Shown one piece after another: positions 1 through 44,379 of a DNA stretch of 44,379 bases. Within the stretch, counting starts at the first letter, position 1. Each line of letters opens with the position of its first letter. Origin of the DNA: Rhodothermales bacterium (GTDB lineage: Bacteria > Bacteroidota > Rhodothermia > Rhodothermales > JANQRZ01); NCBI GenBank assembly GCA_039944855.1, contig JBDUXZ010000041.1, positions 1 through 44,379 of the forward strand, in the 5' to 3' direction. A program made the translations under genes and the position numbers. Under the pieces are notes generated by a model. The model was not told where the DNA came from, did not search any database, and saw only the letters and a program-made list of their open reading frames with translations.

Positions 1-738
1 CAAGTCGCCGTTCGCCACGGCCGTCGTGACCTCGGCGATGTTGCGAACTTGGGCCGTGAGGTTCGACGCCATCGAGTTCACGTTGTCGGTGAGGTTCTTC
101 CACGTCCCCGAGACGCCGGGCACCTCGGCCTGCCCGCCGAGCTTGCCCTCGGCGCCGACTTCGCGCGCCACGCGCGTCACTTCGCTCGCGAAAGCGGACA
201 GCTGGTCCACCATCGTGTTCACGATTTTGCCGGTGCGCAGGAACTCCCCGCGCATCGCCCGGCCGTCGATCTCGAGGTCCATCTTCTGTGACAGGTCGCC
301 TTTGGCGACGGCGCCGATCACGCGCTCGACCTCGTGGACGGGCTGCCCGAGGTCGAAGATGAGCTCGTTGACGGAGTCGACGATGGAGCGCCACCCGCCG
401 GTTGCGCCGGAAATCGAGGCCCGCTCCGCGAGCCGTCCCTTTTTGCCGACGGCGTCGGCGACGCGGCCGAGCTCGGCCGTCATCTCCTCGTTCTGCGCAA
501 TCACGGTGTTGAGCGCGTCGGCAACGCGCGCCGCCGTCCCGTTTTCGTCCACGACGAGGCGGACTGAGAAGTCGCCCTTCTGAACGGCGGTGAGCACGTC
601 GAGGAGGGCGCGCGGGGTGATGCCCCGGAGGCCGTCGACCTCGGCGGCAGGCGCCTCGGTGGAGCGGGGCGCTTTCGCACTGGACGCGGCCGGAGCGTTC
701 GCGGGGGGAGTCGTCGTCGAGCTCTTTTTCGTAGCCAT
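1..738 (-). CDS. multi-HAMP signalling protein, probably hybrid histidine kinase (N-terminal part, cut by window edge)
   Basis: The minus-strand reading frame opens at ATG 738 and stays open to base 1, giving 246 residues of a longer protein. After about 40 low-complexity residues rich in Ala, Thr and Pro come successive HAMP-like units: KGDFSVRL, then a helix with NTVIAQNEEM, then KGDLSQKM, NTMVDQLSAFASEVTRVA and GTWKNLTDNVN, with another ANGDL at the edge. Repeats of this type are typical of soluble Nik1-like hybrid histidine kinases carrying many HAMP units before a kinase and receiver domain. No transmembrane segment is visible, so a cytoplasmic location is inferred. The kinase part lies outside the window, so a methyl-accepting protein cannot be fully excluded, although the repeat pattern favours a kinase. 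It is divergent from the lipoprotein gene at 1018. Confidence 0.8.
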   Translation of the reverse strand, partial: MATKKSSTTTPPANAPAASSAKAPRSTEAPAAEVDGLRGITPRALLDVLTAVQKGDFSVRLVVDENGTAARVADALNTVIAQNEEMTAELGRVADAVGKKGRLAERASISGATGGWRSIVDSVNELIFDLGQPVHEVERVIGAVAKGDLSQKMDLEIDGRAMRGEFLRTGKIVNTMVDQLSAFASEVTRVAREVGAEGKLGGQAEVPGVSGTWKNLTDNVNSMASNLTAQVRNIAEVTTAVANGDL

Positions 739-949
739 CGGAGAAGGTCTTGCGAGAAGAGAGAAGAGGGAGCGGACGTGCGTAACCGTCGCGGGGCTAT
801 CACGCCGAGCGCAGCAAAGCAATGACCACGCCAGCTACGGACGAGACGGAGCCGCAGCGGAACGCATGCTTTCGTAGGTGCCCGAACGAAGCGGAACGCC
901 CGGTGCGAGTCCCTCGTCGCGGGGGAAGGATGTGTTAGCGCGGGGCGAG

Positions 950-980
950 TTGGCTCTGTGCTGTTCCCTCCCTATCATTA
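950..980 (+). promoter_or_regulatory. candidate promoter for the lipoprotein gene
   Basis: TTG at 950-952 is followed after 20 bases by TATCATTA at 973-980, in an otherwise GC-rich 279-base gap between divergent genes. The layout resembles the Bacteroidota -33/-7 arrangement, though the -7 element is not a full TAnnTTTG. The ATG follows about 38 bases later. Confidence 0.3.
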
Positions 981-1017
981 AAAAGTTCCCCGTCCTCGCC
1001 CGTCGGCCCGGTTCGTC

Positions 1018-1476
1018 ATGCGTCGTCTCCCGTCCCCTCTCCGGCACACCAGCGTGCTCGTCGTCGTGCTCGCCGCGACGCTCGCGATGGCCGCGGGATG
1101 CGCCCCTACGATCGCGCCGTTCAGCGAGCGGGCGTACGAGCAGGCCGTCTCGCTCAAGGTGGAGGCGCTCGCGCTGATGGGCGACGCCACGGAGCCGTTC
1201 GAGGTCCACCGCGCTGAGGTCGAGGCGCTGCGCCTCGACCTCGCCAAAGCCTACGAGTTCGCGCACGGCCGCCCGAAGAACGGCCTCTCGGCCCGGCAGT
1301 GGGCCGTCCTCGCCGACCCTGAGCGCAACCTCCTCGGCGGCTTCCTCGCGCGATGGGAATCCGCGGGTTCGCTCTCGCCCGTCTTCACGGCGGAAGCGCA
1401 GCGGCTCGTCGCCGACGCCTTCGACACCATCATTGGGCTGGAGAGCGGCAAGCTCCGCCCCACCGATGTGGAGTGA
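1018..1476 (+). CDS. small predicted lipoprotein of unknown function
   Basis: 152 residues. The start has two Arg residues, then a hydrophobic stretch (SVLVVVLAATLAM) ending in the lipobox-like AAGC, so Cys 28 is the likely lipidated residue after signal peptidase II cleavage. Residue +2 is Ala, which in enterics would favour the outer membrane; sorting rules here are unknown. The mature part is helical and charged, about 120 residues, with no motif I recognise. The downstream gene begins 5 bases after the stop and is likewise short, acidic and helical, so the two are probably co-transcribed and may work together. No function is proposed. Confidence 0.75.
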   Translation: MRRLPSPLRHTSVLVVVLAATLAMAAGCAPTIAPFSERAYEQAVSLKVEALALMGDATEPFEVHRAEVEALRLDLAKAYEFAHGRPKNGLSARQWAVLADPERNLLGGFLARWESAGSLSPVFTAEAQRLVADAFDTIIGLESGKLRPTDVE

Positions 1477-1481
1477 CCGAC

Positions 1482-1808
1482 ATGCCTGACTTCGCCCTTT
1501 TTCGCGACACCCTCCTCGACCGCCTCCGCATGCTCGTCGAAGAGGAATGGGACGAGGTCGCGGCCGCCGCGCTCGACGACGGCCGCGCGTTCGTCGCCAC
1601 GGCCGAGGCGGACCTCGCGCGGTGGACGGCCCTGCTCGAAGCGGGCGACCTCACGCCGGAGGACTTCACGTGGCTCGTGCAGGGCAAGCGCGACCTCGCC
1701 GAGTTGGAGGCGCTGAAGCAGGCCGGCCTCGGCCTCGCCCGGCTCGACCGCTTCCGCTCGTCGCTGCTCGACACCGTCGTCGGGACCGCGTTCGACGTGT
1801 TTCTCTAG
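1482..1808 (+). CDS. small acidic helical protein, unknown
   Basis: 108 residues from ATG 1482, beginning MPDFALFRDTLLDRL. It is all-helical in appearance and acidic, with repeated patterns such as VEEEWDEVAAAALDDGR and a segment FTWLVQGKRDLAELEALKQAG that resembles a short helical hairpin. There is no signal peptide or membrane segment. An earlier in-frame ATG at 1353 would run through the lipoprotein gene and is not preferred. It lies 5 bases downstream of the lipoprotein stop, so the pair is likely one operon. Its stop is only 4 bases from the convergent gene at 1813. I do not recognise the family. Confidence 0.7.
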   Translation: MPDFALFRDTLLDRLRMLVEEEWDEVAAAALDDGRAFVATAEADLARWTALLEAGDLTPEDFTWLVQGKRDLAELEALKQAGLGLARLDRFRSSLLDTVVGTAFDVFL

Positions 1809-1812
1809 CGGC

Positions 1813-2022
1813 TCAGCCCGGCTTCTTTCCACCGCCGCCGCCGGTGCTGCCGCCGCCGCCGCCCTGCACGGTCCGCTTCTGCTTGAGGCGGCCCTCCTTG
1901 AGGTTGTCGTCGCCGGTCTGGTCGCGGTCGGAATTGTCGGCGCTCGTGCCGGTCACAGAGTTCTCAGCCACGTCGTCGGCGGAGCGGGTCTGGAGATTGC
2001 GTTCGGGGGATTGGTCGGCCAT
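1813..2022 (-). CDS. 69-residue hydrophilic protein with Gly-rich tail, unknown
   Basis: The frame starts at ATG 2022 (MADQSPERNLQTRSADDV) and ends at 1813. The first 50 residues are polar and rich in Asp, Ser and Asn with no predicted fold. The tail is GGGGGSTGGGGGKKPG, encoded by a near-perfect GGC-type triplet run at about 1828-1862. The composition suggests a disordered protein. Support for coding is moderate: frame and composition fit, it is separated cleanly from gluQ, and no alternative frame is better. No function is proposed. Confidence 0.55.
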   Translation of the reverse strand: MADQSPERNLQTRSADDVAENSVTGTSADNSDRDQTGDDNLKEGRLKQKRTVQGGGGGSTGGGGGKKPG

Positions 2023-2135
2023 GAGAGGAGAGAAGTGAAGTTGGAGAAGGGAGCGAGTGATACGGTCCCGCCTCGCCGGGGTTCGGCCGGGCGTCTGCTG
2101 GAACCGGGCGGCGTCCCGTTCGGTAGCGCGGTCCC

Positions 2136-3125
2136 ATGACGGATTCCTCCCTCCCCCGTGGCCGCTTCGCCCCGAGCCCGACCGGGCTGCTCCACGTCGG
2201 CAGTGCGCGGACGGCGCTCGCGGCGTGGCTCTCCGTGCGGAGCCGGGGCGGCGCGTTCCTGTGGCGGATCGAAGACCTCGACCCGCCGCGCGCCATCGCC
2301 GGAACCGCCGAGGCAGCGCTGGAGGACTTGGGCTGGCTCGGGCTCGACTGGGACGAGGGGCCGGACGCGGGCGGGCCGCACGCGCCCTACGTGCAGTCCG
2401 AGCGCTACGCTCTGTACGAAGCGGCGCTCGACCGGCTCGCCGAGGCAGGGCGACTGTTCCCCTGCCGCGTCTCCCGCAGCGACCTCCGCGAGATCGCCTC
2501 CGCGCCCCACGGAGTGAGTGGGTTGCCGCCGTATCCGCCGTCGCTCCGCCCCGCATCGCTCCCCCTGGACTGGCTCGCCCGGCTCCGCGCGAAAGAGGAC
2601 GCCGACGCCGCGCTCCGCTTCCGCGTTCATGACGCCGTCGTCCGGTTCGAGGATCGCGTGCAGGGTGTCGTCGAGGAGCGCGTGAGCGCGTCGACGGGCG
2701 ACTTCGTCCTCAAGCGCCGCGACGAGCTCTTCGCGTACCAACTCGCCGTCGTCGTGGACGACCTCGCGATGGGCGTCACCGAGGTCGTGCGCGGCGCCGA
2801 CCTGCTCGACTCGACGGCGCGGCAGGTCCAGCTGATCGAAGCGCTCGGCGGCACGCCGCCGGCCTACGCCCACCTCCCGCTCGTCGTGAACGCCGAGGGC
2901 GAGAAGCTCTCGAAGCGCGACGAGGGGCTGACGCTCCGCAGCCTTCGCGCCGCCGGGGTCGTGCCCGATTCCGTCGTCGGCGCGCTCGCCCACTCACTCG
3001 CACTCGCCGACGCGCCGACGCCGGTCTCGGCGCGGGCGCTCGTCCCCCGCTTCCGCTGGGGCGCCGTCCCGCGCGATCCGTGGCGGCTGCCCGACGACTT
3101 CGCGGAGCGGCTTCGACGCGGGTGA
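2136..3125 (+). CDS. gluQ: glutamyl-queuosine tRNA(Asp) synthetase
   Basis: 329 residues. GluQRS is a truncated glutamyl-tRNA synthetase lacking the anticodon-binding domain; it activates glutamate and attaches it to queuosine at position 34 of tRNA(Asp). The length fits the family (about 300) and is far short of a full GltX. Seen here: the entry RFAPSPTGLLHVGSART with the HIGH-like HVGS at residues 20-23, RIEDLDPPR after it, and the KMSKS-like KLSKRD at about 257-262. The Cys-rich zinc site of the E. coli enzyme (two close Cys, Tyr, Cys) is not present; only one Cys (FPCRVSR) lies in that region. It is divergent from the 69-residue gene and convergent with the porin gene. Confidence 0.93.
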   Translation: MTDSSLPRGRFAPSPTGLLHVGSARTALAAWLSVRSRGGAFLWRIEDLDPPRAIAGTAEAALEDLGWLGLDWDEGPDAGGPHAPYVQSERYALYEAALDRLAEAGRLFPCRVSRSDLREIASAPHGVSGLPPYPPSLRPASLPLDWLARLRAKEDADAALRFRVHDAVVRFEDRVQGVVEERVSASTGDFVLKRRDELFAYQLAVVVDDLAMGVTEVVRGADLLDSTARQVQLIEALGGTPPAYAHLPLVVNAEGEKLSKRDEGLTLRSLRAAGVVPDSVVGALAHSLALADAPTPVSARALVPRFRWGAVPRDPWRLPDDFAERLRRG

Positions 3126-3132
3126 ACGCAAG

Positions 3133-3163
3133 GCGGCCCCGACTCACTGGGAGCCGGGGCCGC
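3133..3163. terminator. hairpin between convergent gluQ and porin genes
   Basis: GCGGCCCCG at 3133-3141 pairs perfectly with CGGGGCCGC at 3155-3163, leaving a 13-base loop. It sits 8 bases after the gluQ stop and 50 bases beyond the end of the convergent porin gene, so it could serve both. No T-run follows on either strand. Confidence 0.6.
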
Positions 3164-3212
3164 GATCGCTCGGGCGGTCGGAGGAGGAGAGCCGCCCGAA
3201 GGGGCTGCGCGG

Positions 3213-4526
3213 TTAGAAGCTGATGGCCGCTTCGACGACGACGCCGTTGAACTCGGCCCCTTCGTATTTGGCGTTGCCAATGAAGCCGTCACCGCTGTAG
3301 GACTGGTTCACGTACTCCACCTTCGTGAGGACGTTCTCCGTGAGGAACCAGCCGCCGCCGACGTTGAAGCGCGAGATCTCCTGGTCGGGGCCGCCGTCCA
3401 TGGTGCTTCCGTTGACGGCATTGTATCGGCCGCCGAGGTAGAAATCACGCTCCGAGCCGAACCGGAGGAGCAGTTCGCCGCCGAGCTGCGTGAAGGCGCC
3501 GCGGTTGGTCATGACGCCCGCCACCTCGGCCTCGCCGCCGCCCATGCTCCGCTCGAACACGCCGAAGAACTCGACGCCCAGGTTCTCGGCCACATCGTAC
3601 TGCACGAACGGGTTGATCTGGACGGCCGTCTGGTGCGGGAAGCCGGGATTGAAGCGGGGCAGGAAGTCGCTGGGCCGCGCCTCGTCGATGACTTCGAGGA
3701 CGTTGTAGTAGCGGGCACCGGCGCGGTCGCCGCCGTAGAGGTAGTCGCGCGTGCCGTCTTCCGTGCTGTGGTAGACGGACCCCGTGAGGCGGGCGCGGAG
3801 CGTTTCGTTGATCTGACTGTCGTAGCCCAGCTTGCCGTACACCGCGACGCCGTTGTCACCCGAGACCGGGCTCTGGTTGAGGCGGCCGTTCGTGATGCCG
3901 GCGACACCGATGAGCCCGTTGCTCAGCACGGTCGCTTCCGCGAACGGCTCCGTGGTGAAGGAGTCCATGAGGTAGTTGCCGACGAACGGGTTGAACATCA
4001 CGTCGGCGTTGTCGGAGCGGCGGAAGTGGACGTCGCCGTAGTTGGGCTGGTCCATGCCGAAGCGGAGCCGCGCGACGTCCATCACGCCCGCGAGGAAGTC
4101 CTCCTGGATGAAGTTCAGGTTGTCCACCTGGAAGTAGCCACCCTTGACGTAGGCCTCGGTGTGGTGGCGCGACGAGAGGTAGGTGCGGAGGTGCATCCGC
4201 ATCCCGTTCGCGATCTGGACGTCGACGTTGAGGTTCGCCGTCGGCAGCGCGAAGTTCGGCGCGAGGTCGACGAGGTTCGTGGAGTCGTTCGACTGGCTCA
4301 GGCCCTGGAACTGGATGGCGAAGTCGCCACCGACGTGGACTTTCAATCCGTCAAACGGCGTGATCTGGATGCCCTGTTGCTGCATGTGGGCTTGCTTGGG
4401 GATCTCGAACATGTTGACGCCCGCCTGGCCCGCAGGCCGGTAGTACTCCAGGCTGGTGGCTTGCTGCGCGAAGGCACTCCCGGTGAGGAGGAAAAGCGCG
4501 ATGAGGAGGGTGAGATGGCGTTGCAT
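3213..4526 (-). CDS. outer-membrane beta-barrel protein, porin-like
   Basis: 437 residues starting MQRHLTLLIALFLLTGSAFAQQ, a clear signal peptide with cleavage after AFA. The mature protein alternates polar and hydrophobic residues in strand-sized pieces (LKVHVGGDFAIQFQGL, MRMHLRTYLSSRHH, LTKVEYVNQSYSG) and ends VVVEAAISF, with the terminal Phe typical of barrel proteins inserted by BamA. It resembles phosphate-selective or short-chain porin-like proteins of Bacteroidota, but substrate specificity cannot be read. The start is unambiguous because the signal peptide begins at the ATG. The YceI gene stops-and-starts upstream: its end lies 42 bases before this ATG on the same strand, so co-transcription is possible. 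Confidence 0.85.
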   Translation of the reverse strand: MQRHLTLLIALFLLTGSAFAQQATSLEYYRPAGQAGVNMFEIPKQAHMQQQGIQITPFDGLKVHVGGDFAIQFQGLSQSNDSTNLVDLAPNFALPTANLNVDVQIANGMRMHLRTYLSSRHHTEAYVKGGYFQVDNLNFIQEDFLAGVMDVARLRFGMDQPNYGDVHFRRSDNADVMFNPFVGNYLMDSFTTEPFAEATVLSNGLIGVAGITNGRLNQSPVSGDNGVAVYGKLGYDSQINETLRARLTGSVYHSTEDGTRDYLYGGDRAGARYYNVLEVIDEARPSDFLPRFNPGFPHQTAVQINPFVQYDVAENLGVEFFGVFERSMGGGEAEVAGVMTNRGAFTQLGGELLLRFGSERDFYLGGRYNAVNGSTMDGGPDQEISRFNVGGGWFLTENVLTKVEYVNQSYSGDGFIGNAKYEGAEFNGVVVEAAISF

Positions 4527-4568
4527 GGTAGGAAGGGTTGAGGGTGGGTTGGTGCGGGGGTAAAGGGG

Positions 4569-5177
4569 CTAGTTGGCCCCTGCCGTCGAGGCCAGGAGGT
4601 CGAACCGCACCACGATGTCGTCGTGGGCGCGGACGAGTCCGAGGAGGCCGCTCGGGGGGTCGATGTCGAAGTCGGTCATGCGGAGGGCGTGGCGGCCCTG
4701 GATGCGGACGCGGCCGTCGGCGAGCCGCTGCCCGCGCGCCGTCACGACGACGGGGCGCTGCGCGCCGGCGAGCGTGAGCGTGCCCCACACCTTCACCGGC
4801 GTCCACTCCGAGGCGGCGGCCGAGGAAAGGACTTCGGCGTGGCGGAGCGCGAAGCGGACGGCGGGGTACGCCTGGCCCTTGAGGGCTTCGTAGAAGTCGC
4901 GGTTCATCTGGCGGACGCCGCAGTCGAAGGCGCGCACGGGGATGACGACTTCGGCGCGGAGGTCGGCCTGCCGCGCCGCGTTCATCGCCACCTCGTCGAC
5001 GGACCCGGACCCGGCGACTTCAGAGGCGGCGCACGTGAACGCGCTCACCGTCGAGGTCCCGTCGATCCAGAACCGGCTGGCGTCGCGGACGGTGTACTGC
5101 GCCTGCGCCGTCGCCGCCGCGCCGAGGAGGGCGAGGGCGAGGAGGAGCAGGAAGGCGGTGGCGATGCGGGGAGTCAT
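4569..5177 (-). CDS. YceI-family periplasmic protein, copy 1
   Basis: 202 residues from ATG 5177 (MTPRIATAFLLLLALALLG), chosen because the signal peptide starts there; an in-frame start at 5216 adds only unlikely residues. YceI proteins are secreted lipocalin-like barrels binding long isoprenoid-type lipids such as quinones or polyprenyl chains. Family hallmarks seen: FWIDGTSTVSAFTC near the N-terminus, PVRAFDCGVRQMNRDFYEALK in the middle (like the family's MD-HM-LKS stretch), WGTLTLAGAQRPVVV, and the C-terminal HALRMTDFDIDPPSGLLG. Cysteines in both N-terminal and central motifs (FTC, FDC) recur in copy 2 and may form a disulfide. It lies downstream of copy 2 in the same orientation, with a terminator between them. 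Confidence 0.9.
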   Translation of the reverse strand: MTPRIATAFLLLLALALLGAAATAQAQYTVRDASRFWIDGTSTVSAFTCAASEVAGSGSVDEVAMNAARQADLRAEVVIPVRAFDCGVRQMNRDFYEALKGQAYPAVRFALRHAEVLSSAAASEWTPVKVWGTLTLAGAQRPVVVTARGQRLADGRVRIQGRHALRMTDFDIDPPSGLLGLVRAHDDIVVRFDLLASTAGAN

Positions 5178-5278
5178 GGTGCGGTCCGCCGAGGCGGGGT
5201 AGAGCGCGGTGAGCAATCGCGAGCGAGGGGGTCGTCATCGCTCGTACCCAAGAAACGGAGCCTGGAGCGCACCCTTTG

Positions 5279-5309
5279 CCGGTCCATCCCTACCCGGCGG
5301 TGCATCCCT
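5279..5309 (-). promoter_or_regulatory. tandem 12-mer element upstream of YceI copy 1
   Basis: Read on the plus strand, CGGTCCATCCCT (5280-5291) and CGGTGCATCCCT (5298-5309) are direct repeats with an 18-base pitch. The same pair at the same pitch occurs upstream of YceI copy 2 (6096-6125). They lie about 100 bases before the ATG, and the following bases toward the gene also match between the copies, including CGTT(T/G)CTT placed 21 bases after the pair in both. This looks like an activator or repressor site with its promoter. Confidence 0.55.
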
Positions 5310-5369
5310 TCGCTACCCCCCGCGTCGGCCCTTTCCCCAGGTCCGTGTGGGGCGTTCCCCCGCAACGCA

Positions 5370-5401
5370 GCAGGGCCCCCGGTCGAAACCGGGGGCCCTG
5401 C
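5370..5401 (-). terminator. strong terminator hairpin after YceI copy 2
   Basis: GCAGGGCCCCCGGT (5370-5383) pairs perfectly over 14 bases with 5388-5401. In the minus-strand transcript the loop reads TTCG, a stabilising tetraloop, which points to that strand as the functional one. It begins 28 bases after the copy 2 stop. No T-run follows, so intrinsic termination efficiency is uncertain. Confidence 0.75.
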
Positions 5402-5429
5402 CACGGGCAAGCCAGAGGATGGCGACGTG

Positions 5430-6002
5430 TTAGCGGCTGACGGTGGCGTCGAAGTGGACGGTCACCTGGTCGCCGGTCTTGAGCGTGCCGAGGAGCGCGG
5501 TCGGCGGGTCGACGCCGAAGTCGGTCATCTTGAGCGCGTGCTGGCCGGTGAAGCGGAAGCGGTTGCCGTCGATCGCCTTGCCCTTCACCTCCATCTGCGC
5601 GGGCCGCGTGGTCCCGGCGATCGTGAGCTGGCCCGTCGTGCGGATCGTGATCCAGCCCTCGGCGGCGGGCGCGCCGAGCGTGGCGCTCGTGAGGGTGTAG
5701 CGGATGGGCGTCGAGCCGAGCGCGTCGCGGAGCTTCCCGTTCATCGTGCCGTTGTCGCAGTCGATGCCGCGGACGGGGACGGCGAGGGTCGTGCCGCTGA
5801 GTTTGGCCAAGCCGTTCTCGCCCGCCTCCGCATCGACGGCACCGGCGAACTGCGCGACCTGGCATTCCCAGTCGTGGACGCTGGAGGTGCCCTCGACCCA
5901 GATCTTGCTGCTGGACTCGAAGGTGTACGATTGGACGGCCCAGCCGGCCACGCCGAGGGCGAGGAAGGCGAGGGCGACGGTCAGGAGGAGGGAGCGTTTC
6001 AT
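5430..6002 (-). CDS. YceI-family periplasmic protein, copy 2
   Basis: 190 residues from ATG 6002 (MKRSLLLTVALAFLALGVAGWA), where the signal peptide begins; a longer in-frame start at 6092 is rejected because it would precede the signal with 30 unlikely residues and cross the control block. Motifs parallel copy 1: KIWVEGTSSVHDWEC, VPVRGIDCDNGTMNGKLRDAL, TGQLTIAGTTRPAQ and HALKMTDFGVDPPTALLG. The sequences are clearly paralogous but diverged, so the duplication is old and both are probably functional. A predicted lipid-binding periplasmic role follows from the family. Its own hairpin terminator ends the transcript, implying that the copies are expressed as separate units under similar promoters. 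Confidence 0.9.
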   Translation of the reverse strand: MKRSLLLTVALAFLALGVAGWAVQSYTFESSSKIWVEGTSSVHDWECQVAQFAGAVDAEAGENGLAKLSGTTLAVPVRGIDCDNGTMNGKLRDALGSTPIRYTLTSATLGAPAAEGWITIRTTGQLTIAGTTRPAQMEVKGKAIDGNRFRFTGQHALKMTDFGVDPPTALLGTLKTGDQVTVHFDATVSR

Positions 6003-6094
6003 GGCAGTGCGGTGGAGATGGAAGGAAGTCGGCGGACGCCGGAGTCCATCGCAGCGTCCGATCCAAAGCAACGAATCCCCAGGGCCGCCCACTG

Positions 6095-6125
6095 CCGGTG
6101 CATCCCTAAGCCACGGTGCAGCACT
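6095..6125 (-). promoter_or_regulatory. tandem 12-mer element upstream of YceI copy 2
   Basis: Plus-strand CGGTGCATCCCT (6096-6107) and CGGTGCAGCACT (6114-6125) repeat with the 18-base pitch found upstream of copy 1. The block lies about 94 bases before the ATG at 6002. Further similarity to the copy 1 upstream region extends roughly 45 bases on the far side and 40 bases on the gene side. Confidence 0.55.
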
Positions 6126-6232
6126 TCACCACGCCCTGCGCGGGACCGATCCTCAGGGCCCCGTAGGGGAAATCCTCGCACGGGCCTACCCCGACCGGCG
6201 CCCGGCCCTTACGGCATGCCCCCGCCCTTCGC

Positions 6233-8023
6233 TCAGAGCAGCCGCCCCGACCGCAGGCAGCGCTCCAGCCACTCCTGTTTCTTCTCGAGTTCGCCGAGGC
6301 TGAGATCGCCCTGCGACTTCGCGAGGCGGAGCTTGGCGCGGGCGTGGATCTCCCGGACGTCCACGCTGAGGCCGCGCCCCTGCAGGAAGAACGACAGCTC
6401 CGACGCGAGCCGGGCGCACTCCTGCCGCAGCTCCCGCTCCCGCTTGTTCACGTCGATCACCTGCTCCGCCTCCGGCTCCGGCGCGGGGATCTCGCGGTGA
6501 AAGGTGCTCGACGAGCGGACGTAGCCGGGGAAGAGCTCGAGGGAGTGCGTGCGGATGTCGCGGTGCTGCACGCTCGTGAGTTCCCACGGGGACTGCTCGC
6601 TCGGCGCGGCGGCCGGGGCCTCGCGCGCGGCCTGCTGCTTCCGCATCTTCACGCCGATCTGCTCCTCGGCCGTGATCCACTCCAGCGTGTGCACCACGTC
6701 GGAGTCGTTCGCGGCGTAGATGTCGCAGCGGTTCTGATCGTCGGAGAACCCGTCGAAGTAGCGCATGCCGCGGAAGACCTGCTGCATCGTCTTCGAGTAG
6801 GCGCGGACGAGGTCGGCTTTGACGATGACGGAGATCGGCTTGATGTCGGTGCCCTCACCGATCATGTCCACCTGCACCATCACGTCGAGCCGGCCGTCGC
6901 GGTACTGCTGCAGCAGGTCCTCGCGCTCGGGCGCCGGCACGTCCTGCCCGATGCGGGCGCTCGCGAACGCGGGGAAGCGGGCGCGGACGAAGTCGAGGAT
7001 CGCGGCGGCGTGGCGGTTGCTCATCCCGATGACGAGCATCTGGTGGTTGCGGAACGGGCCCTTCGCCGCGTGCCCGGAGCGGACCATCTCCTGCTGCAGC
7101 GTCTTCCGCTTCTCGGCGAAGCGCTCGAACGCCGGCCCGAGGAGCGTCTCGAGGTAGACGTCGTGAAAGCGGAGCTTGCGCCGGGCGAGGTAGACGTCGA
7201 CCTCCTTGCTCGTCCGCCCGAGTTCCGCCATCGCCGAGAGCGACATCTCGACCTCCTCGCCGGTGTCGCCGCGCACGAGCTTCAGCCGGTAGTCGACGAC
7301 GTGGGCGTCGACGCGCTTGAGGATCTTTCCCTCCTCGTGCGCATCGCGCATCGTGACTTCGTGGAGCGCCTCGTAATACTGGTCGCCGTCGTCGCCGACG
7401 TGGAAGGGGACGCCGAAGAGGGTCTTGTTGTCGCTCCGCATCGGCGTGCCGGAGAGGGCGACACTCGCCGTGTGGGGGAACTGCTCGATCTTCTGCGCCC
7501 ACAGCCCGTCCTCGGAGAGGTGGTGGACTTCGTCGAACACGAAGAGGCAGCGCCCGCGCCGCGTGTATTCGAGGAGGGCCCGGTGCCCGCCCTCGCCACT
7601 CGCGTACTGGTACGTCGTGATGATGATGTCCGTGCTCAGGTTCTTGAGGAAGACGCGCTCGGAGTCGGCGATGCAGAACGAGAGGGGCGGCGCGCCGAGG
7701 TGGCGGAAGACCTCGGCGAGTTCGTCGGGGTCGGCGTACTGGTCGCGGAGGTTGCCACGGGGGACGAAGACGACGAGCTTGTCCGCCACGCCGAGCGCGC
7801 GTGCGACGAGAAACGAGGCGAGCGCGGTGATCGTTTTCCCGTAGCCGGGGACGAATACGCCGAGGTGGTTCGTCTCGCCGCGCTCGAACGCCTCGGCGAG
7901 CTTCGTCAGGAATGCGGCCTGCCCGCGCCGGAAGCGGAATCCGTGGGAGAGCGTGATGCCGGGGAGGCCGTCGGTCGGGGCGTGCGCGGGGGGGACGGGC
8001 GGGAGGCGACGGGCAGTGGACAT
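6233..8023 (-). CDS. orphan SF2 DEAD/DEAH-type helicase
   Basis: 596 residues from ATG 8023 (MSTARRLPPV); an in-frame ATG at 8071 adds 16 Pro/Cys-rich residues and is less likely. Superfamily 2 motifs in order: FRFRRGQAAFL (Q-like entry), Walker A VPGYGKT, FVPRGNLRDQY (Ia), TTYQYA, Walker B DEVHH, SGTP (III), GEGTDI (V) and motif VI QQVFRGMRY, where Phe replaces the usual Gly of QxxGRxxR. The two RecA lobes are separated by about 130 residues with EVDVYLARRKLRFHDVY. The last 90 residues are coiled-coil-like and charged (NKRERELRQECARLASEL). It resembles the ResIII/type III restriction helicase group, but no methylase or nuclease gene is adjacent. Substrate is unknown. It is divergent from the zinc-ribbon pair. 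Confidence 0.85.
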   Translation of the reverse strand: MSTARRLPPVPPAHAPTDGLPGITLSHGFRFRRGQAAFLTKLAEAFERGETNHLGVFVPGYGKTITALASFLVARALGVADKLVVFVPRGNLRDQYADPDELAEVFRHLGAPPLSFCIADSERVFLKNLSTDIIITTYQYASGEGGHRALLEYTRRGRCLFVFDEVHHLSEDGLWAQKIEQFPHTASVALSGTPMRSDNKTLFGVPFHVGDDGDQYYEALHEVTMRDAHEEGKILKRVDAHVVDYRLKLVRGDTGEEVEMSLSAMAELGRTSKEVDVYLARRKLRFHDVYLETLLGPAFERFAEKRKTLQQEMVRSGHAAKGPFRNHQMLVIGMSNRHAAAILDFVRARFPAFASARIGQDVPAPEREDLLQQYRDGRLDVMVQVDMIGEGTDIKPISVIVKADLVRAYSKTMQQVFRGMRYFDGFSDDQNRCDIYAANDSDVVHTLEWITAEEQIGVKMRKQQAAREAPAAAPSEQSPWELTSVQHRDIRTHSLELFPGYVRSSSTFHREIPAPEPEAEQVIDVNKRERELRQECARLASELSFFLQGRGLSVDVREIHARAKLRLAKSQGDLSLGELEKKQEWLERCLRSGRLL

Positions 8024-8124
8024 GCAGGCGGGAACGCAGGGCGGGGCGGGCGGGGACGCAACATACCACACCGCGACGGGGTGCGGAAGCGGGGCGACGG
8101 CGAAGCTTTTCGCAACACGAAACC

Positions 8125-8182
8125 GGACCGGAAGCGGTCCCGGAAGCGCTTCAAGATTAACTCTGTGTTCAGGAAGCGCTTC
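8125..8182. promoter_or_regulatory. cluster of palindromes between helicase and zinc-ribbon genes
   Basis: GGACCG-GAAG-CGGTCC (8125-8140) is a perfect 6-base inverted repeat. GGAAGCGCTTC occurs at 8142-8152 and again at 8172-8182, each containing the perfect palindrome GAAGCGCTTC, spaced exactly 30 bases (about three helical turns). Between them is an AT-rich stretch, AAGATTAACTCTGTG. The array lies about 100 bases upstream of the helicase ATG and about 75 bases upstream of the zinc-ribbon ATG. It could be an operator shared by both genes. Confidence 0.5.
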
Positions 8183-8255
8183 GATTGCCGCCGTGCGGCA
8201 ACACCCGTCGATACCCCTCGTTGATGCGCTTCCCCACTACGAAACTCCCGTTGTT

Positions 8256-8441
8256 ATGAACATCATCCGCTATATCGACCGCGTCCTCTGGGCGACCCGC
8301 ATGGGCTCGATCACGACCCCGACCCACTGGGGCCGCTGCTCGCACTGCGACGAGACCCTGCCCTGGGTCACCCCCACGCAGAACGGCGACCTCTGCTGCA
8401 CCCGCTGCGGCCACGACCAGTCCCACCCCTCGAACGGCTGA
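8256..8441 (+). CDS. 61-residue zinc-ribbon protein, copy 1
   Basis: 61 residues from ATG 8256 (MNIIRYIDRVLW). Two CxxC knuckles, Cys28-Ser-His-Cys31 and Cys48-Thr-Arg-Cys51, frame a short beta hairpin with PWVT, which is the layout of a zinc ribbon. An extra Cys47 precedes the second knuckle. The first 24 residues are basic and amphipathic. The next gene codes for a paralog of exactly the same length with 27 of 61 identical positions and no gaps, which strongly supports both being real genes despite their size. Zinc ribbons of this kind bind nucleic acid or partner proteins; the specific role is unknown. The gene lies divergent to the helicase across a palindrome cluster. Confidence 0.75.
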   Translation: MNIIRYIDRVLWATRMGSITTPTHWGRCSHCDETLPWVTPTQNGDLCCTRCGHDQSHPSNG

Positions 8442-8500
8442 CAGCGAGACGGGCGCTCCTCTCTCCCCGTTCTTGCCGCCCTTCACGAACCCGCACCGAG

Positions 8501-8686
8501 ATGAACCTGCTCCGCGACTTCCGCCGCGCGCTCCGCGCCGGCCGTGCCACCGCCTTCCACGCCCATGCCTACTGGGGCCGCTGCTCGCACTGCGAGACGA
8601 CCGCGCCGTGGGTCACGAACGTGTGGACGGGCGAGTACCGCTGCACCCAGTGCGGCCACGACCAACTCAGCTCGAACGACGCCTGA
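8501..8686 (+). CDS. 61-residue zinc-ribbon protein, copy 2
   Basis: 61 residues from ATG 8501 (MNLLRDFRRALRAGR). Conserved with copy 1 at the same positions: WGRCSHC (25-31), T-PWVT, and CT-CGHDQ (48-55). Cys28, Cys31, Cys48 and Cys51 are all retained, while the extra Cys47 of copy 1 is Arg here, so four Cys suffice for the metal site. The N-terminal helix is more basic (RDFRRALRAGR), which would suit nucleic-acid contact. It follows copy 1 by 59 bases on the same strand, so they are likely co-transcribed products of a local duplication. Function unknown. Confidence 0.75.
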   Translation: MNLLRDFRRALRAGRATAFHAHAYWGRCSHCETTAPWVTNVWTGEYRCTQCGHDQLSSNDA

Positions 8687-8742
8687 ACCGCTGAACTTCC
8701 CGAGCGTTGGCGCGTGTCCACGGCCCACCCACGCCGCCGCCT

Positions 8743-9405
8743 ATGTCCGCTCGCATCGCCCTCGTCGCCGGAGCCACGGGGCTCGTCGGTAGCCACCTCG
8801 TCCGCCGCCTGCTCGACGCCGAGACGTGGGGCCGCGTCGTCACCGTCGGCCGCCGCCCGCTCGACCTCGCGCACCCGAAGCTGGAGCAGCGGACGCTCGA
8901 CTTCGACCGGCTCCCGCACGTCGAGGACTTCCCGGCGTCGCACACCGCGTTCTGCTGCCTCGGGACGACGATCAACGACGCCGGCTCGCAAGAGGCCTTC
9001 TGGCGCGTCGACCACGACTACGTCGTCGCCTTCGCGCGCGCGGCGGTGGCACACGGAGCCGGGCAGTTCCTCGTCGTCAGCGCGATGGGCGCGGACGCGG
9101 GCTCGCGGATCTTCTACAACCGGACGAAGGGCGCGATGGAAGAGGCCATCGCCCGGCTGCCGTTCGAGGCCGTGCAGATCCTCCGCCCTGCCCTCCTCCT
9201 CGGCGAGCGCGACGAGAACCGGCCGGGCGAAAAGTTGTCGCAGCGGCTCATGCAGCCCGTCGCCTCGCTCATGGCCGGGCCACTGCGGAAGTACCGCCCC
9301 ATCAGCGCCGACGCCGTCGCCGCGGCCCTCGTCGCGGCGGCGCAGATCCGCGCGCTCGGCGTCCACGTCTACGAGTCCGACGAGTTACAGCGGGCCGCCG
9401 GTTAA
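8743..9405 (+). CDS. NAD(P)-binding SDR-like oxidoreductase
   Basis: 220 residues from ATG 8743 (MSARIALVAGATGLVGSHL), with the Rossmann glycine motif GATGLVG at 10-16. Further features are VTVGRRPLDL at the second strand, CCLGTTINDAGSQEAF (typical of the YraR/HTATIP2-like atypical SDR group), VVSAMGADAGSRIFYNRTKGAMEEAI containing a YxxxK-like YNRTK, and LRPALLLGER. That group consists of short NAD(P)-binding proteins with poorly known substrates, often acting as redox sensors or oxidoreductases. An in-frame ATG at 8707 is possible but adds a Pro-rich tail with no match. Its stop is 2 bases from the convergent oxyR stop. Confidence 0.85.
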   Translation: MSARIALVAGATGLVGSHLVRRLLDAETWGRVVTVGRRPLDLAHPKLEQRTLDFDRLPHVEDFPASHTAFCCLGTTINDAGSQEAFWRVDHDYVVAFARAAVAHGAGQFLVVSAMGADAGSRIFYNRTKGAMEEAIARLPFEAVQILRPALLLGERDENRPGEKLSQRLMQPVASLMAGPLRKYRPISADAVAAALVAAAQIRALGVHVYESDELQRAAG

Positions 9406-9407
9406 CC

Positions 9408-10331
9408 TCAGAGGTCCGACCGTATCGCTTCGAGCCACGGCTCGACCGTTTCGGTGACGACCTCGACGTAGGCGTCGATGAGCGCGCGCTTGAGGTACGC
9501 CCGACCGTAGACCACCCGCACGTCACGCTTCGGCATGGGCTTGACGAAGGGGCGGACGTGACGCCGCTCCGCATCCCCCATCGGCAAGGTCCCGAGGTAG
9601 GGTAGAAGCGTGACGCCACCCGCCCGGTCGACCATCATCCGAAGCGTCTCCAGATTCCCACTCTCGAACCGGATCGGCCGCGCACTGCCGCTCCCCGTCG
9701 CCTGCGCGCAGAGGTCGCGCACCTGTTCGCGGAAGCAGTGGCCCTCGCCGAGCAGCCACATATCGTCTAGCGAGAGGGCGTGCGGATCCGCCGTATCGGC
9801 GGCGGCGAGCGGGTGGTCCAGTCCGACGTAGGCCACGAAGGGCTCCGTGAACAGCGTCCGCACGACCACCCCCGGCCGCTCCTCCGCCGTCGCGATGAGG
9901 CCCGCATCGAGACGGTCCGTCGCGAGGTGGTCGAGGATGGAGTCCGTCAGGAGTTCGCGGACGACGACGGTGACCTGCGGGTAGCGCGCGGCGAACGGGC
10001 CCGTCACGAGCGGGAGGAGGTAGGGCGCGAGCGTCGGGATCACACCGAGGCGGAGCTCGCCGGCGACCTCCCCCCGCGCCTCGGCCACGAGTTCGCCGAC
10101 GCGCTCGCTCTCGCGCAGCACGACGCGGGCCTGCGCGATCACACGCGCCCCCACGTCGGTCGGGAGCACGGGCTTCCGGCTCCGATCGAAGAGCTGGAGG
10201 CCGAGTTCGGCTTCGAGCTTGTGAATCTGCGCGCTCAGCGTCGGCTGGGAGATGAAGCAGTGCCGGGCGGCCCGTCCGAAGTGGCGGTGCGTGTCGACGG
10301 CGACGACATAGCGAAGCTGGGTGAGCGTCAT
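9408..10331 (-). CDS. oxyR: OxyR peroxide-sensing LysR-family regulator
   Basis: 307 residues. The N-terminal winged helix-turn-helix reads LTQLRYVVAVDTHRHFGRAA, with FISQPTLSAQIHKLEAELG as the recognition region. The C-terminal effector domain contains LLGEGHCFREQVRDLC, placing Cys at 199 and 208, exactly the numbering and spacing of the redox pair of E. coli OxyR (C199/C208). This pair forms a disulfide on H2O2 exposure and switches DNA binding. Divergent from the catalase gene, with an OxyR-like site in the shared gap (10332-10473), so direct control of katA and autoregulation are likely. The assignment is strong; whether it activates or represses katA cannot be read from sequence. Confidence 0.95.
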   Translation of the reverse strand: MTLTQLRYVVAVDTHRHFGRAARHCFISQPTLSAQIHKLEAELGLQLFDRSRKPVLPTDVGARVIAQARVVLRESERVGELVAEARGEVAGELRLGVIPTLAPYLLPLVTGPFAARYPQVTVVVRELLTDSILDHLATDRLDAGLIATAEERPGVVVRTLFTEPFVAYVGLDHPLAAADTADPHALSLDDMWLLGEGHCFREQVRDLCAQATGSGSARPIRFESGNLETLRMMVDRAGGVTLLPYLGTLPMGDAERRHVRPFVKPMPKRDVRVVYGRAYLKRALIDAYVEVVTETVEPWLEAIRSDL

Positions 10332-10370
10332 GGGCGCGCGGGCGGGATCGGGATAGGGTGGAGATAAAGG

Positions 10371-10406
10371 ATAGGCGCACTCTATCTAATCATACACATA
10401 GTCGAT
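10371..10406. promoter_or_regulatory. OxyR-like binding site in oxyR-katA gap
   Basis: ATAG-N7-CTAT is present exactly at 10371-10385, matching half of the OxyR consensus (four ATAG/CTAT elements at about 11-base intervals). Six bases on, ATAC (10392-10395) and CGAT (10403-10406) match the second half at three of four bases each with the same N7 spacing. It lies about 40 bases from the oxyR ATG and 70 to 100 bases from the katA ATG. Confidence 0.65.
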
Positions 10407-10473
10407 TTGACCTATGCGCGATCTGTTCCTACTCTCCTTTCCTCTTTCCCCTCGCCCCAGCTCACGACCGCCC

Positions 10474-12024
10474 ATGGCTACCGACCCGACCAAGAAAGAC
10501 GGCCCCCTCCTCACCACCGCCGATGGCGCCCCCATCGCCGACCAGGAGAACGCGCTCACTGCCGGCCCACGCGGCCCGCTCCTCATGCAGGACGTGGTCC
10601 TCCAAGAGCAGATGCAGCGGTTCAACCGCGAGCGCGTGCCCGAGCGCGTGGTCCACGCCAAGGGCTCTGGCGCCTACGGCACGTTCACCGTCACGAACGA
10701 CATCACGAAGTACACGCGCGCCGCGCTGTTCTCGGAGGTCGGCAAGGAGACCGAGATCTCGATCCGGTTCTCGACCGTCGCCGGTGAGCGCGGTGCAGCC
10801 GACGCTGAGCGCGACCCGCGCGGCTTCGCCCTCAAGTTCTACACCGAGGAGGGCAACTGGGACCTCGTCGGCAACAACACGCCGGTGTTCTTCGTGCGCG
10901 ACCCGTACAAGTTCGCCATGTTCATCCACTCGCAGAAGCGGCACCCGCACACGAACCTCCGCGACGCCGACATGCAGTGGGACTTCTGGAGCCTCTGCCC
11001 CGAGAGCCTCCACCAGGTGACGTGGCTCTTCGGCGACCGCGGCATCCCGAAGACGTACCGCCACATGAACGGGTACGGCTCGCATACCTACTCCCTTATC
11101 AACGCCGAGGGCGAGCGCGTCTGGGTCAAGTTCCACTTCAAGACCGACCAGGGCATCGAGTGCCTCACCAATGAGGCGGCCGCCGACCTCATCGCGCAGG
11201 ACCGCGAAAGCCACCAGCGCGATCTGTGGGAGGCCATCGACAACGGCGACTTCCCGACGTGGACGGCCTACATCCAGGTGATGACGCAGGCCCAGGCCGC
11301 GGAGGTCGACTACAACCCGTTCGACCTCACCAAGGTGTGGCCGCACGGCGACTTCCCGCTCATCGAGGTCGGCACGCTGGAACTCAACCGGAACCCGCAG
11401 AACTACCACCACGAGGTGGAGCAGGCGGCCTACAACCCGAGCTCCCTCGTGCCCGGCATCGGGCCGAGCCCGGACAAGATGCTCCAGGGCCGGCTGATGA
11501 GCTACCAGGACGCCCACCTCTACCGCATCGGCGTTAACTACCGTGACCTGCGCGTCAACCGCCCTCGCGTGCCCGTCCGCAGCTACATGCGCGACGGCCA
11601 GTTCGGCGGCCAGCTCGACGAGGGCACCGGCCACCCGAACTACTACCCGAACTCGGTCGAAGGCGCCCCGCGCCCGGACCCGAGCTACGCGGAGCCCGCG
11701 TGGCACCTCGGCGACGTGACCGTCGAGCGCTACAACTCCCGCGCGGACCACGACGACTTCTCGCAGGCCGCCGCCCTCTACCACCTCATGAGCGATGAGG
11801 AGAAGGAGCGGCTCGTGCAGAGCCTCGCCGGCTCCCTCGCGGGCTGCAAGCGCCAAGAGATCGTCGACCGCCAGTTCGCTCATTTCGACAACGTCGACGA
11901 GGCGTACGGCCGGCGCGTCCGCGAGGCCGTCGCGGCCGTCCGCAGCGGCGGCGACGGGCAGTCGGCCGAGGCCGCGATGGCCGTGCGCGACGCCGTCCCC
12001 GAGGGCCAGGCCCAGCGCGACTGA
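10474..12024 (+). CDS. katA: heme catalase, small-subunit (clade 3-type)
   Basis: 516 residues from ATG 10474 ([15 protein letters not shown]). It converts H2O2 to water and oxygen. Catalytic His61 lies in [14 protein letters not shown], Asn134 in [11 protein letters not shown], and the proximal heme ligand Tyr344 in [15 protein letters not shown]. Length and absence of a C-terminal flavodoxin-like domain fit the small-subunit class. An in-frame ATG at 10414 is rejected because it would place the OxyR-like site inside the coding region and add a Pro/Ser tail. The product has no signal peptide, so it acts in the cytoplasm. It is followed by a hairpin and an ankyrin gene; katB-ankB pairs in Pseudomonas show that such ankyrin proteins can be needed for full catalase activity. 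Confidence 0.96.
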
Positions 12025-12046
12025 GCCGTCCCCTCCGTCTGAACCC

Positions 12047-12076
12047 GTGGGGGCGATGCGCACGCGTCGCCCCCAC
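12047..12076 (+). terminator. strong hairpin between katA and ankyrin gene
   Basis: GTGGGGGCGA (12047-12056) pairs perfectly with TCGCCCCCAC (12067-12076). The 10-base loop can add a wobble pair and two further pairs, leaving a GCAC tetraloop. CTGTTTGC follows. It begins 22 bases after the katA stop and ends 15 bases before the ankyrin ATG. It is either a partial terminator reducing ankyrin expression or an mRNA-stabilising 3' element. Confidence 0.6.
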
Positions 12077-12091
12077 CTGTTTGCATGTCCT

Positions 12092-12586
12092 ATGCCCGAG
12101 CCCATCGACCTCCAGAACGTCGACTACCACGAAATCGCCCGGCGGGGCGATACCGAGGTGCTCGGCGTCTTCCTCGACGCCGGCCTCAACCCCGAGCTGC
12201 GGAACGAGAAAGGCTATACGCTGCTCATGATCGCGGCCTACAACGACCAGGCGGACATGGTGCGCCTCCTGCTCAATCACGGCGCCGACCCCGACGCGCC
12301 CGACGCCGGCGGCAACACGCCACTGATGGGGATGGGCTTCAAAGGCTACACCGACCGTGCCCGCCAACTCCTCGACGGCGGCGCGAACCCCGACGCTCGC
12401 AACGGCGCGAGCGCGACCGCGCTCCACTTCGCCGCCCTCTTCAATCAGCCCGACCTCGTCGCCCTCCTGCTCGCGCGCGGCGCCGACCCGGCGCTCACCG
12501 ACGCCCAGGGCCGGACCGCCGCCGATTACGCGCGCGGCAACGGCTTCGACGCCATCGCCGAGCAGGTCGAAGCGGAGCGGCCGTGA
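12092..12586 (+). CDS. ankyrin-repeat protein, catalase-associated
   Basis: 164 residues from ATG 12092 (MPEPIDLQNVDYHEIARRGD). It has about four ankyrin repeats with recognisable cores: GYTLLMIAAYNDQADMVRLLLNHGADPD, GNTPLMGMGFKGYTDRARQLLDGGANPD, and ATALHFAALFNQPDLVALLLARGADP, then a capping GRTAADYARGNGFDA. There is no signal peptide, so it should share the cytoplasm with the catalase. Ankyrin proteins next to catalase genes are known in Pseudomonas and relatives, where they support catalase activity, perhaps in heme loading or stability. That role here is an inference from position. The hairpin at 12047 separates it from katA. The convergent aldehyde dehydrogenase ends 9 bases after its stop. 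Confidence 0.9.
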   Translation: MPEPIDLQNVDYHEIARRGDTEVLGVFLDAGLNPELRNEKGYTLLMIAAYNDQADMVRLLLNHGADPDAPDAGGNTPLMGMGFKGYTDRARQLLDGGANPDARNGASATALHFAALFNQPDLVALLLARGADPALTDAQGRTAADYARGNGFDAIAEQVEAERP

Positions 12587-12595
12587 TCGAAGCCG

Positions 12596-14233
12596 CTACT
12601 TCTTGAAGCGCTGGACCAGCTTGTCGATCTGCGCGTCGGGCATGGGGAGGACAGAGGCCGACGGCTTCTCCGGCGGTTTAGCCGGGCTGCCATCGCCACC
12701 GGCGGATGCGCTCGAAACGGGGCTGCTGCCCGCGCGGTCGCGGAGGCGCGCTTCGATCTCGTCCATCCAACTCTTGCCGCCGTTCGATGCGATCTGCGAG
12801 GCCGGACGCCGGGCGCTCGGCGTAGGACGCGGGGCCGAGCGACCGGACGGCTTCGACGCGGCGAGCGGCTCGCCCTGCGGCGAGTTCAGCGGGGCCGTCT
12901 CGAAGGCGAGGCGCTTCACGTTGAGCAGGTGCATCGGCGAGATGTTGTCGCTCGTGATCGAGCCGCCGATCGTGCCGGGGCCGAGCGTCATCGCCGGGAA
13001 CAGCGCCGTCGTCAGCCCGACCGAGCCGAGCGCGGCGACGGTGTTGACGACGATGCGCATCGACGGCTTTTCGAGGGCGAACCGCTCGATCACGTGCTGG
13101 CTCTCGGCGTGGACGGCGAGCGTGTGGCCTATCCCGCCGAAGTGGAGGATCTCGATGCACGTCTCGCACCCCGCCTGCCACCCGTCGGCGACGTAGAACG
13201 AGAGCACCGGCGCGAGCGTCTCCATCGAGAGCGGCTCCTCGCGCCCCACGGCGTCGACCTCGGCGATGAGCGCTTTCGTGCCGTCGGGGACGGAGAACCC
13301 GGCCATCTCGGCGATCCGCTTCGGGCTCTGCCCGACGATGTCCACGTTGAGGTGGCGGCCGTCGGGCGCGACGGTCTTCCGCAGCTTCGCCGTCTCAGCG
13401 TCGGAGCAGAAGTGGCCGCCGCGCTGCTGCAATTCCTTCTTCAGCTTGTCGCGGATCGGGAGGTCGGCGACGACGGAGCGCTCGGTCGAGCAGAGCGTGC
13501 CCCAATCGAACGAGGTGCCCGTGAGAATGTCGGCGGCGGCCTTCGCGAGGTTCGCCGAGCGGTCGACGTAGGCCGGGACGTTCCCACTGCCGACACCGTA
13601 GGCAGGCTTCCCCTTCGAGTACGCGGCACGGACCATCGCCCCGCCGCCCGTAGCGAGGATGACGTCGGTGTGTTTGTGTTCGAGGATTTCGTTCGTCCCT
13701 TCGAGCGTGACCTCGGTCATGCAGCCGAAGAGGCCCTCGGGCGCGCCCGCCGCATACGCCGCCTCGGCGACGACGCGGAGCGCCTCGGCCGTGCAATTCT
13801 TCGCGCGGGGGTGCGGGCTCATCACGATCCCGCACCGCGCCTTCGCCGAGATGATGGCTTTGTACATCGCCGTCGCCGTCGGATTCGTGCTCGGGATCAG
13901 CGCGGCGACAACGCCCATCGGCGTGGCGACCTTCCAGATTTTGCCGTCCTCGGACTTCTCGATGACGCCGGCGGTCTTCATCCCGCGCATCCGTTCGTGG
14001 AGCGTGCGCGTGGCGAAGAGGTTCTTCTCGCGCTTGCTCTCGGGCTTGCCGAAGCCGGTCTCGTCGTGGGCTAGCTGCCCGAGCCGCATCGCCTCGCCCG
14101 CGCCCGCCTCGCACATCGCATCGACGATGCGGTCGACCTGCTCCTGGCTGGCGGTGGCAAACTGTTTCTGCGCGGCGTGCGCCCGCTGCAAGAGGTCGCG
14201 GGCTTGTTGGATCGAGCGGAGGTCGGCGTCCAT
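12596..14233 (-). CDS. acylating aldehyde dehydrogenase with unusual C-terminal tail
   Basis: 545 residues from ATG 14233 (MDADLRSIQQARDLLQR). CoA-acylating aldehyde dehydrogenases (EutE/PduP/AdhE-N/SauS group) turn an aldehyde, CoA and NAD into acyl-CoA and NADH. Family features are TPMGVVAALIPSTNPTATAMYK, HPRAKNC, the nucleotide region ILATGGGAMV, and the catalytic Cys248 in DWGTLCSTE. The usual enzymes end near residue 460. Here about 90 more residues follow: a Pro/Ser/Ala-rich linker, a short amphipathic helix (WMDEIEARLRDRAG), another linker, and a final helix (DAQIDKLVQRFKK). Such linker-helix tails resemble encapsulation peptides of microcompartment enzymes, but no shell gene is in this window. 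A longer in-frame start at 14455 is rejected. The physiological aldehyde is unknown. Confidence 0.85.
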   Translation of the reverse strand: MDADLRSIQQARDLLQRAHAAQKQFATASQEQVDRIVDAMCEAGAGEAMRLGQLAHDETGFGKPESKREKNLFATRTLHERMRGMKTAGVIEKSEDGKIWKVATPMGVVAALIPSTNPTATAMYKAIISAKARCGIVMSPHPRAKNCTAEALRVVAEAAYAAGAPEGLFGCMTEVTLEGTNEILEHKHTDVILATGGGAMVRAAYSKGKPAYGVGSGNVPAYVDRSANLAKAAADILTGTSFDWGTLCSTERSVVADLPIRDKLKKELQQRGGHFCSDAETAKLRKTVAPDGRHLNVDIVGQSPKRIAEMAGFSVPDGTKALIAEVDAVGREEPLSMETLAPVLSFYVADGWQAGCETCIEILHFGGIGHTLAVHAESQHVIERFALEKPSMRIVVNTVAALGSVGLTTALFPAMTLGPGTIGGSITSDNISPMHLLNVKRLAFETAPLNSPQGEPLAASKPSGRSAPRPTPSARRPASQIASNGGKSWMDEIEARLRDRAGSSPVSSASAGGDGSPAKPPEKPSASVLPMPDAQIDKLVQRFKK

Positions 14234-15074
14234 CGGGATACGGAGTGGCGAGTCAGGAACGAGGGGCTCCGAAGATAGCCACGGCCGGGCGACGTGGGCG
14301 GCACCGGGCGCAGCGGTCTTCGCGGAGCCGCCGAGCGGGTCGGCGGCACTCAAAATATGGGGAGGACCCCCCGCCCCACCACAGGCAGAGGGTCCTCCCA
14401 CCCCACCACAGACGCTGGCCCAAATCAGCGCCTGTGCTTTTAGACATGTTCCCACCCAATCATCAGGGACCCGGATCGCTGATCGCTGCTGTCCCTGTCT
14501 GCTCTCCTCCTATCAAGGCCCGTTCCAACCCTGCCTACCCCCCTTCAGCCTCCCGAAGCGTCGTCCACCGTTTCCCTCCGCCGCAGCCGAGGGGGTTACG
14601 CCCGGCGGGTGTCTCGGACCGCGTGTCGAAGTGATACGGCTTCGCTGGCTCGTGGGCCGTTTCGTCTCACTGACGGGTAGGCGAGTCCCCCGTGCCGAAG
14701 GGGTCGAGGTACGGGCGCCATAGCCAAGCGCTCAGAGTCTTAGCTCCAATCTCACGGGAGCGCGCGCGGGCGTGCTCGCATCGGCGCGCAGGCTCCGGGA
14801 CCGCGAGGCAACGGGATTCCGGTTTCAGCCGAGTTTTACCGACGCGATCGCGTTGCAATCCCTGTGGGTAAATACCTGTGGTGCACCCTTTGATAAAGTG
14901 CTGCCCGGACGCGAACTTCGGCCTTCGCTCTGTCCTCACTCCCACGCCCCGGCGTGCGTTATGAGAACAGGTCTGGTCCCGTCAAGGGGAGACGGACCAC
15001 GACGTGAGGTCAGGCGGCGTCCTCGGATACGTCCATCGCCCGGTGCCCACCTGCATCGGGACCTACGATCTAAC
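14234..15074. other. gene-poor 840-base interval
   Basis: This gap lies between the aldehyde dehydrogenase start (minus) and the gene at 15075 (plus). It holds the inverted/direct repeat at 14360-14411 and otherwise no convincing coding frame: the available frames are short and have composition unlike the neighbouring proteins. I checked for tRNA-like, tmRNA, SRP and RNase P signature stretches and found none I can support. A locally AT-richer segment, GTGGGTAAATACCTGTGG near 14864, may mark a promoter. A noncoding RNA cannot be excluded. Confidence 0.4.
14360..14411. repeat. inverted repeat with embedded 11-base direct repeat
   Basis: GGGAGGACCC (14360-14369) is perfectly complementary to GGGTCCTCCC (14390-14399), with a 20-base loop. 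CCCCACCACAG occurs at 14374-14384 inside the loop and again at 14401-14411 just past the stem, with a 27-base pitch. It lies 130 to 180 bases upstream of the aldehyde dehydrogenase ATG, so it could be a regulator site or a leader structure. Confidence 0.5.
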
Positions 15075-15977
15075 ATGAGCAATCGGCTGCGGCACGTTTC
15101 TCCCCGACCCACCGCTCGCCCTCCAGCTGCGCGGAAACCCTACGCCCTCCTCCCCATGGACATCGCCGGACCGGAAGACGAACGACCCGGCGACGAGGTA
15201 GAAGGCATCCGCTACTTCGACTTCAGCGCACCACGCCCGCCGAGTGCGAACGACGCCGGACCCGACCCGTTCGCACAGGAGGGCCTCCCCGATTCCCACG
15301 AGAGCGCTACCCCGGATGCATCCCCTCGCGACGCAGAAGGAGGCCCGACGCGAGACATGGAACAGGAGGCGGTACCGACCGACCCGTTCGAGTTCGCCCT
15401 CACCGGCCCTCCCCCTGAGCATCCCACGCCGCGACGGAGGCGGGACAGGCTAGGGCTCGATCCGCTCGGCCGTGAGCCCATTGAGCCCGCCGCCGAACCG
15501 AGAGCCGAACGGGCTGCCGGATCGGCGAACGAGCCCCCGCCTCTCGTCCGCTTCTTCGAGCTCGCATCGCTGTTCGAGCCGAGCGATGCTGAGGCCGCCT
15601 CCCGCGAGCGCTTCGCCGCCGCCTTCGACGCGGCACGTGCCGAGCCCGAGGAGGGCTTCCTCGCGATCGCGCTCCGCATGCCCCCGCACGTCCCCGCCTC
15701 CGTACACTTCCCGATCGTCGCCGATGGGATCCGCGCCGCGCTCCACCCCGGCGACGCCCTCCTCTCCGACGACGACCGGCTCCGCCTCGTGGCTGTGCTA
15801 CGTGGGCGTCAAGCCACGGACGCGCACGCCCTCTTCGCCCGTCTCAAGGACCACCTCCGGGCGTGGGTCGACGAGGCGGACGACGTGCTGCGCGCCATCT
15901 CCGCCCTCGCCGCTCCGGACGGGCGCCCCTTCGAAGACGCCTCCGCTTTCCTTGCGAGCGCCTTCGACGCCGGCTGA
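15075..15977 (+). CDS. protein with disordered N-terminus and degenerate GGDEF-like domain
   Basis: 300 residues from ATG 15075; a later ATG at 15156 (MDIAGPEDERPGDEV) is also plausible. Residues 1 to about 155 are polar and rich in Pro, Glu and Arg and look disordered. From about 160 onward a folded region appears: PLVRFFELASLFEPSDAEAA, then FLAIALRM, IVADGIRAALHPGDALLSDDDRLRLVAVLRG, DAHALFARLKDHLRAW. The order and spacing match a diguanylate cyclase fold, but the GGDEF signature is replaced by SDDDR, so the domain should be catalytically dead; a c-di-GMP-sensing or purely structural role is possible. No membrane segment. A 39-residue membrane protein follows by 85 bases. Confidence 0.65.
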   Translation: MSNRLRHVSPRPTARPPAARKPYALLPMDIAGPEDERPGDEVEGIRYFDFSAPRPPSANDAGPDPFAQEGLPDSHESATPDASPRDAEGGPTRDMEQEAVPTDPFEFALTGPPPEHPTPRRRRDRLGLDPLGREPIEPAAEPRAERAAGSANEPPPLVRFFELASLFEPSDAEAASRERFAAAFDAARAEPEEGFLAIALRMPPHVPASVHFPIVADGIRAALHPGDALLSDDDRLRLVAVLRGRQATDAHALFARLKDHLRAWVDEADDVLRAISALAAPDGRPFEDASAFLASAFDAG

Positions 15978-16062
15978 CCTTTTGCAAGAGAGCTTCACGT
16001 TTGAGGAATACGCAACGCTGCCGATACTCGTTGAAGGTATTCTCCCCAAACGTCTTACGCTC

Positions 16063-16182
16063 ATGGCTCCCTACGTCTCCTTCGCGCTCGGCACCGCACT
16101 CCTCGTTGGCGTGAGCTTGCTCGTGCGCCGTCGCCCGGCCCCCCGATTCTCCGTCGAAAACGACGACATCGCCTGGCTGTAG
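16063..16182 (+). CDS. 39-residue single-pass membrane protein
   Basis: From ATG 16063 the frame gives MAPYVSFALGTALLVGVSLL, then a basic stop-transfer VRRRPAPR and a polar tail SVENDDIAWL. One transmembrane helix with a positive inside boundary is clear. A hairpin that overlaps its stop codon and is followed by TTT (16181-16203) supports transcription ending here. The frame is short and unconserved as far as I can judge, so coding status is moderately sure. It may be co-expressed with the upstream GGDEF-like gene. Confidence 0.5.
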   Translation: MAPYVSFALGTALLVGVSLLVRRRPAPRFSVENDDIAWL

Positions 16183-16203
16183 CGCTTCACCGGAAGCGCT
16201 TTT
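16181..16203 (+). terminator. hairpin terminator overlapping the ends of convergent genes
   Basis: AGCGCTTC (16181-16188) pairs with GAAGCGCT (16193-16200) around an ACCG loop and is followed by TTT on the plus strand. The left arm overlaps the stop of the 39-residue gene, and the right arm lies within the last codons of bshB1 on the other strand. Confidence 0.6.
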
Positions 16204-16954
16204 CACCGCCGAGCGTGCGCATCAAGTCCTGCACACCCACCGGGCCGTGCCGGTAGAGCAGCGGCTCCCCGAAGGTGGCGCCGGTGCGGTAGCCGTAGAC
16301 CCGCGCCCGCGCCTCGACCCACCGGAAGAAGTCGGGGTTGGAAATAAACGTCTCGGGCTCGTCGTCCCCGGTGACATAATCCGGGTTGAAAAACTGGCTT
16401 TTGAACGCCTGCAGCGCCGCGGTCCGCTGCTCCCACACGTCCGTCACGTCCACGACGAACGTCGGCTCGAACTCCACGGTCTGCATGTAGTGGAGGACGT
16501 GGCTCGGCCGCCACGGCTCCTGCGGGCTCCCGTCGACCTCGAACGTGGCGAGCTTGCTCAGCCCGCTGTAAAAGAGCGCATCGGTGGAGAGGCGCGCGGC
16601 GGCTTCGTGGTCCGGGTGCCGTTCTTCGAGGGCGTTGACGATGACGATGTGCGGGCGGTAGCGGCGGACGAGACGGACGAGCGCGTGCTGGTTCTCCTTC
16701 GTGTTCTGGATGTCGCCATCGGGGAGGCCGAGGTTGTCGCGGGCCGCGAGGCCGAGGATCTCGGCGGCGGCGGCGGCCTCCTCCATCCGCCCCTCCGGCG
16801 TGCCCCGGCTGCCGAGCTCGCCGCGCGTGAAGTCGACGACGCCGGTCGCGTAGCCGTCGCGGGCGAGGACGCACATCGTGCCGCCCGCGCAGAGCTCCAC
16901 GTCGTCGGGGTGGGCAGCGAGGGCCAGGACGTCGAGGGTAGGAAAATCGCTCAT
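16187..16954 (-). CDS. bshB1: N-acetylglucosaminyl-malate deacetylase, bacillithiol biosynthesis
   Basis: 255 residues from ATG 16954 (MSDFPTLDVLALAAHPDDVE). BshB1 removes the acetyl group from GlcNAc-malate to give GlcN-malate, the second step of bacillithiol synthesis. It is a zinc enzyme of the LmbE/PIG-L family: metal ligands are expected from AHPDD (His15, Asp18) and from ERHPDHEAA further on. The stretch DFTRGELGSRGTPEGRMEEA is characteristic of BshB1. A longer in-frame start at 17083 would overlap the antiporter gene and is rejected. The antiporter ends 34 bases upstream on the same strand. bshC, the last step, lies at 30482 in this window; bshA was not seen. Confidence 0.92.
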   Translation of the reverse strand: MSDFPTLDVLALAAHPDDVELCAGGTMCVLARDGYATGVVDFTRGELGSRGTPEGRMEEAAAAAEILGLAARDNLGLPDGDIQNTKENQHALVRLVRRYRPHIVIVNALEERHPDHEAAARLSTDALFYSGLSKLATFEVDGSPQEPWRPSHVLHYMQTVEFEPTFVVDVTDVWEQRTAALQAFKSQFFNPDYVTGDDEPETFISNPDFFRWVEARARVYGYRTGATFGEPLLYRHGPVGVQDLMRTLGGEKRFR

Positions 16955-16988
16955 CGGAGATGGGGATTCGGAGAGGCCGGCGAGCGGG

Positions 16989-18362
16989 TCACACGCGGCG
17001 CTCGCTCCGGGGTTCGCTCCGGGGTTCGGGGTCGTCCTCCATCTCGTGGGCCTCTTCCTCTTCACGGTCGGAGCGTCCGGCATACCAGTTCATGATCGGC
17101 GTCACGGACGTCCCGTGGAGCACGACGCTCGCCGTGATCGTGAGGAGGACGACGCCGAGGATGCTGCCGGAGAAGAGGTCGTAGACGCCGTGGTTCTCGG
17201 CGTACATCAGGTAGTAGATCGAGCCGATCCCCCGGATGCCGAACCACGCGATGAGTTCGCGCTGGAGCCCCGTCGTCGGCGAGCCGAGGAGGCCGAGCCA
17301 CACCGAGACCGGACGGATCACGAACAGGAGCGCGGCGACGAAAAGAAAGGCGTTCCACGAGAAGTCGGCATACGTGAGGAGCGTCCCGACGAGGATGACG
17401 AGGGCGACGCCGCCGATCCGTTCGAGCTGCTCGGCGAACCCGAGCACGGCCGACGCCATGTACGCCGGGACGACATCGCCGTCGGCGCCGACGCCCTCCT
17501 TCTCCCCCTCGCGCGCGAGGGCCTCGATCTCCTCGGCCGGCTTGTCGCCCGTGTGGCGGCGCTCCTCGAACCGGAGGGCGAGCCCGGCCGCGAACACGGC
17601 GAGGAAGGCGTAGGTGTGGGCGAAGATGGCCACGCCATAGCTCAGCGCGACGAGCCCGAGCGCGAGGAAGTCGTCGAGCCCCACGGCCTCCTCCTGCTCC
17701 CGCCGGAGGTGGACGACGAGCCGCCCCACGGCCATCCCGAGGAGCGCGCCGATCCCGATCCCGCCCGCGATCCTCCACCCCAGGTCCACCACGACCCACT
17801 TCCAGCCCCAGTCGCCGAGCTCGTGGAGGCCAAGTAGACCGAGGCCGAGCATCACGAAGGGGAACGCCGCGCCGTCGTTGAACCCGGCCTCGCCGGTGAG
17901 GCTGAAGCGGAGGCGGTCCCGGTCGTCGGGGTCCTCGATCTGCACGTCGGAGGCAAGGACGGGGTCGGTCGGCGCGAGGACGGCGCCGAGGAGGACGGCG
18001 GCCCCGATGGGGAGCCCGAGCAAGAAGACACCCGCGAGGGCGACGAGCCCGACGGTGAGCGTCATCGAGATCGTCGCGAGGCGGAGCGGGAGCTTCCAGC
18101 GGCCGTCGTGGAGCGGCGTGCGGAGCTTGAGCCCGGCCGCGAAGAGCGAGAGGATGACGGCGACCTCGGCCAGCCGCTCCAGCACCGACGCCCGCTCGAT
18201 GGGGTCGATCGCGAGGAGCCCGATGCCGAGCGGCCCGATCGCCACGCCAACGAGGAGGTAGAGCTGCGCCGTCGAGAGTGGGAGCCGCTTCAGGAGGGTG
18301 TTCGCGAGCGCCATCAGCGTCAGCACGAGCCCGGCGACGAGGAACCAGTAGTTAAAATCCAT
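16989..18362 (-). CDS. CPA-family cation/proton antiporter
   Basis: 457 residues with about 12 hydrophobic helices, from MDFNYWFLVAGLVLTLMALAN at the start. The sequence TDPVLASD and the NDGAAFPFVMLGLGL block match CPA1 sodium-or-potassium/proton exchangers, with the acidic residues of the transport core (Asp in TDP and ND). A hydrophilic insertion rich in Glu and Arg (about 285-310, ERRHTGDKPAEEIEAL) and a charged tail (SDREEEEAHEMEDD) are likely cytoplasmic. Role inferred: pH and salt homeostasis in the inner membrane. It precedes bshB1 by 34 bases, so the two may share a transcript. Confidence 0.88.
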   Translation of the reverse strand: MDFNYWFLVAGLVLTLMALANTLLKRLPLSTAQLYLLVGVAIGPLGIGLLAIDPIERASVLERLAEVAVILSLFAAGLKLRTPLHDGRWKLPLRLATISMTLTVGLVALAGVFLLGLPIGAAVLLGAVLAPTDPVLASDVQIEDPDDRDRLRFSLTGEAGFNDGAAFPFVMLGLGLLGLHELGDWGWKWVVVDLGWRIAGGIGIGALLGMAVGRLVVHLRREQEEAVGLDDFLALGLVALSYGVAIFAHTYAFLAVFAAGLALRFEERRHTGDKPAEEIEALAREGEKEGVGADGDVVPAYMASAVLGFAEQLERIGGVALVILVGTLLTYADFSWNAFLFVAALLFVIRPVSVWLGLLGSPTTGLQRELIAWFGIRGIGSIYYLMYAENHGVYDLFSGSILGVVLLTITASVVLHGTSVTPIMNWYAGRSDREEEEAHEMEDDPEPRSEPRSERRV

Positions 18363-18462
18363 GCGGCCGAGCGAGGAGAGATGGGAGCGACAGCGCGTGC
18401 TCTCTCACGACGCACCGCCCGTTCGGTTCGGTCCACGAACCTATCTATCCCACATAGTATGC

Positions 18463-18548
18463 TGTCATCCTGAGCGTAGCGAAGGATCTCTCCCACCCAG
18501 GCAACCAAGTTGGCATTCAGCAGATTCTTCGCTTCGCTCAGAATGACA
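18463..18548. repeat. interspersed inverted repeat, copy A
   Basis: The left arm 18463-18489 begins TGTCATCCTGAGC and contains GCGAAGGATCT; the right arm 18522-18548 ends CTCAGAATGACA. The 27-base arms are complementary with only three mismatches and enclose 32 bases. The second copy at 35585-35687 shares GTCATCCTGAGC and GAAG(A/G)A/ATC cores. It lies between the LOG-family gene and the antiporter gene and could act as a terminator-like structure in the transcript. Confidence 0.75.
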
Positions 18549-18571
18549 TATCTGGCGTCTTCGGATGTCCT

Positions 18572-19159
18572 CTAAATCTCGTCGGGGTCGAGCCAGCGGG
18601 GCACGTCGGGCGGTGTCCACGCCGCGAGCGCGTCGAGGAGCGCGGCGGGCGTCTCGGCCACGAGCAGCAAGTCGCGGTGGGCAGGGCGCACGAAGCCCTC
18701 GGCGACCGCGTGGTCGACGAACGCGAGGAGGCCGTCGAAGTAGCCCGCCACGTTGAGCAGGCCGACGGGTTGCCGGTGGATGCCGAGCTGCACCCACGTC
18801 CACACCTCCATCAACTCCTCCAGCGTCCCGATCCCGCCGGGGAGCGCGACGAAGCCGTCGGCGAGCTCCGCCATCAGCGCCTTCCGCTCGTGCATCGTGT
18901 CGACTTTGTGCAGCGCGGTGAGACCGGTGTGGTCCACCTCGCGGGCCGCGAGCGCGTGCGGAATCACGCCGATCACCTCCCCGCCCGCGTCGAGCGCAGC
19001 GTCGGCGACGAGGCCCATCATCCCCACGCTCCCGCCGCCGAACACGACGCGGATCCCGCGCTCGGCGAGGAGCGTGCCGGTGGCCCGCGCCGCCTCCGCA
19101 TAGTCCGAGCGGACGCCGGCGCGGGAGCCGCAGTAGATACAGAGGGAACGGAGCGGCAT
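18572..19159 (-). CDS. LOG-family nucleotide phosphoribohydrolase
   Basis: 195 residues from ATG 19159 ([20 protein letters not shown]). LOG/TIGR00730 proteins cleave the ribose-phosphate from nucleoside monophosphates (cytokinin ribotides in plants, AMP-like substrates in bacteria). Hallmarks: [36 protein letters not shown] and the signature [15 protein letters not shown], which forms the nucleotide phosphate site. Length fits the family. It sits 14 bases downstream of nothing on its own strand but follows the NmrA-like gene, whose stop lies 14 bases before this ATG, so it is probably in the leuS transcript. Confidence 0.9.
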
Positions 19160-19173
19160 GGGACGAGAGCGGT

Positions 19174-20019
19174 TTAGGCCCACGCGGCGCGGTAGTCGGC
19201 CGCGAAGGTGGCGAAGGAGGTAGCGGGCCGGCCGAGGAGGGCGGCGAGGTCGTCAGTGACGCGGGCGGCGAGGCCGAGGCGGGCGACGGTGTAGATCCCC
19301 GTCATCACGAGCACGAACGGCAGCGGTTCGCCCTCGCCGAGCTTCCGCCACGCGAACGCGAGAGCGCCGGGCCGGGCGTAGTCGATCCGCCGGCCGAGCA
19401 CGTCCGAGAGCACATGTGCGACTTCGAAATGGTCGATGGCCGTCGGCCCCGTGAGGTCGAGCGCGCGCTGTGCCGGGCCGCCCGCGCCGAGCACGAGCGC
19501 CGCCGCCTCGCCCACGTCGCGGGCGTCGACGTAGCTCACGCGGCCGTCTCCGGCGGGGACGAAGACGGTGTCGCGCTCACGGATCTCGGCCGCGTTCTGC
19601 TCGGCGAGGTTCTGCATGAAGTTGCTCGCCCGGAGGAGGGTGTACCCGAGCGGCGAGGCTTCGAGCCGCTTCTCCGTAGCCCGGTGCGGGAGGAGCGGGT
19701 TCCGCTCGGCCCCGAGCACGGAGAGGAACGCGACGTGCCCCACCCCCGCCGCCTCGGCCGCGTCGACGACGGGGTTGACGAAGCGCGCGGCGTCGGAGAT
19801 CGCGGGCGGTCGCAGGAGGAACAGCCCGTCGGCCCCGGCGAGCGCGGGCGCGAACGTCTCCGGCCGCGTGAAGTCGAAGGCGACGGCTCTCGCGCCGTCC
19901 GGCAGGTCGGCCTCCACGTTGCGGACGGCCGCGACGACCTCGTGCCCGTCCGCCACCGCACGCTCGGCGACGGCGCGGCCGACAGTGCCGGTTGCTCCCG
20001 TTACGACGATGCGCGCCAC
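19174..20019 (-). CDS. NmrA-like NAD(P)-binding protein
   Basis: 281 residues from a GTG start at 20019 (reads as [17 protein letters not shown]). The Rossmann motif GATGTVG lies at 8-14. Features of the NmrA/QOR2-like atypical SDR group are [61 protein letters not shown], and [12 protein letters not shown]. Members act as redox-sensing regulators or quinone/NADPH reductases. The start is decided by fit: no in-frame ATG precedes it inside the gap, longer reading frames would run antisense-like through leuS, and GGGGTGG sits a few bases before the GTG. leuS ends only 8 bases upstream on the same strand, so translation is likely coupled. Confidence 0.85.
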
Positions 20020-20027
20020 GCCACCCC

Positions 20028-22598
20028 TCAGCTCACGACGAAGTTGACGAGGCGGCCGGGCACGTAGATCTCCTTCCGCACCGTACCCTCGGCGAGGTAG
20101 CGCGCGACGTTCTCCTCGGCGCGCGCCGCGTCGAGCACGGCGTCCTTCGAGGCGTCGGCGGCGACGCGGACGGTCCCGCGCAGCTTGCCCATCACCTGCA
20201 CGGCGATCTCGACCTCGTCCTCTTTGAGGTACTGCTCGTCGAGCTGCGGCCACGGGGCATACGTCAGGCTGTCGCCGTGGCCGAGCCGGTCCCACAGCTC
20301 CTCGCCGATGTGCGGCGCGAACGGGGCGAGGAGGAGCACGAAGTCGTCGAGGAGCGCTTTCGGCGTCGCATCCCACTTCGTGGCTTCGTTGACAAACTCG
20401 ATCATCGCCGCAATCGCCGTGTTGAAGCGGAGGCCGTCGATGTCGTCGGTGACGCGCTGGATCGTCCGGTGGAGCAGGCGGAGCTGCTCTCGCTGGGGCT
20501 CGGCGTCGGAGATCTCCTGCTCGGTGACGAGCCGCCACGCCCGCGCGAGGAAGCGGTGGACGCCCTTCACGTCGTCGGTCCGCCACGGCTTCGTCTGCTC
20601 GAGGGGCCCCATGTACATCTCGTAGAGCCGCAGCGAGTCGGCCCCGTACTCCGCGATGATGTCGTCGGGGTTGACGACGTTGCCGCGGCTCTTCGACATC
20701 TTGTGCGCCCGCGACTCGACCTCGACGTTCGGGTCGGCCTTCAGCACAAACCGGTCGCCGCGCTTCTCGACTTCGTCCTCCTCGACCGTGCTCGCCACGC
20801 CGTCGCGGACGACGGTGTACTCGACTTCGCCTAGGATCATGCCCTGGTTGACGAGCCGCTCGAACGGCTCCTTCGTCGAGACGACGCCCGCGTCGTAGAG
20901 GACTTTGTGCCAGAACCGGGCGTAGAGCAGGTGCAGCACGGCGTGCTCGGCTCCGCCGACATAGAGGTCGACCGGCATCCAGTACTGCTCTTTCGCCGGG
21001 TCGACGAGGGCGCGGTCGTTGTCGGGGTCGAGGTAGCGGAGGTAGTACCAGCACGAGCCGGCCCACTGCGGCATCGTGTTCGTCTCGCGCCGCGCCGACT
21101 CGCCCTCGAACGTGGTCTCGACCCACTCGGGGATCGTCGCGAGCGGGCTCTCACCGGTGCCACTCGGCTCGTAGCGCTCGACCTCCGGTAGCATCACGGG
21201 GAGGTCGGATTCGGGGAGCGGCTGCGGCTCATCGTCGACGAAGACGATGGGGAACGGCTCGCCCCAGTAGCGCTGCCGGCTGAAGAGCCAGTCGCGGAGC
21301 TTGTAGTTGATCTTCCGCCGACCGACGCCCTCGCTCTCCAACCACTCGGTGATTTTGGCCTTCGCCTCCGCCACGCCGAGCCCGTCGAGCTTTACGCCGC
21401 GCTGGGCGATGTTCGCAATCGCGCGGTCCGACGAGTCGGAGTTGATGAGGGTGCCGTCGCCGGTGTACGCCGCCTCGTCCACGTTGCCACCCGAGACGAC
21501 CTCGCGGATCGGTAGGCCGTATTGCGTGGCGAAGGCGTAGTCGCGCTCGTCGTGGGCGGGCACGGCCATGATCGCGCCGGTGCCGTAGCTCGCAAGGACG
21601 TAGTCGGCGACCCAGATCGGGATGTGGAAGCCGGTGACGGGGTTGACGGCGTGTGCCCCCGTGAAGACGCCGGACTTCTCTTTCTGCAGCTCGGTCCGTT
21701 CGAGCTCGGATTTCCGCGCGGCGGCGTCGCGGTAGGCGTCCACGGCACCGCGCTGCTCGGCCGTCGTGATCTCCTCGACGAGCGGGTGCTCGGGCGCGAG
21801 GACCATGTATGTCGCGCCAAAAAGGGTGTCGGGCCGCGTCGTGAACACGCGGATGTCGGTCTCGGCGTGGCCGAAGACGGGGAAGTCCACCTCGGCCCCT
21901 TCGCTCCGCCCGATCCAGTTCCGCTGCATCTCCTTCAGCGAGTCCGGCCAGCCGAGATCGTCGAGCCCGTCGAGGAGGCGTTCGGCGTAGGCCGTGATTT
22001 TGAGCATCCACTGCCGCATCGGCCGGCGGACGACGGGGTGCCCGCCGCGCTCGCTCCGCCCGTCGATCACCTCTTCATTCGCGAGGACGGTGCCGAGCGC
22101 CGGGCACCAGTTCACCGCCACCTCGGCCTGATACGCGAGACCCTTTTTGTAGAGTTGCAGGAAGATCCACTGCGTCCAGCGGTAGTACTTCGGGTCCGTC
22201 GTGTCGACCTCGCGGCTCCAGTCGTACGAGAAGCCGAGCATCTTGAGCTGCTCGCGGAAGCGCGTGATGTTGCGCTGCGTCGTCTCGCGCGGGTGCGTCC
22301 CTGTCTCGACGGCGTACTGCTCGGCCGGCAGCCCGAAGGCGTCCCACCCGATCGGGTGGAGCACGTTGAAGCCCTGCATCCGCCGCGCCCGCGCGATGAT
22401 GTCGGTGGCGGTGTAGCCCTCGGGGTGGCCGACGTGGAGCCCGGCGCCGGACGGGTAGGGAAACATGTCGAGGACGTAGTACTTCGGGCGGGCAGCGTCG
22501 AAGCCGGCGTCGCCGGGGCCGGGCGTCTTGAACGTCTCGTGCGCGTCCCAGTGGCGCTGCCACTTGGGTTCGATCTCGTCGAAGGGATAGCCTGCCAT
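20028..22598 (-). CDS. leuS: leucyl-tRNA synthetase
   Basis: 856 residues, full length for bacterial LeuRS. It charges tRNA(Leu) with leucine in the cytoplasm. HIGH-like HVGH at 55-58 in [20 protein letters not shown], the editing (CP1) domain with [19 protein letters not shown], and KMSKS in [16 protein letters not shown] near residue 633 are all visible. The C-terminal tRNA-binding region ends [20 protein letters not shown] and [11 protein letters not shown]. Start at ATG 22598 matches the usual N-terminus ([16 protein letters not shown]). Downstream on the same strand are the NmrA-like and LOG genes. Confidence 0.98.
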
Positions 22599-22740
22599 GT
22601 CGGGTCGGGAATAGGGCGGTCGAGAGGGGGCGGAAAGCTACGGTGCGGCGCGCTCGATGTTCGTGCGGGCACGGTGAAGGAACGGCCCACCCCCCGCTTC
22701 TCGATCCATCGCTGCGGGACTGCGTCCCTGCGCTCAGAGA

Positions 22741-22774
22741 TAGAAAAGCTGTCCCCCTCATTGAGAGGGACAGC
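22741..22774 (-). terminator. intrinsic terminator of the secreted-protein gene
   Basis: GCTGTCCC (22748-22755) pairs with GGGACAGC (22767-22774); after one mismatch CTC/GAG extends the stem to a 3-base ATT loop. In minus-strand reading the hairpin is followed directly by TTTTCTA, a classic U-tract. It lies about 90 bases after the stop of the gene at 22863 and isolates leuS from it. Confidence 0.85.
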
Positions 22775-22862
22775 CGCGTGAAGCCGAAAGTGGAGGCTCA
22801 CAGAGCCGGGGCGAGCGCGAGCGCGGCGGGGGTCAAACCCGATGCCGCCGCGCGAGGAGGAA

Positions 22863-23738
22863 TCACCCGCCGCTGCCGCGCATCTCCTCGCCCTGCCGCC
22901 GCATCTCGTCGAGGCTGATCTCGCCGGCGGCGTCGAGCGCCGTGAGCGTCTCGACGAAGCGGCTCCCGGCCTCGGTGATGGCGCCGACGAGGGCGGCATT
23001 CATCGCGGCCGTGCCGAGGTCGCTGGCGTACTGCGCGTCCGGCGTGTCGAGCTGCGCGATGTAGGCGTCGAACTCGGCGTCGGGGATGTCGCGGAAGGCG
23101 TAGAGCGTGCTGCCGCGGATCATCCCGCCGATCATCCCTTCGAGCTGCGGCCGCATCTGCGCGCGGAGCGAGTCGGCCGACAGCCGCTCCTTCCCTTCGG
23201 GCGTGAGCGCCCGCATCGACTCCGAGGAAGCGACGATGAGGTTGAGGTAGAGGTCGACGCCCTTGTCGGCGGCGTCGGTGGCGGCGAGGTAGCGGTCCAT
23301 CTGCTCCTCGCGCTCGGGCGTGACCGGGGCCGCAAAGCTCCCCGTCATCGCGTACATCTGCACGGCGACCTGCGCGTTCGCGTCGTTCGACGCCGAGTCC
23401 TCCACCGCATGCATCCGCTCCACGAGCGGCTGGTCCATCCACGCGAGCGATTCGCGGATGCGGTCGGCATCGCCCTCGGCGGTGACGTAGCTCACGAGGC
23501 GCGCGGTGAGGGCATCGGCGTTCATCTCCTCGGCGTAGATCGCACGGAACGGCGCCCGTGCGGGCTCAGGCATCTGCGCCGCCTGCCCCTGAATCTGCTG
23601 GAGGATCTGCGCCCCCACCGACTCGATCTCGGAGGCCAGGCCCATCTCTTCGAGGTACGTCTCGGCGAGGTCGCCGGGGACTTGGGCGGCCACCGGAACG
23701 GTGAACAGGAGGACGAGGACGGGCAGCAGCAGGCGCAT
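22863..23738 (-). CDS. secreted helical protein of unknown function
   Basis: 291 residues from ATG 23738 (MRLLLPVLVLLFTVPVAAQ), a signal peptide with cleavage after VAA. The mature protein is almost wholly helical and acidic: VPGDLAETYLEEMGLASEIESVGAQILQQIQG, then DADRIRESLAWMDQPLVERM and MRPQLEGMIGGMIRG. The repeated helix pattern brings to mind DUF2059-type periplasmic proteins, but I cannot make that assignment. A longer in-frame start at 23771 (MAFPLPSPPR) is less fitting because the signal begins at the second Met. An intrinsic terminator follows, so it is likely a single-gene unit. Confidence 0.75.
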   Translation of the reverse strand: MRLLLPVLVLLFTVPVAAQVPGDLAETYLEEMGLASEIESVGAQILQQIQGQAAQMPEPARAPFRAIYAEEMNADALTARLVSYVTAEGDADRIRESLAWMDQPLVERMHAVEDSASNDANAQVAVQMYAMTGSFAAPVTPEREEQMDRYLAATDAADKGVDLYLNLIVASSESMRALTPEGKERLSADSLRAQMRPQLEGMIGGMIRGSTLYAFRDIPDAEFDAYIAQLDTPDAQYASDLGTAAMNAALVGAITEAGSRFVETLTALDAAGEISLDEMRRQGEEMRGSGG

Positions 23739-23808
23739 AGATCGTGGTGGTGAAGGGAGAGGAAACGCCAAGATACGTCGCCCACGGCCTTCCGCCGACG
23801 TGGCGGCG

Positions 23809-24417
23809 CTACAGCACGAGCGCGACGAGCACCGCCACGACGGCCGCCGCGATCACGACGAAGTCGAGCGCGAACGCGGCCACGAGCGCGAGCACGAACG
23901 GCAGGCTCGCCAGCCGCGCCGCCCGCGCGAGCGCGACCGTCCGCGCGAATGTCCCGCGCGAGTCGCCCATCACCCCGCGCAGCCGCCACAGCACGCCGAC
24001 GAACCCGAACAGCCGCCGCGACCGCTTCGACTCGCCGGGACGAACGACGTCGGCCGCGCCCGTCGCCGCCTCCGCCGCCGAGTCGCGGACCTGCCCCGGC
24101 AGCGCCCGGAGCCGGTTCGGGAGGTCGAGCACCTCGTTGAGGGTGAGCACGGCGAGGAGCGTCCCCGCAGCCGGGACGAGCAAGATGCCGAGCGCCACGA
24201 CTGCCGCCGCCGTCCGCACCGTGAGCGGCCACAGCACGCCGCCGAAGAGCACGAGCCACAGCACGACGGCCGCCACGGCCGAGACGATCCCGACGCCTCG
24301 AACCTTCCCGATCACCCCGCGCACGAGCGGAAGCACGCCGCGCAGCCGATCCGTGATGCCGGCCGGGGATTCCGGTAGGACGGGCGGAGACGGAGACGAA
24401 GTGGGCACGGGTTTCAT
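23809..24417 (-). CDS. small integral membrane protein, unknown
   Basis: 202 residues from ATG 24417 (MKPVPTSSPSPPVLP). A cytoplasmic Pro-rich start leads to two close hydrophobic segments (VSAVAAVVLWLVLFGGVLW and VVALGILLVPAAGTLLAVL), a hydrophilic middle with LPNRLRALPGQVRDSAAEAATG, and a long C-terminal hydrophobic stretch (FVLALVAAFALDFVVIAAAVVAVLVALVL) that could form a hairpin of two helices. Four transmembrane segments are expected. A GTG one codon earlier is equally in frame. No family recognised; the divergent neighbour is the CoA-binding protein. Confidence 0.65.
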   Translation of the reverse strand: MKPVPTSSPSPPVLPESPAGITDRLRGVLPLVRGVIGKVRGVGIVSAVAAVVLWLVLFGGVLWPLTVRTAAAVVALGILLVPAAGTLLAVLTLNEVLDLPNRLRALPGQVRDSAAEAATGAADVVRPGESKRSRRLFGFVGVLWRLRGVMGDSRGTFARTVALARAARLASLPFVLALVAAFALDFVVIAAAVVAVLVALVL

Positions 24418-24531
24418 CACAGCAAGGTCAAAGCGCCGAACGGCAAGGGTCGCGCATCACGCATCACGCATCGGGAATCTAATCTCCGCCGCGACGTACA
24501 ATCGGCCCATCTCCCACACGCCGCCCCTCTC

Positions 24532-24942
24532 ATGGATTTCCAGACCCTCTTCGCCGCCGCCCGCACGATCGCCGTCGTCGGCTGCTCGCCGCGCGCAACG
24601 CGGACGAGCCACCGCATCGCCCGCTACCTGCAGGACGCCGGCTACACCGTCGTCCCGATCAACCCTCACCACGACGAGCTCCTCGGCGTCCCGTGCTACC
24701 CTGATTTGCTCTCCATCCCGGAGGACACCCACATCGACATCGTCAACGTGTACCGGCAGCCGCGCTTCACCGAAGGCGTCGTGCAAGACGCCGTGGACCG
24801 GAACGAACGCACGCAGGAGAACCCGGTGATCTGGACTCAGCTCGGCGTCTCGTCGCAGGAGGCAAAAGGGCTCGCCGCCGCCCACGACCTGCCCTACGTC
24901 ACGAACCGCTGCATCATGGTCGAGCACGCCCGCTTCTTCTGA
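24532..24942 (+). CDS. CoA-binding domain protein (YccU-like)
   Basis: 136 residues. The single-domain fold resembles the CoA-binding domain of succinyl-CoA synthetase alpha subunit: TIAVVGCSPRATRTSHRIARYLQDAGYTVVPINP with a Gly-Cys-Ser-Pro phosphate loop, then HIDIVNVYRQP, VIWTQLGVSSQEA, and the C-terminal NRCIMVEHARFF, which is characteristic of the YccU family. Its biochemical role is not established; a CoA- or nucleotide-binding switch is inferred. It is alone on the plus strand, divergent from the membrane protein gene and convergent with the cyclase gene, whose end lies 23 bases after this stop. Confidence 0.9.
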   Translation: MDFQTLFAAARTIAVVGCSPRATRTSHRIARYLQDAGYTVVPINPHHDELLGVPCYPDLLSIPEDTHIDIVNVYRQPRFTEGVVQDAVDRNERTQENPVIWTQLGVSSQEAKGLAAAHDLPYVTNRCIMVEHARFF

Positions 24943-24965
24943 ACTGGCCTCGGCGCTCCGCTGCG

Positions 24966-26204
24966 TCACGCCAGCCGGTACAGCACGACCGGCTCCTGCC
25001 GCCCCCGCACCTCGACCGCGCCGAGCGCTTCGGCCTCCAGCGCCTCATCCCCGGCCGCGCGCCACACCGCCTCGGACGCCAGCACCGCCGAGTCGAAGTC
25101 TTTGTTCAGCCCTTCGATCCGCGCTGCGAGGTTCACCACGTCGCCGGTGACTTTGTACTCCCGGTGAACCTTCGACCCCACGAGCCCGGCGACCACCTCG
25201 CCCGCGTGCAGCCCGATCCCAACCCGCGTCGGTGCGACGGCTCCGCTCTCGACGGCGGACCGCAGCCGCTCGACGATCTCGAGCGCCGCGTGGACGGCGT
25301 TGCGGCAGTCGTTCCCGCGCGAGACGGGCGCGCCGAAGATCGCCATGAACCCGTCGCCGAGGAGCTGGTGCACGATCCCGTGGTGCCGGGTCACCGCCTC
25401 GATCATGAACCAGAGCAGGCCGTTGAGGTAGTCCACCACGGCCTCCGGCTCGGCCTGCTCGGCGAACGCCGTGAAGTCGCGTACGTCGAGAAACATCACG
25501 CATACGGACTGCCGCTGCGGGACCACGTCGGCCTCGCCCCCCATCAGCGCGTCCACGACGGCTGGGTCCGTGTGCTGCCCGAACACCCGCCGCACCCGCT
25601 CCCCCTCCTCCCGCACGCGGGCGTTCTCGATCACCTGCGCCGACTGCGCCGCGAGGATCGCCAGCAGCCGCTCGTCCTCGGCGCTGAAGCCCTCGTCGCC
25701 GCGCTTGTTGAACACCGTCAGCACGCCGATGAGCCCAGCGCGAACGAGGAGCGGGACGCTGAGGACGGTGCGGACGGCCGGGGCCCAGTCCTGCGGGCTG
25801 AAGCGGTCGTCCGTCGCGGGGTCGTCCACGCGGATGGGCTTCTTGTACCAGTGCATCCAGCCGAGGAGAACCGCGCTCGGCCGGAACGCCTCGCCCTCGC
25901 TGGAGCGGACCGACGTGCGCACGACCGTCCGGTTGTCGTCCGACCGCGCGGCATCGACGAGCGTAACCGTCCCCTGCCCGGCCCCAACGGCTCCCATCCC
26001 CTCACGCACGATGCGGCGCAGGATCGTGCCCAGATCCCGCGCCGCCCCCAGCGCCGCCGCGACCTCGTTTAGCAGCGCCAACTCCTGGACAGAGCGGCGG
26101 AGACTTTTATTCTCTCGTCGGATTGCTTCAGGATCGACCTCCACGATTGCTTCCTCACTGTTTCCGATATTCGTGTCATCGCTCCAACTCATCACGCTCG
26201 TCAT
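24966..26204 (-). CDS. GAF domain class III nucleotidyl cyclase
   Basis: 412 residues from ATG 26204; ATG 26192 (MSWSDDTN) is an alternative. A coiled start (RRENKSLRRSVQELALLNEVAAAL) leads to a GAF domain at about 45-195, and the cyclase catalytic domain at about 230-370. Both metal-binding Asp are present: Asp240 in VMFLDVRDF and Asp284 in HQLLGDGFMA. The transition-state Asn358 and Arg362 lie in VVNLAARIE. The adenine-recognising Lys, usual in xDKFIGD, is Gln here (HQLLGD), so base specificity is uncertain. The domain should make cAMP or cGMP; a GAF ligand would control it. Its start lies inside the last codons of the preceding AT-richer gene, implying translational coupling. Confidence 0.9.
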   Translation of the reverse strand: MTSVMSWSDDTNIGNSEEAIVEVDPEAIRRENKSLRRSVQELALLNEVAAALGAARDLGTILRRIVREGMGAVGAGQGTVTLVDAARSDDNRTVVRTSVRSSEGEAFRPSAVLLGWMHWYKKPIRVDDPATDDRFSPQDWAPAVRTVLSVPLLVRAGLIGVLTVFNKRGDEGFSAEDERLLAILAAQSAQVIENARVREEGERVRRVFGQHTDPAVVDALMGGEADVVPQRQSVCVMFLDVRDFTAFAEQAEPEAVVDYLNGLLWFMIEAVTRHHGIVHQLLGDGFMAIFGAPVSRGNDCRNAVHAALEIVERLRSAVESGAVAPTRVGIGLHAGEVVAGLVGSKVHREYKVTGDVVNLAARIEGLNKDFDSAVLASEAVWRAAGDEALEAEALGAVEVRGRQEPVVLYRLA

Positions 26205-26853
26205 TGAATGCGCGATCGATATCGAAGAGTGATGTCGACCCCACGGACAGAATTTTTGCCGTTGAACTACCCTGAATGACGAGGGTTATTTCGTACAAAC
26301 CAGGCGGCAGTTCGACATCTGTAGGCAAGCCCACAATATCGTCCGAGACGAAATCACTAGTAGACAGAGGCCTTATCACCAACTCCGCACTTCCCTTTTC
26401 ATAGCTATCAGTATCGAAGGTGATAGAAGCGTATTCTTGGCGAGCCTCAATGTTACTCATCGCTATTATCTCTTCGAATCGTATGCGCGGCCTTGCATCT
26501 TGCCCATTATCACCACAATTCGAACAGAATACCTCAGCCTCCTCTCCATCGCAATCGGCTAATATTTGATACTCAAACTCCTCCTCGTCGTAACCTGTTG
26601 TCACGTTGAAATCATAAGACTTATTCCGACCTTTTATTACCTCAAAACGCGAATCCATTCCTTTGAAATACTTCTCTTCCCCATTCAGCATCACGACTGT
26701 AGCGGTCTCTGCGTCACATTCATCTGCAATCCTCCACGTTATTCCATCTATCTTATTTGTTCCACGCTGTCTTCGATCATAAGCTGTGGTACCGACCAAG
26801 TTCGCTGTCAGATTGGGGCATGAGCCTGTGATGGTGACTATCCGTTTGGGCAC
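26176..26853 (-). CDS. AT-richer protein of unknown function in kinase-cyclase cluster
   Basis: 225 residues from GTG 26853, decided by a near-perfect ribosome binding site 7 bases before it (26861-26868). The composition drops sharply here; one sampled 60-base stretch is 42 percent GC in a genome near 65-70. The protein is acidic with a mixed beta pattern: IVTITGSCPNLTANLVG, ITWRIADECDAETATVVMLNGEEKYFKG, YDFNVTTGYDEEEFEYQILADCDG, then a Cys pair CSNCGD, and a second beta region PPGLYEITLVIQGSSTAKI. The order suggests one or two beta-sandwich domains, perhaps cupredoxin-like, but no copper-ligand set is visible and I do not name a family. Its end overlaps the cyclase start by 29 bases. Recent transfer is possible. 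Confidence 0.65.
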   Translation of the reverse strand: MPKRIVTITGSCPNLTANLVGTTAYDRRQRGTNKIDGITWRIADECDAETATVVMLNGEEKYFKGMDSRFEVIKGRNKSYDFNVTTGYDEEEFEYQILADCDGEEAEVFCSNCGDNGQDARPRIRFEEIIAMSNIEARQEYASITFDTDSYEKGSAELVIRPLSTSDFVSDDIVGLPTDVELPPGLYEITLVIQGSSTAKILSVGSTSLFDIDRAFNDERDELER

Positions 26854-26860
26854 GACTTCA

Positions 26861-26868
26861 ACCTCCTT
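26861..26868 (-). promoter_or_regulatory. near-consensus Shine-Dalgarno before the GTG at 26853
   Basis: Minus-strand AAGGAGGT lies 7 bases upstream of GTG 26853. It matches the anti-Shine-Dalgarno perfectly at eight bases. Other starts in the window show weak or no such site, as is normal for this branch, so this one stands out and supports the GTG start. Confidence 0.75.
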
Positions 26869-26893
26869 CTAGGTGTGGGGATGTATCATGAGT

Positions 26894-29659
26894 CTAAGAT
26901 TCAGAGCGTATGGCCGCACGGTACCTCGGATCGGTTATCAGGTCACGAAGCGCAGGTTCCTGCTCAAGCTCCGTATCGGGATACCCTCGGGATAACGCCT
27001 CGGCTACCCACCGAAGCGCTTGGTCACGCCGACCAAGTCGCTCGTAGAGGACAGCGACGCGCTGCGCGAGGTACATGTCGCTCGACACGTTGACATTCAC
27101 TTCGTCCAGCAAGGAACTAGCCCGCGCATTCTCTCCTATTTCAAGGTGATACATGGCGAGATCCGAGAGCACTTCGGGGTTCGACGGAGCGACGCGTCTC
27201 ACTTCCTCTGCTGTTTCAATAGCGTGGCGGTACGCTCTCTCTGCTTCAGTGGAATGCCCTCTCATCAAGCTGTACACATCGCCGAGGTTACCCCACACGG
27301 TGTACTCGCTGTCATTGTGTTGCAAGGCCCGCTCGTAGGCCTGAGCGGCCATTGCATAGTCTTCTTCGTAATAACTGGCATCTCCCAATCGAGCGTAAGC
27401 CCTGTAACTCGGCCTGACATCCAAGCTTCGCTGTGCCCACAAGCGGGCATTCTCGAAATCTCCCCTATAGAGGTAGCTTGTAGCGAGGCCCTCGTAACCT
27501 CGAACGTCGTCCGGTGCAAGGTCAATCACTTGCTCGAACTGGTGAATTGCCTCCTCCAAGCGACCAGATTCTATGTAGAGGTACCCGAGGTCATTGCGAG
27601 GTTGCCACCTGCTTGGTTGCAAGTCAATGGCTGTCTGGTAGAACCTCTCTGCTTCCTCTGTGCGCTGAAGCTTTCTGTACGAAGATGCAAGACCGTGGTA
27701 CATCCTGGCATCGTCTGGTTCCAACTCCACTCCAATTCTAAACTGGTTAACCGCAGCCGAATAGTCGCCTGTAATGTTGTAGAGCAACCCCAGCGTGATT
27801 CGCACAGCCGCAAGGCGGTTGGAAAGCCTGAGGGCGTGGCGGCTGTGTTGCTCAGCCAGACGAATCACCTCCGGATCCTGGGTGGACTGGTACTTCCGCA
27901 CATAGGCCTCTCCCAGACCTGCGTGGGCGAGGGCGTAGAGCGAGTCGTCTTCGAGTGCCCATAGAAAAGCCTGAATAGCAGTCCTTATGTTCTCTGGTCG
28001 GTCGAACCGCTCCAATGCTGCTGTTCCTTTCAGGTACCACTCATACGCTTCGCTATCCGCCGTACCGCCAGCGGTGAGCATGCTCTGCCGCTCCTCAGAG
28101 AGCGGGACCCCGAGCATATCAGCGAGCGTGGCGAGCGCGCGTTGATGAAGAACGGGTAAGCGGTTCGCCGACTCCGAAAGACGCTCGGTGTGGAGTTGGC
28201 GGAGGGTGCGTGCATCGATCATGTTGAGCGTAAGGTGAGCCTGCTCGCCCTCTCGCTGGAAGTCCCCGCTGACGACGACGCCCACGCCGAACCGTTCGCG
28301 AGCCTCGGCGGCGGTCTTGATCTCCCGCATTTCGCTGGCCGGAACGACGGTGATGGGCCGCTCGGCGTGAGAGCCGAGTTGGGTCAACAGGCTCGTCAGT
28401 GTGAGCGTCAGGCCCTCACCCACCGAGGCTTCGGCTGCGGGGCTCATGAGCGGGAGCACGGCGAGGTGCTGCACGTCCGGCCCGCTGCCACCTAGCCAGG
28501 CTGTCGCGGCGGTGCGGAGGGGCGAGAGGGCGAGGACGAGCAGGAGCGCGAGGCCCCCGAGCCCGAACGCGAGGCGGCGGGTGCGGCGCGACACGCGGCG
28601 CGACGGGTGCGCGGCGGGTGCGCCCAGCCGCAGCCGTTCGAGGTCCACTTCGACCTCCTCAGCCGAGGGGTAGCGGAGGTCGGGGTCTTTCTCGAGGCAT
28701 CGCCGGACGATCTCGGCGAGCGGGTCCGGCACGTCGTCGCGGTCGAGCGGGGCGGGCGCTTCGTGGAGGACGGCGTAGAGCAGTGCGGCCTCGTAGTCGC
28801 CGCGGAAGGGGCGCCGGCCGGTGAGCATCTCGTAGAGCACGACGCCGAGCGCCCACACGTCGGAGCGGGCCTCCGGGGCGCCGCGCAGGTGCTCGGGGCT
28901 CATGTACGCGGCGGTCCCGAGCGTGTCGCCGGTGCCGGTGAGGTCGGAGTCGGCGACGCGGGCGATGCCGAAGTCGAGGATCTTGACCTCCTCGTCTTCG
29001 GTGACGAGGACGTTCGAGGGCTTCACGTCGCGGTGGACGATGCCGTGGCGGTGGGCAGCGGCGAGGCCACGCGCCATGCGGACGGCGATGCGGACGGCGT
29101 CGTCCACGGCGAGGGGGCCGCGCTCGATCCGGTTCTCGAGTGTCTCGCCGTCGTAGCAGGCGAGGGCGAGGTAGAGCCGGCCGTCGTCGGTCTCGCCGAT
29201 CTCGTAGACCGTGCAGATGTTGGGGTGGTCGAGCGCGCTGGCCGCCTGCGCTTCCCGCTCTAGCCGCGCCCGCGCCCGCTTGTCGGCGCTGAGTTGGGGC
29301 GAGAGAAACTTCAGCGCGACCGGCCGCTTGAGCCGGGTGTCCTGCGCGCGGTAGACGATCCCCATCGCCCCGCGCCCTAGCTCTTCGAGCAGGCAGTACG
29401 GCCCGACGATCTCGCCGAGGATCAGGCTATCGCCCGAGCCGAGCCCGCCCGAGCCTACTCGGGACGGCGGCGGCGATCCGGTGAGCGGCTCGCCGCGTTC
29501 GTGGCGATCGAGGAGGGCCTGGAGCTGCTCCCGCAGCCGTGGGTCTTCCCGGCCGACCCGTTCGAGCCGGGCCGTGCGCCGTTCGGGGTCGAGCCCGACG
29601 ACTTCGGCGAAGAGGCGCTGGACGTGCCGCCAGCGTTTATGGGACGCGGAGACTTCCAT
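26894..29659 (-). CDS. Ser/Thr protein kinase with membrane anchor and TPR sensor domain
   Basis: 921 residues. The kinase domain (about 85-350) has all key motifs: Gly loop LGRGAMGIVYRA, Lys117 in VALKF, HRDVKPSNV (His209-Asp211), and DFG at 229-231, followed by TAAYMSPEHLRG. One transmembrane helix follows at about 373-391 (FGLGGLALLLVLALSPL). The outer part has a LPLMSPAAEASVGEGLTLTLTSLL region of the FlgO-like/TolB-N type seen in such kinases, then about eight TPRs with the typical ...YNITGDYSAAVNQFRIGVELEPDDA pattern. The N-terminal 80 residues (LFAEVVGLDPERRTARLERV) are typical of this kinase class. GC falls in the TPR half (27.0-28.1 kb), suggesting a later-acquired or faster-evolving part. 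The unknown gene and cyclase follow downstream. Confidence 0.93.
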   Translation of the reverse strand: MEVSASHKRWRHVQRLFAEVVGLDPERRTARLERVGREDPRLREQLQALLDRHERGEPLTGSPPPSRVGSGGLGSGDSLILGEIVGPYCLLEELGRGAMGIVYRAQDTRLKRPVALKFLSPQLSADKRARARLEREAQAASALDHPNICTVYEIGETDDGRLYLALACYDGETLENRIERGPLAVDDAVRIAVRMARGLAAAHRHGIVHRDVKPSNVLVTEDEEVKILDFGIARVADSDLTGTGDTLGTAAYMSPEHLRGAPEARSDVWALGVVLYEMLTGRRPFRGDYEAALLYAVLHEAPAPLDRDDVPDPLAEIVRRCLEKDPDLRYPSAEEVEVDLERLRLGAPAAHPSRRVSRRTRRLAFGLGGLALLLVLALSPLRTAATAWLGGSGPDVQHLAVLPLMSPAAEASVGEGLTLTLTSLLTQLGSHAERPITVVPASEMREIKTAAEARERFGVGVVVSGDFQREGEQAHLTLNMIDARTLRQLHTERLSESANRLPVLHQRALATLADMLGVPLSEERQSMLTAGGTADSEAYEWYLKGTAALERFDRPENIRTAIQAFLWALEDDSLYALAHAGLGEAYVRKYQSTQDPEVIRLAEQHSRHALRLSNRLAAVRITLGLLYNITGDYSAAVNQFRIGVELEPDDARMYHGLASSYRKLQRTEEAERFYQTAIDLQPSRWQPRNDLGYLYIESGRLEEAIHQFEQVIDLAPDDVRGYEGLATSYLYRGDFENARLWAQRSLDVRPSYRAYARLGDASYYEEDYAMAAQAYERALQHNDSEYTVWGNLGDVYSLMRGHSTEAERAYRHAIETAEEVRRVAPSNPEVLSDLAMYHLEIGENARASSLLDEVNVNVSSDMYLAQRVAVLYERLGRRDQALRWVAEALSRGYPDTELEQEPALRDLITDPRYRAAIRSES

Positions 29660-29727
29660 CGGTGCCGGGAGCGCGCACGAGGGGAACCCGATGCGCAGTC
29701 ACAATCCTGTGAGAAGAGCCGCCACAA

Positions 29728-29750
29728 GTAACGGATAACACACCCGTTAC
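29728..29750. promoter_or_regulatory. inverted repeat in the kinase promoter region
   Basis: GTAACGG (29728-29734) and CCGTTAC (29744-29750) form perfect 7-base inverted arms with a 9-base AT-rich spacer, 69 bases upstream of the kinase ATG. The dyad suits a dimeric repressor or activator. On the minus strand a TTG and a TACTTGTG further on could form a promoter overlapping the dyad. Confidence 0.45.
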
Positions 29751-29819
29751 GCAAGGGCACCGGCAACCTCACCCGCGGAACACCTTGCTGGCTCGTCGGC
29801 TACTCCCCTCTGCCGTACG

Positions 29820-30485
29820 CTACCCCTCGTCGCTCGTCAGCCGCTCAAAGCGCTCGATCTCCTGCCGCAGCCGCTCGCGCATCGGATCGAGCCGCGGATC
29901 GATGAAAGCCTCGGACGTATCGAGGACCGTGCGGAAGAACCACCGCTGCTCGTCGGGGCCGGCCGAGAGCTTTCGGTTCGTGGGCCCATCGGCGAAGATG
30001 TTCACCCCGGACTGGATGCCCTGGTTCATCGTCCACGCGTTGTGGAGCTTGTCGGCGAGCGAGATCGCAGCCACCTCGGGCGTGGCCGCACGTAGGGTTT
30101 CGACGTAGGCATCCTTCCGCACACGCCACGGGAGATGCTTGCCGTCTGGCCCGCGCTGCGGCTCGGTGACGCCGAGCACGCGCTCGGCCACGCCCTCGCC
30201 CACGAGGTCGGCGAGCCGCTCGAACGTGAGGGTGTGCCGGAACTGGTTGCCGTCTTCGAGCGCGTCGTGGAGAAAGGCGGCGGCGACGGTCTCGTCGTCC
30301 CATCCCGCCCGCTGGACCGTGAGGGCGACGGCAGTCAGGTGGGCCATCACGGGGATGCGCAGCGCGACCTCCGGCGGCGGGTCGAACGGGTGCGCGCGCC
30401 AGCGGCTCTTGCGGTACGTCCGGTCGTGCCACTCGGCGGCGAGTTCGATGGCGCGCTCGACGAGGGGCGAGAAGAGCGGCGTCAT
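29820..30485 (-). CDS. SpoT-like HD hydrolase
   Basis: 221 residues. HD-family metal site residues are seen in order: AHLTAVAL (first His), FLHDALEDG (HDxxED, the RelA/SpoT hydrolase signature), and ISLADKLHNAWTM (the Asp-x-x-His-Asn motif). The helix pattern matches the hydrolase domain of SpoT and of small alarmone hydrolases (MESH1), but is longer, with a C-terminal extension (DPMRERLRQEIERFERL). Breaking down (p)ppGpp or a related phosphorylated nucleotide is inferred. Its ATG overlaps the bshC stop in ATGA, so the two are translationally coupled. It is the last gene of the run from hisD. Confidence 0.85.
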   Translation of the reverse strand: MTPLFSPLVERAIELAAEWHDRTYRKSRWRAHPFDPPPEVALRIPVMAHLTAVALTVQRAGWDDETVAAAFLHDALEDGNQFRHTLTFERLADLVGEGVAERVLGVTEPQRGPDGKHLPWRVRKDAYVETLRAATPEVAAISLADKLHNAWTMNQGIQSGVNIFADGPTNRKLSAGPDEQRWFFRTVLDTSEAFIDPRLDPMRERLRQEIERFERLTSDEG

Positions 30486-32122
30486 AGTTCGATCACTTGG
30501 TGCGCGGTCGTGTCGAGGTCGAGCCCGTCGAGCCAGCGGGCGACGAGATCGGGGCCGTACTTGTTGACGAAGTAGAGCGCCGAGAGCGACCGTTCCTGCA
30601 ACTTCCCCGTCGGGTAGAGCCCGGCCTGCGCTTTGTCGAGTTGGTCGCGGACGACGTCGTGGTTCCGCTTCTCGGCACGGACGACGCGGTCCTGAAACGC
30701 GGCGAGTTCTTTTTGCAGCGCGGCCCGCGTCGCGTCAGCCGACTTCGCGAGCGTCGCATCCACGTTTGCGGCGACGGGCTTGAGCGCGTTCATCGCTTCG
30801 TGCAGCGCCCGCGTCGCAGCGCCGAACGCACCCTCCACGTCGTGCTCGGAGAGGGCGAGGACGAGGCGGCGGTGGAGCCCTTCGAGGTCGCCGTCGAGGT
30901 CGGCGACGGTGAGGTCGTAGCGGTCGAGCACCTTCTGCACCTTGCTCTCGATGAGCGTGACGCTCGCGCGCGGATACACGACGGGCATCGGCACACCGAA
31001 GGCGTCGTAGACGCCGCGCAGTTGGGCGTAGTACGAGGTCTCCCCCGGCCCGGCGACGTAGGCCGCCGTCGGGAGCAGCCGGTCTTCGAGGACCGGCCGG
31101 AGGACGACGTTGGGGCTGAACCGCTCGGGCTCGGCGTCCAGCAATTTCAGTAGCTCGGCTTTGGAATACCGCCGGTCGAGCCCGCGCAGCGTGAACCCGC
31201 CGTCGTCGGGGTCGAGCGTGTAGCGGCCCTCGTCCTCCATCAGGAAGAGGTTGACTGGGAGGGGCGTCACCTGCGTGTGGAAGGCCGCGCCGACCTCGTC
31301 GCTCGTGGCCTTCAGCCGCTCGAACGTCTCGGCGTGGCGCTCGATCTCCTGCCGGAAGACGGGCGCGGCGAGCCGCTTGAGCCGGGCGTCGTCGGAGGAG
31401 ATGAACACGAGCCCACTGCTGGCGAAGAGCGTCCGCATCAGCCCGGCGAAGGCGTCGCGCATCGTCGCACCGGGGCGGTACGCGGCGCGGACGGCGTCGA
31501 GGAGGGCAGGTGTGAACTCGGTCGGGCGGAGCGCTTCTTCGAGCGCGGCGACAGCCTCCATGATCTCATCGCCGAGCACGCGGCGGCCGACGGGCGTGCG
31601 GTCTTCGGAGGGCGGGAGCGCGATGCGCAGCGGGTCGTTGCCGCTGAGGACGAGCGTGCTGCGGACCTCGTCGAAGTCGTGGTCCTCGCCCGCGAGCCAG
31701 AACACGGGGATGACGGGGCGGCCGGTCTCCTCGGCCGTCTGCCGGGCGAGTTGGACGGCGGTGACGGCTTTGTACACCGTGTAGAGCGGGCCGCCGAAGA
31801 GCCCGAGCTGCTGCCCCGTCACGACGACGGCGCTCTCGGGGTCACGGAGCGCGTCGATGTTCGCACGGACGGCCCCGTCGAGGTTCCCCCACGCCTCGTT
31901 CTGCTCGGTCAAAACGTCGGCGAGCGTCGCGCGGTCGCGGTCGAGCGCGGCAGCGTCGCGTGCCGCCTCCGCGCGTGCCGACGTGTCGCGAAAGTCGTGG
32001 CCGAAGAAGCGGAGCGCGGCCTCGTCCCCCTCGGCGTAGCGGCGGAAGAGCTCGGGAAACCCGTCGAGCCGCTCGAAGGGAAGGCGGCGGGCGGCGAGCG
32101 ACGGTTCGGCGGAGACGGACAT
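30482..32122 (-). CDS. bshC: BshC, putative cysteine-adding enzyme of bacillithiol synthesis
   Basis: 546 residues from ATG 32122 (MSVSAEPSLAARRLPFERLDG); the in-frame start at 32197 adds 25 low-quality residues. BshC adds cysteine to GlcN-malate to give bacillithiol. Family hallmarks are FERLDGFPELFRRYAEGD at the N-terminus, VVVTGQQLGLFGGPLYTVYKAVTAVQLARQ, PVFWLAGEDHDFDEV (near the active site), and the long C-terminal coiled coil QKELAAFQDRVVRAEKRNHD. The family does not use a known catalytic template and the activity in vitro is poorly shown. The end overlaps the HD hydrolase start by 4 bases. bfn lies upstream with a 136-base gap. Confidence 0.93.
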   Translation of the reverse strand: MSVSAEPSLAARRLPFERLDGFPELFRRYAEGDEAALRFFGHDFRDTSARAEAARDAAALDRDRATLADVLTEQNEAWGNLDGAVRANIDALRDPESAVVVTGQQLGLFGGPLYTVYKAVTAVQLARQTAEETGRPVIPVFWLAGEDHDFDEVRSTLVLSGNDPLRIALPPSEDRTPVGRRVLGDEIMEAVAALEEALRPTEFTPALLDAVRAAYRPGATMRDAFAGLMRTLFASSGLVFISSDDARLKRLAAPVFRQEIERHAETFERLKATSDEVGAAFHTQVTPLPVNLFLMEDEGRYTLDPDDGGFTLRGLDRRYSKAELLKLLDAEPERFSPNVVLRPVLEDRLLPTAAYVAGPGETSYYAQLRGVYDAFGVPMPVVYPRASVTLIESKVQKVLDRYDLTVADLDGDLEGLHRRLVLALSEHDVEGAFGAATRALHEAMNALKPVAANVDATLAKSADATRAALQKELAAFQDRVVRAEKRNHDVVRDQLDKAQAGLYPTGKLQERSLSALYFVNKYGPDLVARWLDGLDLDTTAHQVIEL

Positions 32123-32258
32123 GGAGGAGGGGATGAATCGATGAATGGACGAGACGGTGAGCCTGAGTCGTCGTCTCCTCGACCCTTCCACTCTCAACGC
32201 CGAAGCCCCGCACGGGCGCGCGAGGCTTCAGGGGGAGGCTGGGCAGCAGGCGCGCAAC

Positions 32259-32846
32259 TCAGTTCTCTTTCTTCATCTGCTCGATCTCGTCGCGGAGCTT
32301 GGCGGCACGCTCGTAGTCCTCAGATTCGATGGCTTTGTCGAGCTGCGCCTGTACGCGCTCGATGGGCGAGCGGGCCGTCGTGACCTCGCGGGGCTCTTCT
32401 TCCTCGGTAGCGCGGGCGAGGGGCGTCGCGCTCTCGTCCTCGGCGGGGATCCCGGCCTCTTCGAGCACGGCGGGGACGACGTAGATCGGCGCGTCGCTGC
32501 GGACGGCGAGGGCGACGGCGTCAGAGGGCCGCGCGTCGAGCTGGTTCTCCTTCCCGCCGTAGACGTAGCGGATCTTGGCGAAGAACGTGCCCTCGCGGAG
32601 GTCGTCGATCACGATGTCCGTGATGTCGGCGTCGATGGCGTCGAAGAGGTCGCGGAGGAGGTCGTGCGTGAGCGGGCGCGGCGGCTGGATCTTCTCCAGC
32701 TCGAGCGCGATCGCCTGGGCTTCGAACGCGCCGATGATGATGGGCAGGCGGCGGTTGCCGTCCACCTCGCCGAGCACGAGGGCGTAGGCTCCACCGCTGG
32801 AGGGGCTCGTCGAAAGTCCGATGATGTCTACTTGGATGTAATCCAT
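32259..32846 (-). CDS. bifunctional-nuclease domain (DUF151) protein with UVR motif
   Basis: 195 residues. The BFN/DUF151 domain covers about 1-130: YIQVDIIGLSTSPSSGGAYALVLGEVDGNRRLPIIIGAFEAQAIALELE, then RPLTHDLLRDLFDAI, and the LDARPSDAVALAVRSDAPIYV signature. BFN proteins were first reported with RNase and DNase activity. A charged linker leads to a C-terminal UVR motif, VQAQLDKAIESEDYERAAKLRDEIEQMK, the helical hairpin through which UvrB and UvrC meet. The BFN-UVR pairing is common in Bacteroidota. The minus-strand sequence TAATTCTG (32861-32868) just before the ATG could be a -7 element. It lies 38 bases after hisC. Confidence 0.9.
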   Translation of the reverse strand: MDYIQVDIIGLSTSPSSGGAYALVLGEVDGNRRLPIIIGAFEAQAIALELEKIQPPRPLTHDLLRDLFDAIDADITDIVIDDLREGTFFAKIRYVYGGKENQLDARPSDAVALAVRSDAPIYVVPAVLEEAGIPAEDESATPLARATEEEEPREVTTARSPIERVQAQLDKAIESEDYERAAKLRDEIEQMKKEN

Positions 32847-32884
32847 GTCCAGCGGTTACTCAGAATTATTGGGAACGCGACCGG

Positions 32885-33991
32885 TTACGCGAGCACCTCG
32901 TTCAACGCGTCGAGAAAGGCCCTGTTCTCGGCCGGGAGCCCGACAGAAACGCGGACCCAACCGGCGAGGGCGGGGTAGCCGCTGACGTTGCGGATGCGGG
33001 CCCCCTCGCGGAGGAGGGCCGCCAGCAGCGCGGCCGGCGCGAGCGGCGTCCGCATGATAAAGAAATTCGCGCTGGAAGGCACGGTCTCGACCCCGTCGAT
33101 CTTCGCCACCGCCGCCAGCAGCTTCGCGCGCTCCGCCGTCATCACGGCGACGCGCTCGCGCACGAGGTCCTGGTGCTCCAGCATCGTCAGCCCGACCGCT
33201 TCGCTGAGGCGGTCGACGAGGAAGGGCAGGCGCGGCTTCTCGAGTTCGGCCGCGACGTCGGGGTGCGCCATGAGGTAGCCGAGCCGCAGCCCGGCCAGCC
33301 CCATCGCCTTCGAGAACGTCCGCATCACGATCACGTTCGGGTAGCGCCGCAGCAGCTCGCCCGCGTTCGGCCCCTCGACGAACTCGACGTAGGCCTCGTC
33401 GATGAGGAGGAAGCCGGGCGCGGCCTGGGCCATTCGCTCCAGTTCCTCGAAGGGGAACGCGTAGCCCGTCGGGTTATTCGGCGAGCAGACGACGGCGAGC
33501 GGCGCCTGCGAGGCCTCCATCGTGGCGATGATGGCGTCGGCGCTGTGCGAGAAGTCGGCGTTCGGATCGACGGGCACCACCTCGCCGCCGTGCACCTTCA
33601 CGACGCTCTCGTAGAGCGCGAACATCGGGTGCGGGAGGACGACCGGCGTCCCGGCGCTGATGAGCGCGAGCGCGAGCGTGTGCGTCAGCTCGTTCGAGCC
33701 GCGCCCGACGACGATCCCCTCCGCCGGCCAGTCGAGGTGCGCGGCGAGCGCGGCGACGAGTTCGTGCGGGCGGTCCTGCGGATACCGGTTCCAGTCCTGC
33801 GCGAGGAAGTGCTCGACGGCGGCCCGCTTCATCTTCGGCGGTAGGTCGTACGGGCTCTCGTTCTGGTCGAGCTTGGCCGCGCGGTCCACCTGCGTGGCGA
33901 CGCGGTAGGCGTGCTGCGCGCGCACCTCGGGCCGGATAAGGTCGAGGAGGCGATCTAGCTGGTCCGTCGTGGGCGGAGCGGTCGAGGGCAT
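32885..33991 (-). CDS. hisC: histidinol-phosphate aminotransferase
   Basis: 368 residues from ATG 33991 (MPSTAPPTTDQLDRLLDLIRPEV). HisC transfers an amino group from glutamate to imidazole acetol phosphate in histidine synthesis. Features: KLDQNESPYDLP (substrate entry), GRGSNELTHTLALALISAG, SPNNPTGYAFPFEEL, the Asp/Tyr pair LIDEAYVEFV, and the PLP Lys in RTFSKAMGLAGLRLGY. C-terminal RIRNVSGYPALAGWVRVSVG holds the substrate Arg. hisD lies 56 bases upstream, consistent with a his operon fragment; hisG, hisB and the rest are not in the window. A longer in-frame reading to 34423 crosses hisD and is rejected. Confidence 0.95.
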   Translation of the reverse strand: MPSTAPPTTDQLDRLLDLIRPEVRAQHAYRVATQVDRAAKLDQNESPYDLPPKMKRAAVEHFLAQDWNRYPQDRPHELVAALAAHLDWPAEGIVVGRGSNELTHTLALALISAGTPVVLPHPMFALYESVVKVHGGEVVPVDPNADFSHSADAIIATMEASQAPLAVVCSPNNPTGYAFPFEELERMAQAAPGFLLIDEAYVEFVEGPNAGELLRRYPNVIVMRTFSKAMGLAGLRLGYLMAHPDVAAELEKPRLPFLVDRLSEAVGLTMLEHQDLVRERVAVMTAERAKLLAAVAKIDGVETVPSSANFFIMRTPLAPAALLAALLREGARIRNVSGYPALAGWVRVSVGLPAENRAFLDALNEVLA

Positions 33992-34047
33992 AAAGCGGGA
34001 GGAGTCGGAAGGGAGTTCAGGCGCACGCGGCGCGACGGCGGCGGTTC

Positions 34048-35367
34048 CTATTCGGCGTCGAGGCGGACGCGGATGGCGAGGGCATGGGCGTCGAGCCCTT
34101 CGGCGTCGGCGAAGCGGGCGATGCGCTCCCCGGCCTCGGCGAGCCGGGATTCCGAGTACGCGATCACCGACTGCCGACGGACGAAGTCGTGCACGCCGAG
34201 CGCCGAGGCGTAGCGCGCCGTGCCGCCCGTCGGGAGGACGTGGTTCGGCCCGGCGAAGTAGTCGCCGACGGGCTCGGCGGAGGCAGAGCCGAGGAAGATG
34301 GCACCGGCGTGGCAGACACCGCCCATCGTCGCCCATGGGTCGGCCGTGATGATTTCGAGGTGCTCCGGCGCGAGCTCGTTGACGAAGTCCACGGCTTCGC
34401 CCATCGTCCCGGTGACGACGCACGCGGAGTAGTCGGCGAGCGCCCGCTCGATGATGGCGCGGCGGCTCAAGGTCGGCACGAGCTGCTCGACCGCGTCCTG
34501 CACGGCCTCGGCGAGCGCGGCGCTCGGGGTGACGAGGATCGCCGAGGCGCGGACGTCGTGCTCAGCCTGCGAGAGGAGGTCGGCCGCGACGAAGCGGGCA
34601 TCGGCCGTGTCGTCGGCGAGGACGACGATCTCGCTCGGCCCCGCGATGGAGTCGATGTCGACGGTGCCGTAGACGAGCTTTTTGGCGGCGGCGACGTACG
34701 CGTTCCCCGGCCCCACGATCTTGTCGACGCGGGGGATCGTGTCGGTGCCGAAGGCGAGGGCGGCCACAGCCTGCGCCCCGCCGACGGCGTAGACGTGCTC
34801 CACGCCTAGGAGGCGCGCCGTCGCGAGCACGAGCGGGTGCGGGAGCCCGGCGTCGGCGCTGCCGTCGGCGCGCGGCGGCGAGACGAGGTGGAGCGCGTCG
34901 ACGCCCGCCACCTGCGCCGGGATCACGTTCATCAGCACGCTCGACGGGTACGCCGCCGTCCCGCCCGGCACGTAGAGCCCGACGCGCTCCATCGGCACGA
35001 TCCGCTGCCCGAGCACGACGCCGTCGCCGTCCTCGGTGAACCACGACCGCTCGCGCTGCTGCTCGTGGAAGCGGCGGACGTTCGCCGCCGCCTCTTCGAT
35101 GATCGCGCGGAGGTCGGGGTCCGTCGCGTCGAGCGCGGCATCGAGCGCCTCGGCGGGCACGCGCAGCGCGGCGGGCCGCACGCCGTCGAACCGCTCGGTG
35201 AGGGCGGCGAGCGCGGCGTCCCCGTCGCGCCGAACCTCCTCGATGATGCGGCGCGCCGCGTCCTCCACGCTCGCGTCGAACGACGCGCCGCGATCGAGGA
35301 CGGCGCGCAGCCGCTCGGCGCGCTCGGCGTACGGGATGACGGGAATCAGGCGGGTGGCGACGGGCAT
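34048..35367 (-). CDS. hisD: histidinol dehydrogenase
   Basis: 439 residues (MPVATRLIPVIPYAERAERL). HisD carries out the last two oxidations in histidine synthesis, histidinol to histidine, with NAD and zinc. Family features are VERFDGV near the N-terminus, RIVPMERVGLYVPGGTAAYPSSVLMNVIPAQVAGV, VGGAQAVAALAFGTDTIPRVDKIVGPGNAYVAAAKKLVYG, DSIAGPSEIVVLADDTA, LLSQAEHD (the essential Glu-His), and AGPNHVLPTGGTARY. The N-terminal 40 residues are a little shorter than in E. coli. Transcribed with hisC. The gap upstream holds a candidate promoter (35394-35401) and an interspersed inverted repeat. Confidence 0.96.
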   Translation of the reverse strand: MPVATRLIPVIPYAERAERLRAVLDRGASFDASVEDAARRIIEEVRRDGDAALAALTERFDGVRPAALRVPAEALDAALDATDPDLRAIIEEAAANVRRFHEQQRERSWFTEDGDGVVLGQRIVPMERVGLYVPGGTAAYPSSVLMNVIPAQVAGVDALHLVSPPRADGSADAGLPHPLVLATARLLGVEHVYAVGGAQAVAALAFGTDTIPRVDKIVGPGNAYVAAAKKLVYGTVDIDSIAGPSEIVVLADDTADARFVAADLLSQAEHDVRASAILVTPSAALAEAVQDAVEQLVPTLSRRAIIERALADYSACVVTGTMGEAVDFVNELAPEHLEIITADPWATMGGVCHAGAIFLGSASAEPVGDYFAGPNHVLPTGGTARYASALGVHDFVRRQSVIAYSESRLAEAGERIARFADAEGLDAHALAIRVRLDAE

Positions 35368-35393
35368 GGAACGCGAGGGCTGGCGGGAGCCAG

Positions 35394-35401
35394 CAAAAAT
35401 A
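35394..35401 (-). promoter_or_regulatory. candidate -7 element for hisD
   Basis: Minus-strand TATTTTTG (35401-35394) matches the Bacteroidota -7 consensus TAnnTTTG exactly, 27 bases before the hisD ATG. No TTTG stands at the usual -33 distance, so the site is incomplete. A small hairpin GCTGGC-TCCC-GCCAGC (35379-35394 in plus coordinates) directly follows it. Confidence 0.4.
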
Positions 35402-35584
35402 GACTTCCCGCCGCGCCGCCGGTGTCGATACGGCGTGAAAGCGCAAGGCGAGCGAGCGCCAGTTCCCGTTCGCCGCCCGACGGTGAACCATCGGGCTCAC
35501 GAGCGGAAGGAACGATTCCCGAAGGACGCTGAAGCGCCCTGTGATCGGCTGAAGGATGGTCGCTCTGTTGAGAAGTTTTCCTCT

Positions 35585-35687
35585 GTGTCATCCTGAGCTT
35601 GTCGAAGAACCCGAAGGCTCGGCGAAGCCCATCTTTCCTCGGCACCGCGTTGCTCCCCAGAGATCCTTCGCAAGCTCAGGATGACAC
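35585..35687. repeat. interspersed inverted repeat, copy B
   Basis: Left arm GTGTCATCCTGAGCTTG-TCGAAG begins at 35585; right arm 35662-35687 reads, reversed, GTGTCATCCTGAGCTTGCGAAGG. The arms match over about 25 bases with one insertion. They enclose about 50 bases with smaller self-complementary pieces (AAGGCTCGG near 35615). It shares the core GTCATCCTGAGC with copy A at 18463. It lies between hisD and the PUR gene. Confidence 0.75.
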
Positions 35688-35761
35688 GTCCGGGGAGAAT
35701 GCGCTCGCCCTGCCGGCGGTGATGCGGCGACGGAGCAGGCGCTCGCCCACCGCTGTTCACC

Positions 35762-35794
35762 AAAAAAGCCCGCCGCTCTCGGAGAACGGCGGGC
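35762..35794 (-). terminator. intrinsic terminator of the PUR gene
   Basis: GCCCGCCG (35768-35775) pairs with CGGCGGGC (35787-35794), 11-base loop. In the minus-strand transcript the stem is followed by a run of six T (35767-35762). It lies 23 bases after the PUR gene stop. Confidence 0.9.
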
Positions 35795-35816
35795 TCGAAG
35801 GCGCGAGGCGGAGGGC

Positions 35817-36137
35817 TCAGCCCTCGTCGTCGTCGTAGCTCATCTCGACTTCGGGGAGGTCGCGGAAGTCGTAGTCCGGGAGGTGGTTCTCGCGGATGTA
35901 CCCGATGGCCTCGTGGAGCGCGGCGGCGAACTTGCCGAAGTCCTCTTTATAGAGGAAGACCTTGTGCTTCTCGTACCGTCCTTCGTCGACGCGCTTACTC
36001 TCGGTGATCGTGATGAAGAAGTCCTCGCCGGAGCGGGTCGTCTTTACGTCGAAGAAGTAGGTCCGGCGCCCGGCCGGCACCCGCTTGGAGTAGATCTCGT
36101 CGCGGCTGTCGCGCCCGGTGTCGTCGTAATCGGCCAT
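35817..36137 (-). CDS. PUR-domain nucleic-acid-binding protein (DUF3276-type)
   Basis: 106 residues from ATG 36137 (MADYDDTGRDSRDEIYSKRV). One PUR repeat is visible: IYSKRVPAGRRTYFFDVKTTRSGEDFFITITESKRV, with the beta strands and KHKVFLYKEDFGKFAAALHEAIGYI helix of PUR-alpha-like domains. Short bacterial PUR proteins (DUF3276, and BpuR of Borrelia) bind single-stranded DNA or RNA and act in gene regulation. The acidic tail (VEMSYDDDEG) is common in the group. An in-frame start at 36173 adds 12 residues and is less likely. It has its own intrinsic terminator, so it is probably a single-gene transcript. Confidence 0.88.
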   Translation of the reverse strand: MADYDDTGRDSRDEIYSKRVPAGRRTYFFDVKTTRSGEDFFITITESKRVDEGRYEKHKVFLYKEDFGKFAAALHEAIGYIRENHLPDYDFRDLPEVEMSYDDDEG

Positions 36138-36290
36138 GCCTGTGCGTGTGCTTCGTCCCTGAAACGGAGGCACGGCGCGTGGAGCGATCCCCCGGCGGCG
36201 CGTGCAGGGGGGAATATGCGGATCGCTGCGGACAAAAACAACCGTGCCCAGACCAAGTGCGCCCAGCCCAGCCCTCGCCTTTCCAACCCG

Positions 36291-37937
36291 TTACGGCTGC
36301 CGAATCGCGGCCGGCGGCAGCGAGGCGAGCGCGACGGGGTGCAGGATGGGCTGGCGCAGGTGGAGCCGGAGCCGCTCCGCCCACGCCCGGTCGATGCCTT
36401 CGAGCCGGACGGCGAGGGCGATGGCCTCGGCCGTGCGGCCCTGCGCGAGCTGGCAGTAGCCGAGGAGGTACAGCGCCGGGGCGAAGCGGTGATCGCGGCG
36501 GAGCACGGCCCGCAGCGCGTGCTCGGCCTCGGCGTAGCGGAGGTCGGCGGCGTAGATGCGGGCGAGGCCGAGCGCGGCGAGCGTCGCGTACGGCGTGCCC
36601 TCCGCCATCCGCGCGAACAACACCTCGGCCGCCTCGAAGTCGCCCTGCCGGAAGTAGTGGTGGCCGAGGGCGTAGGCGGCGGGGAAGTAGTCAGCGTCGG
36701 CGTGGAGCGCGAGGCGGTAGGCGGCGAGCGCACGCGGCGCATCGCCGACCTGGTCGAGCGTGGCGCCGAGGAGGAACTGGAGCGCGGGATCGCGCGGCGC
36801 CTCCCCCGCGATGAGTTGCAGTGCCTGAACGTGGCGATCGCGCTCGCCGCTCCGCCACCCCGTCGGCTGCGTGAGCGAGGTGGCGAGTTCGAGCACGCGG
36901 GCGTGGCCGTGGGCTCCGGCGCGGGCGTGGACGGCGAGGACCTCGCGGAGCCCGTACGGCTTCGCGTGCAGGCGTTGCTGCGCGAGCGCCGGCCGGAGAT
37001 CGGTCGTGAGGCAGACGTCTTCGACGAGGAAATCGGTCCCAGAGGACGCCGTGCGACCCGACGTGACGACGCCGATCACACGGCCCTGCCGGTCGAGCAG
37101 CGGCCCCCCGCTGTCGCCGGGGCGCACGCGGTTCGAGGACACCCAGATCGTCTCGCCGGACACGGGATGCAGGTCGTCGTACCGGACGCCGACGCTGGTC
37201 TGCTGGACGCCTTCGGGCCAGCCGGCGGTGAAGGCGGGGGTCCCGGCGGCGCCGCGCTCGTGCGGCGGCGCGAGCGGGAGCGGCGTCAGCCCCGAGCGCC
37301 GCACGTCGTCCGCGTCGAGGTGGAGCACGGCGATGTCGCGCACCGGATCGACAGCCCAGACCTTCCGCGTCGTCACGCGCTTCCCGTTCGGAAGCTGGAC
37401 GCGGACGCGGTCGGTCCCGACGACGACGTGGTATGCCGTCACGAGCACGTCTTCGGCCACCAGGAACGCCGACCCGATCCGCACGAACGCGTCCCCTTCG
37501 GCGACGATCGGCAGGACGGAACGGGAGGCGCGGTAGAACGCCTGCGCGTCGTCGTACGCGCGGACCTGCTGCGTCGGGAAGGTCGTGCGCGTCCCGTTCA
37601 CCTCCACCGTCACCGTCGGCACGGCGAGCACGCCGGCGCGGAGGGGCCGGAGGACGAAGCGTTGCGTCTGCACCGTCACCGGCGTCTCGCCGAAGCGACC
37701 GCGCTCTGTCCGCAGCGGCTCCGCCCGGACGACCTCTACGCTCCCGTCCCCGACTTCGATCTCGACGGTCGCCTCTCCGTACCCCGCGACGACGAGCGCC
37801 TCGACGTCGAGGAAGAACGTCTCGCCGACGGCGGCCACGTCGCGGCTCAGCGAGGAGAACGCCTGCACGGGCGGGGGGCTGCCCGGGTGGAGGCCGGGTA
37901 CGAGCGCGAGTAGGACGATCCCGATCGCTGCATGCAT
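36291..37937 (-). CDS. secreted trypsin-like protease with N-terminal beta domain and TPRs
   Basis: 548 residues. MHAAIGIVLLALVPGLHPGSPPPVQAF is a signal peptide. Residues about 30-125 form a beta domain (FFLDVEALVVAGYGEATVEIEVGDG) resembling the start of BatD-like proteins. The trypsin-type domain follows with the triad His170 (LVTAYHVVV), Asp201 (VRDIAVLHLD) and Ser276 (RPGDSGGPLLD). From about 400 come TPR units such as DAPRALAAYRLALHADADYFPAAYALGHHYF. No PDZ domain is seen, unlike HtrA. A role in envelope quality control or scaffolded proteolysis is inferred. It is divergent from the mscS gene and separated from PUR by 153 bases with no clear signal. Confidence 0.85.
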   Translation of the reverse strand: MHAAIGIVLLALVPGLHPGSPPPVQAFSSLSRDVAAVGETFFLDVEALVVAGYGEATVEIEVGDGSVEVVRAEPLRTERGRFGETPVTVQTQRFVLRPLRAGVLAVPTVTVEVNGTRTTFPTQQVRAYDDAQAFYRASRSVLPIVAEGDAFVRIGSAFLVAEDVLVTAYHVVVGTDRVRVQLPNGKRVTTRKVWAVDPVRDIAVLHLDADDVRRSGLTPLPLAPPHERGAAGTPAFTAGWPEGVQQTSVGVRYDDLHPVSGETIWVSSNRVRPGDSGGPLLDRQGRVIGVVTSGRTASSGTDFLVEDVCLTTDLRPALAQQRLHAKPYGLREVLAVHARAGAHGHARVLELATSLTQPTGWRSGERDRHVQALQLIAGEAPRDPALQFLLGATLDQVGDAPRALAAYRLALHADADYFPAAYALGHHYFRQGDFEAAEVLFARMAEGTPYATLAALGLARIYAADLRYAEAEHALRAVLRRDHRFAPALYLLGYCQLAQGRTAEAIALAVRLEGIDRAWAERLRLHLRQPILHPVALASLPPAAIRQP

Positions 37938-37973
37938 GGTTGTTTCCCCCTCCCGCGCTCCGTCTGTTAATCA

Positions 37974-38004
37974 TTTGGTAACATGGACCCCGGCAGTATA
38001 CCCT
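37974..38004 (+). promoter_or_regulatory. candidate promoter for the MscS gene
   Basis: TTTG (37974-37977) and TATACCCT (37997-38004) are separated by 19 bases, the spacing of Bacteroidota -33/-7 promoters. The region is AT-richer than the surroundings. The implied leader before ATG 38168 is about 155 bases, so another promoter nearer the gene is possible. Confidence 0.45.
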
Positions 38005-38167
38005 TTTTACGCAGCGGCGTTCTCCGCGCCTTCACACATTTTCGCGCCGGGCGACGCCCCACGCTTCGCCCCTGCCCGCCGTCGGGACCCTGAGGCGGCT
38101 CCGCTCGGTACGCCGGTCTTGGTTTCTCCCTCGGTTTCCCCCGCCCCCTTCCCGAACCTCCCCTCCG

Positions 38168-39115
38168 ATGAACCTGAACGAGACGTTTGACGACCTAGTA
38201 GGCAAGCTCCAGGGCTGGATCGAAGCTCTGATCCTACTGCTCCCGAACTTCATCGCGGCCGTCCTCATCGTCGTCGTTACGGTGTTTGTGGCGCGGTTGG
38301 TGCGACGCGGGGTGAAAGGCGTACTCAGCCGGACCTCGTCGTACGAACAGGTCAACAACCTGCTCGCGACGATCGTCTACGTGATCGTCTTCGCGGTCGG
38401 GACCTTCATCGCGCTCGGCGTCATCGGGGCGGACAAGGCGGTGACCTCCCTCCTCGCGGGTGCCGGCATCCTCGGCCTCGCCCTCGGCTTCGCGTTCCAG
38501 GACCTCGCGGCCAATTTCATCGCCGGCATCCTCCTCTCGATCCGCCGCCCGTTCGTCGTGGGCGACATCATCGAGACAGGCGATTACATGGGGACCGTCG
38601 TGGACGTGAATCTCCGCTCGACGCGGGTGCGCACGTTCCAGGGCCAGATCGCCATCATCCCGAACTCGAACGTCTTCCAGAACCCCGTCGAGAACTACAG
38701 CACCGGGCAGCGCCGCGTGGACGTGAGCTGCGGCGTGGCCTACGGCGACGACCTCGAAGAGGCTCGCGCACTCGCGCTCGGCGCCGTGCAGAGCCTCGGC
38801 TTCGTGGATCAGAACCGGCCCGTCGACCTCTACTTCAACGAGTTCGGCGACAGCTCGATCAACTTCTCGCTCCGCTTCTGGGTCGACTTCCACAAGCAGA
38901 CCGACTTCCTCGCGGCGCAGAGCGAGGCCATCATCGCCATCAAGAAGGCGTTCGACGACGGCGGCATCACGATCCCCTTCCCCATCCGCACGCTCGACTT
39001 CGGCGTCGTCGGCGGCGAGCGGCTCGACGAGATCCTGCCGAAACGGTTCTACGAGGGCGACGGTGCAAACGGCCAGCCCTCGCCCGTCGGGACACCGCCT
39101 GATGCAGCGTCATAG
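38168..39115 (+). CDS. small-conductance mechanosensitive channel, MscS family
   Basis: 315 residues. Three transmembrane helices: FIAAVLIVVVTVFVARLV, LLATIVYVIVFAVGTFIALGVI and the pore helix SLLAGAGILGLALGFAFQDLAANFIAGI, whose Gly/Ala spacing is the MscS hallmark. The beta domain follows: PFVVGDIIETGDYMGTVVDVNLRSTRVRTFQGQIAIIPNSNVFQNPVENYS. The C-terminal cytoplasmic vestibule is typical; the tail ends in a short Pro/Asp-rich stretch. The channel opens on hypo-osmotic shock. The gene at 39102 starts before the mscS stop, so the two are likely translated together. Confidence 0.95.
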   Translation: MNLNETFDDLVGKLQGWIEALILLLPNFIAAVLIVVVTVFVARLVRRGVKGVLSRTSSYEQVNNLLATIVYVIVFAVGTFIALGVIGADKAVTSLLAGAGILGLALGFAFQDLAANFIAGILLSIRRPFVVGDIIETGDYMGTVVDVNLRSTRVRTFQGQIAIIPNSNVFQNPVENYSTGQRRVDVSCGVAYGDDLEEARALALGAVQSLGFVDQNRPVDLYFNEFGDSSINFSLRFWVDFHKQTDFLAAQSEAIIAIKKAFDDGGITIPFPIRTLDFGVVGGERLDEILPKRFYEGDGANGQPSPVGTPPDAAS

Positions 39116-39731
39116 GAATAGATCAGATGCACCGTGGGCCTCTATTGAGCCACCTTTGAGCGCACACTCCCGATCCGACATAGAGGCGGGAGCTCATCGC
39201 CTGCTCGTTGCTCTCCATGCCGGACGAGCGACTGGTGCGCCGGACTGGGCCACCCTTGCGCTCGCCGCTGGCCGCGATGGTCCTCACCTTCGTATGCTCG
39301 CGAGCATGGAACGCTCAGCCAACTGGTTCGAAGTCCGCGATTACATCCGTCCTGCGTTGGAAGAGGCGGACATCCCCTTCCTCTCCGCCGACGATGCTCT
39401 CCGCGAACACGCGAGAGACATCGCGTGCGCAATGCTCCACGGCGAGATCGCCCCCCGAACAGGTTGTCATACGCTTAGCCGCCTTGCAATCGAGTTGGGG
39501 TACCCGTCAGAGTTGATGACGTGGTATGCGCTCGACGACGAGTACGATCTCGCTGCTGAGGGATACGTGTCCGGTCACGGGCTGAACGACCGAGCACGGC
39601 GTGCCGCCGCTGCACTGGCACCCGAATGCGTAGCCGATAGGGCATCTAGCTCGCCCTCTCAGTTTGACGGAAAGCGCGGGCGTCTCGCTTCGTTCCTGCG
39701 CTTTATCCGCCTTCCGTGGCTGAAGCGCTAA
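39102..39731 (+). CDS. unknown protein coupled to mscS
   Basis: 209 residues from ATG 39102, which overlaps the mscS stop by 14 bases; a GTG at 39063 and a Met at 39297 are alternatives. The sequence is moderately AT-richer than its neighbours. Recognisable pieces: LLVALHAGRATGAPDWATLALAAG, SANWFEVRDYIRPALEEADIPFLSADDALREHARDIACAMLHGE and ELGYPSELMTWYALDDEYDLAAEGY, all apparently helical. The tail is basic (KRGRLASFLRFIRLPWLKR). No membrane segment. I do not recognise the family. It converges on the phosphorylase gene 35 bases away with no clear terminator. Confidence 0.65.
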   Translation: MQRHRNRSDAPWASIEPPLSAHSRSDIEAGAHRLLVALHAGRATGAPDWATLALAAGRDGPHLRMLASMERSANWFEVRDYIRPALEEADIPFLSADDALREHARDIACAMLHGEIAPRTGCHTLSRLAIELGYPSELMTWYALDDEYDLAAEGYVSGHGLNDRARRAAAALAPECVADRASSSPSQFDGKRGRLASFLRFIRLPWLKR

Positions 39732-39766
39732 CCTGCTGTCCTGTTGGCGAACTCCAGAGCGACGTG

Positions 39767-40594
39767 CTATGAATCGTCCGCGACGATGGCGCGGACGAGG
39801 GCGGCGAAGCGCTGCTGCACCTGCCGCCCGGCCTCCATCACCTCCTCGTGGTTCAGCGGTTCGGCGTTGAGGCCTGCCGCCGCATTGGTAATGGCCGAGA
39901 TGCCGAGGACGGGCATGCCGAGCGCGGTGGCCTGGATCACCTCGGGCACGGTGCTCATCCCCACGGCGTCGGCGCCGATGCGGCGGAAGAAGCGGATCTC
40001 GGCGGGCGTCTCGTAGCTCGGCCCGGTCGTCCAGAGGTAGACGCCGCGCCGCGTCGGGATGCCGCGGTCGAGGGCGAGGCGCTCGGCGCGGTCGAGCCAC
40101 GCGGGGTCGTAGGGCGCCGCCATGTCGGGCCAGCGCGGCTCGCCGGGGCGGACGGGGCCGGACATCGGCGACGCAAAGGCGAGGTTGAGGTGGTCGGCGA
40201 TGAACATCAGCGTGCCCGGGCCCATCGTCGGGTCGATGCCGCCGGCGGCGTTCGTGACGAGCATCCGCCGCGCGCCGAGGGCGTGGGCGAGGCGGACGGG
40301 GAAGCCGAGCACGCTCGCCGCGTGCCCCTCGTAGAGGTGGACGCGCCCCTGCACGAAGAGCACGCTCCGTCCCTCGAACTGTCCGAAGACGAGCCGCCCG
40401 GCGTGGCCCTGCACCGTCGAACGCGGGTAGCCCGGCACCTCCGACGTCGGGATGACGACGGCGTCCTCCGCCTCGTCGGCGAGCGCGCCGAGGCCGGAGC
40501 CGAGGATGAGCACGAGATCGGGTCGGGCGTCGGTACGCGCACGCACGGCGGCGACGGCGGCGTCGAGGGTGTCGGTCGTTTCGGTATCAGGCAT
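39767..40594 (-). CDS. purine nucleoside phosphorylase
   Basis: 275 residues. Type I (trimeric-type) PNP cleaves inosine and guanosine with phosphate to base and ribose-1-phosphate for purine salvage. Signatures: LVLILGSGLGALADE (phosphate site), GHAGRLVFGQFEGRSVLFVQGRVHLYEGH, VTNAAGGIDPTMGPGTLM, YLWTTGPSYETPAEIRFFRRIGADAVGMSTVPEVIQA (base and ribose contact), and GISAITNAAAGLN. Length is normal. Its start overlaps the end of the phosphatase gene by 8 bases, so the pair is translationally coupled. Cytoplasmic. Confidence 0.95.
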   Translation of the reverse strand: MPDTETTDTLDAAVAAVRARTDARPDLVLILGSGLGALADEAEDAVVIPTSEVPGYPRSTVQGHAGRLVFGQFEGRSVLFVQGRVHLYEGHAASVLGFPVRLAHALGARRMLVTNAAGGIDPTMGPGTLMFIADHLNLAFASPMSGPVRPGEPRWPDMAAPYDPAWLDRAERLALDRGIPTRRGVYLWTTGPSYETPAEIRFFRRIGADAVGMSTVPEVIQATALGMPVLGISAITNAAAGLNAEPLNHEEVMEAGRQVQQRFAALVRAIVADDS

Positions 40595-43328
40595 CGGCGA
40601 GAGGCGGTGGGGCGGTCATAGAAGCGAGAGCGGCGAGGGCGGGGTCGGGATCGGGCGCGGCGACCCTCACGATCATCATCGTCATGTCGTCGTGCTGGCC
40701 CGCATCGCCCGCGTGGCGCAGCACGTCTTCGACGATGGCTTGGAGGAGGGCAGCGGCGCCGGTGTGGACGCTCGCGGCAGCGACGAGGTCGGCGAGGCGC
40801 TCGTCGGTGTAGAGCGCTTTGGCACGGTCCATCGCCTCGGAGAACCCGTCGGTGTAGAATACGAGCGTGTCGCCGCGGCGGAGGTCGAGGGTTTCCTCCT
40901 GGATCGTCTCGTCGAAGACGGCGCGCGAGGTGAGGCCGATCGCGAGGCCGGCGGGCTGGACGAAATCGGCCGTCTGATTTGGGGAGCGCTTGAGGATGAC
41001 GGGGTTGTGGCCGGCGCGGGCGAACGTGAACGTCCGCGCGTCGAGGTCGAACACGCCGTAGATGAGGGAGATGAAGGTGCCGCGCGGGGCGTTCGCGAAG
41101 AAGAGCCGGTTCGCGCGGCGGAGGACTTCGGCCGGGCTGTCGGTTTCGTGCGCGAGCGTCTGGAGGAACCCCTTCGCGAGCGTCATGAAGAAGGCGGCCT
41201 GGATCCCCTTCCCGCTCACGTCGCCGATGACGAGGGCGAGCCGGCGGTCGTCGAGCGGGATGACGTCGTAGTAGTCGCCGCCGACCTCTTCGGCGGCGAG
41301 GCAGCGGGCGGCGATGTCGAGCCCTTCGATGCGGGGCATCTGGGCGGGGAGGAACGAGCGCTGGACCTCGCGGGCGATCTCGAGCTCGCGCTGGAGCCGC
41401 CCCCGCTCGCGCTGCTCCACGACGTAGTCCGGCTCGTAATTCGGCAGCCGCTCGCCCGTCCGGTCGCTCCGCACGCCGGCCACGCCGAGGCCGACGACGC
41501 CGACGAACACGGCCCACCCCACGACGGCGTCGACGAGGTCGGGCGAGGCCGCCACGAGCCAGCCCTCGGCCGTGTCCCACAGCACGCCCGTCAGCACGAC
41601 GGCGGCGAGGAGCGTGAGCGCGTCGTACCGAACGAACGCCGCCGCGAGCACGAGGCCGAGCACGAGCGGGATCCCGAAGACCACCCAGAGCGAGCCTTCG
41701 ACCAGGTCTACCCCGTCGAAGCCGACCACGGCGACGGCGACGGCGAGCGCCGGTACGACGACCCACGGCCACCGCCGTTGCAGCATCGACCCGAGCCCGA
41801 CGTATACGGCGAGGACGAGGAGGAGTGCGTACCACGTGCTCTGCGCGAGGGCCGTCGCCGCAATCGAGAACGAGCCCTCCGCGCCAAACACTTGCTCGTC
41901 GTGGACGAGGCCGTGCGGGACGAGCGCCATCGCCAGCACCGTAGCGCCGAGCACGATGCCCGCGAGCGCCGCGCCCCGGACGAGGGCGACGCCGACGGGC
42001 TGGTTCACCCACGCGTGCTGCCGCGCGAGGCTGAGCGTCGCGATCTTCTCCGGCCACGCCGCCCGCGCGAGCGCGTCTGACGCCCCCGACGCGACGAACA
42101 CGAGGAGCCCGAGTCCGGCCCCGACGAAGAGCATCCCGAGCCCGATGACGATCGCGAGCTGCCATCCGTAGCCCGCTTCTACCGCGAGCGTCGGCGTCGA
42201 GAGCGCCATCGCAACGGCGGCCAGCGCGGCGGCGAGCACGGCGTCCTTGAGCGCGGCCTGCGCGTCGAGCGCGCGCCCGGACACCCGTCGGAACAGCACG
42301 CCGAGGAGGACGAGGACGAGCACGAAGTACGCCGCCCACTTCAGCGCCCCGCGCGCGCCCCGGTCCGACCCAAGCCGGAACTGGATCTCCGGCCGATCGC
42401 CGTCGCCCGGATCGACCTTCTCGTTGAACCGGGTGCGGAGGCTGAGGAGCGCGCCCGCCGCCGTCACGTCGGCCTCGACGCTCACGCGCTGGCCGTGGAC
42501 GGGCTCGGCCGTCTCGAACCGAACGCGGGCCGCCGCACGCCCTCGCTCCGGCAGCGCCTCGACCGTTTTCACGTCGAGGGCGAACGCCCCGAGCGCCGTC
42601 GCGGCAATGTGTCGGCGGGCGATCGCGGTCGCGGCGGCCTCGCCCAATCCCTGCGGCTGCCCCGTCGCGGCGGCCTCGTGGAGCCGGTTCCAATCCGCCT
42701 CGAACAGGGCGAGGGAGTCGGCGGGACGGGCGGCACTGGAGAGGTCGAAGTAGAAGAGCGCACCGAGGACGGAGTCGGCCGGGGCGAGCAGCGCGGACTG
42801 CACCTCGGGGTCCTCGTCGAGGAGGTACTGGAGCACGTCGCGGTCCACGCCGTCGTGGGGGACGACGGCCGCCGGGTTGCGGAGCTGCCACGCCTCGCCG
42901 TGCTGCGTGAGGTCCACCTCGAACGCGAGCCAGTCGGACGACGGACCGCCCGCCGCCTCGGGCGGCCCGAACGGCGTCGGCGCGTCCTCGCGGTGCCACC
43001 GGACGTTCCAGTAGTGCGCCGGGAGCCGCCGGTCCTCGCCCCCCTCGAGCAGGCGGATCGTCTCCGGCCGACCTTGCGACGCCTGGAGCGAATCGAGCAA
43101 CCTGGGCTGACGCCCGAGCCGGGCAACGGGCGCGAGCCCTTCGGTCGCGTACCCCTGCCGTTCGAGGAACGTCCGCGCTGCCTCAGCCGCCTCCTCGCGC
43201 CCGAATGCGTACGACGCGGCACTGTCCGGGTGCTGGCTCGGCAGCAGTCCCACGAACAGGGCGAGCCCCACCACGCCCAGCGCGAACAGGGCGTAGTCCA
43301 CAACGTCGAAGCGCGAGCGCGGAGTCAT
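40587..43328 (-). CDS. membrane-bound SpoIIE-type (PP2C) Ser/Thr phosphatase with extracytoplasmic domain
   Basis: 913 residues. An N-terminal helix (DYALFALGVVGLALFVGLLP) leads to a soluble domain of about 290 residues outside the membrane (with REEAAEAARTFLERQGY and ADSLALFEADWNRL), then at least eight transmembrane helices between about 330 and 615, a linker helix (EQRERGRLQRELEIAREVQRSFLP), and the phosphatase domain from about 655. The catalytic metal site is in EVGGDYYDVIPL near 681, LVIGDVSGKGI, and GDTLVFYTDGFSEA plus QHDDMTMMI. Such RsbU-like phosphatases act on anti-sigma antagonist proteins in stress signalling. The ligand of the outer domain is unknown. Overlaps the start of the phosphorylase gene. 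Confidence 0.92.
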   Translation of the reverse strand: MTPRSRFDVVDYALFALGVVGLALFVGLLPSQHPDSAASYAFGREEAAEAARTFLERQGYATEGLAPVARLGRQPRLLDSLQASQGRPETIRLLEGGEDRRLPAHYWNVRWHREDAPTPFGPPEAAGGPSSDWLAFEVDLTQHGEAWQLRNPAAVVPHDGVDRDVLQYLLDEDPEVQSALLAPADSVLGALFYFDLSSAARPADSLALFEADWNRLHEAAATGQPQGLGEAAATAIARRHIAATALGAFALDVKTVEALPERGRAAARVRFETAEPVHGQRVSVEADVTAAGALLSLRTRFNEKVDPGDGDRPEIQFRLGSDRGARGALKWAAYFVLVLVLLGVLFRRVSGRALDAQAALKDAVLAAALAAVAMALSTPTLAVEAGYGWQLAIVIGLGMLFVGAGLGLLVFVASGASDALARAAWPEKIATLSLARQHAWVNQPVGVALVRGAALAGIVLGATVLAMALVPHGLVHDEQVFGAEGSFSIAATALAQSTWYALLLVLAVYVGLGSMLQRRWPWVVVPALAVAVAVVGFDGVDLVEGSLWVVFGIPLVLGLVLAAAFVRYDALTLLAAVVLTGVLWDTAEGWLVAASPDLVDAVVGWAVFVGVVGLGVAGVRSDRTGERLPNYEPDYVVEQRERGRLQRELEIAREVQRSFLPAQMPRIEGLDIAARCLAAEEVGGDYYDVIPLDDRRLALVIGDVSGKGIQAAFFMTLAKGFLQTLAHETDSPAEVLRRANRLFFANAPRGTFISLIYGVFDLDARTFTFARAGHNPVILKRSPNQTADFVQPAGLAIGLTSRAVFDETIQEETLDLRRGDTLVFYTDGFSEAMDRAKALYTDERLADLVAAASVHTGAAALLQAIVEDVLRHAGDAGQHDDMTMMIVRVAAPDPDPALAALASMTAPPPLADA

Positions 43329-43427
43329 GCGGGGCAGAAGCGGAGAGCGGTGGAGTGCCTACGAGCGAAGCCGGCCAAAGTTAACCACGGCTCACCGGCC
43401 ACGCCCTCTGGCAAACCGCGCAGGCCA

Positions 43428-44117
43428 TCATCCTCCCTCCTCCGCCTCCAGCGTCTCGACGACGCTGCGGATGAGGTCGAAGTCGTAGCCCCGGCGCATG
43501 AGGAAGTCGGAAAGCTTTTTCCGGCGCTTGTACGGGTCGTCTTCGCGCTGGAGGCGGATCCAGCGCTTGCGGCCGTGGTGGAGCGCCGTCTCGCGGAGGT
43601 CGTCGGTTTCCACGAGGTCGTCGAGCACGGCGTCGATGGTCGGGCGAGCGATGCCGCGGCGCATCAGGTCGGCGCGGATACGCTGGGGACCGTGACCACG
43701 TCCGCTGAGCCGGCCGCGCGCGTAGGCTCGGGCGTAGGCCACGTCGTCGAGGTAGCCCAGCTCCCGCATCCGGGCGACGGCCTCCTCGGCGATGGGTTCG
43801 GCGAAGCCTTTCCGCGTGAGCTTCTGCCGGACCTCCTGCTCGGTCCGCGCCTGATAGGCGATGTAGTCGAGCGCGGCGGCCTTCGCCTTCAGCCGCTCCT
43901 CCTGGTCGAGGAGGGCCTGCTGCTCCTCGACGGTGAGCGCCTGCCCCTTCCGCAGCACCATCGCGAGGTCGATGGCGAGCCCGAAGGCAAACGTACCGTC
44001 GATGAAGACCGAGACGCGGTCGGCGTCGCGTTTCTGCTGCGCGAGGCGGGTGATCGTGCCCGGCCGCAGGTCGCGAGGCGACTCGTCGGAGTCGGGATGG
44101 GGCTGCGAAAAACTCAT
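43428..44117 (-). CDS. recX: RecX, RecA regulator
   Basis: 229 residues from ATG 44117. RecX binds RecA filaments and limits their growth in recombination and SOS response. The three-helix repeats of the family are visible: KAAALDYIAYQARTEQEVRQKLTRKGFAEPIAEEAVARMRELGYLDDVAYARAYARGRL, and then GPQRIRADLMRRGIARPTIDAVLDDL. The N-terminal region (ITRLAQQKRDADRVSVFIDGTFAFGLAIDLAMVLRKGQAL) is the extension common in Bacteroidota RecX. The phosphatase ATG lies 99 bases downstream, so a shared transcript is possible. recA is not in the window. Confidence 0.92.
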   Translation of the reverse strand: MSFSQPHPDSDESPRDLRPGTITRLAQQKRDADRVSVFIDGTFAFGLAIDLAMVLRKGQALTVEEQQALLDQEERLKAKAAALDYIAYQARTEQEVRQKLTRKGFAEPIAEEAVARMRELGYLDDVAYARAYARGRLSGRGHGPQRIRADLMRRGIARPTIDAVLDDLVETDDLRETALHHGRKRWIRLQREDDPYKRRKKLSDFLMRRGYDFDLIRSVVETLEAEEGG

Positions 44118-44252
44118 GGCCGAAGAATACGCACGGGTCCCGCCACCCCTGCGTCACCCCGACCCGAAACGCCGCCGCCCATCGCACCCCTCCGCTGTGG
44201 GCGGGCGCGACGGGCGGCTCGGGCGTCGACGATTCAAACGCTAGAGCGCAGA

Positions 44253-44379
44253 TCATGTTGATGTAAGCGAGTAGCCACAGTGCCTGATCCACGCCCCCAC
44301 CTCCTCCACGCTCACCGCTTCCAGCGCCTCGGCCACCGCCGCGCGCAGGGCCTCCCGCGTACGGGCTCCGACGGCCCGC
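44253..44379 (-). mobile_element. C-terminal fragment of IS630-like transposase, cut by window edge
   Basis: The minus strand read from the edge gives 41 residues ending at TGA 44253: TREALRAAVAEALEAV, then SVEEVGAWIRHCGYSLTST. The C-terminal helix-plus-HCGY end is typical of IS630/DDE-type transposases. The rest lies beyond the window, so intactness cannot be judged. The inverted terminal repeat would be expected in 44150-44252 but cannot be confirmed without the other end. The interval 44118-44252 before recX shows no gene. Confidence 0.7.

What the first reader, a model, noticed from the sequence alone, without database searches (positions are those of the whole stretch)
24966..29659. Kinase-TPR, AT-rich unknown and GAF-cyclase as one signalling unit
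Three same-strand genes run together: the unknown begins 40 bases after the kinase stop, and the cyclase starts inside its last codons. This combination of Ser/Thr kinase, unknown acidic beta protein and nucleotide cyclase is unfamiliar to me as a named system. GC drops in the unknown and in the TPR half of the kinase, which suggests partial replacement or acquisition.
Basis: partly seen in the sequence, partly recalled or inferred. Interest (0 to 1): 0.6.

Follow-up and report, generated by a model that had tools for sequence, protein, structure and literature searches.

The report
Kinase, small beta-protein, cyclase cassette
Three neighbouring genes (a membrane protein kinase, a small fast-changing protein of unknown function and an enzyme that makes a cyclic-nucleotide signal) sit in this bacterium as one inserted block, and they belong to a widespread but unnamed signalling module in which the kinase almost always travels with a small partner protein.

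Summary
In both genomes of the same family that were available, the two genes flanking the trio abut (gaps of about 10 and 22 bases), so the trio is present or absent as a 4.9-kb block. The same order, kinase > small orphan > GAF-cyclase, recurs at another site in a relative (G046). The core is kinase plus small protein. Profiles of the small proteins found 41 of 244 genomes of the class. In 28 of 29 newly read loci the small gene lies beside the TPR kinase or a contig-cut piece of it. The third partner is exchangeable: GAF-SpoIIE phosphatase in most lineages, GAF-cyclase in Rhodothermales. The small family has no match in Pfam, NCBIfam or PDB. The window's own orphan, P0001, fits by position, by a PRIRF motif and by a weak profile match (2 of 100 shuffles as good), so its homology is likely but unproven. 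Most likely this is a one-TM Hanks kinase with an extracytoplasmic TPR half, its small partner and a GAF-cyclase output. The direction of signalling, the ligand and the cyclase's substrate are inferred or unknown.

The parts
26894..29659 (-). Hanks-type Ser/Thr kinase: kinase domain residues 81-350 (HRD and DFG present), one TM helix 363-381, then a region of about 180 residues without a Pfam match, then TPRs and a TPR end-of-group motif
26176..26853 (-). P0001, 225-aa acidic orphan, GTG start. Residues 1-130 are the probable kinase-partner beta domain (PRIRF motif at 122-126); residues 130-225 are an extra region. No signal peptide or TM found
24966..26204 (-). GAF domain plus class III nucleotide cyclase. 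Metal Asp, Asn and Arg positions are kept; the base-selecting pair is Gln/Lys instead of Lys/Asp(Thr) or Glu/Cys
24943..29819 (.). Inserted block (cassette) of about 4.9 kb, absent between the same two flanking genes in G001 and G002
29660..29819 (-). Leader of about 160 bases upstream of the kinase, the presumed promoter region; no consensus promoter found
   Evidence: inference
24532..24942 (+). Left flank: CoA-binding-like protein, 136 aa, conserved next to the empty site (75-80% identity)
   Evidence: family named from memory
29820..30485 (-). Right flank: HD-type 221-aa protein, conserved next to the empty site (68-71% identity)
   Evidence: family named from memory

Best explanation
The three genes form one transferable signalling cassette. 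The kinase has a cytoplasmic catalytic domain, one membrane helix and a TPR half that, by the single helix and the basic residues before it, lies outside the cytoplasm. The small beta-protein is its dedicated partner; in most relatives it carries a signal peptide, which fits binding to the outer TPR half. Binding of the partner, or of what the partner recognises, switches the kinase, and the kinase (directly or through a substrate) switches the GAF-cyclase, which makes a cyclic nucleotide. Shown: gene order, block insertion, conserved kinase-partner pairing, intact kinase motifs. Inferred: co-transcription, physical binding, direction of signalling, P0001's membership of the partner family, and the cyclase product. 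P0001 lacks a signal peptide, so here the contact may be cytoplasmic.
For: Empty site: in G001 and G002 (same family, another genus) the order LeuRS, 302-aa protein, 203-aa protein, CoA-binding, HD, BshC-like is otherwise identical, and the CoA-binding and HD genes abut; G063 of another family also lacks the trio. Same trio, same order in G046, at a different genomic site. In the trees the window's kinase groups with the four others that carry the most diverged small genes (support 83/74), and the window's cyclase pairs with that of G046 (64/63, weak). Of 14 GAF-cyclase loci of this type, 7 have a kinase next door; binomial p about 6e-8 at an assumed 3% chance rate. Kinase-partner pairing: profile A5 across 114 genomes of the order gave 12 hits below 1e-6, 11 of them beside a kinase orthologue and one at a contig edge beside CHAT; profile A6 gave 28 of 29 further loci beside the kinase. 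The C-terminal motif P-x-[IVM]-[IVRM]-[IVMF] occurs in 8 of 439 ORFs, all 8 being these small genes (6 distinct).
Against: P0001 is not significantly matched by the family HMM and reaches only 2/100 against shuffles with hhalign. It has no signal peptide while the kinase TPR half is predicted outside. Its motif is internal, with about 95 further residues after it. Half of the GAF-cyclases have no kinase neighbour. Tree supports for the trio are weak. G023 has a stop inside its small gene, and G320 has small genes without an adjacent kinase. No expression or binding data exist.
Confidence: 0.62

Rival explanations
1. Kinase plus P0001 is the real unit and the GAF-cyclase is an independent gene that landed or stayed beside it by chance.
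For: Closest kinase relatives G071:C265, G032 and G013a have kinase and small gene without a cyclase; half of the GAF-cyclases of this type stand alone.
Against: The whole trio is one block at a site empty in relatives; the same trio recurs in G046; kinase-cyclase adjacency recurs in 7 of 14 loci in several layouts (same strand, divergent, reversed order); elsewhere the homologous GAF module carries SpoIIE and sits in the same operon.
Confidence: 0.18
2. P0001 is an unrelated AT-rich gene captured between kinase and cyclase, not a member of the kinase-partner family.
For: No significant sequence match to any family, relative, PDB entry, phage or plasmid; GC3 0.47 against about 0.9 around it; HMM and profile scores close to shuffled controls.
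Against: It sits exactly where relatives carry the partner; low GC3 in that slot recurs (0.38 in G032, 0.61 in G013); the kinase's nearest clade all carries diverged small genes there; its residues 36-99 align in register with the family and are followed by PRIRF.
Confidence: 0.25
3. It is an anti-phage or self-killing system: the small variable protein recognises an invader, and the cyclase makes an alarm nucleotide, as in Pycsar.
For: Related kinases and GAF proteins sit beside caspase and CHAT genes in the own genome (C3), G059, G032 and G043; the small gene is hypervariable; cyclase hits to PycC models; non-canonical Gln/Lys base-selecting pair.
Against: No PycTM/PycTIR-type effector in the block, whose flanks are ordinary conserved genes; PycC and PD-T4-6 hits are generic cyclase and kinase similarity; no defence island or mobile genes in the stretch examined; the usual partner elsewhere is SpoIIE, typical of stress signalling.
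Confidence: 0.12

Closest known systems
GAF-SpoIIE / TPR-kinase / small beta-protein operons of the same class of Bacteroidota (unnamed; L227, L229, L231-L233, L239-L258)
   Same: Same TPR-kinase subfamily, same downstream position of the small partner, homologous GAF half in the third protein
   Different: Output is a SpoIIE phosphatase instead of a cyclase, often with an extra ABM-domain gene; the small proteins carry signal peptides and a C-terminal SPPRIII
Caspase / CHAT / TPR-kinase / cupredoxin-like clusters (own contig C3, G059, G032, G043)
   Same: Same kinase subfamily with a small beta-protein next to it; GAF protein nearby
   Different: Caspase and CHAT proteins are present there and absent from the window block
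TOMM system kinase/cyclase fusion (TIGR03903)
   Same: Joins a Hanks kinase and a class III cyclase
   Different: Single fused protein; our proteins score 148 and 27 bits against a cut-off of 706
Pycsar (PycC cyclase)
   Same: Class III cyclase fold
   Different: No Pyc effector; kinase and partner instead
VMAP / GAP1-N2 conflict systems (Kaur et al. 2020, PMC7159879)
   Same: Kinases, cNMP cyclases, caspases and TPRs recur; kinase + PP2C gene pairs are described
   Different: Neither a vWA-MoxR trio nor a GAP1 GTPase was recognised among the genes examined here; a small beta-protein partner of this kind is not described in the passages read

Membership tests
Active Hanks-type Ser/Thr kinase with TM and TPR | Pkinase domain with HRD and DFG, TM, TPR repeats | tested here: met
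Class III nucleotide cyclase | Two metal Asp and the transition-state Asn/Arg | tested here: met
   (D, D, N, R kept)
Adenylate or guanylate cyclase by motif | Base-selecting pair Lys/Asp(Thr) or Glu/Cys | tested here: not met
   Gln/Lys; the Lys/Asp role is shown for Ma1120 in PMC4215837; Glu/Cys and Thr variants from general knowledge
Kinase-associated small beta-protein family (A5/A6) | Gene directly downstream of the TPR kinase | tested here: met
Kinase-associated small beta-protein family (A5/A6) | Significant profile match | tested here: inconclusive
   2 of 100 shuffles reach the hhalign score
Kinase-associated small beta-protein family (A5/A6) | C-terminal SPPRIII-type motif | tested here: inconclusive
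   PRIRF at 122-126, internal rather than C-terminal
Kinase-associated small beta-protein family (A5/A6) | Same beta-sandwich fold | tested here: inconclusive
   models too poor (pLDDT 39 and 54)
Pycsar | Adjacent Pyc effector (TM or TIR with cNMP sensor) | tested here: not met
   block ends at conserved CoA-binding and HD genes
TOMM kinase/cyclase fusion | Score above the TIGR03903 cut-off in one protein | tested here: not met
Operon (single transcript) | Co-transcription | not testable with these tools
   only spacing, overlap and lack of a terminator

The most novel reading that the evidence does not exclude
The module is an unrecognised, widespread extracytoplasmic kinase system with a hypervariable dedicated partner protein acting as its recognition part. 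Kinase tail and partner are exchanged as a sensor cassette while outputs (phosphatase, cyclase, caspase/CHAT) are swapped behind it, and the cyclase branch uses a non-canonical nucleotide.
Probability: 0.25. Interest if true: 0.8.

Novelty: new variant of a known kind. Interest (0 to 1): 0.6.

Why it matters
Bacterial Hanks kinases with TPR halves are numerous (the loose first look gave 69 candidate places for this kinase in the own genome) and mostly lack a known signal. A dedicated small partner, conserved in position but hardly in sequence, is a direct candidate for what those kinases sense. The swap of SpoIIE phosphatase for cyclase behind one shared GAF module links phosphorylation to cyclic-nucleotide signalling in a genetically testable operon. 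The small-protein family matched no Pfam, NCBIfam or PDB entry.

Tried and rejected
Direct homology searches for P0001 (genome contigs, plasmids, phages, PHROGs, PDB, 99 relatives) found nothing. Single-sequence AlphaFold of P0001 and of the G046 partner gave pLDDT 39 and 54, and the Foldseek search of the latter had no hit at E<=0.001, so no fold is claimed. An HMM of only the PPxI-type small genes did not find P0001. A mobile-element reading was considered: there is no tRNA in the window, no clear terminal or target-site repeat at the block ends, and none of the three genes is a transposase or integrase. A first cyclase tree contained one wrongly oriented row and was rebuilt. Literature searches found no description of this trio; only open-access papers are held.

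Full report
OBSERVATION. The three genes are as described. Kinase-TPR, orphan and GAF-cyclase lie on the minus strand at 29659-26894, 26853-26176 and 26204-24966. The orphan has a good ribosome site and a GTG start 40 bases after the kinase stop, and the cyclase ORF overlaps it by 29 bases. The GC drop is a gradient: GC3 0.93 (kinase domain), 0.79, 0.62 (TPR), 0.47 (orphan), then 0.90 (cyclase); neighbouring genes are near 0.9. No terminator-like site lies between the genes on the coding strand.

THE PROTEINS. The kinase keeps HRD and DFG, has one TM helix at 363-381 preceded by basic residues, and ends in TPRs. Nineteen of the 20 kinases examined (this one included) have a TM after the kinase domain (L222 has none by this measure). 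The cyclase keeps the metal and transition-state residues, but its base-selecting pair is Gln/Lys. Across related cyclases the pairs are Gln/Ser (37), Lys/Thr (29) and Gln/Lys (13), so the product cannot be named from sequence. P0001 is acidic, has no Pfam, NCBIfam, PHROG or PDB match, and has no relative findable by sequence in 99 related genomes, plasmids or phages.

ONE BLOCK. In G001 and G002, genomes of the same family but another genus, the neighbourhood is otherwise identical gene for gene (LeuRS, 302-aa protein, 203-aa protein, CoA-binding, HD, BshC-like, 195-aa protein). The CoA-binding and HD genes there abut; in the window 4.9 kb holding exactly these three genes lies between them. 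A genome of another family (G063) also lacks the trio. Gain of the block in this lineage is the simplest reading; loss in the others is not excluded. No terminal repeats, target duplication or tRNA mark the ends.

RECURRENCE OF THE TRIO. The GAF-cyclase family (full length) was found only in Rhodothermales. Of 14 loci, 7 have a kinase beside the cyclase: kinase > small orphan > cyclase in the window and in G046 (L048), divergent kinase/cyclase in G013, G053 and G067, and cyclase > kinase in own contig C21 and in G071. In G059 and G071 (contig C22) the cyclase lies beside a caspase gene. At an assumed 3% chance of a kinase neighbour this is about 6e-8, though related loci are not independent. 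The window's kinase falls with G071:C265, G013a, G032a and G046, the four with the most diverged partners (83/74), and the window's cyclase pairs with that of G046 (64/63): consistent, not proven.

THE CORE PAIR. Reading downstream of kinase orthologues showed a small same-strand gene at -1 to +54 bases in most cases (a few called starts overlap the kinase further). The cupredoxin-like class gave profile A5. Searched against 114 genomes of the order, it returned 12 hits below 1e-6; 11 lie beside a kinase orthologue (one of them convergent) and one at a contig edge beside CHAT. Wider members gave profile A6, whose C-end is [FY]AxGxSPPRIII. A6 matches 41 of 244 genomes of the class. Of 30 newly read loci, 29 had the small gene called, and in 28 it lies directly beside a TPR kinase on the same strand; five of these kinases are seen only as contig-cut pieces, and L244 is the exception. 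Many also carry GAF-SpoIIE next to the kinase, often with an ABM-domain gene. G320 has small genes without an adjacent kinase. The seeds came from kinase neighbourhoods, so only the newly found loci count as a test. The family has no Pfam, NCBIfam or PDB match; plastocyanins appear below threshold.

DOES P0001 BELONG? Position says yes. The motif PRIRF at 122-126 fits, but it is internal. Profile evidence is marginal: hhalign 2/100 shuffles, HMMER about 5/1000. The other diverged partners in the same kinase clade score variably: the G071 partner clearly (0/100), G046 and G013 marginally, G032 not. I put membership at about 0.7.

MECHANISM. Most partners have signal peptides and the kinase's TPR half is predicted outside, so a partner bound to the TPR half is the natural picture; P0001 has no signal peptide, which is a loose end. 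The GAF module is shared between SpoIIE and cyclase outputs, so the kinase/partner pair probably feeds a GAF-regulated output. This is inference.

GC GRADIENT. The decline from kinase domain to small gene also occurs in G032 (0.94 to 0.38), G013 (0.87 to 0.61) and, more weakly, in G071 and G084:C348. That fits repeated replacement or fast drift of kinase tail plus partner, but no donor was found.

VERDICT. A real, transferable signalling cassette built on a conserved but unnamed kinase-partner pair. The components are of known kinds; the pair, the partner family and the exchange of outputs are, as far as I could find, undescribed.

Noticed in passing
own genome contig C3, about 13,400-27,000 (L051, L066): Cluster of GAF-SpoIIE, caspase (Peptidase_C14), two CHAT-type proteins, a TPR kinase of the same subfamily and its cupredoxin-like partner; similar clusters in G059, G032 and G043.
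   Followed up: partly
window 24966-26204 and homologues: Cyclase base-selecting pair Gln/Lys; many distant relatives have Gln/Ser; neither is a standard adenylate or guanylate cyclase pair.
   Followed up: partly
own genome contig C21, 5,254-8,439 (L039): Paralogous GAF-cyclase directly followed by another Ser/Thr kinase.
   Followed up: partly
L227 1773-2531 and equivalents: A 252-aa ABM-domain (antibiotic biosynthesis monooxygenase-like) gene lies between GAF-SpoIIE and the kinase in many loci; role unknown.
   Followed up: partly
G023:C381 26966-27256 (L197): Partner gene with an in-frame TGA downstream of an intact kinase: a possible decayed copy or sequencing error.
   Followed up: no
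L088 6546-8123: In G084 a TPR protein with weak cyclase similarity to the window's cyclase by BLAST (no Pfam cyclase hit in the visible part; ORF cut by the contig end) lies directly upstream of the kinase.
   Followed up: partly
LeuRS in G032, G046, G067, G039: LeuRS matches break into three pieces at the same two places (near residues 370-380 and 598), suggesting lineage-specific insertions.
   Followed up: no
L071 2546-8360: In G013 a kinase plus diverged partner sits directly upstream of LeuRS, a few genes from where the window block sits; possibly a favoured insertion region.
   Followed up: partly
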